The notes beneath the pieces are model-generated. The model did not search any database. It was not told where the DNA came from and saw only the letters and a program-made list of their open reading frames with translations. A DNA stretch of 64,000 nucleotides from Algihabitans albus (GTDB taxonomy: Bacteria; Pseudomonadota; Alphaproteobacteria; Kiloniellales; DSM-21159), in assembly GCF_003572205.1 (NCBI RefSeq), contig NZ_QXNY01000006.1:310001-374000 (forward strand), in the 5' to 3' direction. Below are positions 1 to 64,000 of the stretch, piece by piece (the stretch's first letter is position 1; each line of letters opens with the position of its first letter). A program made the translations under genes and the position numbers.

Positions 1-474
1 AACGGCGTTCAGGCCATCGACCTCCTGGGTCGCAAGGTCCGGCAGCAGGAGGGCGCCGCCCTGCGGGCCCTGATCGCGGAGATGCGCGCGACGGCCGAGA
101 CCGCCGCCGCGCAGCCGGGACTGGCCGAGGAAGCGGCGGGTCTGGCGGCCGCCCTGGACCTCTGGGAGACCACGACCCGGCAGATGGTCGCCGCAGCCGC
201 GCGGAAAGGCGAGCGGGCCTATCTGGCCAACGCGAGCCTCTATATGACCTTTGCCGGACAGGTGACCCTGGCTTGGATCTGGCTGTGGCAAGCCGTCCTG
301 AGTTCGCAGGCCCTGGCGGCCGCACCCGACGCGCCGACGACCGACTTCTACCGCGGCAAACTTCAAACCTGCCGCTACGTCTTTCGCTTCGAGTTGCCGA
401 AAGCTCTGGCCCTGGCCGACACCCTGGCGGCGCTGGACGCAACCTGTTTGGAGATGCAACCGGCCTGGTTCTAA
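1..474 (+). CDS. Acyl-CoA dehydrogenase, C-terminal part (DmdC-like), truncated by window start
   Basis: The frame is open from base 1 and ends at TAA 472-474, so only the last 157 residues are visible. The first residues, NGVQAIDLLGRK, followed by a long helical tail, match the C-terminus of the large acyl-CoA dehydrogenases related to 3-methylmercaptopropionyl-CoA dehydrogenase (about 590 aa), which carry an extra C-terminal domain. Such enzymes insert a 2,3-double bond into an acyl-CoA using FAD. It lies 50 bp upstream of 3-hydroxyacyl-CoA dehydrogenase and enoyl-CoA hydratase genes on the same strand, as expected for the first oxidation step of the same beta-oxidation operon. The catalytic glutamate lies outside the window, so activity cannot be judged. 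Confidence 0.8.
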   Translation, partial: NGVQAIDLLGRKVRQQEGAALRALIAEMRATAETAAAQPGLAEEAAGLAAALDLWETTTRQMVAAAARKGERAYLANASLYMTFAGQVTLAWIWLWQAVLSSQALAAAPDAPTTDFYRGKLQTCRYVFRFELPKALALADTLAALDATCLEMQPAWF

Positions 475-524
475 CCGGCACCGCCGGGTTTTGCCGTGCT
501 GGCGCAGTGGGGAAGGAGACAGTC

Positions 525-1388
525 TTGATCATCGAGCGAGTCGGCGTGATCGGCGCCGGGATGATGGGAACGGAGATCGCCTTGGTCTTCGCCTTGTCCG
601 GGGCGGATGTTCGGCTGACGGACAGCAGTCCCGAGCAGCTCGGCCGCGCCGTCGACCGCCTGACTGGACTGCTCGACAAGGCCGTCGCCCGTGGGGGCTG
701 CAGCAGCGGAGAGGCCGAGGCGACGCTGGCGCGCCTGGACACGGCTTCGCATTTGGAGGAGCAGGCCGACCGGCAGCTTTTGATCGAAGCGGTCTTCGAA
801 GACGAAGAGGTGAAAGCCGAGGTCTTGCGGCGGCTCGACGATCTGACGGATGCCGGGGCGATTCTCGCCAGCAACACCTCGTCGATCTCGATTTCGGTCT
901 TGGCAGGTCGTCTCCGGCCGGAGCGGCGGCGGCGATTTCTCGGCATGCATTTCTTCTCACCCGTCTCACGGATGAAGCTGGTCGAAGTCATACCCGGTTT
1001 TGACACCGACGAGGAGGTCGTTGCCGCGGCGATGGCTGCCTGTCGCGCTGCGGGCAAGGAGCCGATCCGGGTCAAGGACGTGGCGGGTTTCGCCGTCAAC
1101 CGCCTGCTTCACGCCTTTTGGATCGAGGCGAACCGCCTGGTCGAGGAAGGGGTCGCCAGCCCCGCCGATATCGATGCGGCCTGTAAGTTCGGCCTCGGCC
1201 ACCCTGTCGGACCCTACGAGCTGATGGATCGGGTGACCAATCACCTGACACTGCAGGTGCAGGAGATTTTGCACGAGGCCTACGGGCCGCGATTCATGCC
1301 GAGGCCGCTGCTCAAGCAAATGGTTCGGGCCGGCCGCGACGGCCGCGTGACAGGACGCGGTTGGTTCGACTACGGCGACGGCGCCTAA
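525..1388 (+). CDS. 3-hydroxyacyl-CoA dehydrogenase
   Basis: This 287-aa protein oxidises a 3-hydroxyacyl-CoA to 3-ketoacyl-CoA with NAD+. The N-terminus has the Rossmann motif GVIGAGMMG followed by an acidic residue near the end of strand 2. The catalytic histidine segment is GMHFFSPV, and VKDVAGFAVNRLL is the usual start of the C-terminal dimerisation domain. I chose TTG 525 because AAGGAG at 513-518 lies 6 nt upstream and the protein then begins right at the nucleotide-binding strand. The frame stays open further upstream, but that part overlaps the preceding gene. Length fits the short single-function (Hbd/PaaH) type. It sits between acyl-CoA dehydrogenase and enoyl-CoA hydratase genes. 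Confidence 0.9.
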   Translation: MIIERVGVIGAGMMGTEIALVFALSGADVRLTDSSPEQLGRAVDRLTGLLDKAVARGGCSSGEAEATLARLDTASHLEEQADRQLLIEAVFEDEEVKAEVLRRLDDLTDAGAILASNTSSISISVLAGRLRPERRRRFLGMHFFSPVSRMKLVEVIPGFDTDEEVVAAAMAACRAAGKEPIRVKDVAGFAVNRLLHAFWIEANRLVEEGVASPADIDAACKFGLGHPVGPYELMDRVTNHLTLQVQEILHEAYGPRFMPRPLLKQMVRAGRDGRVTGRGWFDYGDGA

Positions 1389-1425
1389 GTCCAACCGTCG
1401 TACGAATCTGAAGGAGACCTCAGCT

Positions 1426-2208
1426 ATGGCGGACGTCGTTCTCGCCGAACGGACAGACAGCCTTCTCACCATCACCCTGAATCGCCCCGACGTGCTGAAC
1501 GCCATCGATGTCGCGTTGGCCGAGGCTTTGGCGGCCGCCGTGGAGATGGCGGCGGACGATGCGGTCCGCTGCGTCGTCCTTCGCGGCAAGGGGCGCGCGT
1601 TCCTGGCCGGTGGCGATATCGGGGCGTTCCACCATGATGTCGAGCGGGCCGGCGAGGTCGCCGATGCGATCATCACGCCGTTCCATCGGGCCATCGAGGG
1701 GGTGCGCCGCCTGCCGAAGCCGGTGATCGCCGAGCTGCACGGGGCGGTCGCCGGGGCGGGTCTGAGCCTGGCTTTGGCGGCCGATCTCGCTCTTGCCGCC
1801 GAGGACACGGTCTTCACTCTTGCCTACAGCGCGATCGGGGCGTCGCCCGACGGCGGCTCGACCTATCACTTGCCGCGTATCCTTGGCCTGCGCCGGGCCT
1901 TCGAGATCGCGGCTCTCTCGGACCGCTTCGGCGCCGCCCAGGCTCTGGAGTGGGGCTTGATCAACCGCGTCGTGCCGGCCGAACGCTTGGGAGCCGAGAC
2001 CGCCGCCATGGCGGAGCGTCTCTGCGGCGGGCCGACGGCGGCCTACGGTCGTCTCAAGGCGCTTCTGGCTGCATCGACCGGAGACGGTTTGACCGATCAG
2101 CTCGACCGCGAGCGCCGCGCCTTCGTCGCGGGTGCCGCCGGAGAGGACTTCCGCGAGGGCGTCTCGGCCTTCGTGGAGAAACGTGTGCCGCGGTTTCGCG
2201 GCCGTTAA
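1426..2208 (+). CDS. Enoyl-CoA hydratase/isomerase family protein
   Basis: A 260-aa crotonase-fold protein that would hydrate a trans-2-enoyl-CoA or isomerise its double bond. The CoA-binding and oxyanion-hole segments are visible as FLAGGDIGAFH and HGAVAGAGLSLALAADL. At the usual second catalytic glutamate region the sequence reads GASPDGGSTYHLPR, with aspartate in the SPDGGS motif common in isomerase- and PaaG/FadB-like members, so hydratase versus isomerase is not settled. ATG 1426 follows AAGGAGA (1411-1417) at a good distance. It is 37 bp after the hydroxyacyl-CoA dehydrogenase gene and belongs to the same operon. Confidence 0.88.
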   Translation: MADVVLAERTDSLLTITLNRPDVLNAIDVALAEALAAAVEMAADDAVRCVVLRGKGRAFLAGGDIGAFHHDVERAGEVADAIITPFHRAIEGVRRLPKPVIAELHGAVAGAGLSLALAADLALAAEDTVFTLAYSAIGASPDGGSTYHLPRILGLRRAFEIAALSDRFGAAQALEWGLINRVVPAERLGAETAAMAERLCGGPTAAYGRLKALLAASTGDGLTDQLDRERRAFVAGAAGEDFREGVSAFVEKRVPRFRGR

Positions 2209-2331
2209 CGCGCGATCCTCCCAGGCGGACGCAGGCTGGGCGGACGGGGGGCGCTTCGGCGGCCTTTCTACGCGCTGCTGAGCCCGCTGCACTGCAGCGT
2301 ACGGTGGCCTTGACCGAGTAGGGCGGCATGC

Positions 2332-3318
2332 GTGACACTTCGTTTGTCCGACAATCGAACGAATAGCCGAGTCCGAGCCGACGCGCCTCGAAGGTGCGGT
2401 GGCGTCGGATCGCAAAAAAAGTCGGTGACCGGGAAGGCGGAGAGAGTGCGGCGCGCGGTCGATCAACGCAACGAGGCGAAGGCCGCTGACGTCGGGTCTG
2501 CCGAGATCGGGCCCGCCGTAGCCAAGACCCGCGAACCGCATTTCGCGAAACTGAAGGTTGCGCCGGCCTACCGGGTGGTCTTCGAGACGATCGAGGAGGA
2601 AATTCTCTCCGGCCGGCTGAGACCTGGAGACCGGCTCCCGTCGGAGACGGCCCTTGCCGGACAGCTCGGCGTGAACCGCTCGACGGCCCGCGAGGGTCTG
2701 CGTCTGCTGGAGCAGACCGGGCTGGTGCGCCGCGAAGGCGGCCGCCGGCTATTCGCCGCCGTGCCGCGACAGGAGGAGCTGTCGTCGCGCGCCAGCCGCG
2801 CACTGGTCCTGCAGCAGGTCACCTTCCGCGAACTCTGGGAGGTGCTGATGGTCACCGAACCGGGGGCGGCCGCGCTGGCGGCGGAGCGGATCGGGGCCGA
2901 ACAGATCCGGGCGCTGGAAGACAACCTCGCCCGCACCGTCGAGGCTGTCGAGCTGGGCCGCAGTTTCACCCAGCTCGATATCGAGTTTCACGGCATGGTG
3001 ACGGAAGCGACGGGGAATCCCGCCTGGATCTTGGCGCGCGAGCCCGCCGCCCTGCTCCTGTTCCCGGCAGCCGACCTGATGATGCCGCAACTCCCCCAGT
3101 CCGGCCACCGCCTGGTCGAGGCGCACAGCCGGGTGCTGGCCGCTCTCAAAAGCGGCGAGGCCCGCGTGGCGGAGGATTGGATGCGCAAGCACATCGTCGA
3201 CTTCAGGCGTGGCTATGAGATGGCGGGAATCAGTATCGACGTGCCGGTCGACCGGGAGGGCGCGCTGCCAGAAACCGCAAGGGCGAAAGACCCGGTAAGA
3301 GTAAGGAGCAAGGCATGA
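2332..3318 (+). CDS. FadR/GntR-family transcriptional regulator (FCD domain)
   Basis: The winged helix-turn-helix (around residues 85-145 of the longest reading) contains RPGDRLPSETALAGQLGVN and STAREGLRLLEQTGLV, diagnostic of GntR regulators. The rest is an all-helical FCD ligand domain with LDIEFHGMV and EAHSRVL, where the metal-binding Asp/His residues normally lie. FCD regulators sense carboxylic acids or acyl-CoAs and usually act as local repressors. The 3' end overlaps the thiolase start by 4 nt (ATGA), so the two are translationally coupled. The start is uncertain: GTG 2332 is the longest option, but the first 80 or so residues are low-complexity and unlike the family, so an internal start near 2424-2560 is possible. 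Confidence 0.85.
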   Translation: MTLRLSDNRTNSRVRADAPRRCGGVGSQKKSVTGKAERVRRAVDQRNEAKAADVGSAEIGPAVAKTREPHFAKLKVAPAYRVVFETIEEEILSGRLRPGDRLPSETALAGQLGVNRSTAREGLRLLEQTGLVRREGGRRLFAAVPRQEELSSRASRALVLQQVTFRELWEVLMVTEPGAAALAAERIGAEQIRALEDNLARTVEAVELGRSFTQLDIEFHGMVTEATGNPAWILAREPAALLLFPAADLMMPQLPQSGHRLVEAHSRVLAALKSGEARVAEDWMRKHIVDFRRGYEMAGISIDVPVDREGALPETARAKDPVRVRSKA

Positions 3319-4499
3319 CCGAGATTGTATTGGCCGGCGGTATGCGGACGCCCTTCGGCGACTTCGGCAAGTCTCTGCGCCACACGCCGATGACCGAACT
3401 TGGGAGTCACGCCGCCCGTGCCTGTCTGGACAAGGCCGGCCTCTCGGCCGCGAAGGTGGATCACCTGGTCTGGGGCAACGTCCTGCCGGTCGATCACGAC
3501 GGCTACTTCGCCAGCCGTGTGATTGCGCTCAAGGTCGACATGCCGGTCGAAAGCTGTGCTCTGAACGTTTCGCGCGCCTGCGGGTCGGGCACGCAGGCCA
3601 TTCTCACGGCGGCGGAACAGATCATTGCGGGACAGGGGCAGATCGCGCTGGCCGGCGGCGGCGAGAATTTCTCGCGCGGCCCCTATGCCCTGACAAGCGC
3701 CCGCTGGGGCGCCGTGCGCGGCCCGCAAGAGATACAGGATACGTTGGACTGGGCCTACCGAGACCCCTTCAGCTCGGAATTGATGGGCGAGACGGCGGAA
3801 AATCTCGCCGACGATTTCCAGTACACCCGGGACGCCATGGACGACTACGCGCTCAGCAGCCAGCAGCGTGTCGGATCGGCGATCGACTCCGGTTTCCTGG
3901 CCAAGCAGATCGCCCCGATCGAAGTGCCCGAGGGCAAGGGTCTGCGCAGCATGCAAGCGGATGAGTTTCCGCGTCCCCAGATCACATTGGAGAAACTGAA
4001 CAAGCTTCGGCCCGTGTTCCGGGACGGCGGGCGGGTGACGCCTGGGAATTCGAGCGGCGTGACCGATGGTGCGGCCTTCGTGGTGGTCGGGGACCGCGCG
4101 TCGCTCGAGCGCGAGGGTGTCGCGCCACGCGCCCGTCTGGTGGATTGGGCCATCGTCGGCGTTCCGCCGCGAATCATGGGGTGCGGCCCTGTGCCGGCCA
4201 TCGCCAAGCTGTTGGCGCGTCACGAGTTGAAGGTCGACGATATCGACTACTTCGAAATCAACGAAGCCTTCGCCGCCGTCAATCTGCATGCCGAGCACGA
4301 ACTCGGCGTGCCCCGCGCGCGGACCAACCTCTACGGCGGCGGCATCTCGATCGGGCATCCGCCGGGCGCGACGGGTGTGCGTATGATGCTGGTGGCCCTG
4401 CAGCATCTGGAAGATAGCGGCGGGCGCTTCGCGGTGATTTCCATGTGCATGGGCGCCGGACAAGGCATGGCACTGTTGGTGGAGAACATGGCGAACTGA
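3315..4499 (+). CDS. Acetyl-CoA acyltransferase (thiolase)
   Basis: A 394-aa thiolase that would cleave a 3-ketoacyl-CoA with CoA, the last beta-oxidation step. The acyl-accepting cysteine is C89 in SRACGSGTQAI. The second catalytic block is INEAFA, the histidine block is GGGISIGHPPGATG, and the C-terminal proton-shuttling cysteine is in CMGAGQGMA. Length is typical of homotetrameric degradative/biosynthetic thiolases. ATG 3315 overlaps the regulator stop codon by 4 nt, and AAGGAGCAAGG lies just upstream. Its place between the beta-oxidation genes and the ABC importer makes it the terminal enzyme of this pathway. Confidence 0.93.
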   Translation: MTEIVLAGGMRTPFGDFGKSLRHTPMTELGSHAARACLDKAGLSAAKVDHLVWGNVLPVDHDGYFASRVIALKVDMPVESCALNVSRACGSGTQAILTAAEQIIAGQGQIALAGGGENFSRGPYALTSARWGAVRGPQEIQDTLDWAYRDPFSSELMGETAENLADDFQYTRDAMDDYALSSQQRVGSAIDSGFLAKQIAPIEVPEGKGLRSMQADEFPRPQITLEKLNKLRPVFRDGGRVTPGNSSGVTDGAAFVVVGDRASLEREGVAPRARLVDWAIVGVPPRIMGCGPVPAIAKLLARHELKVDDIDYFEINEAFAAVNLHAEHELGVPRARTNLYGGGISIGHPPGATGVRMMLVALQHLEDSGGRFAVISMCMGAGQGMALLVENMAN

Positions 4500-4640
4500 G
4501 AGACCGAAACCGCCGGTGAGCGGTGGAACAGACGTCGGTGATCGGGCAAAAAAGACAGCCCGCCGGCGTCGACGGTGCGACGAAGCGGGGCAGTGGACGG
4601 CCCCGTGAATGCAACGAATAAAAGCTCGGGAGGATGTTAA

Positions 4641-5957
4641 ATGAGCAAGCAAAGACCCGCGAAGACGGCGCTGAAAAGCCTCTTGACGACCGGGGCGGCC
4701 GTGCTGGCCTTCTCCGGCCCGCTGGCCGGGATGGCGGTGGCCGAAACTTTCAAGATCGGTGTGGTGACTTTTTTGTCGGGCCAGGCGGCCGAGAGCTTCG
4801 GCGTCCCGGCGTGGGACGGTGGCAAGCTGCTGATCGACAAACTGAACGCCGGCGAAGTCCCTCCGCCCTACGATACGCCGGGCTTCGGCGGGATCGAGAT
4901 CGAACCGATCGTGATCGACGAAGCGGGCGGCGCGACGAAGCAGGTGCAGGAGTTTCGCAATCTGGTTCAACGCGAGGGAGTGGATGCGGTCGTCGGCTAT
5001 GTGAGTTCGGGGGACTGCCTTGCCGTTTCGCCGGTCGCCGACGAGCTTCAGGCCTTGACGATCCTTTACGACTGCGGAACCCCGCGTGTGTTCGAAGACG
5101 GTTCCTACGAGTACGTGTTCCGCACGGCGGCCCATGCGACGATGGATAACGTCGCGCTCGCCCGCTACCTGAAAGCCCAAGGCGTCGAGGTCGACAGCAT
5201 CGCAGGCATCAACCAGGATTACGCCTGGGGCCACGACAGCTGGCGCGATTTCACCGCCTCCATGGCCCAGATCTACCCCGACGCGACGGTCGAGGCCGAG
5301 TTGTTCCCGGCCTTCGGAGCCGGTCAGTACGGTACCGAGGTCTCCGCGCTGATGCGTCAGGGTGTAGATGTCGTGCATTCGTCTCTTTGGGGCGGCGACC
5401 TCCAGGCCCTGATCCTTCAGGCGTCGCCGCGCGGCATGTTTCAACGATCGCAAGGCGTGCTGAGTGCTGCCGATCACGTCATTCCGCCGCTTGGCAACAA
5501 CATGCCGGAGGGTCTGATCATCGGCGCGCGCGGGGCTTACGGCCTTCTGTCTCCGGACACGCCTCTGAACCGTTGGTGGTTCGAGACCTATGAGGCCGAG
5601 TACGGCGTCATCCCGGTTCAGGCACCCTATCGCATGGTGCAGGCGCTGTTCGGCCTCAAGACGGCGGTCGAGAAAGCCATGGACGCGAACGGCGGCTCCA
5701 AGCCGACGGCTGACGAGATTCGGGAGCAGCTTCGCGGGTTGGAGTGGGAGTCCCCGGGCGGCACCATCACAATGGCCCTGGGGAATGGGCATCAGGCGAT
5801 CCAGCCGACCGCCATCGGCCGCACGGTGCGCGACGGCGACGGCAACGTCGTGATCGGCGACATCCAGCGTTTCGCGGCGGAGTGCGTCAATCCGCCGGCG
5901 GATCAGAACAGCACCGACTGGATCAACGCCGGCTTTCCGGGAGCCGTCTGCGAGTGA
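4641..5957 (+). CDS. ABC transporter substrate-binding protein, branched-chain amino-acid (Liv) type
   Basis: A 438-aa periplasmic binding protein with an N-terminal Sec signal (basic start, hydrophobic stretch about residues 14-33, ending AVA-ET). The mature part has FKIGVVTFLSGQAAESFG, the typical opening strand of the LivJ/LivK (Peripla_BP_6) fold. Family relatives bind amino acids, but also aromatic and other carboxylates and amides. A ribosome site GGAGG (4629-4633) precedes ATG 4641. Being co-directional with acyl-CoA enzymes and the membrane subunits, it probably captures the acid whose CoA ester is processed by this operon. A 169-bp spacer with a strong hairpin separates it from livH. 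Confidence 0.92.
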   Translation: MSKQRPAKTALKSLLTTGAAVLAFSGPLAGMAVAETFKIGVVTFLSGQAAESFGVPAWDGGKLLIDKLNAGEVPPPYDTPGFGGIEIEPIVIDEAGGATKQVQEFRNLVQREGVDAVVGYVSSGDCLAVSPVADELQALTILYDCGTPRVFEDGSYEYVFRTAAHATMDNVALARYLKAQGVEVDSIAGINQDYAWGHDSWRDFTASMAQIYPDATVEAELFPAFGAGQYGTEVSALMRQGVDVVHSSLWGGDLQALILQASPRGMFQRSQGVLSAADHVIPPLGNNMPEGLIIGARGAYGLLSPDTPLNRWWFETYEAEYGVIPVQAPYRMVQALFGLKTAVEKAMDANGGSKPTADEIREQLRGLEWESPGGTITMALGNGHQAIQPTAIGRTVRDGDGNVVIGDIQRFAAECVNPPADQNSTDWINAGFPGAVCE

Positions 5958-6036
5958 CGCTGCGGGCCGGTGCGAACCCGGAGCGATCCCGGTGGGCAAT
6001 CCGGGTGAGCAGTCCGGCCTGAGTCTCTAAGCGGGA

Positions 6037-6074
6037 CGGCCGCCGGCGGAGCCATCCGCTCCGTCCGGCGGCCG
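6037..6074 (+). other. Intercistronic GC-rich hairpin between binding-protein and permease genes
   Basis: The left arm 6037-6050 (CGGCCGCCGGCGGA) pairs with 6060-6074 with a single bulged base, leaving a 9-nt loop. No T-run follows, so it is not a clear intrinsic terminator. Such hairpins often stabilise the upstream binding-protein message relative to the permease genes. This is an inference from its position. Confidence 0.45.
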
Positions 6075-6126
6075 CCGCGAGACGGCGTCCCGAAATCACC
6101 GAACCCAGGGAACGGGAAAGCGACCT

Positions 6127-7023
6127 ATGGACGTTCTGCTGAGCATCCTGATCGACGGGGTGATCTACGCGTCTTGGCTTTTCATCGTCGCGCTTGGCCT
6201 GACGCTCGTCTTCGGCGTTCTGCGCATGTTGAATATCGCCCACGGCAGCCTCTATGCGATCGGGGCTTACGCCGCGGCCTCGATGGTCGCCCTGTTCAAC
6301 GGCCTCGGCCTCCCGGCGCCCTTCAGTCTGCTGGCGATGCTGATCGCGGCGCTGGCCGTGGCGGTGGCGCTCGCTCCTCTGCTCGAACGCGGATTGCTGC
6401 GGCTGTTCTACGGCCGCGACGAGGTGCTGATTCTGCTCGTGACCTACGCCGTCTTTCTCATGCTCGAAGACATCAGCAAGCTGATTTGGGGCGTCAATCC
6501 CTACTTCGTGTTCGAACCGCGCCAGCTGTTCGGCAATCTCGAATTCGCCGGGCTGTACTACGTCGGCTACGACCTGCTGCTGATCGTCCTGGCGGTGGTT
6601 TGCGGTCTCGCCACCTGGTTCGGTCTCAACCGCACACGGATCGGCAAGATCGTACTCGCGGTGATTCACAATCGCGAACTCAGCGCGGCGATGGGCGTGA
6701 ACGTCGCCCGGGTCTACATGCTGGCCTTCTTCGTCGGTGTTTTCCTGGCGGCGCTCGCCGGCGCCTTCACCAGCCCCTTGATCTCGGTGCAGCCGGGCAT
6801 CAGCGTCAGCGTGATCATCCTGTCCTTCGCGGTCGTGATCATCGGCGGCCTGGGCAGCATTCCCGGCGCGGCGATCGGCGCCCTGATCGTCGGCATCGCG
6901 CGTGCCGCCGCCGTCTACCAACTGCCGGAAGCCGAGATTTTCATCATCTATCTGGTCATGGCCGTGGTGCTGATCTTCCGTCCCGAGGGTCTGTTCCAGC
7001 GCGTGCAGGCCCGGAAGGTCTAA
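6127..7023 (+). CDS. livH: Branched-chain-type ABC transporter permease LivH
   Basis: A 298-aa inner-membrane permease with about eight hydrophobic helices. The N-terminal stretch GLTLVFGVLRMLNIAHG is the characteristic LivH motif, and GGLGSIPGAAIGALIVG near the C-terminus is the conserved cytoplasmic coupling loop and last helices. It forms the translocation channel with the LivM-like protein encoded 3 nt downstream. The partner binding protein lies upstream and the ATPases downstream, so the importer is complete. ATG 6127 follows AGGGAACGGGAAAG-type purine-rich sequence. Confidence 0.93.
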   Translation: MDVLLSILIDGVIYASWLFIVALGLTLVFGVLRMLNIAHGSLYAIGAYAAASMVALFNGLGLPAPFSLLAMLIAALAVAVALAPLLERGLLRLFYGRDEVLILLVTYAVFLMLEDISKLIWGVNPYFVFEPRQLFGNLEFAGLYYVGYDLLLIVLAVVCGLATWFGLNRTRIGKIVLAVIHNRELSAAMGVNVARVYMLAFFVGVFLAALAGAFTSPLISVQPGISVSVIILSFAVVIIGGLGSIPGAAIGALIVGIARAAAVYQLPEAEIFIIYLVMAVVLIFRPEGLFQRVQARKV

Positions 7024-7026
7024 GCA

Positions 7027-8040
7027 ATGACCCATCGCAAGGCATCGCACATCGTGGCCGCCGGCCTGCTCGGCGGCGTCACTCTGTTTCTCATCGGCCT
7101 CCTGCTCCCGGACTGGCTGCTGTTCACCGCCACCAAGGCGGCCGGCTACGGTCTCGTCGCGCTCGGGATCGTCGTCCTGATGCGGGGCGGTCTGGTCTCC
7201 TTCGGGCAGGGCATGGTCTACTGCATCGGCGCCTATACCTCGGGACTGGTCGCCAGCCGACTGGGCGTCTCGGACGTCTTCCTGCTTCTCGCCATCGGCG
7301 GCGGCGCCAGTACGCTGGTCGGATTGCTGGTCGGCCCGCTGATCGCGCGCTACCGCGGTATCTTCTTCGCCATGTTGACCGTGGCGCTTTCGATGGTCTT
7401 GTACGGCATCCTGGTCAAGCAGAACGCCATCGGCGGTTCCGACGGTTTCAACGTTCCCGAGCCGACGTTCCTGGGCTGGGCGCCTGGGGTGGGCGCATCC
7501 GATCTCGCGCTCTATGGCGTGGCGGTCGTGATTGCGGCGACGGCGGCGACCTTCTGCCGTTTCTACTTCGACTCCATGCCCGGTCTCGTGGCGAAGGCCG
7601 TGCGGGAAAACGAGCTACGCGTCGAGTACCTGGGCAGTTCGGTGTTCCGCATCACCGTTCGCAACTTCGTCATCGCAGCCGGCTTCGGCGGGATCGGCGG
7701 AACCTTGAACGGCCTCGCTCTGGGGCATGTCGATCCCCTCTTCTCCTTCTGGACGACGTCTGGCGAGTTCGTCTTCATCGCTATTCTGTCGGGTCATGTC
7801 AGCGTGAGCGCCGTCTTCGTCTCCGCGCTGATTTTGGAGCTCGTGCGTTCCTTCTCGAACCGTTACTTCCCGGAGACCTGGCAGCTCCTGCTCGGCGCCT
7901 TCCTGCTCGTCGTGATCCTTTTTCTCCCGAACGGGCTGGGATCGCTTTGGGAGGAGCTGAGCAAGCGGCTTGGGCGCGGAAAACCTCCGCCGGTGCCCGA
8001 CCCGGGCGGTCTCGAGCGCAGGAAGGAGGCGGCGCCATGA
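7027..8040 (+). CDS. livM: Branched-chain-type ABC transporter permease LivM
   Basis: A 337-aa permease, the second channel subunit. It has the LivM signature region VLMRGGLVSFGQGMVYCIGA in the second helix and a conserved coupling segment AVRENELRVEYLG. The C-terminus is a charged tail after the last helix (GLGSLWEELSKRLGRG). The start lies 3 nt after livH, and the stop overlaps the next ATPase gene by 4 nt (ATGA), consistent with tight stoichiometric expression. Confidence 0.92.
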   Translation: MTHRKASHIVAAGLLGGVTLFLIGLLLPDWLLFTATKAAGYGLVALGIVVLMRGGLVSFGQGMVYCIGAYTSGLVASRLGVSDVFLLLAIGGGASTLVGLLVGPLIARYRGIFFAMLTVALSMVLYGILVKQNAIGGSDGFNVPEPTFLGWAPGVGASDLALYGVAVVIAATAATFCRFYFDSMPGLVAKAVRENELRVEYLGSSVFRITVRNFVIAAGFGGIGGTLNGLALGHVDPLFSFWTTSGEFVFIAILSGHVSVSAVFVSALILELVRSFSNRYFPETWQLLLGAFLLVVILFLPNGLGSLWEELSKRLGRGKPPPVPDPGGLERRKEAAP

Positions 8041-8789
8041 GCACGCCCGTCATCTTGCAAGCCAAGGGTCTCAACAAGAATTTCGGGGCCGTGGTTGCGG
8101 CCTCCGACATCAATGTCGAGGTCCCGACCGGCCAGCGGCTGTCCTTGATCGGCGCGAATGGAGCCGGCAAGACCACCTTCGTGAACATGGTGACCGGCTA
8201 CCTGGCTCCGGACACGGGGGACATCCTGCTGGCCGATCAGCCGATCACGGGCATGACGCCGCGCCGGATCACCCAGATGGGCGTTTGCCGGTCCTTTCAG
8301 ATTCCCCAGCTCTGCGAGGCGATGACGCCACGCGAGAACATCCTGGTCGGGGTCGGCGCCTCCGGGCCGCGCTTCTCCTTCTTCCGCCACGCGGGAGCGC
8401 AGGGTGCGAGCGAACAGGCGGCCGAGATTCTGCAGCGTTTCGAGATCGCTGCCTACGCCGACCGTCCCGTTTCCGAACTGCCGGGAGGCGTTCGCAAACT
8501 GCTCGATATCGCGATGGCCCTGGTGCGCCGTCCGAAAGTCCTGCTGCTCGACGAACCGACCAGCGGGGTGAGCTCCGAAGAGAAGTTCGGCCTGATGGAC
8601 ACCGTCATGGCGGCTGTCGAGGGCGAACCGGTCACCGTGCTCTTCGTCGAGCACGACATGGACATCGTCACGCGCTACGCCGACCGGGTGCTCGCCTTCT
8701 ATGCCGGCAAGATCATCGCCGACGATGCGCCGGACGAGGTGCTCTCGGACATCGAGGTGCAACGCTACGTCACCGGAACCGCGAGGTAG
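8037..8789 (+). CDS. livG: Branched-chain-type ABC transporter ATP-binding protein LivG
   Basis: A 250-aa ATPase. Walker A is GANGAGKT (39-46), Walker B is LLLDEP (169-174) and the switch histidine follows in VLFVEHDMD. The ABC signature is LPGGVRK (148-154) rather than LSGGQ; several LivG-like proteins of aromatic-acid importers have such replacements, so this need not mean loss of function. ATG 8037 overlaps the livM stop codon. It pairs with the LivF protein encoded 4 nt downstream. Confidence 0.93.
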   Translation: MSTPVILQAKGLNKNFGAVVAASDINVEVPTGQRLSLIGANGAGKTTFVNMVTGYLAPDTGDILLADQPITGMTPRRITQMGVCRSFQIPQLCEAMTPRENILVGVGASGPRFSFFRHAGAQGASEQAAEILQRFEIAAYADRPVSELPGGVRKLLDIAMALVRRPKVLLLDEPTSGVSSEEKFGLMDTVMAAVEGEPVTVLFVEHDMDIVTRYADRVLAFYAGKIIADDAPDEVLSDIEVQRYVTGTAR

Positions 8790-8793
8790 GGCC

Positions 8794-9459
8794 ATGCTTC
8801 GAGTCGACAATGCGCATGTGATGATTGGCGCCGTCGAGGCGCTTCGCGGCTTCTCGCTCGACCTGAAGGAAGGCGAGATGGTCGGCCTCACGGGCCGCAA
8901 CGGCGCCGGCAAGACGACGCTGATGCGGGCGGTGATGGGGTTGGTCAAGCTGCGTCGGGGCCAGGTGATGTTCGGTGGCGAGGACTTTCGCAAGGTGCCC
9001 GTCCATCATCGCGCCGGCCTCGGCATCGGCTACATGCCCGAAGATCGCGGCTTGGTGCCGGAGCTCACGGTCGAAGAGAACCTGCTTCTGCCGACCTGGG
9101 TCACGCCCGCGCTCGACGGTCCGGAGCGACTGTCGGTGGTCTACGAGATCCTGCCGGAGCTGAGAGAGATGGCCGGGCGGCGCGCCCTGCTGCTGTCGGG
9201 TGGCCAGCAGAAGATGGTGGCGCTCGGCCGCGCCTTGGCGGTCGGCACGCGTCTGCTGCTTCTGGACGAACCCTTCGAAGGAGTCGCGCCCGCGCTCAGT
9301 CAGCGTCTGTCTGACGTCATCTTCGGACTCCGGCAGCAGAATCTCTCGGTGGTAGTGAGTCAGTCGGAGCTGAATCATTCTCACGCCCTGTTCGACCGTG
9401 AGTTCGTGATCGAACGGGGCGCAAACCTGGTCGCGGTCGCAGGGGAGGCGCCGGCATGA
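8794..9459 (+). CDS. livF: Branched-chain-type ABC transporter ATP-binding protein LivF
   Basis: A 221-aa ATPase with Walker A GRNGAGKT (34-41), signature LSGGQQ (134-139) and Walker B LLLLDEP (about 154-160). The region after Walker A contains IGYMPEDRGLVPELTV, the usual LivF Q-loop segment, although the Q-loop glutamine is replaced here by methionine/proline (YMPED, as in many LivF proteins). The start ATG 8794 gives the standard length; the frame is open upstream but only inside livG. The stop overlaps the phosphotransferase start by 4 nt. Confidence 0.92.
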   Translation: MLRVDNAHVMIGAVEALRGFSLDLKEGEMVGLTGRNGAGKTTLMRAVMGLVKLRRGQVMFGGEDFRKVPVHHRAGLGIGYMPEDRGLVPELTVEENLLLPTWVTPALDGPERLSVVYEILPELREMAGRRALLLSGGQQKMVALGRALAVGTRLLLLDEPFEGVAPALSQRLSDVIFGLRQQNLSVVVSQSELNHSHALFDREFVIERGANLVAVAGEAPA

Positions 9460-10487
9460 CGGCCGAGGCGGCCGCTCAACCCGATTTCGACCTTGCGGCG
9501 CTGACCGGCTTTCTCAAAGGCCGTCTCTCCGGCTTGGGCGAGCTGCGCGGCCTTGAGAGGCTGACCGGCGGCCAGTCGAACCCCACCTATCGGTTGAAGG
9601 GCAGCGCCGGGCAAGCCGTTCTGCGCAAGCAGCCGAGTGGCGATATTCTGCCCTCGGCGCATGCCATGGACCGCGAATTCCGGGTTCTCTCGGCCTTGGC
9701 GGAGACACAGGTGCCGGTGCCGCGCGTCTGGTTGTTCTGCGACGATCCGGCCGTGATCGGCACGCCCTTCTACGTCATGGAATACGTGGAGGGCCGGGTG
9801 TTTCATGACTGCGCGCTTCCGGAGCTGGGCGCCGGGGAGCGCGCCGCCATCTACGACTCGATGAACGAGGTGATGGCGCGCCTTCACCAGGTCGATTGGG
9901 AGGCGGCGGACTTGAGCGGTTTCGGCCGGGTGGGCGGCTACTTCACGCGCCAGATGCGGCGCTGGTCGCGGCAGCTCGAACTCTCCAGCACGCGTGTCGT
10001 CCCGGAGCTGGAGCGGGTGCGCGACTGGCTGACGGATCACCTGCCGGACGACACGGAAACCACCCTTTGTCATGGCGATCTGCGGCTCGGCAACCTGCTG
10101 TTTGCGCCCGACGCGCCACGCGCCGTCGTGCTGCTCGATTGGGAGCTTTCGACACTGGGCAATCCCCTGGCCGATGTCGCCTTCAACTGCATCGCCTATC
10201 ACTCGACGCCGGAGGAGTACGGCGGCCTGCTTGGGCTGGATCTCGGCGCGCTGGGCATTCCCGCGGAAGCGGAGTACCTCGATCTCTACTACGAGCGCAG
10301 CGGCCGCAACGACCGTGTCAGCGCCTTTCATCTCGCCTTTTCGCTGTTCCGTTTCGCCGTGATTTTCGAGGGCATTGCCGCGCGCGCGAAGGCCGGGACG
10401 GCGGCGGCCGAAAACGCGGAACAGGTCGGCGCGCTCGGCGTCGCCTTCGCGCGGCGGGCGGACAGGATTATCGCCGAAAGGGCCTGA
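9456..10487 (+). CDS. APH-family phosphotransferase (ACAD10/LvaA-like)
   Basis: A 343-aa kinase-like protein. Near the N-terminus LTGGQSNPTYRL is the nucleotide loop typical of this subfamily. The Brenner-type catalytic loop is CHGDLRLGN (HGD 206-208, N213), with the metal aspartate in LDWELSTLGNP (D228). The same motifs occur in the kinase domain of human ACAD10/11 and in bacterial LvaA, which phosphorylate the 4-hydroxyl of hydroxyacyl-CoAs. It is coupled to livF by a 4-nt overlap and lies 30 bp before a dehydrogenase that matches the other half of ACAD10/11. I infer phosphorylation of a hydroxyacyl-CoA; an LvaB-like small partner is not visible here. Confidence 0.82.
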   Translation: MTAEAAAQPDFDLAALTGFLKGRLSGLGELRGLERLTGGQSNPTYRLKGSAGQAVLRKQPSGDILPSAHAMDREFRVLSALAETQVPVPRVWLFCDDPAVIGTPFYVMEYVEGRVFHDCALPELGAGERAAIYDSMNEVMARLHQVDWEAADLSGFGRVGGYFTRQMRRWSRQLELSSTRVVPELERVRDWLTDHLPDDTETTLCHGDLRLGNLLFAPDAPRAVVLLDWELSTLGNPLADVAFNCIAYHSTPEEYGGLLGLDLGALGIPAEAEYLDLYYERSGRNDRVSAFHLAFSLFRFAVIFEGIAARAKAGTAAAENAEQVGALGVAFARRADRIIAERA

Positions 10488-10517
10488 CGGCCGGGCAGCA
10501 ACCAAGGGAGCTAGACC

Positions 10518-11783
10518 ATGGACTTTTCAATGTCGCCGAAGGTCGAGGAACTCAGCGCGCGACTGCGCGACTTCATGGACCGCCATGTCGTTCCGGCCCA
10601 CAAGGAGTGGCTGCGCGAAACGGAGGCCGGCGTCTTTCCGCCGGCCTGCGTCGAGGATTTGAAGCAGCTCGCCAAGGACGAGGGTCTTTGGAACCTCTTC
10701 CTGCCGGCGCTGCGCGACGACGAGCCGGGCACGCGCCTGACCAATCTCGAATACGCGCCCCTGGCCGAGATCATGGGGCGCATCTACTGGGCGTCCGAAG
10801 TGTTCAACTGCTCGGCGCCCGACACGGGCAACATGGAGTTGCTCCACATGTTCGCCACCGACGCGCAGCGTGCGCGCTGGATGGTCCCTTTGATGAACGG
10901 CGATATCCGCTCCTGCTTCGCCATGACCGAGCCCGATGTCGCCTCCTCGGACGCCACCAATATCCAGACCACCGTTCTGCGTGACGGCGACGACTATGTC
11001 GTCAACGGACGGAAGTGGTTCATCACCGGCGCGGCCGATCCGCGCTGCGAGGTCGCCATCGTGCTCGGAGTTTCGGACCAGGCGCCGGACTCCGACCCGC
11101 ACCGTCGCCACTCCATGGTTCTGGTGCCGATGAACACGCCGGGCGTCAAAGTGGTGCGCAACCTGCCGATCATGCATCACGTCGCTCCGGAGGGGCACTG
11201 CGAGGTGCTGTTCGAAAACGTGCGGGTGCCGGCCGTCAATCTGCTGGGTGAGGAAGGGGCGGGTTTCGCTCTGGCGCAGGCGCGTCTCGGGCCGGGCCGG
11301 ATTCATCACTGCATGCGCTCGATCGGCCAATGCGAACTGGCACTGGAGTTGGCCTGCGAACGCGCGATGGAGCGTAAGACTTTCGGCAAGTATCTGCATG
11401 AGCATGACCAGGTTGCGGAGTGGATCGCTCTCTCGCGCATGGAGATCGATCAGGCACGGCTCTACGTCATGCGGGCGGCCTGGCTGATCGATACCCAGGG
11501 CAACCAGGCGGCGCGCAACGAGGTCTCGGCGATCAAGGTCATCGTACCGCGGCTGCAGACGCAGGTCGTCGACCGCGCCATGCAGATCTTCGGGGCCATG
11601 GGACTGACGCCCGACACGCCACTGTCGTTCCTCTGGACCTGGGGCCGGGCCCTGCGCTTCATCGACGGTCCCGATGAGGTCCATATCCGCTCGGTGGCGC
11701 GGCGCGAACTCAAACAGGCGCGCGCGCATCTCGGCCGCGGGGCGGCCTACTACACGCTGCCCGACGAGCTGGCCGCCGAGTAG
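10518..11783 (+). CDS. Acyl-CoA dehydrogenase, ACAD10/11-like
   Basis: A 421-aa flavoenzyme of standard length. Segments such as NCSAPDTGNMELLHMF, SCFAMTEPDVASSDATNIQ, RLGPGRIHHCMR and DGPDEVH follow the dehydrogenase domain of human ACAD11 almost word for word, much closer than ordinary medium-chain enzymes. In that family the domain acts on a 4-phospho-acyl-CoA produced by the attached kinase domain and yields a 2-enoyl-CoA. Here the kinase is the separate gene immediately upstream. The RBS AAGGGAG (10504-10510) precedes ATG 10518. Confidence 0.9.
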   Translation: MDFSMSPKVEELSARLRDFMDRHVVPAHKEWLRETEAGVFPPACVEDLKQLAKDEGLWNLFLPALRDDEPGTRLTNLEYAPLAEIMGRIYWASEVFNCSAPDTGNMELLHMFATDAQRARWMVPLMNGDIRSCFAMTEPDVASSDATNIQTTVLRDGDDYVVNGRKWFITGAADPRCEVAIVLGVSDQAPDSDPHRRHSMVLVPMNTPGVKVVRNLPIMHHVAPEGHCEVLFENVRVPAVNLLGEEGAGFALAQARLGPGRIHHCMRSIGQCELALELACERAMERKTFGKYLHEHDQVAEWIALSRMEIDQARLYVMRAAWLIDTQGNQAARNEVSAIKVIVPRLQTQVVDRAMQIFGAMGLTPDTPLSFLWTWGRALRFIDGPDEVHIRSVARRELKQARAHLGRGAAYYTLPDELAAE

Positions 11784-11794
11784 GAATCGCCGCC

Positions 11795-13441
11795 ATGGTT
11801 ACGCCCGAGGAGCCGGTGCCGGCGACGCGCCGCGAGGGACACTTCGGCGATCGGGTCGTGACCTGCTTCGCCGAGCGGCCGGCCAGTTTCGACGCGATGT
11901 TCCGCTCGGCGGTCGAAGCTCATCCGGACCGCGACGCCGTGGTGGACGGCAGTCGTCGGCTCAGCTTTGCCGAGCTCGATCGGCTGGTCTCGGCCACGGC
12001 CGCTGGATATCGGGACCTCGGGCTCGAACCGGGGTGTCGTCTCGGTCTGCTGATCGCCAACCGCTGGCAGTTCCTGGTCGCTCTGTTGGCGGCCGTTCGT
12101 GCGGACCTGATCGCCGTGCCGCTCAGTGTCCGCGCGCAGACTTTGGAACTGGCCTACATTCTGAATGACTGCGGCGCGCGCGGATTGGTTTACGAGAGCG
12201 GTCTCGCCGGCCGCGTTCCCGCGCCCGACGCGGTTCCCGAACTGACTCTGCGCATCGGCCTGGAGGGCAGATGCGACGGGGTCGATGGCAGCAGTGTCGA
12301 TAGCGGTGGCGCGACGGTCACCTTCGAAAGTCTGCTTGCCGGCGCAGGATCTTCCACTACTGCAGCGGTGGGCGGTGAGGAGGATACGGCCGTCATCCTC
12401 TACACCTCGGGAACCACGGGTCACCCGAAGGGCGCGATGCTCAGCCACCTGAACATCGTTCACTCTTGCCTGCACTATCGGCATTGCTTTCGGTTGGGCC
12501 CGGACGACCGCGCCATGCTGGCGGTTCCGGCGAGCCATGTGACCGGTCTGATCGCCTGCATCATGGCGCCCCTTTCGGCAGGCGGCGCCGTCATCGTCCT
12601 GGAGACCTTCGCGGTGCCCGAATTCCTGTCGCTTGCGGCGCGGGAGGCCATGACGATGACGGTCATGGTGCCGGCCATGTACAAACTCTGCCTGCTGCGC
12701 GCGAACCTCCCCGACTACGATCTGTCGGCCTGGCGCGTGGGTGCCTACGGCGGCGCGCCCATGCCGCCGGCGACCATTGCCGCGCTGGCCGATACCCTGC
12801 CGCGCCTCGCCCTGGCCAATGCCTACGGTGCGACCGAGACGACCTCCCCGACCACCGTCATGCCGCTGGGCGACAAGGCGGCGCGCAGCGACAGCGTCGG
12901 CCGCTCCCTTCCCTGCGCCGAAGTGCGGGTCATGGACGACGACGGCTGTGAAGTGGATCGGGGAGAGACCGGCGAAGTCTGGATCGGCGGTCCGATGGTG
13001 GTCGCGGGCTACTGGAACAACCCGCAGGCGACGCGTGACTCCTTCGTCGGCGGTTTCTGGCGCTCCGGCGACATCGGCGCCATGAGCCCGGACGGTTATC
13101 TCCGCGTCTTCGATCGCAAGAAAGACATGATCAATCGCGGCGGCTACAAGGTCTTCAGCGCCGAGGTCGAGAACGTTCTGGCCGCCCATGCCACCGTCGC
13201 CGAGGCCGCCGTCCTGTCCTTCGCCGATCCGGTGCTGGGGGAGAAGATACTCGCGGTCGTTCATCCTCGGGACGGTGTCGAAGACCGGGACGGCCTGCGA
13301 AGCTTCTGCGCCGCACGCTTGTCCGACTACAAGGTCCCGGACCGTTTCGTCTTTCTCGACCGTCCCCTGCCGCGCAATGCGAACGGCAAACTGATGAAGG
13401 CCGCCTTGCGCGAGTCTCTCGAAGTCGACGCCGGGTCCTGA
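11795..13441 (+). CDS. AMP-dependent acyl-CoA synthetase/ligase
   Basis: A 548-aa adenylate-forming enzyme that activates a carboxylic acid to its CoA ester. The P-loop is YTSGTTGHPKG (203-213), the adenine-binding region includes NAYGATETTSPT, and the hinge to the mobile C-terminal domain is RSGDIGAMSPDGYLRVFDRKKD. The catalytic lysine of the A10 motif is in RNANGKLMK. It is 11 bp downstream of the dehydrogenase gene and is the last gene of the operon, completing import, activation and beta-oxidation. Substrate class cannot be read from sequence; its context resembles LvaE of levulinate catabolism. Confidence 0.9.
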   Translation: MVTPEEPVPATRREGHFGDRVVTCFAERPASFDAMFRSAVEAHPDRDAVVDGSRRLSFAELDRLVSATAAGYRDLGLEPGCRLGLLIANRWQFLVALLAAVRADLIAVPLSVRAQTLELAYILNDCGARGLVYESGLAGRVPAPDAVPELTLRIGLEGRCDGVDGSSVDSGGATVTFESLLAGAGSSTTAAVGGEEDTAVILYTSGTTGHPKGAMLSHLNIVHSCLHYRHCFRLGPDDRAMLAVPASHVTGLIACIMAPLSAGGAVIVLETFAVPEFLSLAAREAMTMTVMVPAMYKLCLLRANLPDYDLSAWRVGAYGGAPMPPATIAALADTLPRLALANAYGATETTSPTTVMPLGDKAARSDSVGRSLPCAEVRVMDDDGCEVDRGETGEVWIGGPMVVAGYWNNPQATRDSFVGGFWRSGDIGAMSPDGYLRVFDRKKDMINRGGYKVFSAEVENVLAAHATVAEAAVLSFADPVLGEKILAVVHPRDGVEDRDGLRSFCAARLSDYKVPDRFVFLDRPLPRNANGKLMKAALRESLEVDAGS

Positions 13442-14488
13442 GTCCGGGGCCCGACACTGTGCAAGGTTAGACTTGAGCGGGTCTTGGGCGTCTGTCTGTC
13501 CGAGACCGGCAGGCGCGCTCGGATGGCACGGATCCGGTTCGAGTGCGAGGGGAACGCGGCGTGAGCGGCGCCCGTCGTAGCGGCGGTCGCGGATCTGTCC
13601 GCGCGCCGGTTTGCGGGCAGCCCAGCTCGGGTGGAGGCTACAATTTCCAGTATTCAGCGGTCTGTCCGCTTGCGGCGCCGATCGGGGGGCGTTCTTCCCG
13701 CTCGGTGTTTCCACAGCAGTTCTGCAGCCCACTGGGTATGAAAAAGTTGTCTCAAACGTAGCATGAAAGCGTTCGGAAAGCCTTTTGAGCAACGGTCGCC
13801 GGAGTCCGTTGTAACGTAGAAAACCCTTTTGGCTGATCGCCTTGCAGTGTTTCGACCTCTTGTAAAGTTTGCGTCGCGGGCTCGGCCAAACAGCTTGAAT
13901 CGGGCGCTCCGGCTTGTCCTCGAACTCTGTAGTAAAAGTTGATTTGTCTAGAACTGCCCGTGAAGAGAGGCTTTAGATCTGATTTTTTGTTGGTCATCGA
14001 ACGACGTTTGGGAACTGATCGCGCCGCATCTCTTCCTTATCGCTGTTTGATCAAACGGATGAAGGCGGGCTGCGGGTGATCGGATGTCACGAGAAAGCCC
14101 GAAAACCGGAGGCGAATCGCCACTAAATATGACAAGCTGATGTAACTTTAGACGAATATTACTTGTCTCGGCGCCTCTGCCGTAGACAGCGTCTTGGGAG
14201 TTGGCTGGCAAAGAGCGCGTTGGGTTTCCCCTGCAGATTCCCTTCAACTGGCCACTCAATCTAGGGGAGAGTCAGGCTTATGTTGGTCGCTTTCGAGACC
14301 TGTTAAGGCATTGTTCGAGAGGCCTGGGGGCATTAGATCTCGGTCGGGTCGATCCGGCAAAACCGTGGCGTTGCACCTCCAGGGGTCTCCTGGGGCGGCA
14401 AGCTGTTCGATGAGAAGAACGAGAAGGGGGAGATAACGGCTGTGAGTCAGTTTGGGTATTTACGGCCTGACCTAGGTGAAGTGAACCA
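13442..14488. other. 1-kb non-coding interval before the sphingolipid operon
   Basis: I see no convincing gene here. From about 13740 to 14170 the composition becomes clearly richer in A+T than the surroundings, with stop codons in all frames. One short inverted repeat, CAACGG 13790-13795 with CCGTTG 13806-13811, is visible. It probably holds the promoter and a long leader for the gene starting at 14489, but no good -35/-10 pair stands out. Confidence 0.5.
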
Positions 14489-16291
14489 GTGACGCTCCTA
14501 CCGACACCGACAATCAACAGCAATCTCGATCTCCGCCTCGCGACCTTCGAGACCCTCTCCGAAGGGCTCGACTATGCGGCGCGTGGTGAGACGGGCTGCA
14601 ATTTCTTCTCTGGCCGCGGCCAGCTCGAAGCGGTGCTGCCCTATGCCGAGCTGCGTGAGCGCAGTGTGGAGGTGGCGCTGCGCCTGACCGGCATGGGGCT
14701 CCCGCGTGGTAGCCGCGTCGGCTTGATCGCGACCACCTCCGCGGACTTCATGATCTTCTTCTACGCCTGCCAGTATGCCGGCTTGATCCCCGTTCCGCTT
14801 CCGATCAGCACGAACCTCGGCGGCCGCAGCGCCTATGTCGAGCGGTTGCGTGCCATGCTCTCGGCGGCCGACGTGTCGCTGGCAGTTGCCGAAGCCGACA
14901 TGATCGACGTCCTGCGCGAAGCGGCCGAGGGTCTGGCCATCCGGATGGTTGGCACGCCGGGCGATTTCCGCGATCTTCCGGAGAGTCGGGGCGATCTTCG
15001 TCCTCTGGGCAAGGAGGATCCGGCCTATATCCAATACTCGTCGGGTAGCACGAGCATGCCGCGGGGTGTCATGATCACCCAGCGCGGTGTGACCAGCAAC
15101 GTGCTGGGCATCGCCCGTCACGGTCTGGCGCTCGAGTCCGGCGATCGCTGTGCATCCTGGCTACCGCTATACCACGACATGGGTCTGGTCGGTTTTTCCA
15201 TCACGCCGATGATGGGCCAGTTCTCCGCCGACTATCTGCCGACCTCGGCCTTTACCAAGCGTCCGCTGCTGTGGCTTCAGATCATCTCGGATCATGGCGC
15301 GACGATCTCCTTCGCGCCGACCATGGGGTACGACCTGTGCGTACGTCGGGCGGCGAAGGCGCAGGGCGGTACGTACGACCTGTCGCGCTGGCGCGTTGCC
15401 GGTGTCGGGGCGGAAATGATCCGTGCGGATGTGCTGGAGCAGTTCGCCATGCAGTTCGCGTCCTTCGGGTTCGACCAGCGGGCGTACCTGCCGAGCTACG
15501 GCTTGGCGGAATCGACGCTGGCCGTCAGCTTCGCGCCTCTGGGGCGGGGCTTGAAGACGGATCGTATCGACCGCCGTGCCTGCGAGGTGCTGCATCAGGC
15601 TCTGCCCGTTGCGAAGCTCGGCAATGGATCCGCCAAGAGGGCGCGGACCGTCGTGGTTTGCGGACGTCCCTTGCCGGATCATTCAGTCGAGATCCGCGAC
15701 AACGGCGGCAGGGTGCTGCCGGACCGGGAAATCGGGTCTATCCACGTGAAGGGCCCAAGTCTGATGGAGGGCTACTTCCAGGACGAGGGTGCCACGCAAA
15801 GCGCCGTGACCGAGGACGGCTGGCTGGATACCGGCGACCTGGGGTATCTCGCCGATGGCGAACTGGTGGTCACCGGGCGCCAAAAGGATCTGATCATCAG
15901 CAACGGGCGCAACATCTGGCCGCACGATCTGGAGTGGGCCCTGGAGAAATTGCCGGATCTGCGGACCGGCGGTGTCGCCGCCTTCTGCGTCGAGGATGAT
16001 ATCAAGGGCGAGCGCGTGGTCATCGTGGCCGAGTGCCGTTTGACCGACGAGGACGCGCGCCAGACCCTGGTTCGGGATATGCAGGGCGCCAGTCGTCTGG
16101 TCGCCGGGGTCGATCCTGAGGTCATGCTGGTTCCGACCCGCTCGCTCACCTTTACCTCTTCCGGCAAATTGAGCCGCGCTGCCGTCAAGGCGAGCTATCT
16201 CGGTGACAGGCTCGAACCCCTCAGCCTGAGCCGGCCCGCCGCCCCATTGGTGACGCTCGAACCTCTGCGTTCAGCGACCGACAGCGGCTGA
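14489..16291 (+). CDS. Fatty acyl-AMP ligase / acyl-ACP synthetase (FAAL type) of the sphingolipid locus
   Basis: A 600-aa adenylate-forming enzyme. WLPLYHDMGLVG (224-235) is the hallmark of fatty acyl-AMP ligases, which load fatty acids onto acyl carrier proteins instead of CoA. The nucleotide loop is YSSGSTSMPRG (183-193), and the C-terminal hinge is DTGDLGYLADGELVVTGRQKD. Six bp later the reductase gene starts, followed by an ACP and serine palmitoyltransferase. In Caulobacter an acyl-ACP synthetase sits beside spt and the dedicated ACP, so I infer it charges the ACP encoded at 17377. Start GTG 14489 has the weak site AGGTGAAGTG just upstream. Confidence 0.88.
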   Translation: MTLLPTPTINSNLDLRLATFETLSEGLDYAARGETGCNFFSGRGQLEAVLPYAELRERSVEVALRLTGMGLPRGSRVGLIATTSADFMIFFYACQYAGLIPVPLPISTNLGGRSAYVERLRAMLSAADVSLAVAEADMIDVLREAAEGLAIRMVGTPGDFRDLPESRGDLRPLGKEDPAYIQYSSGSTSMPRGVMITQRGVTSNVLGIARHGLALESGDRCASWLPLYHDMGLVGFSITPMMGQFSADYLPTSAFTKRPLLWLQIISDHGATISFAPTMGYDLCVRRAAKAQGGTYDLSRWRVAGVGAEMIRADVLEQFAMQFASFGFDQRAYLPSYGLAESTLAVSFAPLGRGLKTDRIDRRACEVLHQALPVAKLGNGSAKRARTVVVCGRPLPDHSVEIRDNGGRVLPDREIGSIHVKGPSLMEGYFQDEGATQSAVTEDGWLDTGDLGYLADGELVVTGRQKDLIISNGRNIWPHDLEWALEKLPDLRTGGVAAFCVEDDIKGERVVIVAECRLTDEDARQTLVRDMQGASRLVAGVDPEVMLVPTRSLTFTSSGKLSRAAVKASYLGDRLEPLSLSRPAAPLVTLEPLRSATDSG

Positions 16292-16297
16292 AGTAAG

Positions 16298-17275
16298 ATG
16301 GCGACTTACGCGCAGGCCAAGGCGTCGGTGCTGGCGAAAGCGCCGGTCGCGGTGACCGGCGCGAGCGGCTTCATCGGTCGTGCGCTGGTCAAGCGTCTGA
16401 GTGCGCGCGCGATCCCCTTGCGCCTGTTGCTCCGCCGCCCCGATCCGGAGCTTGAGGCGCTCGGCGTCGAGGTGGTGCGTGGGGCTCTCGATCGGGAGGA
16501 CAGCCTCCGCCGCCTGCTGGACGGCGCTGCGACCCTGGTGCATTGCGCCGGCGCCATACGGGCGCGCCGGGCTGCGGATTTCACGGCGGTCAACGAGACC
16601 GGCACGGCCCGCCTGGTCCGGCTCGCGGCGCAGTCCGCCTCCAGGCCGCGCGTTCTGCTGCTGTCGTCCCTGGCGGCCCGCGAGCCCGGCGTTTCCGCCT
16701 ATGCCGGGAGCAAGCTCGGCGGCGAAAGGGCGCTGGTCCGCGAGGCGGCGGGGCTCGAGCATTTTTGCCTGCGTCTGCCGGCGGTTTATGGACCGGGCGA
16801 CCGCGCCACCTTCGGCCTGTTCCAGCAACTCAATCGCGGACTGGGGATTCTGCCGGCTCCGTTGAACAATCGCTTCTCGCTTTTGTATCTGTCGGACCTG
16901 GAAAACCTCGTCGAGCATCTGCTGCGGCAGAAAGCCTGGTCTGGCGGGATCGCCGAAGTGGACGATGGGCGGGCCGGCGGATATGCCTGGAGCGAGCTTC
17001 CGGAGATCGCGGCACGACAGCTCGATCGGCGGGTGCGCGCCGTCTCTGTGCCGCAGCCGGTCCTCTGGGCAACCGCAGCGGGAAGCGAGGGGGTTGCCTC
17101 GCTTCTGGGCCGGGCACCGATCTGGACGCGAGGTAAGTTGAACGAGTTCTCTCACCCCGACTGGGTCAGTTGCGATGGAAAGTCGTCGGAACTGGAGGGA
17201 TGGGAGCCCGAGGTCCAGTTGGACCAGGGCCTTTTGGCCACGATCGCTTGGTATCGGCAGGCTGGATGGCTCTAA
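16298..17275 (+). CDS. cerR: NAD(P)-dependent epimerase/reductase, ceramide reductase-like
   Basis: A 325-aa extended SDR protein. The dinucleotide motif is TGASGFIG (20-27) and the catalytic pair is Tyr135/Lys139 in YAGSK. In Caulobacter an epimerase-like SDR encoded next to spt (CerR) reduces the 3-keto group of the sphingoid backbone. The genetic setting here (FAAL, SDR, ACP, SPT in a row) is the same, which is why I use that name. The alternative is a sugar-nucleotide epimerase, but no sugar-nucleotide genes are next to it. It is 6 bp after the FAAL gene. Confidence 0.7.
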   Translation: MATYAQAKASVLAKAPVAVTGASGFIGRALVKRLSARAIPLRLLLRRPDPELEALGVEVVRGALDREDSLRRLLDGAATLVHCAGAIRARRAADFTAVNETGTARLVRLAAQSASRPRVLLLSSLAAREPGVSAYAGSKLGGERALVREAAGLEHFCLRLPAVYGPGDRATFGLFQQLNRGLGILPAPLNNRFSLLYLSDLENLVEHLLRQKAWSGGIAEVDDGRAGGYAWSELPEIAARQLDRRVRAVSVPQPVLWATAAGSEGVASLLGRAPIWTRGKLNEFSHPDWVSCDGKSSELEGWEPEVQLDQGLLATIAWYRQAGWL

Positions 17276-17376
17276 TGCCGCACCTGTTCTTTTGACCCGG
17301 AGTCAAGCCTTGACGCCCTTTTCTGTATTCCTACAATCCGGCCAAATTGCTTTTCGATGGTTAAAGCGAATCCAAA

Positions 17377-17634
17377 ATGGTTGAGGCGGATCACCAAGCG
17401 ACCTTTGAAAGCATACGGAATATATTGGAGGTTTATAATGCCGAAGGTATCGAAATAACGACATCGACGAGACTGATGTCAGATCTGAACATCGATTCGG
17501 TGGCAGCTATGGATCTAATAATGGAAATAGAAGATCGCTTTGAGATCGATATCCCCGTGAACATGGTCTCGGACGTCGAGACCACACAGGATCTCGTTCG
17601 GATCGTCGTCGCGCGTTTGGAAAACCGCGCATGA
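17377..17634 (+). CDS. Acyl carrier protein dedicated to sphingoid base synthesis
   Basis: An 85-aa ACP. The 4'-phosphopantetheine attachment serine is Ser41 in LNIDSVAAMDLIMEIED, and helix II/III residues follow the normal ACP pattern (FEIDIPVNMVSDVETTQDLV). The gene is richer in A+T than its neighbours, with codons such as ATA and TTT, common for bacterial ACP genes but striking here. It overlaps the serine palmitoyltransferase start by 4 nt, so the carrier and the enzyme that uses its acyl thioester are translationally coupled. It is not next to fab genes, hence not the housekeeping ACP. Confidence 0.9.
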   Translation: MVEADHQATFESIRNILEVYNAEGIEITTSTRLMSDLNIDSVAAMDLIMEIEDRFEIDIPVNMVSDVETTQDLVRIVVARLENRA

Positions 17635-18872
17635 CGGATATTTTCGACAAGTACGGCGACATCGCCGTCCGCCACGACCAGCTCCTGGACGCAGGCGCCG
17701 ACCCTTTCGGCGTTTGTTTGGAGGAGGTCTATTCGCCCACCGAAGCCATGGTCAACGGACGGCGGACGATCCTCGCCGGAACCAACAATTACCTCGGCAT
17801 TACTTTCGATCCGGCCTGTATCGAAGCCGCTGCCCAGGCGATCCGCAAACACGGGACGGGGACGACCGGGTCGCGAATCGCGAACGGGACCTATTCGAAC
17901 CACCGCCAGCTGGAAGACGAGCTGGCCAGTTTCATGAACTGCCGTCATGCTTTGGGCTTTCCGACGGGGTACCAGGCGAACCTGGGGATGCTGGTCGGCC
18001 TGGCGGGCCCGAAAGACGTGATGCTGATCGATGCGGACTCGCATGCCAGCATCTACGACGGTGCCCGGCTAAGCGGCGCGACCATCGTGCGGTTCCGCCA
18101 CAACGACCCGGCCGACCTGGACCGCCGGCTCCGTCGCCTTGAGGGTGAGGGCAAGAGCCACCTGGTGGTCGTAGAGGGCATTTACAGCATGCTGGGCGAC
18201 CGCGCGCCGATTGCGGAGTTCGCCGAGGTCAAGAACAAGCACGGTGCCTATCTTCTGGTCGACGAAGCGCACTCCCTCGGCGTCTTGGGAGACACCGGCC
18301 GAGGTGCGGCGGAAGCCGAGGGCGTTGCCGATCAGGTCGACTTCTACGTCGGAACCTTCAGCAAGAGCCTTGGGTCGGTCGGCGGTTTCGGCGCGTCCAA
18401 CCATCCGCGGTTCGAGGTGCTGCGCTACTGCAGCCGACAGTACATGTACACCGCCTCTTCGGCGCCCTCCAATGTGGCGTCGGTGATCACGGCGATCCGT
18501 CAGATCCGCAACGATTCCACTCTGCGTGAACGTCTGTGGCGCAACGCGGAAGAGGTCTATCAGCGGCTCCTGGCGCAGGGCTTCAAGATCTGTGCCCCGA
18601 CGAGCCCGATCATCGCGGTGCAGCTTCCGGATATCGAGACGGCCTACTACGCCTGGAGCCGGCTTCTGGAGGCCGGCGTCTATGTCAACCTGGCCGTTCC
18701 GCCGGGGACGCCACACGGCGAGTCGCTTCTGCGCTGCAGTGTCTCTGCGGCTCACACGGAAGCGCAGATCAACGAGATCTGCCGCCGGTTCGAAGACATC
18801 GCCCAGGAGCTTGCGAGCCAGATGCCGGTACAGGAGCCGGCTCCGGTCATGATGGCGCAAGCCGGGGATTGA
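17631..18872 (+). CDS. spt: Serine palmitoyltransferase (alpha-oxoamine synthase)
   Basis: A 413-aa PLP enzyme that condenses L-serine with an acyl thioester to give 3-ketosphinganine. The PLP-binding lysine is Lys245 in GTFSKSLGSVGGF. VDEAHSLGVLG carries the aspartate and histidine that hold PLP, and NNYLGITFDP with GTGTTGSRIANGT are typical of the family. PPGTPHGESLLRCSVSAAHT near the C-terminus fits the bacterial SPT group better than biotin (BioF) or KBL enzymes. The coupled ACP gene and FAAL support SPT over BioF. As in other soluble bacterial SPTs there is no membrane helix. Confidence 0.9.
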   Translation: MTDIFDKYGDIAVRHDQLLDAGADPFGVCLEEVYSPTEAMVNGRRTILAGTNNYLGITFDPACIEAAAQAIRKHGTGTTGSRIANGTYSNHRQLEDELASFMNCRHALGFPTGYQANLGMLVGLAGPKDVMLIDADSHASIYDGARLSGATIVRFRHNDPADLDRRLRRLEGEGKSHLVVVEGIYSMLGDRAPIAEFAEVKNKHGAYLLVDEAHSLGVLGDTGRGAAEAEGVADQVDFYVGTFSKSLGSVGGFGASNHPRFEVLRYCSRQYMYTASSAPSNVASVITAIRQIRNDSTLRERLWRNAEEVYQRLLAQGFKICAPTSPIIAVQLPDIETAYYAWSRLLEAGVYVNLAVPPGTPHGESLLRCSVSAAHTEAQINEICRRFEDIAQELASQMPVQEPAPVMMAQAGD

Positions 18873-18911
18873 AGCGGCGGCGGTAACGCGGCCTAACGGA
18901 TAATCGAGAGA

Positions 18912-19907
18912 ATGACCGGCGACTTCACGTATATCGAGGGGCAGTGCAGCCATGTCGGCCGGCGGCGCGGCATTTTGGCCGAGCACCCCGAGGTCAAGAG
19001 TCTGATGGGCCGCAATCCCTGGACCGCCGCCTGGGTGATCGGGCTCGTGGCGGCTCAGCTCGTGGTCGCGAGTCTGGTGGTGGAAATCCATTGGGCCTGG
19101 ATTTTGGTTATCGCCTACTGCTTCGGCGCTTTCCTCAACCATGCTCTCTATGTCTTGATCCACGAATGCACCCACGGGCTGGTCTTCAAGAAGCGCAGTC
19201 ACAACAAGATCATTGGGATCATCTGCGACTTCGCTCTCGCGATTCCGAGCGCGATGGCCTTCCGCAAGTACCATTTGATGCATCACAAGCATCTTGGCGA
19301 GCACGGTTCGGACCCGGATATCGTCAGCCATGCCGAGGCGCGCTTGGTCGGAAATTCGGCCTGGCGCAAGGCCATCTGGATGTTCTTCTTCTCGATCTCT
19401 CAGGCGCTTCGGCCGATGATGGTGAAGGGAACGGAATTCTGGGACCCCTGGATCGTCGCCAACGTCCTGGTTCAGCTTTTCGTCAATCTTGCCGTCTTCC
19501 TGCTCCTTGGCCCTGCGGCTCTGGCCTATCTGCTGCTGTCCACCGTCTTCGCGCTGGGCCTGCATCCTCTCGGCGGGCGCTGGATTCAGGAGCACTACCT
19601 GACGGAACCGGGGCAGGAGACCTATTCCTATTACGGCCCCTTGAACGCGCTCTGCTTCAACATGGGCTTCCATAACGAGCACCACGACTTCGCCAATGTG
19701 CCCTGGAACAACCTGCCGCGGCTGCGCAAGCTGGCGCCGGAGTTCTACGACGGACTGAAGTCCTACCGCTCTTGGACGGCGGTGCTGGCGAATTTTATCT
19801 TCAATCCGGCGATGTCGACTTACAGCCGGATTGTGCATACGGCGCCGACCGAGCCGCCGCCTGCGCATCCTCGCCCAGCCGCCTCTGCTGCCCAACAGGC
19901 TCCGTGA
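18912..19907 (+). CDS. DEGS-family dihydroceramide (sphingolipid) Delta4-desaturase homologue
   Basis: A 331-aa membrane di-iron protein. Histidine boxes are HECTH (84-88), HLMHHKH (121-127) and HNEHH (254-258). The N-terminal RRRGILAEHPEVKSLMG, then GLHPLGGRWIQEHY, ETYSYYGPLNALCFN and NEHHDFANVPWNNLP, align directly with eukaryotic DEGS1, which puts the 4,5-trans double bond into dihydroceramide; ordinary fatty-acid desaturases lack these blocks. It lies 39 bp after spt and overlaps the lipid kinase gene by 4 nt. I infer a (4E)-sphingenine product, or 4-hydroxylation as in DEGS2. Hydrophobic segments near residues 40-80, 101-115 and 180-220 fit a four-helix membrane enzyme. Confidence 0.9.
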   Translation: MTGDFTYIEGQCSHVGRRRGILAEHPEVKSLMGRNPWTAAWVIGLVAAQLVVASLVVEIHWAWILVIAYCFGAFLNHALYVLIHECTHGLVFKKRSHNKIIGIICDFALAIPSAMAFRKYHLMHHKHLGEHGSDPDIVSHAEARLVGNSAWRKAIWMFFFSISQALRPMMVKGTEFWDPWIVANVLVQLFVNLAVFLLLGPAALAYLLLSTVFALGLHPLGGRWIQEHYLTEPGQETYSYYGPLNALCFNMGFHNEHHDFANVPWNNLPRLRKLAPEFYDGLKSYRSWTAVLANFIFNPAMSTYSRIVHTAPTEPPPAHPRPAASAAQQAP

Positions 19908-20872
19908 CCGGTCTGCCTATCGGGCTCGTCAGCAACACCCTTAGCCTGAGCAACCGTGCCGGGATTCCTGACCCGCCCCCTTCCGGTCCGTCCTCCGCCG
20001 CCATCATCCATCGCCCGATCGAGGGTTTGAGCGGTCTGGCGGAGGCGCTCGACGATTTCGCCGACGCTGGCGCGGGCGTGATCGCGATCAACGGCGGCGA
20101 TGGCACCGTTTCCGCGGTCCTCACCGAGCTGATGTCGGGCACGCGGTTTCGCAGCCCGCCGCTGCTGGCGTTGCTGCGCGGGGGAACGCTGAACATGTGT
20201 GCCGACGATGTCGGCCTGGCGGGGCCGAGGGACCGCGCCCTGGCCCGCCTGCTGCGCTGCGCCGAGGCCGGCCGGCTCACCGAGCGCCTCGCCGACCGCC
20301 ATGTCATTCGCGTGCGCCGCGAGGGCGATCTGCCGCCGGTCTATGGCATGTTCCTCGCCTTCGGCAGCCTCTATCGCGCGATCCGCTACAGCTACGACGA
20401 AGTTCCGGGACGCCACAGCCACCCGCGTCTTCACACCCTCCGGACGCTCGGCGCCCTGATCGTCCGGCATCTGGCGAACGGCGGCGCGTCCGACCGGATC
20501 CTGCGGGGCGAGTGCGTCGGGCTCGGCGTCGACGGGGCGGAAGCGGAGGAGATGACTCTGCTGCTGGCCCTGGCGACCACCTTGGATCGTCTGGTGCTCG
20601 GATTCCGGCCCTACTGGGGCGGCGACGGCGGCGGGCTGCGTTTTACCGCGCTCGGCCATCCGCCCGACCGCTTGATACGGCGCGCCTTTCGCGTTCTCTA
20701 CGGAGGACCGGCGCGCCGGCTGCCGGTCGAAAGCTACCGGAGTTACAATGCCGAGCGCGTGCGGATCGGTCCGGGACTGCCCTTCGCGCTCGACGGCGAG
20801 CTCTATGAGACCGCGCCGGAGAGCTGGCTGGAGTTGAGCGCGGTCGGACCCGTGAGCTTCGTGAGGTGCTGA
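19904..20872 (+). CDS. Diacylglycerol/sphingosine/ceramide kinase-like lipid kinase
   Basis: A 322-aa protein with the DAG-kinase catalytic motif GGDGT (64-68) in VIAINGGDGTVSAVL and a glycine-rich LLRGGTLNMCADDVG after it. The C-terminal half is the beta-sandwich typical of YegS/sphingosine kinases. GTG 19904 overlaps the desaturase stop (GTGA), and its own stop shares a base with the next gene (TGATG). In Caulobacter a lipid kinase of the sphingolipid locus (CpgB) phosphorylates ceramide, so ceramide or dihydroceramide is the likely substrate here. The N-terminal strand region before GGDGT is short and carries a proline-rich insertion around residues 20-30. Confidence 0.8.
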   Translation: MTGLPIGLVSNTLSLSNRAGIPDPPPSGPSSAAIIHRPIEGLSGLAEALDDFADAGAGVIAINGGDGTVSAVLTELMSGTRFRSPPLLALLRGGTLNMCADDVGLAGPRDRALARLLRCAEAGRLTERLADRHVIRVRREGDLPPVYGMFLAFGSLYRAIRYSYDEVPGRHSHPRLHTLRTLGALIVRHLANGGASDRILRGECVGLGVDGAEAEEMTLLLALATTLDRLVLGFRPYWGGDGGGLRFTALGHPPDRLIRRAFRVLYGGPARRLPVESYRSYNAERVRIGPGLPFALDGELYETAPESWLELSAVGPVSFVRC

Positions 20873-21849
20873 TGTCGGACGATGGCGCCGAAATCGCCGG
20901 GATCATCGAGTCCGAGTTGGAGCAGCCGGTCTCCGCCGCGGTCGTCGCGGCGGCCGAGGAGATCCGGCGGCGCCACGGAGAGGCGGTGCAGGCTTGCCTG
21001 TTCTACGGCTCTTGCCTGCGGGACGGTCGCGACGAGGGCCGCGTGCTCGATTTCTATGCCCTGGCGGATAGCTATCGCGCGTTTCACGACAGCCGCGTCA
21101 TGGCCTTTTTGAACCGGCTTGTGCCCCCCAACGTCTACTATCTCGAAATGCCCTTCCAGGGCCGGACGGTGCGCGCCAAATACGCCGTGATTTCCATGGC
21201 GGCCCTGGCCCGCGACAGTTCGCCGGCTGCCCTGGTCCCGACGATCTGGGCCCGCATGGCGCAACCTTGCGCCTTGCCCTATGCGCGTAACGGAGAGGTG
21301 CGGGCCCGGGTTCGCGATGCCTTGGTGCAGGCGGTCCGGACGACGGTCTCTCAGACCCTGCCTCTGTTGCCGCCGCGGTTCTCCGCCAGCGAGCTCTGGA
21401 CCCGCGCCTTTCGCGAGAGCTACCGGACCGAATTCCGGGCCGAACGGGTGGGCCGGTCGGAGGTGCTGCACGGTGCCGCCGTCGAGCGTTACGCGCGGCT
21501 GAGCGCGGGCGCGCTCGGTGCCGAGGCCCGGCAGGTTTCGCAGGCAGCCGCGTCCGACGCCGCCGCGCGCGCGGGCGAAGGTCCGAGCTTCGATCACGCC
21601 GCCGATCCCGGTCGCCGCCGGACGGCCGAGCGGCGCTGGTACTGGCGGCGCCAGGCCGGTCGCTGTCTGCACGTGCTGCGGCTGATCAAGAACGCGCATA
21701 CCTTCACGGACGGTCTCGACTACGTGCTTTGGAAAATCGAGACCCATTCCGGCATTCGCACCGAGCCCACGGCCTGGCAGCGCCGCCACCCCCTGCTGGC
21801 GGCACCCGGCCTCGCCTGGCGTCTCTATCGCAAGGGCGCGTTCCGCTAA
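20872..21849 (+). CDS. Tam41-like cytidylyltransferase, predicted to act on the phosphorylated sphingolipid
   Basis: A 325-aa protein with a nucleotidyltransferase-type active site: FYGSCLRDG (44-52) followed by LDFYAL (59-64). PPNVYYLEM (85-93), GRTVRAKYAVISM (97-109) and WARMAQPC follow the pattern of mitochondrial Tam41 (MMP37), which makes CDP-diacylglycerol from CTP and phosphatidic acid. It is unlike CdsA and has no membrane helices. Its start shares one base with the lipid-kinase stop. I infer that it converts the kinase product (ceramide 1-phosphate) to CDP-ceramide for head-group attachment; phosphatidic acid is the alternative substrate. The region about 200-250 is rich in Arg/Ala and variable. 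Confidence 0.68.
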   Translation: MSDDGAEIAGIIESELEQPVSAAVVAAAEEIRRRHGEAVQACLFYGSCLRDGRDEGRVLDFYALADSYRAFHDSRVMAFLNRLVPPNVYYLEMPFQGRTVRAKYAVISMAALARDSSPAALVPTIWARMAQPCALPYARNGEVRARVRDALVQAVRTTVSQTLPLLPPRFSASELWTRAFRESYRTEFRAERVGRSEVLHGAAVERYARLSAGALGAEARQVSQAAASDAAARAGEGPSFDHAADPGRRRTAERRWYWRRQAGRCLHVLRLIKNAHTFTDGLDYVLWKIETHSGIRTEPTAWQRRHPLLAAPGLAWRLYRKGAFR

Positions 21850-21953
21850 GCCGGATCGGGAGACGAAACCGCGAGATGTCCCGCCCGGTCTGCCGATATC
21901 CGGTTGGCGTGGACGAGGGGGAGCTGTCTCTACCCCTCCGCCAATAGGACGCA

Positions 21954-21982
21954 TTGAACGCTCGCTCGGCACCACGTATAAG
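21954..21982 (+). promoter_or_regulatory. Probable sigma-70-type promoter of the TonB-receptor unit
   Basis: TTGAAC (21954-21959) and TATAAG (21977-21982) are separated by exactly 17 bp. Transcription would start near 21989, just ahead of the DUF2946 gene and the TonB receptor. It follows the end of the sphingolipid block by about 100 bp and therefore gives the receptor unit its own control. Confidence 0.55.
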
Positions 21983-22000
21983 CGAAAACGCCTGCTGTAT

Positions 22001-22393
22001 TTGCGGATTGACAGCGTGTTCCGTGCGTTAACAGGGCTGATCGCCTTTTGCCTGCTGCTGCGGGCGATGATTCCGGTCGGGTTCATGCCCGATCTTGCGG
22101 CTGCGCGCGATGGCGTCTTCACGCTCGTCATCTGCACCGGCAACGGCCTCTCGACCATCGAGCTCGATGCGAATGGCGACCCGGTCGATCCCGACGACCG
22201 GCACGAAGCCGAAGCGCAGAGCCACTGTACCTTCGCCCCAATCGGGCCGGTCGTTCTGACGAGTCTTCCGGCGGATCTGACCTCGCGGGCGCTCGCTTCG
22301 GCGCCGGCGTCCTGGTCCTCGATTCCGGCGGCCGGTCACATCCGCTATCGGCCGACTGCGCTTTTACCTCGGGCACCGCCCCTGCGCTCCTGA
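22001..22393 (+). CDS. DUF2946-like small membrane/periplasmic protein
   Basis: A 130-aa (or 125-aa) protein with one N-terminal hydrophobic helix, LTGLIAFCLLLRAMIPVGFMP, then a polar region with CTGNG and a cysteine in HCTFAP. The RAMIPVGFMP pattern after the helix and the two spaced cysteines are typical of DUF2946, a family often encoded next to TonB-dependent receptors and thought to relate to metal handling; the function is unknown. TTG 22001 and GTG 22016 are both possible starts; the second leaves a more normal leader behind the promoter at 21954. The C-terminus is Pro/Arg-rich. Confidence 0.65.
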   Translation: MRIDSVFRALTGLIAFCLLLRAMIPVGFMPDLAAARDGVFTLVICTGNGLSTIELDANGDPVDPDDRHEAEAQSHCTFAPIGPVVLTSLPADLTSRALASAPASWSSIPAAGHIRYRPTALLPRAPPLRS

Positions 22394-22394
22394 C

Positions 22395-22459
22395 CCTTCG
22401 TTCGGACCGGTCTCCCGGCTGCTGCCGGGCAGCATCGCCTGTCCATCGCCGAACGAAGG
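22395..22459 (+). other. Nested inverted repeats between the DUF2946 gene and the TonB receptor
   Basis: CCTTCGTTCGG (22395-22405) is a perfect inverted match to 22449-22459. Inside it CCCGGC (22414-22419) pairs with GCCGGG (22424-22429) around a TGCT loop. The RNA would fold into a stem carrying an internal hairpin. It lies 82 bp before the receptor start and could set translation or stability. I do not see the conserved boxes of a cobalamin riboswitch. Confidence 0.45.
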
Positions 22460-22540
22460 CCGTGACGGCCAAACCCAGAGTCTTCCGATCCGTCTTGCCC
22501 GATGCATCCCAGCATGCCTTCGGCCTGTCAGGAGCACGCT

Positions 22541-24730
22541 ATGCCTTTCCCACGCCACGCCTGGCGATACGCCAGCGCGGTTGTCCTCTCCGCCTGTTCC
22601 GTCCAACTGGCCGCACTCGATGCGGCGAGGGCGCAGGAGGTCGACCGGAGCAACGCACAAAACAACGAACGGAACGCAGCGCCGCAGGTCGATGTGCCGG
22701 TCTTGCCCCCCATCGAAGTGACCGCGCCCGCCTTTACTCAGACACCGGCGGGACCGGTCGACGGCTATCGGGCCCTCACTGCCGTGACCGGCACCCGAAC
22801 CGAAACGCCCCTCGAGCAGATCCCCCAGTCGATTCAGGTGATCCCGCGATCCCTGATCGAGGATCAGCAGGATCAAACGGTCCAGGACGCACTTGAGAAC
22901 GTCAGTGGCGTGCGCACGCCGGGGCCCCAGGAAACCCTGCTCAGCTCCTTCTTCGTTCGCGGTTTCCCGGCCGATCAATTCATCGACGGCATGCCGATCT
23001 TCGGTGCGACCAACGTTTTCGATACGGGAAGCCTGGTGAACGTGGAGCGGATCGAAGTCCTGAAAGGCCCGTCGGCGACGCTCTACGGCGGTGGTACCGG
23101 CGCGCCGCTCGGTGGGCTGATCAACGTCGTGCCGCGCGCGCCGGAATTCGACGCCGCCCTCACAGCCGGTCTGCGTGGCGGGAGCTTCGGCACGGTCAAT
23201 CCTTTCTGGGATCTCAATCAGCCACTCGTGGAGGACCGCCTGTCGCTGCGCTTCTCGGGCGACTTCGAGCAGGCCGAATCCTTCATCGATTTCGAGGAAA
23301 GCGAGCGCGTTCTGCTGTCGCCGAGCCTGCGTGCGATGATCACCGAGGACACGGAACTGCTGATCCGGGGGATCTACGCCGAAAACGAGTATCTCGAGTA
23401 TTCGGGTCTGCCGGCCGAAGCGGCGGTGCGCGGAGATTTCGAGATCGACCGTTTCCGCTTTTCCGGCGCGAGCGATACGCCCGACACGGAGGTTCGCAAC
23501 GCCCTGGTTCAGACCCGCCTGACCCACGATTTCAACGACGCCCTCACGGGCATGGTCCAGGCGAGCTACTACGACAGTTATTTCAAGGAAAACAGCAGCT
23601 TCCTCTTCGGTGGGCCGCTCGACCCGACCGCACCGTCGGTTTACCCGGTCTTCTCCGGCATCCTCGAGACCGACGTCGAGCAATTCAACACCAACGCCAA
23701 CCTGACCTATGACTTCGACCTCGGCTCACTCTCCAACACGTCGCTGGTGGGCTTCGAATACGACCGCACCGAAAACCCGGCCTCGCTGAACTTCGGACCG
23801 AACGGCTTTCTGGACTTCGGCGATTCCACGAGCGATCTGACCTATCTCCCGCCGGACGGCACGTTTTTTTCCATCCAGGACAACTCCTACAGAACCTATG
23901 CCGCCTACGGGCAGCACCAGATCACGCTGTTCGACCGCCTCCATCTGCTCGGCGGACTGCGCTGGACGCGACTGACGGTCGAAGAGAAGGAGCTTGGCCA
24001 GGACTATACCGCGACCGAAGTCACGCCACGGTTCGGCGCCGCGCTCGACGTGATCGAGGAGGTTACCGCCTTCGCCAGCTACGGTCGCGGGTTCCGGGGT
24101 GTCCAGGCCTTCACCGGGACCGGTCCGCCGAAGCCCGAGGAGTCGGAGCAGATCGAAGTCGGCCTGCGCTTTTCCTTCGACCGGATCGGCTTGAGCGGTT
24201 CGATCGCGGGCTATGAACTGATCCGCCAGAACGTTCCGACCTTCGATCCTGCCAATCCCGGCTTTCAGATCCAAACCGGGGAGCAGCGCGCCCGCGGCGC
24301 GGAACTGGATCTCATCTGGCAGGCGACGGCTGAGCTCACTTTCCTGGCCAACTATGCCTACACCAACGCCAAGGTGACGGAAGATACCCGGATACCGGAG
24401 GGCGACCGTCTGGCGCGCATCCCGCGTCACAGCGGCCGCGTGGCGGCACGCTACGCGTTCCTGGACGGGCCGTTCGAGGGGCTCGGCCTCGGGATCGGCG
24501 TGACCGCGGCCTCGGGCCGGGAAATCACGCTGCCCAACGACCTGGAGACGGATGCTTATGTCGTGGCCGACGCTCAGCTTTCCTACGGAGCCGGCCCGGT
24601 CACCTTCGGACTCTCGATCGAGAACCTGACCGACGAAGACTATTTCGAGCCCTATCAGTTTCTCGGCCAGTCCGTCGTGCGCCCCGCCCAACCGCGCTCG
24701 GTCTTCGCGACGATCCGCGCGTCTTTCTGA
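22541..24730 (+). CDS. TonB-dependent siderophore receptor
   Basis: A 729-aa outer-membrane receptor. Start ATG 22541 follows AGGAG (22530-22534) at 6 nt and gives a normal signal peptide ending ARAQ. The plug domain is visible in EQIPQSIQVIPRSLIEDQ, ALENVSGVRTPG and VERIEVLKGPSATLYGGG. The beta-barrel ends with the outer-membrane signature SVFATIRASF (terminal Phe). Within the family it is closest in style to FhuA/FecA-type siderophore receptors; the ligand cannot be told. The preceding DUF2946 gene and the following secreted DJ-1-like gene are on the same strand. Confidence 0.93.
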   Translation: MPFPRHAWRYASAVVLSACSVQLAALDAARAQEVDRSNAQNNERNAAPQVDVPVLPPIEVTAPAFTQTPAGPVDGYRALTAVTGTRTETPLEQIPQSIQVIPRSLIEDQQDQTVQDALENVSGVRTPGPQETLLSSFFVRGFPADQFIDGMPIFGATNVFDTGSLVNVERIEVLKGPSATLYGGGTGAPLGGLINVVPRAPEFDAALTAGLRGGSFGTVNPFWDLNQPLVEDRLSLRFSGDFEQAESFIDFEESERVLLSPSLRAMITEDTELLIRGIYAENEYLEYSGLPAEAAVRGDFEIDRFRFSGASDTPDTEVRNALVQTRLTHDFNDALTGMVQASYYDSYFKENSSFLFGGPLDPTAPSVYPVFSGILETDVEQFNTNANLTYDFDLGSLSNTSLVGFEYDRTENPASLNFGPNGFLDFGDSTSDLTYLPPDGTFFSIQDNSYRTYAAYGQHQITLFDRLHLLGGLRWTRLTVEEKELGQDYTATEVTPRFGAALDVIEEVTAFASYGRGFRGVQAFTGTGPPKPEESEQIEVGLRFSFDRIGLSGSIAGYELIRQNVPTFDPANPGFQIQTGEQRARGAELDLIWQATAELTFLANYAYTNAKVTEDTRIPEGDRLARIPRHSGRVAARYAFLDGPFEGLGLGIGVTAASGREITLPNDLETDAYVVADAQLSYGAGPVTFGLSIENLTDEDYFEPYQFLGQSVVRPAQPRSVFATIRASF

Positions 24731-24766
24731 GTCCAGTCTCCCACCTTGCTAAAGGACGATACCCTC

Positions 24767-25597
24767 ATGACCATTACGCGACGCTTGTTCAACACCGGTC
24801 TGGCGGCCTCGGCCGCCACGCCCTTTGCCCTGCTGGCCGCCGCCGTGGCCCGCGCGGAAAAGGAAGCGGCTCACGCCATGAGCCCCGAGCTGACGGAACA
24901 GCTTGGCGGTAAACGTGACGGGCATCTGGCATTGCTGCTCTATCCCCAATTCACCGCCTTGGACGTCTTCGGTCCCCACCACATGTTCATCAATCTCTGG
25001 GGGGAGAAAACGCACCTGGTCGCCAAGACGGCCGATCCCGTTCCGACCGATACCGGCGTTCTGATCCAGCCCACGACGACCTTTGCGGACTGCCCCGAGG
25101 ATCTTCTGGTGATCTGCGTGCCGGGCGGCACGCTGGGAACGCTCGCCGCGATGCAGGATGAGGAAACCCTCTCCTTCCTGCAGGACCGCGCCAGCCGGGC
25201 CCGATGGGTCACCAGCGTTTGCACCGGATCCCTCGTCTTGGGCGCCGCCGGCCTGCTCCAGGGCTACCGCGCCACGTCCCACTGGCTGACTCACGATATC
25301 CTGCCGGAGTTGGGGGCCACGCCGGTCAAGGAGCGTGTGGTGGTCGACCGCAACCGGATTACCGGCGGCGGCGTGACCGCGGGCATCGACTTCGGCCTCT
25401 CCATCATCGAAGCCCTGCGCGGTCGGGCCTACGCGGAAATGGTGCAGCTTTTCGCCGAGTACGCACCCGATCCGCCGTTCAACGCCGGCACGCCGGAAAC
25501 CGCGCCGCCGGAGGCCACGGCCGTGCTGACGGAGATGTTCGAGGGTTTTATCGACGATACGCGGGAAGTGGCTCAGACGGCCATGACGCGGCTGTAG
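24767..25597 (+). CDS. Exported DJ-1/PfpI-family protein (isonitrile hydratase-like)
   Basis: A 276-aa protein with a twin-arginine-like signal (TRRLFNTGLAASAATPFALLAAAVARA). The body has the DJ-1/PfpI fold: the nucleophile-elbow cysteine is Cys152 in VTSVCTGSLVLGAAGLL, preceded by VPGGTLGTL. LQGYRATSHW and DRNRITGGGVTAGID match the isonitrile hydratase/AraC-associated branch. Most such proteins are cytoplasmic, so export is unusual. ATG 24767 is 36 bp after the receptor and follows AAAGGA (24750-24755). It may process a receptor ligand in the periplasm, but no substrate is shown. Confidence 0.8.
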   Translation: MTITRRLFNTGLAASAATPFALLAAAVARAEKEAAHAMSPELTEQLGGKRDGHLALLLYPQFTALDVFGPHHMFINLWGEKTHLVAKTADPVPTDTGVLIQPTTTFADCPEDLLVICVPGGTLGTLAAMQDEETLSFLQDRASRARWVTSVCTGSLVLGAAGLLQGYRATSHWLTHDILPELGATPVKERVVVDRNRITGGGVTAGIDFGLSIIEALRGRAYAEMVQLFAEYAPDPPFNAGTPETAPPEATAVLTEMFEGFIDDTREVAQTAMTRL

Positions 25598-25604
25598 GCG
25601 GGCA

Positions 25605-26573
25605 TCACGCGGGGGCGTCGGAGGCCGCCCGGCGCGTGATGTCCTTCGGCCAGCGCCGTTTGGAGCAAAGCCAGTCGCCCGGGCGTTCGGTGATCCAGGC
25701 CTCGTAGTGGGAGAGGATGTCCTGGGTCAGCGCGCGGGCGGCCTCGTGTTCGTCGCGGGCCTCGGCGCTGACGCGGATCGGTTTCATCAGGTGGACGCGA
25801 AAGCTGGCGCCCTCTCGCCGCTCCACGCGCACGGGGACCATCGGGACCTTCGTCCGCAGGGCCAGGCGTGCGGGAACCAGGGACGTCATCGCATCGATCC
25901 CGAAGAAGGGGACAAGTTCCCCCTCGTCGGACCGGGTATCGATCAGCATGCCGATGCTTCGCCCCTTGGAGAGCGCCGCCAGACTTCCGCGAATGGATTT
26001 TCGCTTTTCGATCAGCTCGCAGGCCAAGCCCCGGCGCATCCTCAGCACCCGGTCGGCGATGTAGGGATTTTGCTGTGGGCTGTAGACGACGCTGAGGGGC
26101 AGGCCGAGACGATGGGCGATGGCGCCGGCCGCGATCTCCCAATTGGCGATATGCGCCGTGACGAACATGATCGGCTTGCCGTCCCGCACCAGGTCCTCAA
26201 CCTCGCTGTCGACCAGCATTTCGGGTCCCTCGTCGGCGGATCCTGCGCAGATCCTCCCCACGTGGGGATACTCGGCCAGAACGCGCCCGGTCGCCGCCCA
26301 GCTCTGCCGCGCCAGGGCGGCGATCTCCTCCTGGCTCTTGTTCGGAAAGGCGATGCTGAGGTTGCGCACGGAGTGGCGGAACTTCGAGAGGCGAGGGGCG
26401 TAGGACCAGACCAGACGGTGGCCGATGGCGGAAGCGACCCGTGGCGGCAAGAGGGAACAGATCCCCCAGAAGGCCGACAGGAAGGCGTATTCGGCCCCCC
26501 AGACCATCTTTCTGATCCGTGGCGAGCGCTGAGCGGCTCCATCCAAAAAGGGCGTCAGGTAGGTGCGTGCCAA
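25605..26573 (-). CDS. LpxL/HtrB-like lipid acyltransferase
   Basis: A 322-aa inner-membrane acyltransferase of the late lipid A type. One N-terminal hydrophobic segment is present (AEYAFLSAFWGICSLLP). The catalytic HX4E is His141/Glu146 in TAHIANWE, and IDTRSDEGELVPFFG corresponds to the second conserved block of LpxL. It converges on the DJ-1 gene with only 7 bp between stops and lies 197 bp downstream of lptG. Housekeeping lpxL genes are not usually placed with sphingolipid genes, so it may acylate a sphingolipid or a lipid A variant; this is an inference. Confidence 0.82.
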   Translation of the reverse strand: MARTYLTPFLDGAAQRSPRIRKMVWGAEYAFLSAFWGICSLLPPRVASAIGHRLVWSYAPRLSKFRHSVRNLSIAFPNKSQEEIAALARQSWAATGRVLAEYPHVGRICAGSADEGPEMLVDSEVEDLVRDGKPIMFVTAHIANWEIAAGAIAHRLGLPLSVVYSPQQNPYIADRVLRMRRGLACELIEKRKSIRGSLAALSKGRSIGMLIDTRSDEGELVPFFGIDAMTSLVPARLALRTKVPMVPVRVERREGASFRVHLMKPIRVSAEARDEHEAARALTQDILSHYEAWITERPGDWLCSKRRWPKDITRRAASDAPA

Positions 26574-26770
26574 GGTCTCTCACCAAAGGGACAGCCAACA
26601 GAAATCGTACAGGTGACTTAGGGGCGCGGGCCCCGGGATTCGAGAGGAGCAAGCCTCGCTGACCTGGCGATTCCACCGTCAGGCAACGACCACTTCAGGT
26701 TTTACACACTAATATCACAAATCTGATTGGGCGAGTGAACGGCAGGTTCTCGACGAGTGGTCTCGACTGT

Positions 26771-27880
26771 TCAGTTACCGGCGCTCAGCAGCGCGCGTGC
26801 CGGCGGCCGGTTCCCCGAATCCCGGAAGATGAGGACGCTCCCGACGAGGCTCCCAAAGGCGATCACCGGACCCCAGGCCGCAAGCCAGGGCGGGAGAACG
26901 GCGAGTTCCCCCATTGCCAAGGTGGCCCGTGCGAAAACCAGGTAAGCGAAGCTGATGGCGACGGCGGCGGCGAAGATCCAGGCGAGCGTGCGGCGTGCGC
27001 GCAAGTATTGGCCGAGTGAGACGACCAGCGTCATCATGAGCAGCGGCGCCAGGGCTGCCGCCAACCTCTGATGGAACCAGGTCTCGTAGACCTCGACCCG
27101 GCGCTGACCGTAGGCATCGTTGGCCGCCAGGTTGCGCATCTCCGCCAGGTTCAGTTCTCTAGGTTCGACCGATAGTTGAATCAGTTGGTCCAGATCCAGC
27201 CGCCCGGCCCAGAACAGCGTCGGTATCCGGTTGCTCCGTTGGGTGAGGGCGTCGTACTGCCGGACCTCGCGCAACAGCCATCCGTCCTCGGTCGGTTCGG
27301 CTCCGGCGGCGCTCAAATGCTCGATCAGAGCGCCGGACTCGTCGCGGCGGAAAATCACGATGCCGCGCAGTTCGCCGGAGCGCGCGGACTCCGTCGGGAT
27401 GCGCAGCAAGTCGGCACCGCTGCGCAACCACACATTGCCGGAATCGTCCCCCAGCCTGCTGCTTTCGAAGCTGTCCATCCCCAATTCCCGCACCTGCTCC
27501 ATGGCGGGCGGAACACCCCAGTTGTCGACGGCGAACTGCAGGCCGACCAGGAGAAAAGAGATCGGCAGCAGTCCGAAGATCAGGCGGGCCGGAGAGGTGC
27601 CGGTGCTCCAGATGACCTCCAACTCGTGATGACGTGCCAGTTCGCCCAAGGTCATGATGGCACCGAGCAGTGTGGCGATCGGCAAGAGGTGCGAGACGAA
27701 GTCGGGAAGCCGCCAGAGGGCATAGCGGACCAGGGAAGTGGGATCGCCGTTCGAGGCGCTCAGGACGTTGTCGCCCCGCTCGAGCAACTCGAAGCTGAGC
27801 AGAACCGCGACCATACCGAACATGACCAGAGCGAATCTGGCGACGAAGAGGCGCGTGAAGTAGAGACTCAGGACGCGCAT
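26771..27880 (-). CDS. lptG: LptG-like permease (YjgP/YjgQ family)
   Basis: A 369-aa inner-membrane protein with three N-terminal and three C-terminal transmembrane helices flanking a periplasmic beta-jellyroll region. It is the partner of the adjacent LptF-like protein. The start MRVLSLYFTRLF is typical of LptG, and LATLLGAIMTLGELARHHEL-like sequence (ATLLGAIMTLGELARHHELE) is the conserved coupling helix for LptB. ATG 27880 overlaps the end of lptF by 13 nt. The family extracts LPS from the inner membrane; here the neighbours are sphingolipid genes instead of the usual lptD/surA/pdxA group. Confidence 0.88.
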   Translation of the reverse strand: MRVLSLYFTRLFVARFALVMFGMVAVLLSFELLERGDNVLSASNGDPTSLVRYALWRLPDFVSHLLPIATLLGAIMTLGELARHHELEVIWSTGTSPARLIFGLLPISFLLVGLQFAVDNWGVPPAMEQVRELGMDSFESSRLGDDSGNVWLRSGADLLRIPTESARSGELRGIVIFRRDESGALIEHLSAAGAEPTEDGWLLREVRQYDALTQRSNRIPTLFWAGRLDLDQLIQLSVEPRELNLAEMRNLAANDAYGQRRVEVYETWFHQRLAAALAPLLMMTLVVSLGQYLRARRTLAWIFAAAVAISFAYLVFARATLAMGELAVLPPWLAAWGPVIAFGSLVGSVLIFRDSGNRPPARALLSAGN

Positions 27881-29151
27881 CGCCTGGCCTCCGCCTCGAC
27901 CGGGGAACGGGTTGGGTCCGGGCCGCGCGATACGGCCTGCCGCGCTCCGGACCATGCCAGGATGGTCCCCAGCGACAAGCGTTGGGCGACGCGCAGGAAA
28001 GCCGCGAGGCTGGCCGCGAGGAAGACGAGGAAAGGCAACCAGAGCCCGAGGAGCGGCGATGTCTTCTCCGACTCCACGAGGTTTTCGCCGAAGCTGAGAG
28101 TCTCGTGATAGCCGATCAGGACGACGATGCCGATAGCAATGCCGATCAGACGGCCGCGGCCACGATTGCGTGTGCCGAGGGCCAGCGGCACGGCCAGGAA
28201 CGGCAGCACCAGGACGGACAGGATACGCACGATCCGGCCATGGAACTCGGCCACCATGTCGGCTGGGTCGACCTCCAGTCCCAGCCTATGGCGCTGCTGC
28301 CAAAGCTCCGACAGGGTCATTTCGCGCTCGTGACTGCCGCGCGGCGGGAAGGCACCGCTCGAGCCTCCGGCCAGGCCGGCAGTCCGACTTTCGAAGCGCA
28401 AGGTCCCCTTTTCCGCGGCCCCGGCTTCGGACTCCGACTCATCGGTTTCGGCGCCCCGGTCGGCTCCGTCTTCCGTCGGTCCCCTCGAGCCCGGACCGGC
28501 GCCTGGACCGTGCAGAAGCACGCCGTTCTGCAATACGACCGTCGGCGCTTGGCCGCTCTCGCCCAGCACCAGCAACCCCTCTTCGGCCGTGACGGCGGTC
28601 CAGGCGCCGTTGTCGTTCTGCGTGTAGAGAAACACCTGCCGGAATTGCCGGCGGTCCGTGGAAATCTCCTCGACGAAGAGGGTGGTGCCCTCGATGCTCG
28701 TGAAGGTGCCGGGCTCCAGGATCGCCTGGATCACCGTGCTGGTCGCCGAGTGCACCATCGATTTGTAGGCGTAGCGGCTGTGGGGCTGCAGGTAGCCCAG
28801 TGTCGCCAAGGAGATGGCCGCGACCACCAGAGCGACCCCCAGGCTCGGCCACAGCAGCCGAAACAGGCTGATCCCGCTTCCCAGCAGGGCGTCGAGTTCG
28901 CTGTCGCGGTGCAGCCGCCGGAACCCGATCAGGACGCCCAGGAAGAAGCCGAAGGGCAGGGCGAGTCCGATGTAGTGGGGCACGAGATAGGTCAGCATCT
29001 GCACGAGAACGCGCAGCGGCCCTTCCGTGCCCAACGCCAAGTCGAGAAGCCGAAGCAGGCGTTCTACCAGCAGCACCAGAAGCGCGAGCAGGAGCGTCAC
29101 CGCAAAGGGGCACAAGGTCTCGCTCAGCAGGTAGCGGTCCAGCGTCTTCAT
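27868..29151 (-). CDS. lptF: LptF-like permease with an acidic periplasmic insertion
   Basis: A 427-aa member of the YjgP/YjgQ family, longer than the usual 360-390. Helices lie at about 15-37, 50-78, 98-120 and in the last 130 residues. LIGFRRLHRDSELDALLGSG is the conserved coupling segment contacting LptB. Between residues about 215 and 248, inside the periplasmic jellyroll, there is an extra Gly/Asp/Glu/Ser-rich stretch (TEDGADRGAETDESESEAG). No LptB, LptC or LptA gene is visible in the window, so the pair would share the cellular ATPase. Downstream overlap with lptG indicates co-expression. Confidence 0.88.
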   Translation of the reverse strand: MKTLDRYLLSETLCPFAVTLLLALLVLLVERLLRLLDLALGTEGPLRVLVQMLTYLVPHYIGLALPFGFFLGVLIGFRRLHRDSELDALLGSGISLFRLLWPSLGVALVVAAISLATLGYLQPHSRYAYKSMVHSATSTVIQAILEPGTFTSIEGTTLFVEEISTDRRQFRQVFLYTQNDNGAWTAVTAEEGLLVLGESGQAPTVVLQNGVLLHGPGAGPGSRGPTEDGADRGAETDESESEAGAAEKGTLRFESRTAGLAGGSSGAFPPRGSHEREMTLSELWQQRHRLGLEVDPADMVAEFHGRIVRILSVLVLPFLAVPLALGTRNRGRGRLIGIAIGIVVLIGYHETLSFGENLVESEKTSPLLGLWLPFLVFLAASLAAFLRVAQRLSLGTILAWSGARQAVSRGPDPTRSPVEAEARRCAS

Positions 29152-29451
29152 GGGGCGTTCCGATGCCGGCGCCGGACTTGGGTTCCGTCGCCGAAGAGAG
29201 ACTCCTTTGGACTTGGTGAGGCCCGGTCTCGGACTTGGGAGGCCGCGGCCCTGCTTGCTATGTCAAACGCGAAGCCGGATTCTGAATGCCGCCGCGCCGA
29301 TCGATCCCGGACAGTGGAGCGCCGCCTGCGCTGCCAATCTGCGGGCGGATGCCGCCGCATCGCTTGGAGCCTGGCAATCTCCCGGTAGCGGGCGATTATC
29401 CGAAGTTCGCCGCGCGCGCACCCTGCATCAGGCCCTCGGGACTGTCGACTG
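29152..29451. other. 300-bp non-coding gap upstream of lptF
   Basis: No plausible gene on either strand. It separates the metallophosphoesterase gene from lptF on the minus strand and could hold an lptFG promoter. I found no clear terminator or operator. Confidence 0.45.
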
Positions 29452-30387
29452 TTATTCGGGCTTCGGCACAAGGATGGTTTCCCGCGTTTCCGCCGGCTTC
29501 AGGGCTCCTTCTTCTTCAAAGTAGGTACGTGCGCTCACATCGACACGCCAGGCATTCCCTTCGCGGCCGATGGCGTAGAGCTGATAGAGCGCCGCAGGAC
29601 GGCCATGGCTGGCAAGCGCCGAAGCAGAGGGGACGCCGCAGACCGGCACGGGGCCGGCAGGACCCGGAATCCGCCCCCGGCTGTGGCGGTGATCGTGTCC
29701 ATGCAGCACCAGTTCCGCCCCGGTTCGGGCGATCGCCTGGCGGAAGGCCGCAGCGTCGATCAGGCGCTTTCGGGATTTGACGGCTCCGGCGATCGGCGGG
29801 TGATGCAGCAAAACACAGCGAAACAGGCCCTCGCGGCCGAGCTGGATCAGGCTGTCTTCCAAAGCTTCGATCTGCCTCGTCCCGAGCTTGCCGGTGGCGA
29901 AGGCCGGTGGCGTCGGCAGCGCCGTCGAGAGACCGATCAGGGCCACCTCCCCGATGCGGCGCAGGAAGGGAAACCCGGTCGCCTGTTCTGCCGTCTCATC
30001 TGCCGCCATGTCGGCGCCGTCATGAGAGGTCATGTAGGCCGCGATATGTCCCAGGGAGTCGGCCCAGGGCACTGCGACGCTGGCGTCGTGGTTGCCGGGG
30101 ACCACGCTGACGGAATCGGGCGGCCCCAACGCGCGCAGCCAGGTGGCGGCCTGTTCGAATTCGGCGGGCAGGGCGATGTTGGTGAGATCGCCCGTGACAA
30201 CCGTGTGGTCGGGGGCGGCGGCCCGCAGGTCGCGGGTGAGCGCGTCCAGTACCTCGCGCCTGTGAATATGCTGCCGGCGCCGTCTCCAGGAGAGATATCC
30301 GAGCAGCCGTTTGTTGGCCAATTGCCGCCACCGCACTGGCGGCAGAGGCGCGATATGGGGGTCGGAGAGGTGGGCCAGCCTGAACAT
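29452..30387 (-). CDS. Calcineurin-like metallophosphoesterase
   Basis: A 311-aa protein with the ordered metal-binding motifs of the family: DPH (LAHLSDPHIAP, Asp9/His11), GD in VVTGDLTN, GNHDA, and later HHPP and HGHDH. Such enzymes hydrolyse phosphomonoesters or nucleotide-diphospho lipids (LpxH/UDP-diacylglucosamine hydrolase-like or CDP-lipid related). It starts 3 bp downstream of the NTP-transferase gene and is part of the bcerS-like operon, so a lipid-linked or nucleotide-activated head-group intermediate is a reasonable substrate guess. No signal peptide is present, so it acts in the cytoplasm or at the membrane face. Confidence 0.85.
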   Translation of the reverse strand: MFRLAHLSDPHIAPLPPVRWRQLANKRLLGYLSWRRRRQHIHRREVLDALTRDLRAAAPDHTVVTGDLTNIALPAEFEQAATWLRALGPPDSVSVVPGNHDASVAVPWADSLGHIAAYMTSHDGADMAADETAEQATGFPFLRRIGEVALIGLSTALPTPPAFATGKLGTRQIEALEDSLIQLGREGLFRCVLLHHPPIAGAVKSRKRLIDAAAFRQAIARTGAELVLHGHDHRHSRGRIPGPAGPVPVCGVPSASALASHGRPAALYQLYAIGREGNAWRVDVSARTYFEEEGALKPAETRETILVPKPE

Positions 30388-30390
30388 CGC

Positions 30391-31200
30391 CTAAACGGGA
30401 GCGCCGGAGCGTTGGCGCAGAATGCCCTCCACCAGGGTCAGGTCGGCGGGCTTGTCGACGTCGATCGCGGCCTCGGCGACAGGCAGGACGACGGCGGCGC
30501 AGGTCACGCCGGTCAGCTTCGAGATGTGGCGGGCCGCATCGTCCAGACTGAGCCGTCCGAGCAGATAGCGGGCGAGCATCAGCGGCCCCAGGGCCCAGGC
30601 CATGCGCCAGGGACGCTTGCGCTCCTGTTCGACCCGGCCCCAGAAGTCGACGACGCGAAGCCCGTCCGGATCCATCACGGCATAGAGGTTGCAGCCGCTG
30701 TAGGATCCGCCGCGCAGGTTCAGGTAGGTGCGCTTGGCGTCTGGGTAGGCGGCCTGGATCGTGGAGGCGCTGGTGACCCCGGTCACCACCGCGGCGCCGG
30801 TTTCCAGCGCCAGTGCGCAGAACCGCTCGACCAGGTCAGGTGTCAACAGCGCGTGATCGGCCGTCGTGATCAGGTAGGGCGGCGGCGCTTGCAGCGTCTT
30901 CAACGCCCGCAGGACGCTCTGACTGGGGCTGTCGGCGGTCGCGACGGCGCCGGGGCGGGCATGGCCTTCGCGGGTGACGAAGGCGACGATGGATTCCAGC
31001 ACGGCGGGGCTCTCGACCGATACCGTGATCCCGTCGACGCAGGCGCTTCGATTGAGGGCATCGACGACGCGGCCGAGCATCGGCACGCCGCCGGTGGGGA
31101 CCAGGCAGCGGTGGCTGACGCCCGCCGCGTCCGCCAGAGCGTCGCGGCCGGGCCGCTGGCCCGCCAGCACCAGTGCGGTGAAGCTCGGTTCCACCGTCAT
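30391..31200 (-). CDS. MobA-like NTP transferase (nucleotidyltransferase)
   Basis: A 269-aa protein with the sugar/alcohol-phosphate nucleotidyltransferase fold. FTALVLAGQRPGRDALA is a degenerate form of the LAxGxGxR nucleotide loop, LVPTGGVPMLGRVVDAL follows it, and LITTADHALLTPD carries the metal-binding aspartate. NLRGGSYSGCNLYAV is the acceptor region. ATG 31200 overlaps the stop of the upstream GNAT gene by 4 nt. I infer that it activates a head-group precursor (CDP- or similar) for the sphingolipid; the substrate is unknown. The missing glycine pattern in the first loop deserves attention. Confidence 0.75.
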   Translation of the reverse strand: MTVEPSFTALVLAGQRPGRDALADAAGVSHRCLVPTGGVPMLGRVVDALNRSACVDGITVSVESPAVLESIVAFVTREGHARPGAVATADSPSQSVLRALKTLQAPPPYLITTADHALLTPDLVERFCALALETGAAVVTGVTSASTIQAAYPDAKRTYLNLRGGSYSGCNLYAVMDPDGLRVVDFWGRVEQERKRPWRMAWALGPLMLARYLLGRLSLDDAARHISKLTGVTCAAVVLPVAEAAIDVDKPADLTLVEGILRQRSGAPV

Positions 31201-32360
31201 GACAGCTGCTTCTCGAAGATGCGGTAGGTCTTGTAGGCCTCGCCGCCCCAGGCCTCGACAATCCGTCGGGCCGGCAGATTGTCTTCCAGGACCCAGGAGA
31301 GTTCCGCCCAGATCAGCCCGCGACGCCGATGGTGATCGCGGATGCGGTCGATCACGCCGAGGGCCAGGGCCGTGCCGCGCGACGTGCCGTGGAACCGCCG
31401 CTTGACGCCCATGATCGCGATGCGTCCGCTTTTCAGGCCGCGCACCTTGAGGCGCCAGAGCAGCTTGAGCCAGCCGAAGGGCAGCAACCGTCCGCCCAGT
31501 CCGGCGAAGGCCTCGTTCATGTTGGGCAGGATGACGCACATCGCCACGGGCTCGCCGTCCACCACTCCGAAGCAGATCGATTCGGCGGTCAGCAGGGGCT
31601 TGAGATTGGTCTCGAGGTACGTCACGTCAGCGTCGGTCATCGGGGCGAAGCCCCAGTTGTCGGACCAGGCGTCGTTGAAGATCTCCTTGATGTGCTGAAG
31701 CTCACGCGTGACGTCGGCCAGGTTGGCATCGCGGAATTCCAGCTTCTTGGCGCGTTGTGCGTTGTCCAGAAAGGCGCGCGCCGCCGGCGGTGCGGCGGCC
31801 GCGACGTCGTAGTGGTAGGCGACCATATCCTTCGCCTTCCGATAGCCCTGTTGCTCCAGACGATCCGCGTAGTAGGGCGGTGCATAGTTCATCATGAAGC
31901 AGGCCGGCGAGTCGAAGCCCTTCACCAGCAGGCCGCACTCGTCGTTGATCGAGAGGCTGAAGGGGCCTTGGACCCTCGTCATGCCGCGCTGGCGCAACCA
32001 GTCTTCCGCCGTGCCGCAGAGCCGGTTGAAGACCTCGGGGTCGTCTTCGGCCTCGAGGCATCCGAAATGACCGATGGCGTCGCCCCTCCGCTCTAATTGC
32101 CTGCGGTCGATCTGGGCGCTGATCCGGCCGACCGGCCGTCCCTGGCGCGTGGCCGTCCAGTAGGCGAACTCGGCCTGCGCGAAGAAGGGATTGCGGCGTG
32201 GATCGAAGTGCCGCAGGCGCTCGAAGCGCAGCGGTGCGATCCAATTGGGATCGTCGGCGTGAAGGACCTCGGCCACCTCGAAGAAGCGCGTCAGGTCGCG
32301 GCGGCTGCGACCTTGTTCGACCGACAGCGTGGCCGGCGTTGCGGCGGGGGATCTGTCCAT
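31197..32360 (-). CDS. bcerS: GNAT-like N-acyltransferase, candidate bacterial ceramide synthase
   Basis: A 387-aa soluble protein built of two GNAT-like halves. HADDPNWIAPLRFERLRHFDPRRNPFF near the start and RVQGPFSLSINDECGLLVKGFD in the middle are typical of the large acetyltransferase-like family that is often mis-annotated. The Caulobacter bacterial ceramide synthase (bCerS), which N-acylates the sphingoid base, is reported as a GNAT-superfamily protein of similar size within the sphingolipid gene region. Its location with a fatty-acid hydroxylase 34 bp upstream, and spt 12 kb away, supports that role. The start may also be TTG 32366. Assignment by context and family resemblance only. Confidence 0.62.
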   Translation of the reverse strand: MDRSPAATPATLSVEQGRSRRDLTRFFEVAEVLHADDPNWIAPLRFERLRHFDPRRNPFFAQAEFAYWTATRQGRPVGRISAQIDRRQLERRGDAIGHFGCLEAEDDPEVFNRLCGTAEDWLRQRGMTRVQGPFSLSINDECGLLVKGFDSPACFMMNYAPPYYADRLEQQGYRKAKDMVAYHYDVAAAAPPAARAFLDNAQRAKKLEFRDANLADVTRELQHIKEIFNDAWSDNWGFAPMTDADVTYLETNLKPLLTAESICFGVVDGEPVAMCVILPNMNEAFAGLGGRLLPFGWLKLLWRLKVRGLKSGRIAIMGVKRRFHGTSRGTALALGVIDRIRDHHRRRGLIWAELSWVLEDNLPARRIVEAWGGEAYKTYRIFEKQLS

Positions 32361-32394
32361 GGGCAAAGCTACGCCGGTTCCGGCGCCTGTCAGG

Positions 32395-33168
32395 CTACTC
32401 GCCGGGGGCGGGGCACACCGGATCCGGTCGCCGGGGCGCGTCGGAGAGTTCGGCCACCCAGGGGTAACGCTCGGCCTGCTTGGTCGTGTAGCCGAGGTTG
32501 AAGACGGTGGGGCTGCGCTTCACCTGCTTGGCGTGGGGATAGTAGGTGCCGAAGGCTCGGTCCCAAGCGAAGCTTGTGATCCCGAAGTTGCCCTGCTCGT
32601 TGTGGAAGTGATGCGCCACGTGACTCTTCTTGATCCGTTGCAGCCAGGCCGACCGCGGCTTGAAGGGCAGGTGCTGCGCGCAGTGGCAGAATTCGTAGAA
32701 GGCGAAGACCAGCAGGCCGGCGGCGAAGGCCGCGGCCGCCGAGCCCGGACCGCCGATGGCCCAGCCGAGCGGCAGGGTGATCACCGCGATGGGCGGCAGC
32801 GTGGTGTGAAGCGCGCCGAACAAGACGCTCATATCGTTGGGGTTCTGATGATGGTCGAAGTGAATCCGCTTCCACAGGCGCGCGGTCAGGGGGGATTTGT
32901 AGAGGAACTGGGCGTGCAGCACGAAGCGGTGCAGCAGGTACTCGACCAAGGGATAGAGCGCGATCGTCACGGCGGCGGCCAGCAGCGGCTTCCAAAGGCT
33001 GTCGGTGAGCAGCACCGACGCCGTAATCGCCGCTGCGGCGAGCGCGAGATAGACCAGAATGGCGTAATGCGTGAAGTAAGCTTTGACCAGATCGGCAAGA
33101 CTCATCTTGTCGAGAAAGTACTTGCGACCCGCCCAGACCCCGAAATCGACCACAGAGATCCCTCTCAC
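32395..33168 (-). CDS. Fatty-acid hydroxylase/sterol desaturase superfamily protein
   Basis: A 257-aa membrane di-iron oxygenase. Histidine clusters appear as HRFVLH (80-85), HFDHH (103-107), HCAQH and HVAHHFHNE. Hydrophobic helices surround residues 33-55, 62-80, 120-155. Members hydroxylate sphingolipid acyl chains (FA2H/Scs7), sphingoid bases (Sur2) or carotenoids. Being first of the minus-strand run with the ceramide-synthase-like gene, it most likely hydroxylates a ceramide or its fatty acid. GTG 33168 is the longest start and lies behind AGTGAGAGG-like purines; GTG 33153 is an alternative. Confidence 0.82.
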   Translation of the reverse strand: MRGISVVDFGVWAGRKYFLDKMSLADLVKAYFTHYAILVYLALAAAAITASVLLTDSLWKPLLAAAVTIALYPLVEYLLHRFVLHAQFLYKSPLTARLWKRIHFDHHQNPNDMSVLFGALHTTLPPIAVITLPLGWAIGGPGSAAAAFAAGLLVFAFYEFCHCAQHLPFKPRSAWLQRIKKSHVAHHFHNEQGNFGITSFAWDRAFGTYYPHAKQVKRSPTVFNLGYTTKQAERYPWVAELSDAPRRPDPVCPAPGE

Positions 33169-33286
33169 TTCGCTGATCCGCTGTATCGCGGATGCCGCGT
33201 CAAAGTAATCAGCCGGCTGGAGACCGACAAGGGCAGGCTACGCCGGCCCGCCTCCTCCACATCGGCCCATTCCGGCCCACGTCCCG

Positions 33287-34189
33287 TCAGGCTGCCAGGG
33301 GCGGCGTACGCTCCAGCACCTCGAAGGCGTCGTGACGAACGAAGTTCTGCCGCATCTCGGCGCGTACCAGATCCTCGCTGACCAGTCCCGACTCCAGACA
33401 TTCCCGCAGAAGGCCGAAGAAGAGCTGTTCCTGGTTACTGTCGGGATGCTGACGATAGCGTCCCAGCAGTCCGTGCTGACCGAAGAGATGGCGCCTGGCG
33501 CGCATGATCCAACCCAGCGGCGGGAACAGGCGGTGGCGTTCGGCCGGCGTGAAGTCGACGGGCAGACCCGTCTTCCAAGGCTGGGTCAGCCGGCGCGTAT
33601 TGTGCAGCATCCGCGTTTCCGGGCCCAGATGGTCGAAGTCGTTCCAGTGGTCCTCCAGCAGGCCGATGCTGTCCTGCGGTTCAAGCTTGAGGCTGACCCA
33701 CTGCATGTAGTCGCGCTTGAAGGCGAACATCTCGCCGAACTGCTCCTCGCAGCGCCAGTGCGTCAGCTTGGCGCAGTCCAGAAGCATGACGCTCGAGGCC
33801 CAGAAGCGGAACAGACGCTTCACGCCGGAGCGGTAGCGGCAGAGGATCGCCTTGCCGCCCATGTCGCGCGACAGCAGCTCCCAGATATCGCCGACGGCGA
33901 AGATATCGGGATCGATGACGACGGCGCGGCCCCGGTACTCCATCAGCTCGGGCGGCATGAAGCGCAGCGGCGTGAAGGATTGCAGGTCGTCGTTGCGCCA
34001 GATCCGCTCGACACCGTCGCGCAGGAAGGTCTTGCCCTCGTAGGACAGCAGGAAGGGGTGATCCTTGGTGTGGATCAGCCGGACGTCGAACTTGTCGGCG
34101 TTGGGCGAATTCCGCTTCAGCGCATGCTGGGCGACCAGAGCGCCGAGCATCTGCCGTTCGTTGGTGTGGATGAAAACGCAGTGTTCCAC
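33287..34189 (-). CDS. GT8-like putative glycosyltransferase, copy A
   Basis: A 300-aa soluble protein. VVIDPDIFAVGDIWEL contains a DxD (Asp93/Asp95) in the position and context of glycogenin/GT8 glycosyltransferases, which bind a nucleotide-sugar and Mn2+. FIHTNERQMLGALVAQHAL begins the Rossmann-like half, and WASSVMLLDCAKLTHW, LHNTRRLTQPWKTG follow. It is strongly similar along its whole length to the protein at 36536-37444, so the two arose by duplication. It lies 38 bp after the sulfotransferase gene on the same strand. Donor and acceptor are unknown. Confidence 0.75.
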   Translation of the reverse strand: MEHCVFIHTNERQMLGALVAQHALKRNSPNADKFDVRLIHTKDHPFLLSYEGKTFLRDGVERIWRNDDLQSFTPLRFMPPELMEYRGRAVVIDPDIFAVGDIWELLSRDMGGKAILCRYRSGVKRLFRFWASSVMLLDCAKLTHWRCEEQFGEMFAFKRDYMQWVSLKLEPQDSIGLLEDHWNDFDHLGPETRMLHNTRRLTQPWKTGLPVDFTPAERHRLFPPLGWIMRARRHLFGQHGLLGRYRQHPDSNQEQLFFGLLRECLESGLVSEDLVRAEMRQNFVRHDAFEVLERTPPLAA

Positions 34190-34227
34190 GTCAGTCTCTC
34201 CGTCCTGCGTCCGTCTTGCTGATCAGC

Positions 34228-35184
34228 TTACCCGCCGGCCGAACCGGAGGCCGCCGGCGCGGAGGCGCGCGAATCGGACGGCCCATCGTAGCCGAAACGC
34301 GGATCGAGCGTCTTGGCGACCAGGGTGTCGATCTGTGCCAGTTCGCCCGCGTCGAAGTCGTCGCGATAGCCGCCGACCTTGGCGCGGCGGACCTTGTAGG
34401 AGTTGGGGTCGCTGCGGTCGCCGGGCACCATGCGCCCGCCGCTGAGCCAGAAGACCCGGCGGCTCTCCAGCTTCTTCATGTTGTCGAATCGGGCGAATTC
34501 GACCACCTCGCTCAGCTCCGTCGGGCTGGCCGGGCTGCCGATGAACTCCAGGATCTTGCCCAGACTCTCCTCCGGCCGCGCCCGCATGTCCTCGTAGCGC
34601 ACGACGAGCAGCGACGGGAGATCGGGGATCGACTTGGCCCAGGCGTTCATGAAGCCGATGATCTTCGGCAAGCCGCTCGACTCGCGCATGACGAAGTCGA
34701 AGAGCGAGGTGTCGGCGCCGTGTGGCGGATAGTCGTTCAGAACCTTCTTGGCCGGCCGCATCCGGTGTTTCCACTGGAAGTACTGGGACACGGCGACGTC
34801 GGCGGGATGGCGCACCAGCAGCACGACCTTGCTGTGGGCGTAGTCGGACTTGTCGGCCAGGGTGCCGGTGTAGTCTTTCAGGTAGTTGTCATGGGTGAAG
34901 AGAATCTTCGGGATCGCCGGGTTCTTGCGGTGCAGGTTCTCGAAGCCGATCAACGACCCCTCGGGCAAGTCGTGCTTGACCTGGAAGAAGCGCGAGAGCA
35001 TGACGCGCAACCAGGTTCGGCCGCTCTTGCCGAAGGACACCACGACGCAGTCCGCGCGGCGCAGGCGCCTAAGATCCTCGCGGCCGCGCAGCCAGCGCTC
35101 GAGACGGAGTTTGCGGGGTTTGGGCAGAAAAAACAGCAGGAGCAGGATCAGCGCCCGCAGAATCCGCCCCAGAGCGTCACGCAT
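34228..35184 (-). CDS. PAPS-dependent sulfotransferase
   Basis: A 318-aa protein with an N-terminal hydrophobic anchor (residues 8-20). The 5'-phosphosulfate loop is SFGKSGRTWLR (50-60), and the 3'-phosphate-binding segment is VRHPADVAVSQYFQW. VVRYEDMRARPEESL and KVGGYRDDF are the remaining typical blocks. It would transfer sulfate from PAPS to a hydroxyl or amine of a lipid or glycan at the cytoplasmic membrane face. The minus-strand frame stays open far upstream, but that part overlaps the ELM1 gene and is not coding; ATG 35184 starts the anchor. The 99-bp gap to the divergent ELM1 gene should contain both promoters. Confidence 0.87.
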   Translation of the reverse strand: MRDALGRILRALILLLLFFLPKPRKLRLERWLRGREDLRRLRRADCVVVSFGKSGRTWLRVMLSRFFQVKHDLPEGSLIGFENLHRKNPAIPKILFTHDNYLKDYTGTLADKSDYAHSKVVLLVRHPADVAVSQYFQWKHRMRPAKKVLNDYPPHGADTSLFDFVMRESSGLPKIIGFMNAWAKSIPDLPSLLVVRYEDMRARPEESLGKILEFIGSPASPTELSEVVEFARFDNMKKLESRRVFWLSGGRMVPGDRSDPNSYKVRRAKVGGYRDDFDAGELAQIDTLVAKTLDPRFGYDGPSDSRASAPAASGSAGG

Positions 35185-35283
35185 GACTAGGACATCCAGG
35201 TTTGCGGCGGTGTGTCGTTGGAATAAGACCCCTCGTAACAGCGATGCTTGCAAAGCGCAATGCGCCGCAGGCTGTGACATTGG

Positions 35284-36519
35284 GTGGCTAAGGTGACGGA
35301 CCTGTCGACGCAACGATCGGGCGGTGAGGCGCCACCGCGAATCTGGCTGATGACGGGCCATCGCGCCGGCGACAACTCGCAGGTTCTGGCGCTTGCCGAG
35401 GGCCTCGAAAGCCAGCTGGGCTGGCCCTTCGAGATCAAGCGCTTCGTCTATCGCAAGACCGAGCTGGCCAGCAATCTCCTGCTCGGCCCCAATCTGGTCG
35501 GCGTGGTGAAGGGCGTATCCAGCACCCTGGAGCCACCCTGGCCGGACCTCATCCTTACGGCCGGACGGCGCAACGAGCCGATCTGCCGCTGGATTCAGCG
35601 GCAGGCCGCCGGCCAGCGGGTGCGCTTGGTGCATGTGGGGCGGACCTGGGCCGCGATCGGGCGCTTCGACCTGATCGTGACCACGCCCCAGTACCGCCTG
35701 CCGGACCTGCCGAACATCCTGCACAACGAGACGCCGCTGCATCGGATCCACGACGACCGCCTGGAGGCACAGGCGACGGCCTGGCGGCCGCGCTTCGCCC
35801 ATCTGCCCGAACCGCACATTGCGGTGATCATGGGCGGTAACAGCGGGCCCTATACCTTCGATCCGGCCGCCGGGGCCCGCCTGGCGCGGCAGGCCAGCGC
35901 TTTCGCCAAGGCCCGCGGCGGCTCCCTGCTGGTGACCACCAGCGCGCGTACGCCGCCGGAGGCCTTGGCGGCCTTCGAGCAGGCCCTGGATGCGCCCGCC
36001 TATCTCTACCGCTGGAGCGCCAAGGCCAAGGAGAACCCCTACTTCGCCTTTCTGGCCCTGGCGGACGAACTGATCGTCACCGGGGACAGCATGTCCATGC
36101 TGGCCGAGGCCTGCGCCACGCGGAAGCCGGTTCATATCTTCGACCTCGGCGAGGGCAAGTACGCCATGCGCCCCCTTCGGAATGGCGCAGATCGGGACGG
36201 AACGGGGCAGGGTGGGTCGGAGTCCGAGCGGCGGTCGCGCGCGGGTTGGCAGCGCGACTACCTGCGCGCCTTCATCTTCCGCATGGCCATGAAGGTGCCG
36301 CCGAAGCGGATGACCCGCGACATCCGCATCGTACACGGCAAGCTGATCGAAACCGGTCGCGCCGTCTGGCTTGGCGACCCCTTCCCGAAGGCGGCACCGC
36401 CGCCGCTCGAGAGCGTCGATCGGGCGGTCGCGGCGGTCGCGGCCCTGTTCGACGGGGAGCTGGGATCGCCTCCCGTCGCGCCCGAGTCCCCGGCGGACGC
36501 CGGCCGCAAGGCCGGCTAG
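35284..36519 (+). CDS. ELM1-family protein, paralogue 1
   Basis: A 411-aa protein of the ELM1 family (mitochondrial fission ELM1 homologues, Pfam Mito_fiss_Elm1), a group with a predicted GT-B glycosyltransferase fold but no established bacterial function. Conserved blocks are RIWLMTGHRAGDNSQVLALA at the start, PWPDLILTAGRRNEPI, NPYFAFLALADELIVTGDSM and SMLAEACATRKPVHIFDL. The GDSxSML block would be the nucleotide-sugar site of a GT-B fold. Two further paralogues lie at 40295 and 42254. GTG 35284 is used; the fold could also start at ATG 35350. Confidence 0.82.
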   Translation: MAKVTDLSTQRSGGEAPPRIWLMTGHRAGDNSQVLALAEGLESQLGWPFEIKRFVYRKTELASNLLLGPNLVGVVKGVSSTLEPPWPDLILTAGRRNEPICRWIQRQAAGQRVRLVHVGRTWAAIGRFDLIVTTPQYRLPDLPNILHNETPLHRIHDDRLEAQATAWRPRFAHLPEPHIAVIMGGNSGPYTFDPAAGARLARQASAFAKARGGSLLVTTSARTPPEALAAFEQALDAPAYLYRWSAKAKENPYFAFLALADELIVTGDSMSMLAEACATRKPVHIFDLGEGKYAMRPLRNGADRDGTGQGGSESERRSRAGWQRDYLRAFIFRMAMKVPPKRMTRDIRIVHGKLIETGRAVWLGDPFPKAAPPPLESVDRAVAAVAALFDGELGSPPVAPESPADAGRKAG

Positions 36520-36535
36520 ACGCCGATCCTCCGGT

Positions 36536-37444
36536 TTAGGCCGGCAGTGGCGGTGTCTGCTTGAGAACGTCCAGTGCGTCGTGGCGGATGTGGTTCTCGC
36601 GCATCTCGGCCCGTAGCTGGTCCTCGGTGACGACGCCCTCGGCCAGGCATTCGCGCAGAAGTCCGAAGAAGAAGTTCTGCTGGGCCCTGTCCGGATGCGC
36701 CTGATAGTGGGAGGGAGCGCCGCCCCAGCCCAGCATGGCCCGCTTCAGCGGCCGCATCCAGGTCTTCGGCCGGGTCGCCTTGAACTTCTTCGAGGCTGCC
36801 GTGAAATCGACCGGAAGCCCGGTTTTCCAGGGCTGGGTCTGGCGCTTCGTGTTGTGCAGAAGCTTGGTCTCGGGCCCCAGGTGATCGAAATCGTTCCAGC
36901 GGTCCTCGAGCTTGCCGATGGAACTGCGCGGTTCGGTCTTGAGACAGATCCACTCCATGTAGTCGCGCTTCCGCTCGAACAGCTCGGTGAAGTTTTCCTT
37001 CGCCCGCCAGTGGGTCAGCTTCGCGCAGTCGAGCAGCATCACGCTGCTGGCCATGCAGCCGTCGAGACCCTTGCTGCCGGTGCGGGAGCGGCAGACGATG
37101 GCCTTGCCGTCCATATCCCGGGTCAGCAGCTCCCAGACGTCGCCGACCGCGAAGATATCGGGGTCGATCACCACCGCGCGGCCCTCGTAGCCCATCAGTT
37201 CCGGCGGCATGAAGCGCAGCGGCGTGAAGGACTGCAGGTCGTCGTAGCGCCACACGCGCGAGCCGCCCTCGCGCAGGAAGGGCTGGCCCTCCCGTTCGCG
37301 CAGAAAGGGGTGGTCCTTGGTGTGGATGATCTTGACGTCGAACGCCTCGCGATGCTGCGAGTTGCGCAGCAGAGAGTGCCGCGACACCAGGGCGCCGAGA
37401 TACTGCCGTTCGTTGGTATGGATGAAGACGCAGGGCTTGGTCAT
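36536..37444 (-). CDS. GT8-like putative glycosyltransferase, copy B
   Basis: A 302-aa paralogue of the 33287-34189 protein; the same blocks occur in the same order (FIHTNERQ, IIHTKDHPFL, LQSFTPLRFMPPEL, VVIDPDIFAVGD with Asp94/Asp96, ASSVMLLDCAKLTHW, WNDFDHLGPET). The two differ mainly between residues 110-120 and 210-250. It follows the methyltransferase gene by 91 bp and converges on the first ELM1 gene with 16 bp between stops. Two copies suggest two different sugar additions or substrates. Confidence 0.75.
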   Translation of the reverse strand: MTKPCVFIHTNERQYLGALVSRHSLLRNSQHREAFDVKIIHTKDHPFLREREGQPFLREGGSRVWRYDDLQSFTPLRFMPPELMGYEGRAVVIDPDIFAVGDVWELLTRDMDGKAIVCRSRTGSKGLDGCMASSVMLLDCAKLTHWRAKENFTELFERKRDYMEWICLKTEPRSSIGKLEDRWNDFDHLGPETKLLHNTKRQTQPWKTGLPVDFTAASKKFKATRPKTWMRPLKRAMLGWGGAPSHYQAHPDRAQQNFFFGLLRECLAEGVVTEDQLRAEMRENHIRHDALDVLKQTPPLPA

Positions 37445-37535
37445 AGGGCGCGGAATCCGTCAGGTTTCTCGTGACGCGACACAATAGGCATCGCGCGCGC
37501 GCTTGCAAGACGTCGTGCCGGGGCCGGTGTGGGCG

Positions 37536-38504
37536 TCAGGCGCGCTTTTCCGCCAGCACCGCGCAGACCTTGAGGAAGGCTTCCTGGGGGAAGTCGTTGG
37601 TGGCCCAGACCGGCAGAAGCCCGTGGTCCTTCAGCTCGTCGATCCGGCCCCGGAAGTAGTCGCGCCGGATGACGTTGCGGCGCGGCCAGCCGCTGTCGTT
37701 CATGTCCCGGAAGGGTTCGATCAGGAAGGCATGGCGGCTGCTGACCCGTGCGACCTCTGCCAGGGCCTGATGGCGGATCCGTTCCATCTGTTCCAGCGCC
37801 AGGCAGCTGTAGACCAGATCGAAGGCCCCGGCCTCGAAAGGAAGCTCCGCCGCGTTGCCCTGCCTGAAGTCGATCCGGCGGAAGGCGGTCGTGTCGGTCA
37901 GCGGCAGCGGTGCATAGGTCTGCAGGGCTTCCGGCATCTCGGCCTGCTGCTGGAAGTCCTGGGCCGCGGCCTGTCCCGCCCGCGTCAACTCGACGCCCGT
38001 GAAGGCGATGTCCGGGAAGCGGCAGGAGAGAAGCATCAGATTGATGCCGTTGCCGCAGCCGACTTCCAGGACCCGGCGCGGGCGAAGCTGCTCCAGCACG
38101 CGGACCAGCATCACCTGGCGCACCCGGGTCGCGCCCATATCGCTGGCGAACATCGGCTGGCCGCGCCAGTCCCAGGGCGCCACGCGCGGCAGCGCGCCCC
38201 CGACCTCGTAGGTGCTGACGTCGATCTTGCTCCAGGCCCGGTCGTATTCCTGCACCACCACCTCTTCCCGGCGCTGACGGCTCGGGAGCCAGCCGAGCAG
38301 GCTCCGCTTGAAATAGCCCTTCCTGATCTTCTTCTGACGCCGTTCGATCTCTCCGCGCCAAGCCTGGTCGTCGGCGTTCAGATAGCGCTCGACGAAGGGC
38401 TCGAAAGCGGCTGCCAGCTCCCGGCTGGAGATTGCGGGGGCCGCCTCGCTGCCGGTGAAGGCGGGCAGCGCCGCGATGGGCGAATCGAGGATCTTTGTCA
38501 GCAT
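37536..38504 (-). CDS. Class I SAM-dependent methyltransferase
   Basis: A 322-aa protein. The SAM-binding motif I is VLEVGCGNGINL (146-157), motif II region IAFTGVELTRAG, and post-motif FDLVYSCLALEQMER. There are about 140 residues ahead of the Rossmann domain, with charged helices (IERRQKKIRKGYFKR) that may bind the acceptor or membrane. The open frame extends upstream, but ATG 38504 gives the natural start; the upstream part is divergent promoter DNA. Substrate unknown; neighbours point to a sugar or lipid. Confidence 0.82.
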   Translation of the reverse strand: MLTKILDSPIAALPAFTGSEAAPAISSRELAAAFEPFVERYLNADDQAWRGEIERRQKKIRKGYFKRSLLGWLPSRQRREEVVVQEYDRAWSKIDVSTYEVGGALPRVAPWDWRGQPMFASDMGATRVRQVMLVRVLEQLRPRRVLEVGCGNGINLMLLSCRFPDIAFTGVELTRAGQAAAQDFQQQAEMPEALQTYAPLPLTDTTAFRRIDFRQGNAAELPFEAGAFDLVYSCLALEQMERIRHQALAEVARVSSRHAFLIEPFRDMNDSGWPRRNVIRRDYFRGRIDELKDHGLLPVWATNDFPQEAFLKVCAVLAEKRA

Positions 38505-38635
38505 GGGCGCGATCCTGGCGTCTGCGATCCGCCTTGACAATCGGGACGTGCCGGACCCACCAAGTGAGGTTCGATCGTGAAGTCCGGCGTTCTCTTTTGG
38601 GGAGATACGCTGCGGGCAGGAGGGACCCCAGTTCG

Positions 38636-39391
38636 ATGGCGACGCTCTTGGTGCTTGGCTCCAAGCCCGATCCCTGTCTGCCGCCCGCCGGCAGCTACGA
38701 CGATCTGGCCTGTGCCAATGCCTCGGGCGCATCCGCCGCCAGACTCGGCTTGCCGAAGCCGCGCTACAGTGTGATGTCCGCGATTCTGACCTCTGGCCGC
38801 AAGGCGCCGAACCGGCTGGCTCTGGACGCCTTGCAAGGCTTGCGGACCGAAGATCTCTACTTCTTTCCGCGCCCGCGGCGCGGCCGGTCCGTCTGGCAGC
38901 GCGCAGGGCACCGGCTCAAGGCCTTTCGGACGACGCCGCTCTACTTCCGGGCCAAGTTGGCCGCGCGCGGGTACCGCTACGACCGCTTCCTGAACCCCGG
39001 TCTGGATCACTACCTGGACCTGATCCGGTCGCTGTGTGGCCAGGACCCCGAAGTCCTGGCCTGCATGGAGCGCAAGGTACCCTCGACCGGCGTCGTCACC
39101 CTGGCGCTCGGTCTTGGCGAGCGCGCTTACGACCGTGTCGTCATGAGCGGCTTCAGTTTCGAGATCAGTCACGCCTATGCGGAGAACCCCTTGATCCACG
39201 AATGGGGCAGCACGCGCAGCAAGCATGCGGAGACCGATATCGCCGTTCTCCGTTGCCTTGCCGGTCGCTTTTCCGGTCTCTATACCAGTGAACCCACGGT
39301 CAGCGCGCGTGCGGGCCTGCCGCTGTTGCCGACCGCGACGCAGCCGGATCCCGCGGCGTCTCTGCCGGCTTCGGCGGCGCCGGACCCTTGA
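38636..39391 (+). CDS. Protein of unknown function with weak sialyltransferase-like features
   Basis: A 251-aa soluble protein that I do not firmly recognise. It begins MATLLVLGSKPDPCLPPAG, resembling the nucleotide-binding opening (VxGxGPS) of GT42/GT29-type sialyltransferase folds. Later RVVMSGFSFEISHAYAENP, then KHAETDIAVLRCLAG and YTSEPTVSARAGLPLLP follow the order seen in that fold (G-F-F near a histidine, then a serine-rich end). This similarity is only by eye. It starts the small plus-strand run that continues with an oxygenase and ELM1 paralogue 2. AGGAGGG (38616-38622) lies about 13 nt before ATG 38636. The C-terminal 20 residues are Ala/Pro-rich. Confidence 0.6.
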   Translation: MATLLVLGSKPDPCLPPAGSYDDLACANASGASAARLGLPKPRYSVMSAILTSGRKAPNRLALDALQGLRTEDLYFFPRPRRGRSVWQRAGHRLKAFRTTPLYFRAKLAARGYRYDRFLNPGLDHYLDLIRSLCGQDPEVLACMERKVPSTGVVTLALGLGERAYDRVVMSGFSFEISHAYAENPLIHEWGSTRSKHAETDIAVLRCLAGRFSGLYTSEPTVSARAGLPLLPTATQPDPAASLPASAAPDP

Positions 39392-39481
39392 TTTGCGAGA
39401 CGTCACCGACTGACGCTGCAGAAGCCGCCGCGCCCGATAGAGCTTTCATCGACTCCTTCCCCATCACCTGCTGGCCTTGAG

Positions 39482-40237
39482 ATGCGCTTCGACTACGATC
39501 ACCTGACCTTTCGCTACGAGCCCTTCCCGATCGGCTGCGCCCATCCCCTGATGGATGCGCAGGCCTACCGGGATCTGCTGGACGCCTATCCGCCGCTGGA
39601 GATCTTCGCGAACATTCCCAAGCTGGGCGACAAGTACTCCCTGTCCGAGCGTTACAATCCCAAACAGTACAAGGACTTCATCGCGTCGACGCCGCTTTGG
39701 CGCGAGCTGCACGGCTGGATCAAGAGCGACGCCTTCATCGACGAGGTTCTGGCCACGCTGCAGGCGCATCACCTGGACCTCGGTTACAAGCCGCAGGCGG
39801 GACGGTCGCTGACCCTTGGCAAGCGCTTCAAGGAGCTGCGGCGCGGGCGCCTCTGGGCCGATCCCGGACGGCTGCACACGCGCTTCGAGTTCTCCATGCT
39901 GCCGGCCGACGGCGGACACTTGCTGCCCCATACCGATACGCCCGAGAAGGTGGTGACCCTGATCGTCTCCATGGTCGGCGAGGGGGAATGGGATCCCGCC
40001 TTCGGCGGCGGGACCGACGTAAATCAGGCCAGGGAGACCCGCTTCAGCTACAATTGGCTGAATCGCCAGAGCGCCTTCGAGGACATGGACATTCTCCAGA
40101 CCTTCGATTTTCAGCCCAATCAGGGGATTATCTTCGTCAAGACGCACAATTCCTGGCATTCGGTCCGGCCGATGGCGGGCCAGGGCAGCAAAGCGCTTCG
40201 GCGCACCTTGACCATCAACATCGAGCGGGAGGACTGA
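39482..40237 (+). CDS. 2-oxoglutarate/Fe(II)-dependent oxygenase
   Basis: A 251-aa protein with the iron triad His150, Asp152 (LLPHTDTPEK) and His226 (NSWHSVRP), and an arginine pair at 240-241 for 2-oxoglutarate binding (RRTLTINIE). The double-stranded beta-helix occupies the C-terminal half (from about residue 130). Such enzymes hydroxylate or oxidatively modify sugars, amino acids or lipids. No signal peptide. It follows the unknown protein by 90 bp and precedes ELM1 paralogue 2 by 57 bp on the same strand. Confidence 0.83.
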   Translation: MRFDYDHLTFRYEPFPIGCAHPLMDAQAYRDLLDAYPPLEIFANIPKLGDKYSLSERYNPKQYKDFIASTPLWRELHGWIKSDAFIDEVLATLQAHHLDLGYKPQAGRSLTLGKRFKELRRGRLWADPGRLHTRFEFSMLPADGGHLLPHTDTPEKVVTLIVSMVGEGEWDPAFGGGTDVNQARETRFSYNWLNRQSAFEDMDILQTFDFQPNQGIIFVKTHNSWHSVRPMAGQGSKALRRTLTINIERED

Positions 40238-40294
40238 TCGGAGAGAAGCGGGGGACGCCCGTTCTCTTCCGAGCCTGTCACAAGCTTTGGTTCC

Positions 40295-41503
40295 ATGTCC
40301 CAACCGGTATCTCGTCCCATAGAGTCGATCTCGGCGCCGCGCGTCTGGGTGCTGATCAGCGATAAGATCGGCGACGACAGCCAGAGTCTGCTGGTCGCCA
40401 ACGCACTCGGATGGCCCTTCGAGGTCCGCAAGATGGTGTTCGGCGACAGCGAATGGCGCTGGTACGACCGGCTCCGGGGACCGACGCTGCGGAACGTAGC
40501 GGTCGAGGACTCGGCGGCTCTGGCGCCGCCCTGGCCCGACCTGGTGATCTCTGCCGGGCGGCTCCAGGTGCCGGTCGTCACCTGGATCAAGCAGCAGTCG
40601 GGTGGACGCACCCGGCTGGTACAGTTCAATCGGCCGCTGGAACTCGATGCCTTCGACCTGGTGATCGCTCCGCCGCAATTGCGCGTGCCGCCGCGCCGCA
40701 ACGTCCTGAACTTGAGGCTCGCTCTGCAACGCCGTGACGATCCGGAGCGGCTGGAGGCGGCGGGACTGAGCTGGCAGTCCCGCTTCGCCGGCCGGCCGAA
40801 ACCCTGGGTCGCCGCCATGGTGGGCGGGCCGGCCTGGCCCTTCAGTTTCGACCCGGCCGCGGCCGGCGAGATGATGCGGCGGCTGCAGGCCTATGCCGAC
40901 GGGCAAAACGGATCGCTTCTGGTCACGACCAGCCGCCGTACGCCCGAGGCCGCCATCGCGGCCATGGTCGCGGAGGCGCGGCCGCAGGACTTCGTCTACC
41001 GCTGGGATAGCGATCCCGAGACCAATCCCTACTTCGCCTTCCTGGCCTTGGCCGATCAGTTCGTGGTCACCGGCGACAGCGCCTCGATGCTGACCGAGGT
41101 CATCCGCTTGGGCAGGCCGCTGGCCATCTACGACATGCCCAAGCGCTGGTCGCTGCGTAAGCGGGTCAAGAGCGCCGTGCGCAGCTACCTGCACGGCTCC
41201 CATCTCGCGGAAGACCGCATCGTCTCGGGCCTTCGCGGCGTTCTCAGCGATAGCGCCCACAAACTGGGGATCGGCTACCAGCGCGACTTCGAACACTTCC
41301 ACCGCGGGCTGGTGCGCGGCGGCTGGGCGAGCTACTTCGGCGCTCCGATCGCCCCACCGAGCGCGAGCCCGCCGGACGATCTGCCGATCGTGGTGGAGCG
41401 GATCCGACGTCTGATGGCCGAGGCCGGTCACGACCTGGGGTCACCACTGCCGGATCCCAGGCCGCATCCTCGATCAACCCCCGAGCCCAACCGGGTCGCC
41501 TGA
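40295..41503 (+). CDS. ELM1-family protein, paralogue 2
   Basis: A 402-aa protein with the same blocks as paralogue 1: RVWVLISDKIGDDSQSLLVA, PWPDLVISAGRLQVPVVTWI, NPYFAFLALADQFVVTGDS and ASMLTEVIRLGRPLAIYD. Between residues about 275 and 345 it differs strongly from paralogue 1 and 3, having a basic stretch (KRWSLRKRVKSAVRSYLHG). It converges with the methyltransferase at 41524, 20 bp apart. Divergence between the three copies suggests different acceptors. Confidence 0.82.
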   Translation: MSQPVSRPIESISAPRVWVLISDKIGDDSQSLLVANALGWPFEVRKMVFGDSEWRWYDRLRGPTLRNVAVEDSAALAPPWPDLVISAGRLQVPVVTWIKQQSGGRTRLVQFNRPLELDAFDLVIAPPQLRVPPRRNVLNLRLALQRRDDPERLEAAGLSWQSRFAGRPKPWVAAMVGGPAWPFSFDPAAAGEMMRRLQAYADGQNGSLLVTTSRRTPEAAIAAMVAEARPQDFVYRWDSDPETNPYFAFLALADQFVVTGDSASMLTEVIRLGRPLAIYDMPKRWSLRKRVKSAVRSYLHGSHLAEDRIVSGLRGVLSDSAHKLGIGYQRDFEHFHRGLVRGGWASYFGAPIAPPSASPPDDLPIVVERIRRLMAEAGHDLGSPLPDPRPHPRSTPEPNRVA

Positions 41504-41523
41504 CGGGCGTTGCAGACCCGGGC

Positions 41524-42246
41524 TTACGGCTCGTCCGAAACCACCAATTGGCCGCCGCTGCCGTTCGCGCCGCTGCCATCCAGAATTTCCCAGTGGCGCT
41601 TGGGCTTGCCGAACAAACCGAGGTAGCGCTTGCTGTCGCCCTTGACGCCGAGCACGAAGCGATAGTGGACGTTCGGATGACGGGCCGCGATCTCGCGGAC
41701 CAGTTCGGCCCACCATTCCGGCGGACGGACCGTGCAATGCGCGTTCTCGCCGTTCGGCAGCAGCTTCTTGGCGGGATAGCAGGCGACGCCGACGTAGAGG
41801 AAGAGTCGGGCGAAGCCGAAGAGTTCCTCGACGATCCAGCGGACATCCGATTCCGGGCAGTGTTCCATCACGTCGGTGCAGATCACGCCGTCGAACTGGC
41901 CGCTCGGCAGGGTCCAGAACTCTTCGTAGCCTGGGTCGTACTTGGTGATCTGCTCCAGACCCCAGTAGGTGTTCAGGTCCTTCACCTGCTGGCCGTCCGG
42001 CAGCTCGATATCCTGCCACGTGTACTGCTGCCCCTTGCCGGAGCCGTAGTCGAGCAGCGTGCGTGCACCGCTGGCATCGATCATCTTTTTGATCGCCATG
42101 GCGTGCGGCGGCAGGCTCTTGCCGGTGAAGGTGCGCTCCGGCGGGATGCCGTGCACCGTATCGCCTTCGGTGTGCATGCGCTTGTAAAGGGCCAGGAGTT
42201 CCTGGAAGCGCGGACTGGGCGACTGTCGGCTGTATGTTTCGGACAT
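41524..42246 (-). CDS. SAM-dependent methyltransferase-like protein
   Basis: A 240-aa protein. Motif I is TLLDYGSGKGQQY (63-75), an unusual but accepted form (D-x-G-S-G-x-G). VICTDVMEHCPESDVRWIVEELF is the post-I/II region common in class I methyltransferases. It starts 7 bp after the ELM1 paralogue 3 gene, hence co-transcribed. The family is seen in surface-polysaccharide and lipid loci. Substrate unknown. Confidence 0.75.
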   Translation of the reverse strand: MSETYSRQSPSPRFQELLALYKRMHTEGDTVHGIPPERTFTGKSLPPHAMAIKKMIDASGARTLLDYGSGKGQQYTWQDIELPDGQQVKDLNTYWGLEQITKYDPGYEEFWTLPSGQFDGVICTDVMEHCPESDVRWIVEELFGFARLFLYVGVACYPAKKLLPNGENAHCTVRPPEWWAELVREIAARHPNVHYRFVLGVKGDSKRYLGLFGKPKRHWEILDGSGANGSGGQLVVSDEP

Positions 42247-42253
42247 GGCCTCT

Positions 42254-43423
42254 TTAGCTTCTCGCTTGGGGGGACAGAAGTGTCTGGAGTCGTTCGACCA
42301 CCTGCGGCAACTCGTCGTCGGCCGGGCGGCCGGCGGCCGGAAAGGGCTCACCGAGCCGAACTGCAAGGCCGCGCTCGATCAGCAAGCGGTGCACGGCGGT
42401 CAGATCACGGGAATAGCCGACGAGGCCGAGCCGGTAAAGGGCGTTCCCGAGGCTCTGCAGGCGACCAGCGTTTGGATCTCCGAAACTGGGTGGGTGAAGC
42501 TGGCGTGCCAGGGCCTGTTGCAGCCGGGTCCAGGGCGACGGCCGCAGCGGCAGTTCCGCGATGGCGAGCGGTCGTCCCAGGCGGGCGATCTCGACCAGCA
42601 TGGAGGTGCTGTCGCCGGTGACGACGAACTGGTCGGCCAGGCCCAGCAGGCCCAGGTAGGGGTTGGTCTCGTCCTCCGCCTGCCAGCGATACAGCCTGGC
42701 GCCCGGCGGCAGGGCCGCCGCCAACGCCTCCGAAACCTCGCGCGGCGTCCGCCGGCTGGTCGAGACGTAGAGGCTGCCGCCTTGCCGTGCCGCCATGGTC
42801 TGCGCCGTGGCGACGATCTGACGGGCCTGGGCGGCATGGAACGCGAAGGGCTCCGTCGCGCCGCCGACCAGAAGCGCGGTCAGGGGGCGCGGCATCTCCG
42901 CGAGCTGCGGTGCGAAGTCGGCGGCCGCCGCAGCGATTGCGGTGGCATCGAGTCGCATCAGCGGGAGTCCCAGGCGCAGCACGTTGGGCTGCTCGGGAAG
43001 ACGTTGCTGCACCGTCGAGATGACCAGGTCGAAGCGCTCCAGCCATCGCTTCGGACGGCCGATCAGGACAAGCTTGCTGCGGCCGCCGGACTGCTGATGG
43101 ACCCAGAGGGCGGCCATGGCCGGGCGGCGGCCGGCGGTGAGGATCAGATCGGGCCAGGGCGGAACCAAGCTCGCCGAGCGCGCGGAGTCCAGGTGATGCA
43201 GGGACGGCTCGAAGCGGGGTTTGCCCAGGACGTAGGGTGTTTGCAGAGACAGCAGCTTGCGTTCGAAGGGCAGGCCGAGCGCCTCCGCGATGATCTCGAC
43301 CTGGGCATTGTCGCCCAGCTTGTCGCCGATCAGAAGCCAGATCCGCGGCGCCGCCTTTCTCGCCGCATTCTCGGCGGCGGGCTCTGAGCTGTTCTGCAGG
43401 GTCTCGTGCGTGGCGGGAGCCAT
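42254..43423 (-). CDS. ELM1-family protein, paralogue 3
   Basis: A 389-aa protein with RIWLLIGDKLGDNAQVEIIA, PWPDLILTAGRRPAMAALWV, NPYLGLLGLADQFVVTGDST and SMLVEIARLGRPLAIAEL. It is encoded on the minus strand between an ABC exporter (50 bp upstream) and a methyltransferase (7 bp downstream), in a different operon from the other two copies. Having three ELM1 genes within 8 kb is unusual; most bacteria with the family appear to carry one. Confidence 0.82.
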   Translation of the reverse strand: MAPATHETLQNSSEPAAENAARKAAPRIWLLIGDKLGDNAQVEIIAEALGLPFERKLLSLQTPYVLGKPRFEPSLHHLDSARSASLVPPWPDLILTAGRRPAMAALWVHQQSGGRSKLVLIGRPKRWLERFDLVISTVQQRLPEQPNVLRLGLPLMRLDATAIAAAAADFAPQLAEMPRPLTALLVGGATEPFAFHAAQARQIVATAQTMAARQGGSLYVSTSRRTPREVSEALAAALPPGARLYRWQAEDETNPYLGLLGLADQFVVTGDSTSMLVEIARLGRPLAIAELPLRPSPWTRLQQALARQLHPPSFGDPNAGRLQSLGNALYRLGLVGYSRDLTAVHRLLIERGLAVRLGEPFPAAGRPADDELPQVVERLQTLLSPQARS

Positions 43424-43473
43424 GGCGGCGCGTCAGGCCGTCCGGAGCCGCGCCATGCCGAGCGGCCGGGCGG

Positions 43474-45249
43474 TCATGAGGACGATTGCGTCCCGACGCT
43501 GGCAGCGCTCCCGCCCGCCGAGGCCGACTCCAGTTGCGAGTCCGGTCCCTGTTCCGAGGGTGGCGGCATCCTGGCGACCTGTCCGTCGTGAAGCTGGTAG
43601 ACGTGATCGGCGATCTTCAGAAGCTGCGGACGATGGGTAATGGCGAGGATCGTCAAGTCCGGCGTCAGGCCGTCGAGGGTGGCGCAAAGCTCCTCCTCCG
43701 ACCGGGAATCCAGGGCGCTGGTGACCTCGTCGAGCACCAGCAGCCTTGGCTGGCCGGCGAGGGCGCGTGCGAGCGTGAGTCGCTGACGCTGACCGCCGGA
43801 CAACTTGCCGCCCCTCTCGCCGACGGTGGTCTGCAGGCCGTCGGGCAGGGCGGCGACGAAGTCGGCGGCCCCGGCCAGTTGAAGCGCCTTCCACACGTCG
43901 TCCTCTGAGATTTCGGGGTCGCCCAGCGTGATGTTCATCTGAACGCTGTCGTGAAACAGCACCAGGTCCTGCGATACATATCCGATCATGCGCCGCCAGC
44001 GCTGCAGGTCGAGATCGGACAGCGCGGTTTCGTCGATCAGGATCTGGCCGGCGTCGGGATCCTGCAGGCCGATGATCAGGTCGGCGAGGGTCGTCTTGCC
44101 GGTGCCGGAGGTCCCGATCAGGACGGTGATCTCGCCGCGCGGAATTTCCAGATCGATGTTCCGGAACACCTGATGCGACCCGAAGGCCTTGCTGACGCCG
44201 GCCAGCCGGCAGCCCCGCTCGAAGCTGGGCGTCGCGCCGCCGTGGGCCTGCTCGGCGGCGGCCTCGCTTTCGGCGATCAGCGCCTCGACCGCGTGATAGG
44301 GGCTCTCCCCCAGTACGGCCTTCTGATACTGCCGCTGCATCCGCATCACGTTCTTCACCAGCTTCAGGATGACAACGTACATCACGATCAGTTCGCTGGG
44401 GGGAATGGCCGAGACTTCGATGGCGAAGATCAGCCCGACGCCCATCACCGCCGTCGTCAGGATTTCCTGAAAGCTCTTCAGCGCTTCGATACTGGTGACC
44501 TGCCGCCGCAGCGCCTTGCGCAGGCCGGCGATCTGTTTTTCGAGATAGGCGGCGAAGGCCGCCTGCCGGGCCATCGCCTTCAGGGTCTTCATGTTGTTCA
44601 GGACGTCGGTCAGGTAGGTGACCATGTAGCGCGTCCGGTTGGTCTGCTTCAGGCCGGCCTTGCGCGCCGCGCGCACCAGGAAGCCGAGCAGGCCGACCAC
44701 GACGGCACCGCCGAGCAGGGCGAGCAGCGTGAGCTGCCAAGACACCAGCAGGGCGATGACGAGATAGACCAGAACCTGGATCGTATCGGCGATGAACTCG
44801 GCGGCGATCTGATAGGCACGGCCGGCCCGCGTCGCTTCGGTGCTCATGGCGTTGGCGATGCGGCCGACCGGCTGCGTCACGAAGTAGCTCCAGCGGCCGC
44901 GCAGGAGGTTGCCGACCAGCGTCGCGCGCAGACCCGTCGCGACCTCGGCCACCGCGTAGCCGACGTGGCGCATGGCGATCAGCGTGAAGATCGCCTTCGC
45001 CGTGATGCTCGCCACGATCAGCAGCACCAGGACATGGGGCTCCGGCGACAGCCCCACCGACTCGATGAGCTCGATCAGCATGCGCGAGAAGGGCGAGGCG
45101 TCGGGATCGGCGCCGATCATGATGGTGATCAGCGGCAGGAGGTTGGCGACGCCGATGCCTTCGGCGAGGCCGGCCAGCACCAGCCCGGCCAGCACCGTCC
45201 AGGAGTTGGTGCCCTTGGCGAGGAAGAAGATCCGCAGGACGCTCAGCAT
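43474..45249 (-). CDS. ABC exporter, fused transmembrane and ATPase domains
   Basis: A 591-aa half-transporter. Six membrane helices lie in residues 1-310; the ATPase follows with Walker A GTSGTGKT (379-386), signature LSGGQRQR (483-490) and Walker B LLVLDE (503-508), plus the switch histidine in AITHRPQ. The architecture is that of MsbA/PglK-type lipid or lipid-linked-glycan flippases; it would act as a homodimer in the inner membrane. Walker A has T in place of the usual S/G (GTSGTGKT), which keeps the essential Gly-Lys-Thr. It begins the operon with ELM1 paralogue 3 and a methyltransferase. Confidence 0.88.
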   Translation of the reverse strand: MLSVLRIFFLAKGTNSWTVLAGLVLAGLAEGIGVANLLPLITIMIGADPDASPFSRMLIELIESVGLSPEPHVLVLLIVASITAKAIFTLIAMRHVGYAVAEVATGLRATLVGNLLRGRWSYFVTQPVGRIANAMSTEATRAGRAYQIAAEFIADTIQVLVYLVIALLVSWQLTLLALLGGAVVVGLLGFLVRAARKAGLKQTNRTRYMVTYLTDVLNNMKTLKAMARQAAFAAYLEKQIAGLRKALRRQVTSIEALKSFQEILTTAVMGVGLIFAIEVSAIPPSELIVMYVVILKLVKNVMRMQRQYQKAVLGESPYHAVEALIAESEAAAEQAHGGATPSFERGCRLAGVSKAFGSHQVFRNIDLEIPRGEITVLIGTSGTGKTTLADLIIGLQDPDAGQILIDETALSDLDLQRWRRMIGYVSQDLVLFHDSVQMNITLGDPEISEDDVWKALQLAGAADFVAALPDGLQTTVGERGGKLSGGQRQRLTLARALAGQPRLLVLDEVTSALDSRSEEELCATLDGLTPDLTILAITHRPQLLKIADHVYQLHDGQVARMPPPSEQGPDSQLESASAGGSAASVGTQSSS

Positions 45250-45587
45250 GCCGTCTTACTCGTTGCCGGCCGGTCCGCCGGCTGGCCAGGTTGAAACAGG
45301 CCTGTCGAAACAGACCTGCTGAAAACAGACCCCCCGTTAATCGCCCCGGGCGCTCATCGCGCTCGCGCGACGGACCTCCAGGCGGTTCCTCTCAATAGAA
45401 CCTCGCGGAGGGCTGGACAAGCTGCCAGGTCGAGGCGCCGGGCGCCCCGTTCGAGGATGCGGGATCGAGCCTGTGCTCTTCGGCCCTTCTTCGCCTGCAA
45501 CGCAGGGAGGATCCCGTCGGGCGGTTGCGGCTTGAAGTGGTGCGGTGCCGCGCGCTTCGAGGTCTCGATCCGCCAGAGGCCGTGCGG
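45250..45587. other. 338-bp non-coding gap upstream of the ABC exporter
   Basis: No gene is evident. Its exporter-proximal end holds three 12-nt direct repeats at a 14-nt period (entered separately). The remainder lies between the repeats and the end of the XRE-cupin gene and is GC-rich without clear signals. Confidence 0.45.
45293..45332 (+). repeat. Three 12-nt direct repeats, 14-nt period
   Basis: GAAACAGGCCTG (45293-45304), GAAACAGACCTG (45307-45318) and GAAAACAGACCC (45321-45332) repeat every 14 nt. They lie 44-83 bp upstream of the exporter start (45249, minus strand), where an operator would be expected. The second copy differs from the first by one base and the third by three. Confidence 0.6.
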
Positions 45588-46250
45588 TCAGTAGAACGGC
45601 TGGCTGACCACCCAGAGAATCTCCGCCTCGTCTTGGCCGGCATTGCGGAACTTGTGCGGCCGTGGGCTCTCGAAGCAGAAGGTGTCGCCCGGGCTGAGAC
45701 GATAGGTGGTTGTTCCGATCGTGATCTCCAGAGTGCCCTTGAGGACGTGCCCGATCTCCTCGCCGTCGTGCGTGTAGGGGTCGTCGCCCGATCCGCCGCC
45801 CGGTTCGATCACCACGATCATGCCCTGCAGGCCGCTGCCCGCCTTCTGGGTCAGCAGTTCCTTGCGCATCCGTTTTTCGCCCAAGACCAGGACGCGGCGC
45901 TCGCTGCGACGAACCACGATTTCGTCGGGAGTCGCCCCCGGCCGTTCGAACAGGCGCTCCATCGGCAGGTCGATGGCCGCACAGAGCTCGCGCAGAACCC
46001 GCAGAGACGGGGAGGTCAGCCCGCGTTCGATCTGGCTGACCGTTCCGATCGCCACGCCGGCGCGTGCGGCGGCCTGTCTCAAGGACAAGCCCCTGGTACC
46101 GCGCCAGGCGCGCAGGATCGCACCGATCCTGGCATCGTGAACGTCGGCGCCGCTCGGTTCGTTTCGGTCTTCGGGGGCCGGTGCGGCGCCTGCACCGCTG
46201 TCTGCGGCGGCGCCTTGGTTCTCCCGGCTGCGCAGGGGTTGGTCAGTCAT
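45588..46250 (-). CDS. XRE-family regulator with C-terminal cupin domain (PuuR-like)
   Basis: A 220-aa protein. The helix-turn-helix (about residues 38-95) contains LSLRQAAARAGVAIGTVSQ and IERGLTSPSLRVL. The C-terminal cupin shows THDGEEIGHVLKGTLEI and LSPGDTFCFESPRPHKF. The same architecture is found in PuuR (putrescine utilisation), and these proteins typically repress an adjacent, divergently transcribed catabolic operon. That operon would be the TRAP-GGT-oxidase genes starting at 46450. The ATG start at 46250 overlaps a five-codon upstream reading frame (see findings). Confidence 0.87.
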   Translation of the reverse strand: MTDQPLRSRENQGAAADSGAGAAPAPEDRNEPSGADVHDARIGAILRAWRGTRGLSLRQAAARAGVAIGTVSQIERGLTSPSLRVLRELCAAIDLPMERLFERPGATPDEIVVRRSERRVLVLGEKRMRKELLTQKAGSGLQGMIVVIEPGGGSGDDPYTHDGEEIGHVLKGTLEITIGTTTYRLSPGDTFCFESPRPHKFRNAGQDEAEILWVVSQPFY

Positions 46251-46289
46251 CGCCGGTCAGTCATCGGTTGACTCCTCGGTGAACGCTAT

Positions 46290-46303
46290 TTCAGAATATT
46301 GAA
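46290..46303. promoter_or_regulatory. Near-palindromic AT-rich site in the divergent region
   Basis: TTCAGAATATTGAA is a palindrome (TTCAATATTGAA) with one extra G. It sits in the AT-rich 199-bp divergent region between the XRE-cupin gene and the TRAP operon, 40 bp from the regulator start. It is a candidate operator; no second copy was seen. Confidence 0.35.
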
Positions 46304-46449
46304 CATAATTACTCTGACATCTGGCGCCGACAGGGTAAATAGCAGTCGCAACCTCAGACTGAAAGGTCGGGCGACGAGGTTTGCTGCCGATACTCTGAGC
46401 TATCGGTACGGTATGTCGAGTGTTCATCACACTGAACGGGGAGGGGAAG

Positions 46450-47469
46450 ATGACGAAGCATGACACGGTCCGTCGCCAAGGGGTCACCCGCCGAACGGCC
46501 TTGCGGTTTGGGGCAGCGCTGGGCGGGCTCGCACTTCTTCCCGGCTCTTTCGCCCGCGCCCAGGTGCGCGGCGACCAATACGTTTTCGGGTCCGCCAGCC
46601 TTGGATCGACCGGCTATGTGATCATCGAGGCTCTCAGCACGATCGTGAACCGCCATACCGATCTGCAGACGTCATCCCAATCGACCTCTGGCGGTGCGGA
46701 GAATATTGCTCTGATCGGCCAGTCCCTGCTCGATTTCGGTCAGTCGACCTCGGTCGATCTGGTGCCGGCCTCGCGGGGCTCCGCACCCTATCCGGCGCCG
46801 ATCGAGGTGCGGCAGCTCTTCTGCTACACGACGTTCGCACTGCCGCCGATCGTCAAGGCCGACAGCGACATCGAGCGATTCGAGGATCTGGCGGACAAGC
46901 GTGTCGCGCCGGGGACCTCGGGTGGAACCACGGCGCAATCCTGGCGGCTCATGTTCGGCGCCGCCGGACTGGCCGATAGCGTACGCTTCACCTACGGGTC
47001 CTGGCGCGAGGTCTACGATCAGTTCTCCGCCGGGCGGGTCGACTGCATCCCCGCGATCCTGACCAACCTGCGTCCGGCGCCGATCGTTCGGGAACTGACC
47101 ACCAATACCGAGATCCGCGCCGTCTCCTTCCCCGACGCGGTGATCGAGAAGGCCCAGGCGGAAAATCCCGGCATCATGCGTTTCGACGTCACGCCGGAGA
47201 CCTGGCCGGCGATCAGCGAACCCTGCGTCGGCACCGGCTCATCCGGGATTCTGGCCGCCCACGCCGGCGTCGATCACGAGACCGGCTATGCGATCGCTCG
47301 CGCGGTCTTCGAAAACACCGAGCAGCTTTACCAGATCGCTGACGTGTTGCGCAGCGTAACCCTGGAGTCGGCGACGCGCTACCTGGTCGCCGGCGTACCG
47401 GTCAACGCCGGGGCCGCCCAGTACTTCAAGGAACAGGGTGTCTGGCGTAGCGACCTGACCGAGGCCTGA
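46450..47469 (+). CDS. TAXI-family TRAP transporter solute-binding protein
   Basis: A 339-aa periplasmic protein. Start ATG 46450 follows GGGAGGGG and gives a twin-arginine-like signal (TRRTALRFGAALGGLALLPGSFARA). YVFGSASLGSTGYVIIEALS and APGTSGGTTAQSWRLMFGAAG are typical TAXI segments (the T-x-G-x-T/S opening strand). TAXI proteins deliver amino acids such as glutamate or small carboxylates to fused 4/12-TM permeases, which is the next gene here. It is divergent from the XRE-cupin regulator. Confidence 0.9.
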   Translation: MTKHDTVRRQGVTRRTALRFGAALGGLALLPGSFARAQVRGDQYVFGSASLGSTGYVIIEALSTIVNRHTDLQTSSQSTSGGAENIALIGQSLLDFGQSTSVDLVPASRGSAPYPAPIEVRQLFCYTTFALPPIVKADSDIERFEDLADKRVAPGTSGGTTAQSWRLMFGAAGLADSVRFTYGSWREVYDQFSAGRVDCIPAILTNLRPAPIVRELTTNTEIRAVSFPDAVIEKAQAENPGIMRFDVTPETWPAISEPCVGTGSSGILAAHAGVDHETGYAIARAVFENTEQLYQIADVLRSVTLESATRYLVAGVPVNAGAAQYFKEQGVWRSDLTEA

Positions 47470-47516
47470 GGCTCGGCGTCGGCGGGCAGCAGATCCAGAG
47501 GAAAGTAGATCAGGGT

Positions 47517-49520
47517 ATGCAAGGGGGATTTGCCGACGCTTTGGTGGCGAAGGTGGACCGTGGCCACGGTCCGGCCAAGGCGACGGCGCTGGTCTACTAC
47601 GCCGTGGCGGTCGCCATGGCGCTCCTGCATCTCTGGCAGGCCTATGTCTTCGCCTTGCCCTCGGGCCAGTTCAAGAATCTGCATCTCGGTCTGTCGCTGA
47701 TCCTGACCTTCCTGGCGGCGGCGACGGCCGCCGGCGCGCGCCGCGAACGTCTGGCGCAGGCCTTTCTTCTCGGCCTCGCCCTGCTCACCCTGGTGCCGCT
47801 CGGCTACATCCACCTGGAGTATGAGGCGCTCGTCACCCAGCGTTCGTTTCTGCCGAGCCGGCCGGACGTCTGGATCGCGGGGCTGCTGCTGGTCATCGCT
47901 CTCTATGCCGTCTGGCGCGACTGGGGCGCCTCGATCCCCGTCATCGCCGTTCTCTCGCTGATCTACGCCTACTTCGGGTATCTCGTTCCGGGCTTCGCGA
48001 ACCATGGCGGCATCGGCTGGGACCGGATGGTGGGCATCACCTCGATTCCCTACTTCCGGGGGCTTCTCGGCAACCTGACGGGTATCTCGGCGTCGACGAT
48101 TTTTCTGTTCATGCTGCTGGCCGGCCTGCTGAAGGCAACCGGCGGTCTGGACTACATCATGCGCGCGGCCTTCGGGCTGGTCGGTGGCATGCGGGCCGGG
48201 CCGGCCCAGGCGGCCATTGCCTCCTCCGGGTTTTTCGGCAGCATTTCCGGATCGATCATGGCGAACGTCGCCTCGACCGGCGCCTTCACGATCCCGCTGA
48301 TGAAGAGGACCGGGTTCGCGCCGCACTTCGCCGGTGCGGTGGAGGCGACCGCCTCGGCCGGCGGTCAGGTGACGCCGCCCAAGCTCGGCCTGACCGCCTT
48401 TCTGATCGTCGGCATCACCGGCATTCCCTACGCGGAGGTCATGGTCGCGACCGTGTTTCCCGCGTTGCTGTTCTACGCCTTCCTGATGTGGGGCGTGCAT
48501 CTGCGCGCGGTGCGCCTGGACATCGATGCGCGACGTGTCAAGCAGGACATCTCCGATGTACCAATGATGGAGATGAGCCTGGCGCGTGCGACGCTGCTGC
48601 ATCTCCATCTCATTTTCGCCGTCGCTGTTCTCGTCTACCTGCTGGTCGGCGGTATGCCGGCGGGGATCGCCGCGCTCTACGCCAATTTCACCATCCTTGG
48701 ATTGGAGATCGTCAAACGGCTGGCGGTCGGCCGGCTGCGGCCCGCCGCCTTCGCGGAGGCGGCGCTGGTGGTGCTGCATGGCCTGATCGCCGGCGCGCGC
48801 AGCGGTGCGATGGTGGCTGTCATCATCGCGGTCATCTCGATCATGATCGAATTCGTGGTGGTCACCGGTTTCGCGCAGAAACTCAGCTACGCCATGCTCG
48901 AGATCTCGAACGGCCAGCTCTGGCTACTGCTGCCGCTGGCGGCCCTGTCCTGTCTGGCCTTCGGTATCGGCCTGCCGACTTCCGCCGCCTACATCTTGGT
49001 CGCGCTGCTCGGTGCTCCGGCCATGGTGCAGGTCGGCGTGCCCTTGCTGGCGGCGCATCTTTTCGTCTTCTACTACGCGAACATGTCCGCGCTGACGCCG
49101 CCGGTCGCCGTGGGGGCGCTGGTTGCCTCCAACCTCGCCGGCGCCAGCTTCTGGAAAACCTCCTTTACCGCCCTGCGTCTCGCGCTGCCCGGCTTCCTGC
49201 TGCCGTTCCTCTTCGTCGTGCAGCCCGGGATCCTCGGCATCGGGGTCGGCCTCGGCGAGCAGCTTCTGTTCGTCGCGCTCGCCTTCGTCGCGCTCATGGC
49301 GCTGAACAGCGCGATCGAGGGCTACCTTCTGGCGCCGCTCAGCCGGATCGAGCGGCTTCTGCTGCTGCCGGCCGCCTTTACCCTGCTGCTGCCGGGCCTT
49401 ATCACCGACCTTCTCGGCCTCGCGCTCGTGGCGGCGGTGGTCGCCCGCCAGGTTTTCTTCGCCAACCGCCGGCGCGATCTCGATCCAATGGCGCAGCTTC
49501 ATGGAGATCGCTCCGAATGA
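47517..49520 (+). CDS. TRAP transporter permease, fused 4TM-12TM (TAXI type)
   Basis: A 667-aa integral membrane protein with many hydrophobic helices. The segment SGSIMANVASTGAFTIPLMKR and AGGQVTPPKLGLTAFLIVGITGIPYAEV are signatures of fused DctQM permeases; LPTSAAYILVALLGAPAMVQ belongs to the second half. It couples Na+ or H+ flow to uptake of the ligand captured by the TAXI protein, 47 bp upstream. The RBS AGAGGAAAG lies at about 47498-47506. Its stop overlaps the next gene by 4 nt. Confidence 0.92.
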   Translation: MQGGFADALVAKVDRGHGPAKATALVYYAVAVAMALLHLWQAYVFALPSGQFKNLHLGLSLILTFLAAATAAGARRERLAQAFLLGLALLTLVPLGYIHLEYEALVTQRSFLPSRPDVWIAGLLLVIALYAVWRDWGASIPVIAVLSLIYAYFGYLVPGFANHGGIGWDRMVGITSIPYFRGLLGNLTGISASTIFLFMLLAGLLKATGGLDYIMRAAFGLVGGMRAGPAQAAIASSGFFGSISGSIMANVASTGAFTIPLMKRTGFAPHFAGAVEATASAGGQVTPPKLGLTAFLIVGITGIPYAEVMVATVFPALLFYAFLMWGVHLRAVRLDIDARRVKQDISDVPMMEMSLARATLLHLHLIFAVAVLVYLLVGGMPAGIAALYANFTILGLEIVKRLAVGRLRPAAFAEAALVVLHGLIAGARSGAMVAVIIAVISIMIEFVVVTGFAQKLSYAMLEISNGQLWLLLPLAALSCLAFGIGLPTSAAYILVALLGAPAMVQVGVPLLAAHLFVFYYANMSALTPPVAVGALVASNLAGASFWKTSFTALRLALPGFLLPFLFVVQPGILGIGVGLGEQLLFVALAFVALMALNSAIEGYLLAPLSRIERLLLLPAAFTLLLPGLITDLLGLALVAAVVARQVFFANRRRDLDPMAQLHGDRSE

Positions 49521-51226
49521 CCTTGACCCGCCCCTGCGTCGGCGCGACGCGCCATGTCGTATCGGCCGGCCATTACCTGGCGGCGAGTGCCGCTCACGAC
49601 GTGCTGGAGGGCGGCGGCAATGCGGTCGATGCCGGCTGCGCCGCCGGTCTCGCCCTCGGTGTGGTGCAGAGCGACCTGGTCAACATCGGCGGTGTCGCCC
49701 CGATCATGGTCCGCATGGCGGATAGCCCCACGCCGATCACCATCGACGGTCTCGGAGTCTGGCCCGCCGGCCTTCCGGAACGGCATTTCCTCGAGCGTCA
49801 CGGCGGCGAGATTCCGCTCGGGGTCGAGCGGATCGTGGTGCCGGCTGCGATCGATGCCTGGGTCACCGCGCTGGAGCGGTTCGGGACCCTGCGTTTCGCC
49901 GATGTCGCCGCCGCGGCGATTCGCTATGCGCGGGAGGGTATTCCGGCGCATCCGCTGCTGGTCGATACGATTACCGAGCAGGTGGAAGGCTACAGCCGGT
50001 GGGACTCCAACGCGGCGATCTATCTGCCCGGTGGCCGCGTGCCGAAGGTGGGCGAGCGTTTCCTTCAGACCGATCTCGCCTGCACTCTGCAGTTCCTCTG
50101 CGACGAGGAAGCAGCCGCGGAGGGCGATCGCCTGACCGGCTTGGCGGCGGCGCGGGCGGCCTTCTATACCGGCGACGTGGCGCGCAAGATCGTGCGTTTC
50201 GTCCAGGCGGAGGGCGGCTTTCTCGCGCTGTCCGACATGGCCGAGTTTCGCTGCCGGGTCGAACCGGCGCTGGCGACCGCCTGGCGCGGCACGACCGTCT
50301 TCACCTGCGGACCCTGGTGCCAGGGTCCCGCGCTCGCCCTCGCGCTGAATCAGATCGAGGCGGCGGGTTTGGAGGGACTGGGCCACAACGACGCGGCCTA
50401 TATCCACCTGCTGACGGAGATTCTCAATAACGCTTTTGCCGACCGCGAGTATCACTTCACCGACCCTCGCTTCGGCGAGGTTCCCCTGGAGCGTCTGCTG
50501 TCGGAGGCCCATGCCCGCGCCCGTCTGCGCGAAATCGACCCGCAGTGCGCGCGCGCGGGCATGCCCGCTCCGATCCTGCCGCTGGATGGCCGCGTCGCGG
50601 CGGCGCCGCTGTCCGGCGACAGTCCCAGGCCGGAGCCGGATACCTCCTACGTTGCCGTGGTCGACGCCGCCGGCAACGCCTTCTCGGCCACGCCGAGCGA
50701 CGGCTCCTGGACCGTTCCGGTCGTGCCCGGGCTCGGGCTGGTCCCTTCGGGCCGTGGCAGCCAGTCGCGTCCCGATCCGGCCCATCCCGCCGGCGTGCGG
50801 GCAGGCAAGCGCCCGCGCCTGACGCCGAACCCGGCAATGCTGGTCGCGGGCGCCGCGGATGCCGATGTCATGCCCTTCGGTTCGCCCGGTGGCGACGTGC
50901 AGACCCAGGCCATGCTGCAAGTACTGCTCAACCGGCGTCATTTCGGGATGGATCTGCAAGCGTCCATCGATGCGCCGCGTTTCGCCACCTTCAATTTCCC
51001 GTCGTCCTTTGCACCCTTCACGCACCACGCCGGTCTGGTGAAGCTCGAGGGGCGGATCGACGAGTCCGTGGCGGAGGCGCTGCGTGCCAAGGGACACCGC
51101 ATCGACCGTTGGCCCGACTTCGACTGGCGGGCCGGAGGCGTCTGCGCAGTGGAAAGCGATCGCGGTCAGGGGTTGGTTTTCGGCGGTGCCGATCCGCGGC
51201 GGCCGTCCTATGCCATCGGCGGCTGA
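49517..51226 (+). CDS. Gamma-glutamyltransferase family hydrolase
   Basis: A 569-aa Ntn-hydrolase precursor. The autoprocessing nucleophile is Thr376 in PDTSYVAVVDAAGNAFS, matching E. coli GGT Thr391 (followed there by THYSVV). The large-subunit start has VVSAGHYLAASAAHDVLEGGG and NAVDAG; the small subunit ends with PFGSPGGDVQTQAML and the usual GGADPRRPSYA. There is no obvious signal peptide, so cytoplasmic action is likely, unlike periplasmic GGT. Start ATG 49517 overlaps the permease stop. Context suggests cleavage of a gamma-glutamyl amine or related amide taken up by the TRAP system. Confidence 0.88.
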   Translation: MTLTRPCVGATRHVVSAGHYLAASAAHDVLEGGGNAVDAGCAAGLALGVVQSDLVNIGGVAPIMVRMADSPTPITIDGLGVWPAGLPERHFLERHGGEIPLGVERIVVPAAIDAWVTALERFGTLRFADVAAAAIRYAREGIPAHPLLVDTITEQVEGYSRWDSNAAIYLPGGRVPKVGERFLQTDLACTLQFLCDEEAAAEGDRLTGLAAARAAFYTGDVARKIVRFVQAEGGFLALSDMAEFRCRVEPALATAWRGTTVFTCGPWCQGPALALALNQIEAAGLEGLGHNDAAYIHLLTEILNNAFADREYHFTDPRFGEVPLERLLSEAHARARLREIDPQCARAGMPAPILPLDGRVAAAPLSGDSPRPEPDTSYVAVVDAAGNAFSATPSDGSWTVPVVPGLGLVPSGRGSQSRPDPAHPAGVRAGKRPRLTPNPAMLVAGAADADVMPFGSPGGDVQTQAMLQVLLNRRHFGMDLQASIDAPRFATFNFPSSFAPFTHHAGLVKLEGRIDESVAEALRAKGHRIDRWPDFDWRAGGVCAVESDRGQGLVFGGADPRRPSYAIGG

Positions 51227-51261
51227 GGCAGTGGGTTGAGAGACAGCGCAGGAGCCGCCAC

Positions 51262-52557
51262 ATGACGCCTTTTCCGAATACGCTTTGGGACGCGACGGCC
51301 GCCCCGCTGCAGCCCTGTCCGCCGCTGACCGAGGATGCGAGCACGCGGGTCTGTATCGTCGGCGCCGGCTTTGCGGGGCTGTCCACGGCCCTTCATCTCT
51401 CGGAGGCCGGACTCGACTGCTTGGTCCTGGACGCACAACGGCCCGGCTGGGGTGCCTCGGGGCGCAACGGCGGGCAGGTGATTCCGGGGTTGAAGCACGA
51501 TCCCGCCTTTTTGGCGGCCCGCTTCGGCGAGACCGCCGGCGCGCGCCTGGCGCGCTTCTCCGGAGATGCGCCGTCCCTGCTGTTCGATCTGGTTGCGCGC
51601 CACGGGATCGACTGCGACCTCTTCACCGGCGGCTGGATTCAGCCGGCCCACGCGCCCGAGGGACTGGAGACGCTGCGTCGCCGCCGGGAGCAGTGGCGTC
51701 CCTTCACGGAAGATATCGTCGAGATGGACCGGGCCGAGACGGCCCGGCTGATCGGCAGCGATCACTATGTCGGTGCGATGCTGGACCGGCGCGGCGGGTC
51801 GGTGCAGCCGCTCTCGTTGTCTCGTGGTCTCGCGCGCGCCGCGATGAAGCTGGGCGCCAGGATCTTCGGAGACACGAGGGCCCTGTCGCTGACCCGGCGC
51901 GACGGTCGGTGGGAGGTGACGACGCCGGCAGCGCGGATCACTGCCGACAGCGTCGTGGTCGCCACCAACGGCTATAGCGACGACCTGCTGCCGGGACTGC
52001 GGCGCAGCCTCGTGCCGGTCTACTCTTTCCAGGTCGCGACCCGGCCGCTTTCGCCGAACCTCGCGGCCACGATCCTGCCCGAAGGACATCCGGCCTCCGA
52101 CACCCGGCGGCTGCTCTGGTACTTCCGCAAGGACCGCCAGGATCGTTTGGTCATGGGCGGGCGCGGCTTCGCCAAGGACGCGCTTGGCGCGGAGGATACG
52201 CGGATCTTGCAGCGGTCGCTGAAGCAGCTCTACCCCCAGATCGGCGAGCTTGCGTTTGAGTATCACTGGGGCGGCCGCGTGGCTATGACGGCCGACCATC
52301 TGCCGCACGTTCATGCGCCGGAGCCCGGCCTCTACGCCGGGGTCGGTTTCAATGGCCGTGGTGTCGCCATGGCGACGGCAACTGGCTCGATCCTGGCGCG
52401 TCTGGCCGCGGGCGAGGAGCCGCGCGCCCAACCGGTCCCGGTGACCGCGCTCACGCCGATTGCCTTCCACGCCTTCCATGGCCTGGCCGTGCAGGCGCTC
52501 GCCAGCTACTACCGCTGGCGCGACCAGCGGGAGCGCAAGACCGTGAGACCGGACTGA
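51262..52557 (+). CDS. FAD-dependent amine/amino-acid oxidase (DAO family, PuuB-like)
   Basis: A 431-aa flavoprotein. The FAD-binding Rossmann motif is VCIVGAGFAGLSTALHL, followed by LVLDAQRPGWGASGRNGGQ, the loop characteristic of gamma-glutamylputrescine oxidase and related DAO enzymes. GVGFNGRGVAMATATG near the C-terminus is the second FAD contact. It would oxidise a secondary or primary amine to an aldehyde or imine with H2O2. It is 35 bp after the GGT-like gene, with GGAGCC at its ribosome site, and closes the operon. Confidence 0.9.
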   Translation: MTPFPNTLWDATAAPLQPCPPLTEDASTRVCIVGAGFAGLSTALHLSEAGLDCLVLDAQRPGWGASGRNGGQVIPGLKHDPAFLAARFGETAGARLARFSGDAPSLLFDLVARHGIDCDLFTGGWIQPAHAPEGLETLRRRREQWRPFTEDIVEMDRAETARLIGSDHYVGAMLDRRGGSVQPLSLSRGLARAAMKLGARIFGDTRALSLTRRDGRWEVTTPAARITADSVVVATNGYSDDLLPGLRRSLVPVYSFQVATRPLSPNLAATILPEGHPASDTRRLLWYFRKDRQDRLVMGGRGFAKDALGAEDTRILQRSLKQLYPQIGELAFEYHWGGRVAMTADHLPHVHAPEPGLYAGVGFNGRGVAMATATGSILARLAAGEEPRAQPVPVTALTPIAFHAFHGLAVQALASYYRWRDQRERKTVRPD

Positions 52558-52635
52558 CGTCCCGCCCTCTCAACTCGGCAGTCATTCGAACGCCGGCCCG
52601 CTCGTCCCACCCGTTCACAGAGGGTTGTGGCGGAG

Positions 52636-54054
52636 CTATTCGGCTTTCGCGGATGTCCGGCTACAGCGAGACGCTGCGGCCCGTCCGGCGATGGCGCCCA
52701 TGACGACGGCGCTGAGCAGCCCGTTGCCTGACAGGTAGCCGCTGTCGCCGGAGCCCGAGACGCCGCGCGCGGCGCCTCCGGCGGCGAAGAGATTCGGAAA
52801 GGGCTGTCCCGCCCTGTCGAGCACCCGCCCGCGCGTATCGATCTCCAGCCCGCCCTGGGTGTGGAACAGGGCGCCGGTGACGCGGACCGCCCGGTAGGGC
52901 GCGGCGAGCAGCGTTTCGGGCGCAAAGGTGCGGCCGAAGGCGTCGGGCTCGCCGCCTGCGGCCAACGCGCGCATTTCGGCGAAGGTTCCTTCGAGCGCGT
53001 CCAGGGGCAAACTCAGGCCCTCGGCCATCTCGGCCAGATCCTCGAAGACGCGGACCGCTCCGGCCTCCCGGGCGTTGCGGTAGTCCTCGAACTCCAGTGC
53101 CGTTTCGTGGATGCGGTCGTCGAAGAGGTTCCAGACGGTTCCACCGGGCTGCGCCAGCACCTTGGCGGCCTGCTCGGAGTAGCCGCCGTGTTCGTTCGAG
53201 AAGCGCCGGCCGGCGGCGTTGACCTGTACTCCGCCGCGCATCATCAGCGCCCAGGAGATCAGCGTCTGCTGCGGCGTGGCCAGGGAGCCGTGGCCCTGGC
53301 AGGCGCCCAGGTCGCGCAGGCTCGCGCCCAGGGCCTCGCCCCACCGCAGGGCATCGCCCCGGTTGCCCTCGTGCCCGTAGTAGAGCGCATCGCGCAGACT
53401 TGGCAGATGGCGCGCCACCAGCTCGCTATCGGCCCCGTAACCCGAACAGGCGAGGATCAGGGCCTCGCAGCCGACGCTTTCGCGGCTGCCGTCCGGCCGT
53501 TCGAAGCTGACGCCGTGGATTCGGTTTTCGTCGTCTGCCTGCAGTTCCACGACCCGTGCGTCGGTCAGCAGGTCGATGCCGGCCGTTCCGGCGGCATTGA
53601 GCAGGCAGCTCATCAGCTCCTCGCCGGTGCGGCGCGGCGTCGCGTGCATCCGCAGGTGGCTGTGGCCGGGGTAGAGAAATCCCTCGACCAGCGAGAAGGG
53701 GATGCGGTGCGTCTCGGCCAGCCAGTCGATCACTCGGCCCGATTGCTCGGCCAGGGTGGCCACGACGGCGGGATCGGCTTCCTGTCCGTTCTTGCGTTGA
53801 ATGTCGGCGGCCATGGTCGCGGCGCTGTCGCGGACTCCCTTTTCCGCTTGAAACCGCGAACCCGCCGCCGGAACGAAGCCCGAGGACATGAAGGTGCTGC
53901 CGCGCGCCACGCTGTCGCGTTCGAGGATGACGGCGGGGACGCCGGTCCCGGCGGCGGCCAGACCCGCCACCAGCCCGCAAGCGCCGCCGCCCACGATCAG
54001 CAGGGGCACCTGCATCTCGATTGTCTCACCCGGCACTCGACGCGTGACCGGCAT
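52636..54054 (-). CDS. FAD-dependent oxidoreductase, fumarate reductase/tricarballylate dehydrogenase-like
   Basis: A 472-aa flavoprotein. LLIVGGGACGLVAGLAAAG is the FAD motif, with RGSTFMSSGFVPAAGSRFQ after it as in the FAD_binding_2 family (flavocytochrome c, tricarballylate dehydrogenase, 3-ketosteroid dehydrogenase). The C-terminus has the family motif LFAAGGAARGVSGSGDSGYLSGNG. No heme or signal peptide is present. ATG 54054 overlaps the stop of the upstream hydrolase by 1 codon (ATGA); a second possible start is at 54015. It would add or remove a double bond next to a carboxylate. Confidence 0.85.
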   Translation of the reverse strand: MPVTRRVPGETIEMQVPLLIVGGGACGLVAGLAAAGTGVPAVILERDSVARGSTFMSSGFVPAAGSRFQAEKGVRDSAATMAADIQRKNGQEADPAVVATLAEQSGRVIDWLAETHRIPFSLVEGFLYPGHSHLRMHATPRRTGEELMSCLLNAAGTAGIDLLTDARVVELQADDENRIHGVSFERPDGSRESVGCEALILACSGYGADSELVARHLPSLRDALYYGHEGNRGDALRWGEALGASLRDLGACQGHGSLATPQQTLISWALMMRGGVQVNAAGRRFSNEHGGYSEQAAKVLAQPGGTVWNLFDDRIHETALEFEDYRNAREAGAVRVFEDLAEMAEGLSLPLDALEGTFAEMRALAAGGEPDAFGRTFAPETLLAAPYRAVRVTGALFHTQGGLEIDTRGRVLDRAGQPFPNLFAAGGAARGVSGSGDSGYLSGNGLLSAVVMGAIAGRAAASRCSRTSAKAE

Positions 54055-54989
54055 CAGCCGTCCTTTTCGGTCTGCGCCAGGAAGGCGTCCAGGATCTCGC
54101 CGGCCGGCGCCTGCCAGATGCGGTCCGACGCGCCGATGTGATCCAGCACCTCCTCCAGACAGGCGATGCGATGCGGCTGTCCGATCAGCCAGGGATGCAG
54201 GCTGAGGGCGAAGAGCCGGCCTCCCTCGCGCTCGGCTTCCGCCAGCAGATAGTCGAAAGCGTCCTTCACCTGAGCGACCCAGGAAAGCTCCGAGTGCAGG
54301 TTCTGGGACAGAACGACCTGGTCTTCGATCTCGCTGGACAGGGGCATGGCGGTCAAGCGCCCCGTCTCGGTCGAGACCGGATAGGGCAGGTCGTCGTTGA
54401 CCCAGTCGGCGCAGTAGGCGACGCCGTTCTCCGCCAGCAGGTCGAGGGTGTTCCAGCTCTGGCTGCGGGCCGGGCTGAGCCAGCCGCGGATCGGCTGGCC
54501 GGTCAGCTCGCGCAGCGTCTCCAGCGCGCGCCGGACGATCTCCGCCTCGTCCGCGCGGTCCTGACCGCCGTAATGCAGATGGTCCATGTTCCAGCCGTGG
54601 CAGAGGATCTCGCCGTCCCGCTCCAGCAGGCGCGCGAGCAGGTAGGGCGTCTGCTGCGCCAGCTGGGTATTGATGGCGAAGGTGGGACGGATGCCGGAGC
54701 GGTCGAAAGCCTTCAAGACACGGTAGACCCCGACCCGGTTGCCGTAGTCGCGCAAGGTGAAGTGGCGCAGATCCGGGTAGGGCATGGTCATGCCGCCCGG
54801 CACTTTGAAGGGCACGCCGCGCTGGTTCAGCGGATAGAACTGGAGCGAAAGATTGATCCAGACCGCCAGCGGCTTGTCGCCGGGCCAGCGGATCGGGGGG
54901 CGGTCGGCCAGCATCGACCAGTCGTAGCGTTCATGGTCGTAGCCGTGGCGGCGCTTGGGATAGCGCAGGTAGCCGTCGTCGAGGGCCAT
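54054..54989 (-). CDS. Polysaccharide deacetylase-family hydrolase (PuuE-like), first copy
   Basis: A 311-aa protein with the NodB-type barrel. GVYRVLKAFDRSGIRPTFAINTQL is the typical core, followed by HGWNMDHLHYGG and RGWLSPARSQSWNT. It resembles PuuE allantoinases and cyclic-imide hydrolases, which open amide rings using the same fold, better than chitin or peptidoglycan deacetylases; there is no signal peptide. 4 bp separate it from the related gene upstream. Substrate is inferred from context only. Confidence 0.75.
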   Translation of the reverse strand: MALDDGYLRYPKRRHGYDHERYDWSMLADRPPIRWPGDKPLAVWINLSLQFYPLNQRGVPFKVPGGMTMPYPDLRHFTLRDYGNRVGVYRVLKAFDRSGIRPTFAINTQLAQQTPYLLARLLERDGEILCHGWNMDHLHYGGQDRADEAEIVRRALETLRELTGQPIRGWLSPARSQSWNTLDLLAENGVAYCADWVNDDLPYPVSTETGRLTAMPLSSEIEDQVVLSQNLHSELSWVAQVKDAFDYLLAEAEREGGRLFALSLHPWLIGQPHRIACLEEVLDHIGASDRIWQAPAGEILDAFLAQTEKDG

Positions 54990-54993
54990 GCTC

Positions 54994-55932
54994 CTATCCT
55001 CCCGTCCTGGCGGCGATGTCCTGCAGCGCCGTATCGAAGTGGGTGTCCAGATAGTGACGGGCGATCTCCCGTCCCGTGGTGACCCAGACGTCGCTGTGGC
55101 CGGTGATGTATTCCAGCGCCTCCTCGAAGGCCTTGATGCGATGCGGGCAGCTCACCTGATAGCTGTGGGTGGGAATGCACATGACCGTGCCGCTCTCCGC
55201 CCCCTCGGCATAGAGGCGGTCGAAGTGGCGCTTCAGCATCGTCAGGTAGTGGCGCGGCTCCACCTTGTTGACCGCGAAGACGATGGTGTCGTTCATCTCC
55301 AGCGAGTAGGGAACCGAGAGGAAACGCAGGCCCGACCGCAGACGGATCGGTGTGGGCTGGTCGTCGTGGAACAGGTCGCAGGTGTAGATCCCCGCGTCCT
55401 CGCCGAACAGCTCCTGACCGACCTCGGCGAAGAGGTCCAGCGTGTGCTCCGAATGGGACAGCGCCGGCGCCAGATAGCCGGCGCAGGTCTGGCCGGTGTG
55501 GCGATGGATGCTCTCGATCCCGTCGCGGATCAACTCCCGTTCCTGAGCTTCGCTCAGGCCGTAGGTGTAGCGGGTGTTGTAGATGCCGTGGCTGAAGAAC
55601 TCCCAGTCGCGCTCGCGGCACTGCTCGATGATCTCCGGGTGATGCTCGCAGAGCGCCACCGACAGGGAGACCGATCCCCGAATGCCGTACTTGTCGAGCA
55701 GCGCCATCTGGCGTTTGTGACCGACGCGGTTGCCGTAGTCCCGGATGCCGTAGCCGGGAACCGAGGGATGCGGGGTGGGCCAGGCCTTGCGGTGAGGGTT
55801 CGCCGGCGGGTCGATCTCGTAATACTCGATGTTCGGCGCCACCCAGAAAGCGACACGGGCGCCGCCCGGCCATTCGATCTTCGGCCGCTTCTCGTAGGGC
55901 CAGTAGTCGTAGGCATCCAGCGTCTCTTTCAC
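54994..55932 (-). CDS. Polysaccharide deacetylase-family hydrolase (PuuE-like), second copy
   Basis: A 312-aa relative of the preceding protein. It opens with YWPYEKRPKIEWPGGARVAFWV and contains GYGIRDYGNRVGHKRQMALL, FFSHGIYNTRYTYG and YLAPALSHSEHTLDLFAEVG. The two copies share fold and gene order but are clearly diverged. No signal peptide. Paired copies may form subunits or act on different ring amides. Confidence 0.75.
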   Translation of the reverse strand: MKETLDAYDYWPYEKRPKIEWPGGARVAFWVAPNIEYYEIDPPANPHRKAWPTPHPSVPGYGIRDYGNRVGHKRQMALLDKYGIRGSVSLSVALCEHHPEIIEQCRERDWEFFSHGIYNTRYTYGLSEAQERELIRDGIESIHRHTGQTCAGYLAPALSHSEHTLDLFAEVGQELFGEDAGIYTCDLFHDDQPTPIRLRSGLRFLSVPYSLEMNDTIVFAVNKVEPRHYLTMLKRHFDRLYAEGAESGTVMCIPTHSYQVSCPHRIKAFEEALEYITGHSDVWVTTGREIARHYLDTHFDTALQDIAARTGG

Positions 55933-55978
55933 GAGGAGTCTCTCCCGCGCGGGGTCATGGGGCCGGCCGCAAGCAGCC

Positions 55979-56656
55979 TCATCCGGCTTGGGCGATCCGC
56001 GTCTCGAGCCAGCTCCGGACGTCGGAGACCGGCAGGACGTCGGCGTACTTGAGGTGCATGTCGGTCAGATTGGCGTAGTGGTAGCTCTCGTGCTTGTCGG
56101 CCACGCACTCCAGAGGGACGATGGTGCGGTAGCCGCGCGACAGGCTTTCGACCGCCGTGGCGCGCACGCAGCCCGAGGTCGAGCCGCCGGTGATGATCAC
56201 GGTGTCCACCCGGTGCCAGACCAGAAGCGACTGCAGGGGCGTCTCGAAGAAGGCCGAGGGCATGCGCTTGGTGTAGACGACGTCGCGGCTGCGATCGATC
56301 TCGACCCGCTCGTCGAACTCGGCCCGCTCCGAGCCGTACTTGATGTTCTGCAGCGAGTCCGGCGTATCGCTGCGCGTGCCCCAGATGCCGGCATCCTCGG
56401 CCGAGTCCAGGAAGGCGACATGGGTCCAGACCACCGGCCAGCCGAGTTGCCGGAACGACTTGGCCAGCCCGTTGACATGCTCGAGCTGCCTGGGATCCGT
56501 CTCGTAAGCCGTCTTGAAGAGGTCGGTCCGGGTATAGGCCTTCTGCGGATCGACGTTGATCAACACGGCCTTCTCGCCGAAGCCGAAGGGGACCCGCTGA
56601 GGGTTGGCGATGACCTCGTGAAAGAGATCCTTGGCGGTTTTGTCGGTGGTGATCAT
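55979..56656 (-). CDS. Isochorismatase-fold cysteine amidohydrolase
   Basis: A 225-aa protein of the CSHase/maleamate amidohydrolase group. The catalytic triad is Asp36 (LINVDPQKAY), Lys130 (YTKRMPSAFFET) and Cys163 (TGGSTSGCVRATAVES). Length and these motifs fit hydrolysis of a linear amide or carbamoyl group (N-carbamoylsarcosine, maleamate, nicotinamide-like). It lies 18 bp downstream of the lyase gene and 46 bp upstream of the hydrolase pair, suggesting that it removes ammonia after ring opening. The exact amide is not known. Confidence 0.85.
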   Translation of the reverse strand: MITTDKTAKDLFHEVIANPQRVPFGFGEKAVLINVDPQKAYTRTDLFKTAYETDPRQLEHVNGLAKSFRQLGWPVVWTHVAFLDSAEDAGIWGTRSDTPDSLQNIKYGSERAEFDERVEIDRSRDVVYTKRMPSAFFETPLQSLLVWHRVDTVIITGGSTSGCVRATAVESLSRGYRTIVPLECVADKHESYHYANLTDMHLKYADVLPVSDVRSWLETRIAQAG

Positions 56657-56674
56657 CCGGTCTCTCCTGCGGGG

Positions 56675-57550
56675 TCAGCGGTTCTCGTACTTCTCGCCCA
56701 GTTCCAGCATTGCCTGGGTTCCGAGATACTTGTTGAGTTGCGTGAAATCGAGCATCCGGTCGCGGAAGGCATCGGTGCTCCCGTCCCGGCGCAGCGTGGC
56801 GAAGAAGCGGGTTGCCATGTGCGTGACGGCGCGCACCAGGGCGCCGGGGAAGATCACCAGCGAGAAGCCCAGGCCCTCCAGCGCCTCCGCGGTCTTCAGG
56901 GGGGTATCGCCGCCTTCCACCATGTTCGCCATGATCGGCACCCGGCCATGAAAGCGGGACATGATCTTTTCGACGTCCCCGTCGCTTCGGATGCCCTCGA
57001 TGAACAGGATGTCGACGCCTGCCTCGCGGTAGGCCTCGGCGCGGTCCAGGGCGCCGTCGGTCCCTTCCACCGCCACCGCATCGGTGCGGCCGATGATGAG
57101 CGTGCGCTCGCTGTCGCGCGCGTCGAGTGCGGCCTTCAGCTTGCCGACCATCTCCGCCGCCGGCACCAGCGTCTTTCCGCGCAGGTGTCCGCAGCGTTTC
57201 GGGTAGGTCTGGTCCTCCAGTTGGATGGCGTTGGCGCCGGACCGCTCGAGCAGGCGCACGCTGCGCATGGCATTCATCGCATTGCCGAAGCCGGTGTCGC
57301 AATCGACGATGATGGAGAGCTCCGTGCGTTCGCGAATGTGCAGCAGGGCGTCGTTGACTTCGCTCAAGCCGAGCAGACCGATGTCGGGCCGGCCGAGCTG
57401 CGTGTAGGCGAGACTGGCCCCGGAGAGATAGATGGTCTCGAAACCGGCCTGCTCGGCCAGCGATGCGCCCAAGGCGTCGTAGACGCCCGGCGCCACCTCG
57501 ATCGAGGGGCCGATAAGCCGGTCTTTGAGCTGGCTGGGATGAACGGTCAT
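56675..57550 (-). CDS. Isocitrate lyase/PEP mutase-family C-C lyase
   Basis: A 291-aa protein. The mobile loop with the catalytic cysteine is KRCGHLRGKT (Cys120), and the Mg-binding region is VDCDTGFGN (Asp83, Asp85) with QLEDQ. YLSGASLAYTQLGRPDIG matches the opening of 2-methylisocitrate and 2,3-dimethylmalate lyases. It would split an alkyl-malate or methylisocitrate-type acid into pyruvate or glyoxylate and a second acid. ATG 57550 is the chosen start; the open frame further upstream belongs to promoter or neighbour DNA. It is 35 bp downstream of the tautomerase fusion gene. Confidence 0.85.
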   Translation of the reverse strand: MTVHPSQLKDRLIGPSIEVAPGVYDALGASLAEQAGFETIYLSGASLAYTQLGRPDIGLLGLSEVNDALLHIRERTELSIIVDCDTGFGNAMNAMRSVRLLERSGANAIQLEDQTYPKRCGHLRGKTLVPAAEMVGKLKAALDARDSERTLIIGRTDAVAVEGTDGALDRAEAYREAGVDILFIEGIRSDGDVEKIMSRFHGRVPIMANMVEGGDTPLKTAEALEGLGFSLVIFPGALVRAVTHMATRFFATLRRDGSTDAFRDRMLDFTQLNKYLGTQAMLELGEKYENR

Positions 57551-57585
57551 GTCGGACAGGTTCCTTGAAGGAAAGGGAAAGGCGC

Positions 57586-58146
57586 TCAGGATCTGGCGAG
57601 CGCGAGGTCGTTCCAGACGTCCTGCCGCGCCAGCCGGTTGTCCCGGACTTCGAAGCGGTCGATGAAGCGGATGGCCTCGAAGGGCGTGCCGTCCGGCCAC
57701 TCGCCGGACAGATGGCCATGGCAGATCACCACGCTGTGGTCCTCGTGGTCGCAGGTGTCGAAGGTCTGGAAGGTCTTCCGCACGAAGCGGTAGCGATCTC
57801 CCGCCCAGGCGATCAGATCGGACAGGCGGGTCATCTCCGGACTGCCGGGAAAGACCATGACGAAGTCGTCGCTGATCTGGCGTTCCGCAGCATCCAGGTC
57901 GCGCGCCTCCAGGGCCGTCAGGAAGGCGCGGACCCTCTCCTCCGGCGTCTCCTCGCTGGCGATGGCGGGTGCACGGGCGCGTCCGCCGCGTGCGTAGCCG
58001 TCCATTTCGACCTCATGCAGGAACACAGTGATCGCCTCGGGCGCGGCGTCCAGCACCCCTCGCGTGGCGTCGGTCAGGCGCCGGCAGAGGCGTTGCTTGA
58101 CCCCGCTCGAGTAGCCTCGAATCAGGTTGACCTGGATGACGGGCAT
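57586..58146 (-). CDS. Tautomerase-SnoaL fusion protein
   Basis: A 186-aa protein with two domains. Residues 1-60 (MPVIQVNLIRGYSSGVKQ) form a 4-oxalocrotonate-tautomerase domain with the catalytic Pro just after the initiator Met. Residues 70-186 are a SnoaL/NTF2-like domain (FLTALEARDLDAAERQISDD, MVFPGSPEMTRL, WPDGTPFEAIRFIDRFEVRD). Tautomerases usually occur alone as 60-80-aa proteins, so the fusion suggests two successive isomerase or hydratase steps on one substrate. It starts the minus-strand operon at a divergent promoter region shared with the GntR gene. Confidence 0.8.
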   Translation of the reverse strand: MPVIQVNLIRGYSSGVKQRLCRRLTDATRGVLDAAPEAITVFLHEVEMDGYARGGRARAPAIASEETPEERVRAFLTALEARDLDAAERQISDDFVMVFPGSPEMTRLSDLIAWAGDRYRFVRKTFQTFDTCDHEDHSVVICHGHLSGEWPDGTPFEAIRFIDRFEVRDNRLARQDVWNDLALARS

Positions 58147-58211
58147 GCACCGATCCCCCTCTATGTTTCACCCTGCCGATCTGATAAATCATGCCGACAT
58201 GAGATACATAG

Positions 58212-58235
58212 AAATGTACGATGAATAATACATTT
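58212..58235. promoter_or_regulatory. Inverted repeat, candidate GntR operator (divergent region)
   Basis: AAATGTA (58212-58218) and TACATTT (58229-58235) form an inverted repeat with a 10-bp spacer. It lies between the tautomerase gene and the GntR gene. The same half-sites recur in the region before leuC-like (59196-59236). Located in an AT-rich stretch within otherwise GC-rich DNA. Confidence 0.5.
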
Positions 58236-58321
58236 ACTATGACCGGTCACCGACAGGCGTCAAGTCCCCATGCGATGGGGAACAGCCTTCCCGCCAGGCG
58301 TCCTTCGGGACTCCCGGCCCC

Positions 58322-59161
58322 ATGACGCGATCCGACGACCGGGTGGATACGCTGGCCGAACCTGCCGCTGTCGGCGGCATGAAGGCGCATCGCATTTTCC
58401 TGCTTCTGAAGGATGCGATCATGAGCGGGCGGATGGAACCGGGCGAAAAGCTGCCGGGCGAACTCAAGCTGGCCGAACAGCACAAGGTGTCGCGGGTGAC
58501 GGTGCGGCGTGCCCTGCAGGCCTTGCGGGAGGCCGGTCTGGTGGCGCGCCGGCCCGGCATCGGCACGCTCGTGCTGGAACAGCCCCTGGATGCGCGCCTG
58601 ACCGCCAGCGTCTCCAACCTGCTGCCCAACATGGTGCAGATGAGCGAGGCCTCGCACGTCAGGCTGCTGGAGTTCAGCTATGTCGAGCCGACCGGAATGG
58701 TCCGGGAACGCCTGGGAATGAGCTCGAGCGAACGGGTTCAGCGCTCGATCCGGGTCAGACTGATGAACGACAAGCCCTTTTCCTACCTGGTGACCCATGT
58801 GCCCGAGCGGATCGCGCTGAACTACAACGAAGCGGACCTCGCCGACACGCCGCTGTTCGCCCTGCTGGAGCGCAGCGGCGTCAAGGTGAGCCAGGCCACG
58901 CAGACTATCTCGGCGGCCTTGGCGGATCAGGAGGTGGCGCAGGCGCTGAGCGTTGCCGTGGGGTCGCCGCTCATTTCCCTGACCCGCGTGGTCTACGACC
59001 AGGACGGGCGCGGCGTGGAACATCTCGACGCCCTCTATCGTCCGGACCGCTACCGTTTCCAGATCGAACTGAACCGTGCGGGCGACGAGGCGGCCCGCTA
59101 CTGGGAGCCGATGGGCGAGGCCGGCGGGGAGCCGAAGACGTCCAAGGCCGGCCGGCGCTGA
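58322..59161 (+). CDS. GntR-family regulator with UTRA ligand domain (HutC type)
   Basis: A 279-aa protein. The winged helix (about residues 20-90) reads HRIFLLLKDAIMSGRMEPGE then KLPGELKLAEQHKVSRVTV. The remaining 170 residues are a UTRA chorismate-lyase-like domain (ERVQRSIRVRLMNDKPFSYL, LTRVVYDQDGRGVEHLDAL). These regulators bind a pathway compound and derepress neighbouring genes. It is flanked by the divergent degradation operon on one side and leuCD-like/TRAP genes on the other, so it probably controls both. Start ATG 58322. Confidence 0.88.
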   Translation: MTRSDDRVDTLAEPAAVGGMKAHRIFLLLKDAIMSGRMEPGEKLPGELKLAEQHKVSRVTVRRALQALREAGLVARRPGIGTLVLEQPLDARLTASVSNLLPNMVQMSEASHVRLLEFSYVEPTGMVRERLGMSSSERVQRSIRVRLMNDKPFSYLVTHVPERIALNYNEADLADTPLFALLERSGVKVSQATQTISAALADQEVAQALSVAVGSPLISLTRVVYDQDGRGVEHLDALYRPDRYRFQIELNRAGDEAARYWEPMGEAGGEPKTSKAGRR

Positions 59162-59195
59162 GGCGACGGAGCGGCAAGCCGTTTTGGTCTGCGAA

Positions 59196-59236
59196 AATAC
59201 ATTTGACCGGCTGTTCGACCGAAGTCTAAATGTATT
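59196..59236 (+). promoter_or_regulatory. Promoter-overlapping inverted repeat before leuC-like gene
   Basis: AATACATTT (59196-59204) and AAATGTATT (59228-59236) are perfect inverted copies. Between and overlapping them TTGACC (59203-59208) and CTAAAT (59226-59231) with a 17-bp spacer could be -35 and -10. A bound GntR dimer would block transcription of the dehydratase-TRAP operon. The half-site equals that in the divergent region at 58212-58235. Confidence 0.45.
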
Positions 59237-59287
59237 AAAAGAAATACAGTTTGCAGAAGATCGACTGCGTTTCCATCTGTGAGTGCC

Positions 59288-60697
59288 ATGACGACGCCGG
59301 ACACCCAGCCCTCCACGCTGTTCGACAAGGTTTGGAACGCTCACGAGATCCTGCGCGGGGACGACGGTCAGAGTCTTCTCTGGATCGACCGGCACTTCGT
59401 CCACGAGGGCTCCTTTCACGCCTTCGACAAGCTGCGCGACCGGGGTCTGCCGGTGGCGCGGCCGGACCTGACCTTCGGCGTCGCGGATCACTACGTTCCG
59501 ACCCTGAGACGGACCGGCGAGCGGATCGGCGATCCGGCGATCCGCAACATGGTCGAGCAGTTGACCGACAACGTCGAACGCAACGGCATTGCACTCTTCG
59601 GGCTCGACGATCCGCGCCAAGGCATCGTTCACGTCGTGGGGCCGGAGCAGGGCCTGACGCAACCGGGCCTCATCATGGTTTGCGGCGACAGTCACACCGC
59701 GACCCACGGCGCCTTCGGCGCTATCGCCTTCGGCATCGGCGCGTCGGAGGTCGCGCATGTCCTGGCCACCCAGACGCTGTGGCAGACCCGTCCGAAACAG
59801 ATGCGCCTGACCGTGACGGGAGACCTGGCCCCCGGCGTGACGGCCAAGGACATCGCGCTTACCTGGATCGCGCGCCTGGGAGCCGACGGCGCACGGGGTC
59901 ACGCCATCGAATATGCCGGCGAGGCGATTAGGGCCTTGTCGATGGAGGCCCGTCTGACGCTCTGCAACCTTTCCATCGAGGGCGGCGCGCGCTGCGGTCT
60001 GGTTGCACCCGACGAGACGACTTTGGCTTATCTGCGCGACCGCCCGTTCGGTCCCCGAGGCGCAGAGTTCGAGCGGGCGGCCCGCTACTGGTCGTCTCTC
60101 CGGACCGACTTGGACGCGCGCTTCGACCGTGACGTCGTGATCGAGGCCGCGGAAATCGCGCCGACCGTGACCTGGGGCGTCTCGCCGGAAGAGGCCTTGC
60201 CGATCGACCGGCAGGTGCCGGATCCTGCGGCCATGGAAGACGGCGAGAAGGCCCGCCAGGCGCGCGACAGCCTGGACTACATGGGGCTGACGCCGGGTCA
60301 GAAGCTCACCGAGATTGCCATCGACCGGGTCTTCATCGGCTCCTGCACCAACGCCCGGATCGAGGATCTGCGCGCCGCCGCGGCCGTCCTGAAGGGGCGC
60401 CGGTCTCGCGTGCCGGGCCTGGTCTCGCCGGGCTCGAGCCTGGTGAAACTCCAGGCCGAGGCGGAGGGTCTGCACCAGGTCTTCCTGGCGGCGGGGCTCG
60501 AGTGGCGCGCCTCGGGCTGTTCCATGTGCGTGGGGATGAACGGTGATCAGGTGGCCAGTGGCGAACGCTGCGCCTCGACGACGAACCGCAATTTCAAGGG
60601 GCGTCAGGGACCGGGTGCCCGGACGCATCTCATGTCGCCGGCCATGGTGGCCGCCGCCGCCGTGACCGGCCGGCTGACCGATGTTCGTGCGCTGTGA
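59288..60697 (+). CDS. 3-isopropylmalate dehydratase-like large subunit (LeuC/aconitase family)
   Basis: A 469-aa hydro-lyase subunit. Cys353 in FIGSCTNARIEDL and Cys411/Cys414 in GCSMCVGMN bind the [4Fe-4S] cluster; CGDSHTATHGAFGAIAFGIG is the usual substrate-side block. It exchanges a hydroxyl position by dehydration-hydration of a branched or alkylated malate. Located with a catabolic lyase and TRAP transporter rather than leuA/leuB, so a role in degradation (for example dimethylmaleate hydratase-like) is more likely than leucine synthesis. GTG 59279 is an alternative start. Confidence 0.85.
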   Translation: MTTPDTQPSTLFDKVWNAHEILRGDDGQSLLWIDRHFVHEGSFHAFDKLRDRGLPVARPDLTFGVADHYVPTLRRTGERIGDPAIRNMVEQLTDNVERNGIALFGLDDPRQGIVHVVGPEQGLTQPGLIMVCGDSHTATHGAFGAIAFGIGASEVAHVLATQTLWQTRPKQMRLTVTGDLAPGVTAKDIALTWIARLGADGARGHAIEYAGEAIRALSMEARLTLCNLSIEGGARCGLVAPDETTLAYLRDRPFGPRGAEFERAARYWSSLRTDLDARFDRDVVIEAAEIAPTVTWGVSPEEALPIDRQVPDPAAMEDGEKARQARDSLDYMGLTPGQKLTEIAIDRVFIGSCTNARIEDLRAAAAVLKGRRSRVPGLVSPGSSLVKLQAEAEGLHQVFLAAGLEWRASGCSMCVGMNGDQVASGERCASTTNRNFKGRQGPGARTHLMSPAMVAAAAVTGRLTDVRAL

Positions 60698-60727
60698 TGG
60701 CTGCGCGCTGTGACCGGGTGTAAAGGT

Positions 60728-61360
60728 ATGGAGCCCTTAAAGCTGCTTTCAGGTCTCGCCTGTCCGCTGCCCCTGGCGAACCTGGACACCGATCAGATCG
60801 TCCCGGCGCGTTTCATGAAGCAGCCGCGCAGCGCCGGCTACGGACAGTTTCTCCTGCACGACCTGCGGCACGATGCCGAAGGGAATGCCCGGCCCGATTT
60901 CATCCTCAACCGCCCGGACGCGGAGGGCGCGCGCACCCTGGTCGCGCGGCGGAACTTCGGCGCGGGTTCGTCGCGCGAGGCCGCGGTCTATGCGCTGGTC
61001 GACTTCGGCTTCCGCTGCGTGGTGGCGTCCAGTTTCGGCGACATCTTCAGCGCCAACGCGGTCAACAACGGCCTGCTGCCCGCCACAGTCGAGGAAGCGG
61101 ACCTGGAGAGCCTCTTCGATTATCTCGGCGATCAGCCGGCGCCGCTAAAGGTCGATCTGGAGCGTTGCCGGCTGCGGGCTGGCGAACGGGAGATCGCCTT
61201 TACCGTCAACCCGGTCTGGCGCACCAAGCTGATCAACGGCTGGGACGACATCGGCATGACGCAGCGGCACCGGGCGGCCATTGACGACTTCGCGGCGGAG
61301 CGCCTGCGCGTCTTCCCCTGGGTGAGTCCGGTCCGGCCAGCGTTGCCCCGTGAAGCCTAG
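60728..61360 (+). CDS. 3-isopropylmalate dehydratase-like small subunit (LeuD family)
   Basis: A 210-aa swivel-domain partner of the preceding protein. LANLDTDQIVPARFMKQPRS and NFGAGSSREAAVYALVDFGFR are the substrate-recognition loops, and INGWDDIGMT lies near the C-terminus as in LeuD. It follows the large subunit by 30 bp. The start is uncertain: ATG 60728 has AAAGG directly in front, and GTG 60710 in the same frame is possible. Chain length equals classic LeuD (about 200). Confidence 0.85.
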   Translation: MEPLKLLSGLACPLPLANLDTDQIVPARFMKQPRSAGYGQFLLHDLRHDAEGNARPDFILNRPDAEGARTLVARRNFGAGSSREAAVYALVDFGFRCVVASSFGDIFSANAVNNGLLPATVEEADLESLFDYLGDQPAPLKVDLERCRLRAGEREIAFTVNPVWRTKLINGWDDIGMTQRHRAAIDDFAAERLRVFPWVSPVRPALPREA

Positions 61361-61403
61361 GTAGCAAGACCAAAACGATGAAAACGGAATAGGGATGGCG
61401 AGA

Positions 61404-62405
61404 ATGAACAAGTACCTTGTTGCGGCTTTGAGCGGTGCGGCGATCCTCACGTCGTCGCAGGCCATGGCGCTGGACCGTTTGAGCGCGGTGCACGCCTTCC
61501 CCCCCTCTCTGATCTACACCCAGAGCTTCCTGGAGTTCGTCGAGAAGGTGAACGAGCGCGGCGAGGGTGTCGTGCAGATCGACGTGCGTGGCGGCCCCGA
61601 GGTGATCGGCCTGGCTCAGCAGCCGGAGGCCGTGCGCAACGGCGTGGTCGACATGGCCTACACGGCCGCCAGCTTCTACGCCGGAACGGTGCCCGAGCGG
61701 GATGCCATGGTGGCCTCCAACACCAACGCGATCTATGCGCGCGAGAACGGCGGCATCGACCTGATGAACCGTATCCATCAGGAGAAGATGGGCGTCTACT
61801 ATCTCGGTTGGTTCGATAGCGGCGTGAGCTACAACCTCTATTCCATCGAGGAGCCGCAGCTCGATGCGGAGGGCAACCTCGACGTCTCCGGCATGAAGCT
61901 GCGCAGCAATCCGGTCTATGACGCCTTCTTCCAGGACTATCTCCAGGCTCAGCCGATCAGTCTGCCGACCACCGACGTCTATGCGGCGCTCGAGCGTTCG
62001 GTCGTCAATGCTACCGGTTGGACCCAGATCGGACTGAAGGATCTGAACTGGGACCGCTTTCTCAACTACCGCATCGAGCCCTCCTTCTTCTCCACCGACA
62101 TGGGCGCGATCGTGAACCTGGATAGCTGGAACGCGCTGAGCCCCGAGGCTCAGCAGATCCTGCAGGAGGTCGCCATCGAGCACGAGCGGAGCAGCGCTGA
62201 AGGTTTCGCCGAGGTGGCGCAGGAGCAGCAGGCCGAACTGGAGGCCGACGGCATGACGGTGGTGACGCTCGAGGGTGCGGCGGCCGACGCCTTCTCGGAG
62301 GCTGCCCGTGAGGCGACCTGGAATCGCATGCGCACGCAGATGGAGCGCCATCCGTCAGGGCTGGAGCACTATGACGCGCTGATCGAGGCGTTCAACGATC
62401 TCTAA
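61404..62405 (+). CDS. TRAP transporter substrate-binding protein (DctP family)
   Basis: A 333-aa periplasmic protein with Sec signal MNKYLVAALSGAAILTSSQA-MA. ATG 61404 is chosen over 61395 because AGGG (61391-61394) then sits 9 nt upstream. LSAVHAFPPSLIYTQSFLEF opens lobe 1, and LRSNPVYDAFFQDYLQAQPI with TDVYAALERSVVNATGW is the substrate contact region of DctP proteins. It lies 43 bp after the LeuD-like gene, so import of the acid that these enzymes degrade is the plausible task. A terminator-like hairpin follows. Confidence 0.9.
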   Translation: MNKYLVAALSGAAILTSSQAMALDRLSAVHAFPPSLIYTQSFLEFVEKVNERGEGVVQIDVRGGPEVIGLAQQPEAVRNGVVDMAYTAASFYAGTVPERDAMVASNTNAIYARENGGIDLMNRIHQEKMGVYYLGWFDSGVSYNLYSIEEPQLDAEGNLDVSGMKLRSNPVYDAFFQDYLQAQPISLPTTDVYAALERSVVNATGWTQIGLKDLNWDRFLNYRIEPSFFSTDMGAIVNLDSWNALSPEAQQILQEVAIEHERSSAEGFAEVAQEQQAELEADGMTVVTLEGAAADAFSEAAREATWNRMRTQMERHPSGLEHYDALIEAFNDL

Positions 62406-62407
62406 GG

Positions 62408-62449
62408 CTGAGTGGGGGTTGCCTCGTGAGGCAGCCCCCACTCAGTTTT
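62408..62449 (+). terminator. Stem-loop with T-run between DctP and DctQ genes
   Basis: CTGAGTGGGGGTTGCC (62408-62423) pairs with 62430-62445 over 16 positions with one G-U pair and a 6-nt loop TCGTGA. TTTT (62446-62449) follows. It is a good intrinsic terminator by shape, yet lies inside the transporter operon. It probably lets part of the transcription stop after the binding-protein gene, giving excess DctP over permease. Confidence 0.7.
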
Positions 62450-62477
62450 CTGAGTTTAGGTTGGGGATGCCCGCCGG

Positions 62478-62996
62478 GTGGATGACGGCATGAGATACGC
62501 GCTGCGTCTCTATTCCTACGTCTTGAACGGAATGGCCCTGATCGCCGGCGTGCTGCTGGTCTGGCTCATGGTCGCCATCGTCGTCTCGGTGGTAATCCGT
62601 AATCTCGGCCTGCAGCCGTCCGCCTGGTTTTTTCTCTCCACCGAGTATTCCCTTTTCTACCTGACCCTTCTGGGTGCGCCCTGGCTGGTCCGGCAGAAGG
62701 GGCATGTCCATATCGAGCTTTTGACCTCGGTGCTTCCCCCTGTGGCGCTGACCGTTCTCAGCCGGCTGGTCGCCTTGCTCTGTGTCGCGGTCTGCGGGGT
62801 GCTGGCCTGGAAAGGCCTGGACCTCGTCACGATGAACATCGCGCGGAACGACTTCGACGTGCGCGCCTTCTTCGTTCCCAAGTGGATTCTCACCATTGCC
62901 TTCCCGATCAGCTTCGGCCTCATGGCCGTCGAGTTCTCGCGGTTCGTTTTCGGCCCGGAGATCCTGCATAGCGGCGAAGCGGGACTTAAAGAGTGA
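62478..62996 (+). CDS. TRAP transporter small permease (DctQ family)
   Basis: A 172-aa (168 from the second start) inner-membrane protein with four helices (about 16-36, 50-70, 90-110, 130-150 of the long form). TEYSLFYLTLLGAPWLVRQKGH and the charged KGH loop are typical of DctQ. It associates with the large permease encoded with a TGATG overlap at 62996. GTG 62478 and ATG 62490 are both possible starts. Confidence 0.88.
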   Translation: MDDGMRYALRLYSYVLNGMALIAGVLLVWLMVAIVVSVVIRNLGLQPSAWFFLSTEYSLFYLTLLGAPWLVRQKGHVHIELLTSVLPPVALTVLSRLVALLCVAVCGVLAWKGLDLVTMNIARNDFDVRAFFVPKWILTIAFPISFGLMAVEFSRFVFGPEILHSGEAGLKE

Positions 62997-64000
62997 TGGA
63001 GTGGTACGTCGCCCTGGGCTTCCTGCTCGGCCTGGTTATCGTCTTCATGGCGGTGGGAACCCCGATCGCGCTGGCCTTCCTGGCCGCGAATGTCATCGGA
63101 GCCTGGTACTTCATGGGCGGCGAGGCCGGCGTCGTGCAGATGCTCGACAACGGCTTCGGCGCTCTCTCGAGCTTCAATCTCGTGCCGATTCCGCTGTTTC
63201 TGCTGATGGGGGAACTGTTTTTCCGCACCGGTCTCGGGCTGCGCATGTTCAACGCGGTCGACCGTCTGATCGGACGGGTGCCGGGCCGGCTCTCCTACGT
63301 GACCGTGGCCGGCGGCACGGCCTTCTCGACCTTGAGCGGCTCGTCGATGGGATCGACCGCGCTGATGGGGTCGCTCCTGGTGCCGGAGATGGAGCGCCGG
63401 GGTTACAAGAAGCATATGTCCATCGGCCCCATTCTCGGCACCGGCGGACTGGCGATCATCATTCCGCCCTCCGCCCTGGCCGTGCTGCTGGCCACCCTGG
63501 CCAAGATCGACATCGGCGCGCTGCTGATCGCGGGAATCCTGCCGGGGCTGCTGCTGGCGGCCTTCTACATGGTCACGATCTGGATTCAGACGCGGCTCGA
63601 CCCCTCGGCCGCGCCGGCCTACGCGCTGGAGACGATCTCGACGCGGGAGAAGCTGGTCCTCTTCTTCCGGGACATCCTTCCGATGATCAGCGTCATGATC
63701 GTCATCATCACCTTGATGCTGGTCGGTTTCGCCACGCCGTCGGAATCCGCGGCCTTCGGCGCGCTGGGCGTCATCCTGCTGGCCTTCGCCTTCCGCTGCA
63801 TGACCTGGGAGGCGCTTAAGGTCTCCGTGATCGGCGCCCTGAAGGTCACCTTGATGGCCTATCTGATCGTCTTCGGCTCCGCCACCTTCAGCCAGCTGCT
63901 CGCCTTCTCCGGCGCGTCGGGCGGTCTGATCCAGTGGGGCATCGGTTTCGACCTTTCGCCGCTGCTCATGTTGCTGGCGATGTTCGCCGTGCTCCTGGTG
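62996..64000 (+). CDS. TRAP transporter large permease (DctM family), truncated by window end
   Basis: The frame is open from ATG 62996 to the last base, giving 335 residues of a protein usually about 430 long. It starts with MEWYVALGFLLGLVIVFMAV and has many hydrophobic helices; LVPIPLFLLMGELFFRTGLG, FSTLSGSSMGSTALMGSLL and GLAIIIPPSALAVLLA are DctM signature regions. The start shares its A with the DctQ stop (TGATG). It completes the DctPQM importer; the C-terminal part lies outside the window. Confidence 0.93.
   Translation, partial: MEWYVALGFLLGLVIVFMAVGTPIALAFLAANVIGAWYFMGGEAGVVQMLDNGFGALSSFNLVPIPLFLLMGELFFRTGLGLRMFNAVDRLIGRVPGRLSYVTVAGGTAFSTLSGSSMGSTALMGSLLVPEMERRGYKKHMSIGPILGTGGLAIIIPPSALAVLLATLAKIDIGALLIAGILPGLLLAAFYMVTIWIQTRLDPSAAPAYALETISTREKLVLFFRDILPMISVMIVIITLMLVGFATPSESAAFGALGVILLAFAFRCMTWEALKVSVIGALKVTLMAYLIVFGSATFSQLLAFSGASGGLIQWGIGFDLSPLLMLLAMFAVLLV

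Follow-up and report, generated by a model that had tools for sequence, protein, structure and literature searches.

A Tam41-fold protein encoded beside a putative ceramide kinase in Algihabitans albus, a candidate CTP:ceramide-1-phosphate cytidylyltransferase

The Caulobacter gene cluster and its counterpart in the window

The closest described system is the gene cluster CC_1152-CC_1168 of Caulobacter, which encodes a phosphoesterase (CC_1158), a protein of the CDP-alcohol transferase type (CC_1159), a ceramide kinase (CC_1160), and spt (CC_1162); ceramide synthesis is assigned to CC_1162-CC_1165 with CC_1154, and LptC, LptF, and LptG are present in second copies (PMC11324152). The ceramide kinase activity of CpgB, the CC_1160 product, has been proven (PMC10331486). 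Mutants in CC_1161, the gene for CpgC, make neither ceramide phosphoglycerate (CPG) nor CPG2, and CPG formation does not depend on CC_1159 (CpgA), CC_1153, or CC_1152 (equated with CpgD through the gene numbering); CPG is still made in CC_1153 and CC_1152 mutants and comes back in a CC_1159/CC_1160 mutant upon restoration of CC_1160 alone (PMC11324152). According to a proposal from 2024, CpgC makes an NDP-activated ceramide, the nucleotide being left open, and an earlier suggestion, direct attachment of glycerate by CC_1161, is kept beside it; Tam41 is not named in the main text (PMC11324152). CpgD makes CDP-glycerate, and the mechanism of CpgC is called unidentified both in the 2025 paper reporting this (PMC12275187) and in a 2026 preprint (PMC13228409). 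In Caulobacter, these lipids help the cells to survive when lipopolysaccharide is absent and determine how sensitive they are to polymyxin (PMC12275187, PMC11324152). Our search of the literature found no biochemical proof of the CpgC step. The full-text matches on the subject for CpgC and ceramide were PMC11324152, PMC10331486, PMC12275187, and PMC13228409; “CDP-ceramide” and related terms returned no paper (the original papers on Caulobacter CPG and on the Firmicutes Tam41 lie outside this search), and the accessible part of a study on Bacteroides inositol sphingolipids (PMC9246714) holds nothing on a Tam41-type step.

We analyzed a stretch of 64,000 nucleotides of the Algihabitans albus genome (contig NZ_QXNY01000006.1, positions 310,001 to 374,000; hereafter the window), for which a first-pass annotation had proposed that a lipid kinase and an adjacent Tam41-like protein lead to CDP-ceramide. 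We find this interpretation partly supported; the proposal was already in print, and the gene very probably corresponds to one that has been studied genetically. By the content of the cluster (Table 1), and by the gene order in related loci, which are as in Caulobacter CC_1152-CC_1168 (PMC11324152), the pair very probably corresponds to CpgB and CpgC. New here are the test of the structure, the wide spread of the family, the figures on its linkage, and a reduced cluster with a desaturase.

Table 1. Genes of the sphingolipid cluster, in window coordinates
Feature	Coordinates	Strand	Remarks
Fatty acyl-AMP ligase	14489..16291	+	NF006624, 744.7 bits
SDR/epimerase-type reductase, taken as ceramide reductase	16298..17275	+	presumably CerR
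Acyl carrier protein (PP-binding)	17377..17634	+	
Serine palmitoyltransferase (SPT)	17631..18872	+	NF047599
Fatty acid desaturase, Lipid_DES domain (sphingolipid Delta4-desaturase type)	18912..19907	+	
CpgB-type lipid kinase, proposed ceramide kinase	19904..20872	+	322 aa, GTG start, DAGK_cat, GGDGT
CpgC-type protein, Tam41 fold (predicted), proposed CTP:ceramide-1-phosphate cytidylyltransferase	20872..21849	+	325 aa
Lipid A-type acyltransferase	25605..26573	-	in a few loci a recurrent neighbour
Second LptG-like permease	26771..27955	-	putative role in sphingolipid export
Second LptF-like permease	27868..29151	-	putative role in sphingolipid export
Metallophosphoesterase, taken as CC_1158 type	29452..30387	-	
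NTP_transf_3 nucleotidyltransferase, type placed at CC_1153	30391..31200	-	probable start; longest ORF to 31539
GNAT protein, taken as CC_1154-type ceramide synthase	31197..32366	-	presumably bCerS
Fatty acid hydroxylase	32395..33168	-	recurrent cluster neighbour

In using the names CerR and bCerS, as in assigning individual names to CC_1163-1165 and CC_1154, we follow what we take to be current usage. Two further ORFs of the window were translated, and are either overextended or probably no genes.

The plus-strand genes form the SPT operon recognized in the first pass, with the acyl carrier protein and the desaturase as additional members. The kinase and CpgC-type genes had also been said to end it, which does not hold for the cluster, as further genes of it lie on the minus strand, between 33168 and about 25605; a TonB-dependent receptor, a DJ-1/PfpI protein, and others lie between the two halves. 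The SPT of the window scores 634.8 bits against NF047599 (curated cut-off 500). The kinase scores 32.5 bits against Pfam DAGK_cat (cut-off 23.6) and carries GGDGT at its residue 64, which bears out its assignment to the DAGK-type lipid kinases; neither it nor the desaturase had a PDB sequence match at the limits used. The desaturase and kinase genes overlap by 4 bases (GTGA, 19904-19907), and the kinase stop codon (TGA, 20870-20872) has one base in common with the following start codon (ATG, 20872-20874), confirming the TGATG junction reported earlier. Such overlaps are as expected for coupled translation.

This variant of the cluster has a eukaryote-type sphingolipid desaturase in the operon, and no CpgA or CpgD was found in the genome. 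In the rest of the genome, a CpgA-like query matched a frame of 248 aa with 25.5 bits, which we rejected as CpgA, as we did the five places with a CDP-alcohol transferase domain (PF01066; one of them is PgsA), whose frames measure 202-267 aa versus mostly 370-420 aa in the CpgA-like ORFs. The best candidate for CpgD, likewise rejected, reached 30.6 bits over 65 residues. Since the assembly consists of 19 contigs and is estimated to be 99.28% complete, the absence of both genes is not absolute.

Fold and active site of the CpgC-type protein

The CpgC-type protein matches the Pfam family Tam41_Mmp37 (PF09139) with E 2.2e-4 and 21.1 bits, below the gathering cut-off of 24, so that the likeness to Tam41 expected in the first pass is present in the profile search at a borderline level. 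Across 398 genomes of the phylum this profile gives two matches, that of the window and one other, neither above the cut-off, and 27 of 81 members of the CpgC-type family match it at E 0.01 or better (best 2.6e-9). In the control genome of Caulobacter vibrioides there was no match at E 0.001, a result that neither confirms nor breaks orthology, as the other 54 of the 81 family members also lack a match at E 0.01. NCBIfam gave no match to the protein at E 0.01, and a profile search of PDB sequences with E up to 10 did not reach Tam41, its sole match being a 120-residue nucleotidyltransferase-domain protein (E 0.029). The motifs listed earlier are all in place (GSCLRDG at residue 46, LDFY at 59, NVYY at 87, and KYAVISM at 103).

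An AlphaFold2 model of the protein (alignment A2) reached a mean pLDDT of 93.7 and a pTM of 0.91. When it was compared with the PDB using Foldseek, the five best chains were all Tam41 (6ig2, 6ig4, 7ecd; E 8e-9 to 7e-7), followed by ANT(4') at 2.8e-4; the Tam41 matches have a moderate TM-score (0.50-0.53 on the query) and an rmsd of 5-7 Å. VIA-align, used as a second look at the entries ranked by Foldseek and thus covering the families in that ranking, aligned the model to 7ecd, the CTP-Mg complex of a Firmicutes Tam41, with Z 18.9 (2.9 Å over 227 residues), to the Tam41 of Schizosaccharomyces pombe with Z 17.2 and 16.5, and to the next family, the aminoglycoside nucleotidyltransferases, with Z 7.2. 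The Tam41 matches span model residues 1-278 at most, the last 47 residues lying outside the VIA-align match, versus about 20-160 for the aminoglycoside nucleotidyltransferases, and the resemblance thus extends beyond the nucleotidyltransferase (NTase) core. A Tam41-type fold, as anticipated from the sequence, is therefore supported by the predicted model. A chance ORF or artefact is ruled out by this confident model and by relatives at 31-55% identity (alignments of 30 and 81 sequences, window included).

The figures for residue conservation rest on alignment A1, that is, the window and the 29 best-scoring other loci of a class search (match in 43 genomes, 30 loci kept), chosen by overall similarity and without a motif. 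Invariant in all 30 sequences are G46, D60, K103, W126, R128, Q131, E187, R189, K273, Y284, K288, and H292, and S47 is kept in 29. Position 62, which we take to be where many NTases carry a second acid, is never acidic in A1 (Y in 28 sequences, C and F in one each). Of the three NTase acids, Tam41 retains a single one, and it accommodates CTP by positively charged residues (PMC11646218); the lone acid, judged at positions 60 and 62, is found throughout A1, and D60 alone together with the invariant basic residues fits these hallmarks. With a highest 19-residue hydropathy of 1.05, the protein has no evident membrane helix as predicted from its sequence. Its C-terminal 60 residues contain 10 K/R versus 4 D/E, a basic character that would suit membrane binding.

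Linkage to ceramide synthesis and breadth of the family

Among the 385 alphaproteobacterial genomes sampled, a profile search (E 1e-5 or better; the 385 genomes of separate scans are taken as one set, and their handles agree) detected relatives of CpgC in 42, and tblastn at E 0.001 gave 43 genomes, one of them with a weak match containing two stops. With NF047599 and a limit of E 1e-110, SPT was found in 49 of these 385 genomes, 48 of them above the curated cut-off (the exception being G246); an Escherichia coli control also matched at this E limit, which can thus admit other enzymes of the family. The two are tightly associated, with SPT in 41 of the 42 genomes that have CpgC versus 8 of the 343 without it (Fisher 5.6e-46, related genomes being treated as independent), and the one CpgC genome outside the SPT count (G334) has an SPT-like ORF (35%) beside CpgC. 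At the SPT loci examined in 7 of the 8 SPT-only genomes, neither the kinase nor CpgC was found. A CdsA-type CTP_transf_1 protein is present in all six genomes checked, the window's included; in G028, a genome of the same genus, CdsA is present and we found neither SPT nor CpgC. The co-occurrence with SPT and the pattern in G028 place CpgC in sphingolipid metabolism, not in general phospholipid synthesis, and a housekeeping CDP-diacylglycerol synthase is ruled out, as CdsA is separately present and the gene tracks SPT.

Scanning named genomes returned at least 587 relatives, of which 80 are listed; these 80 loci were found by a peptide pattern around residues 42-51, where their conservation is by construction. 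Among the matches listed are Alpha-, Delta-, and Gammaproteobacteria, Nitrospirota, Binatia, Nitrospinota, Marinimicrobia, and others (taxon labels of MAGs may be wrong), and none of the 80 listed of at least 587 bears the label Caulobacter. Named and unnamed loci overlap (e.g., L003 and L038), and their counts are kept apart. Seventeen plasmid records carry a CpgC relative (Roseomonas 13, Pseudomonas 2, Diaphorobacter 1, Qipengyuania 1), the gene being annotated as “hypothetical protein” in all five that were examined.

By BLAST matches, 76 of the 80 listed named loci have a kinase similar to that of the window directly upstream in the same orientation (the exceptions are L040, L065, L080, and L100), where automatic ORF picking had given 66 of 76. 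Of the 29 class-search loci other than the window, 25 contain a kinase match within their short flanks. Together with the SPT association, this adjacency upholds the tie to ceramide synthesis claimed for the pair. Other recurrent neighbours are SPT, an acyl carrier protein, a reductase, an acyl-AMP ligase, a GNAT protein, an LptF/LptG pair, a phosphoesterase, a CDP-alcohol phosphotransferase, two nucleotidyltransferase families, a fatty acid hydroxylase, and a protein with a MatE match below the cut-off. Often the genes stand in the order phosphoesterase, CDP-alcohol transferase, kinase, CpgC, SPT, acyl carrier protein, reductase, and acyl-AMP ligase (L059, L072, L078). In the PDB, one of the neighbouring nucleotidyltransferase families is closest to CTP:phosphocholine cytidylyltransferase, the relative named for CpgD (PMC13228409). 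A CpgA-like and a CpgD-like gene are both absent nearby in up to 20 of 42 well-flanked loci, window included; these neighbour counts come from automatic ORF picking in 42 loci (one being a 24-kb slice of the window), which misses genes such as the window's nucleotidyltransferase and several kinases, so that presences are lower bounds and absences upper bounds. Eight of the 80 listed named loci have two CpgA-like genes, and in L045 and L048 one stands on each side of the kinase-CpgC pair, an arrangement that would suit two separate condensations.

Proposed chemistry, alternatives, and known systems

We consider it fairly probable that the two genes are the CpgB-CpgC pair of a ceramide phospho-head-group cluster, in which CpgC turns CTP and ceramide 1-phosphate into CDP-ceramide. 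CpgB would first phosphorylate ceramide to ceramide 1-phosphate, onto which CpgC would transfer CMP from CTP with release of pyrophosphate. A CDP-alcohol phosphotransferase, which we leave unnamed, would then let glycerate or phosphoglycerate, or less probably some other small polar alcohol, displace CMP from CDP-ceramide, and the product, presumably ceramide phosphoglycerate, might be carried outward with the help of the second LptF/LptG pair. The displacement of CMP is the weak point of this scheme, given the dispensability of CpgA for CPG and the many loci with neither CpgA-like nor CpgD-like gene. No transferase dedicated to CDP-ceramide was evident in the loci examined. With no CpgA or CpgD found and five CDP-alcohol transferase domains in the genome of the window, either one of these would use CDP-ceramide or CpgC would perform both half reactions, and we would expect a product that goes no further than one head group or bears a different decoration. 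The earlier view of CDP-ceramide as the head-group donor is incomplete, as the second head-group unit of Caulobacter comes via the CDP-glycerate made by CpgD (PMC12275187).

The finding that, of the cluster genes tested in Caulobacter, only CC_1160 and CC_1161 are required (PMC11324152) speaks for another course, in which CpgC is itself a CPG synthase joining ceramide 1-phosphate and glycerate, with CDP-ceramide at most as a bound intermediate. Many loci show no nearby CDP-alcohol transferase, which points the same way, yet one of the five such domains in the window's genome could do the second step. Moreover, no enzyme of the Tam41 or NTase fold is known to us to carry out both half reactions, and we regard a CPG synthase as unlikely. 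The substrate could also be a small soluble molecule such as phosphoglycerate instead of a lipid, in line with the other nucleotidyltransferases of this kind in the clusters and with the activity of CpgD (PMC12275187). We find this quite improbable, for CDP-glycerate is already supplied by CpgD, whose gene CPG formation does not require, the substrate of the Tam41 relatives is a membrane lipid (PMC11646218), and the basic C-terminal residues would suit membrane binding.

Since the fold is that of Tam41, a maker of CDP-diacylglycerol, CpgC might be a second CDP-diacylglycerol synthase acting on phosphatidic acid; the CdsA-type protein in every genome checked, the way in which CpgC tracks SPT and the ceramide-kinase-type gene, and the same-genus genome with CdsA and without detected CpgC or SPT make this very improbable. 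Finally, as the nucleotide is left open (NDP) in PMC11324152, one other than CTP might be used, giving for instance UDP- or GDP-ceramide, to which we attach hardly any weight, as the best structural match is to the CTP-Mg complex of Tam41, though the fold does not fix the base.

Starting from the preferred formation of CDP-ceramide from CTP, we tentatively suggest that the widespread CpgC family may consist of CTP:ceramide-1-phosphate cytidylyltransferases with a Tam41 fold, and that CDP-ceramide may serve bacteria generally as a liponucleotide alongside CDP-diacylglycerol, feeding ordinary CDP-alcohol phosphotransferases where CpgA and CpgD are absent; we see this generalization as a possibility with somewhat less than an even chance. 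If it is true, sphingolipid head groups would be made by the same chemistry as glycerophospholipids in genomes without CpgA and CpgD. The Tam41 fold, the lone-acid site, and the linkage to the kinase and SPT make the speculation of 2024 open to a precise assay on named residues. Should the proposed activity be right, CDP-ceramide would join the known activated lipids as a new one, a Tam41-type enzyme would act on a sphingolipid, and genes on plasmids now called hypothetical would gain a function.

When compared with known systems, the CpgC-type protein of the window is like CpgC of Caulobacter crescentus (CC_1161 / CCNA_01219) in that its gene adjoins a ceramide kinase gene, putative in the window, within an spt cluster of the same content; for Caulobacter CpgC a CDP-diacylglycerol-synthase InterPro domain is reported, and it is absent from the proteins listed with membrane-helix predictions in S2 Fig of that paper (PMC11324152). 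Unlike in Caulobacter, no CpgA or CpgD was detected in the genome of the window, and the cluster has an additional gene, that for a sphingolipid desaturase; the pair and spt are co-directional, whereas the two directions are opposite in most other loci with spt nearby. The kinase resembles CpgB (CC_1160) in being of the DAGK type and immediately upstream of CpgC, its role as a ceramide kinase being putative. With Tam41 (S. pombe 6ig2/6ig4; Firmicutes bacterium 7ecd), the modelled protein appears to share the fold (Z 16.5-18.9) and the single active-site acid, but it differs in its low identity (13-15%), in missing the Pfam cut-off, and in its sphingolipid instead of phosphatidic acid context. 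CpgD, a CTP:phosphoglycerate cytidylyltransferase, shares the CTP-dependent activation proposed for CpgC, in the same pathway (PMC12275187); unlike the window protein, it has a COG1213-type fold and makes CDP-glycerate, and no ortholog was found in the genome of the window. CdsA (PF01148) is alike in CDP-lipid synthesis, an activity proposed for CpgC, but is an integral membrane enzyme unrelated to Tam41 (PMC7018664) and is separately encoded in the window's genome.

A putative sphingolipid route on a plasmid

Two of the loci (L164 and L175) lie at about 41360-68593 of NZ_CP065408.1, a conjugative IncP plasmid of Diaphorobacter. Judging from its gene content, this plasmid looks as if it carried an entire sphingolipid route. 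Its genes encode an aminotransferase, which we infer from the position of its gene to be of the serine palmitoyltransferase (SPT) type, an acyl carrier protein, an acyl-AMP ligase, an SDR protein, the lipid kinase, CpgC (the proposed CTP:ceramide-1-phosphate cytidylyltransferase), two CDP-alcohol transferases, nucleotidyltransferases and the permease pair LptF/LptG. Nearby lie genes for mercury and arsenic as well as a transposase of the Tn3 type.

Variable surroundings of the kinase and CpgC

In L045 and L048 (around 7700-12430), two CpgA-like genes bracket the kinase-CpgC pair: one CDP-alcohol transferase gene comes before the kinase and the other after CpgC. A CDP-alcohol transferase directly precedes CpgC in L183 (genome G186), L040 and L164, and no kinase was found between the two genes there. 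Three further loci (L122, L123 and L166, from genomes G244 and G325 and a Qipengyuania plasmid) combine the pair with a DUF2141 gene and have no SPT near it; G244 and G325 encode SPT elsewhere. The SPT locus L180 (G355), in which neither kinase nor CpgC was found, harbors LptF/LptG, a CpgA-like gene (36%) and a weak CpgD-like gene (25%), and possibly uses another head-group route.

Other genes in the window

ELM1-type genes also occur near CpgC clusters on Diaphorobacter, Pseudomonas and Roseomonas plasmids.

Other features of the window
Feature	Position	Strand	Remarks
Desaturase with Lipid_DES domain	18912-19907	+	35.1 bits (cut-off 23)
Sulfotransferase domain	about 34228-35100	-	adjoins sphingolipid cluster; within longer, probably overextended ORF
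ELM1-type glycosyltransferase	42254-43423	-	

The desaturase gene sits within the spt operon, and a relative (61%) adjoins CpgC in L059. Lipid_DES was matched in only two of the 385 sampled alphaproteobacterial genomes. This is the domain of sphingolipid Delta4-desaturases, and the window desaturase predicts a bacterial ceramide with a sphingosine-type double bond.
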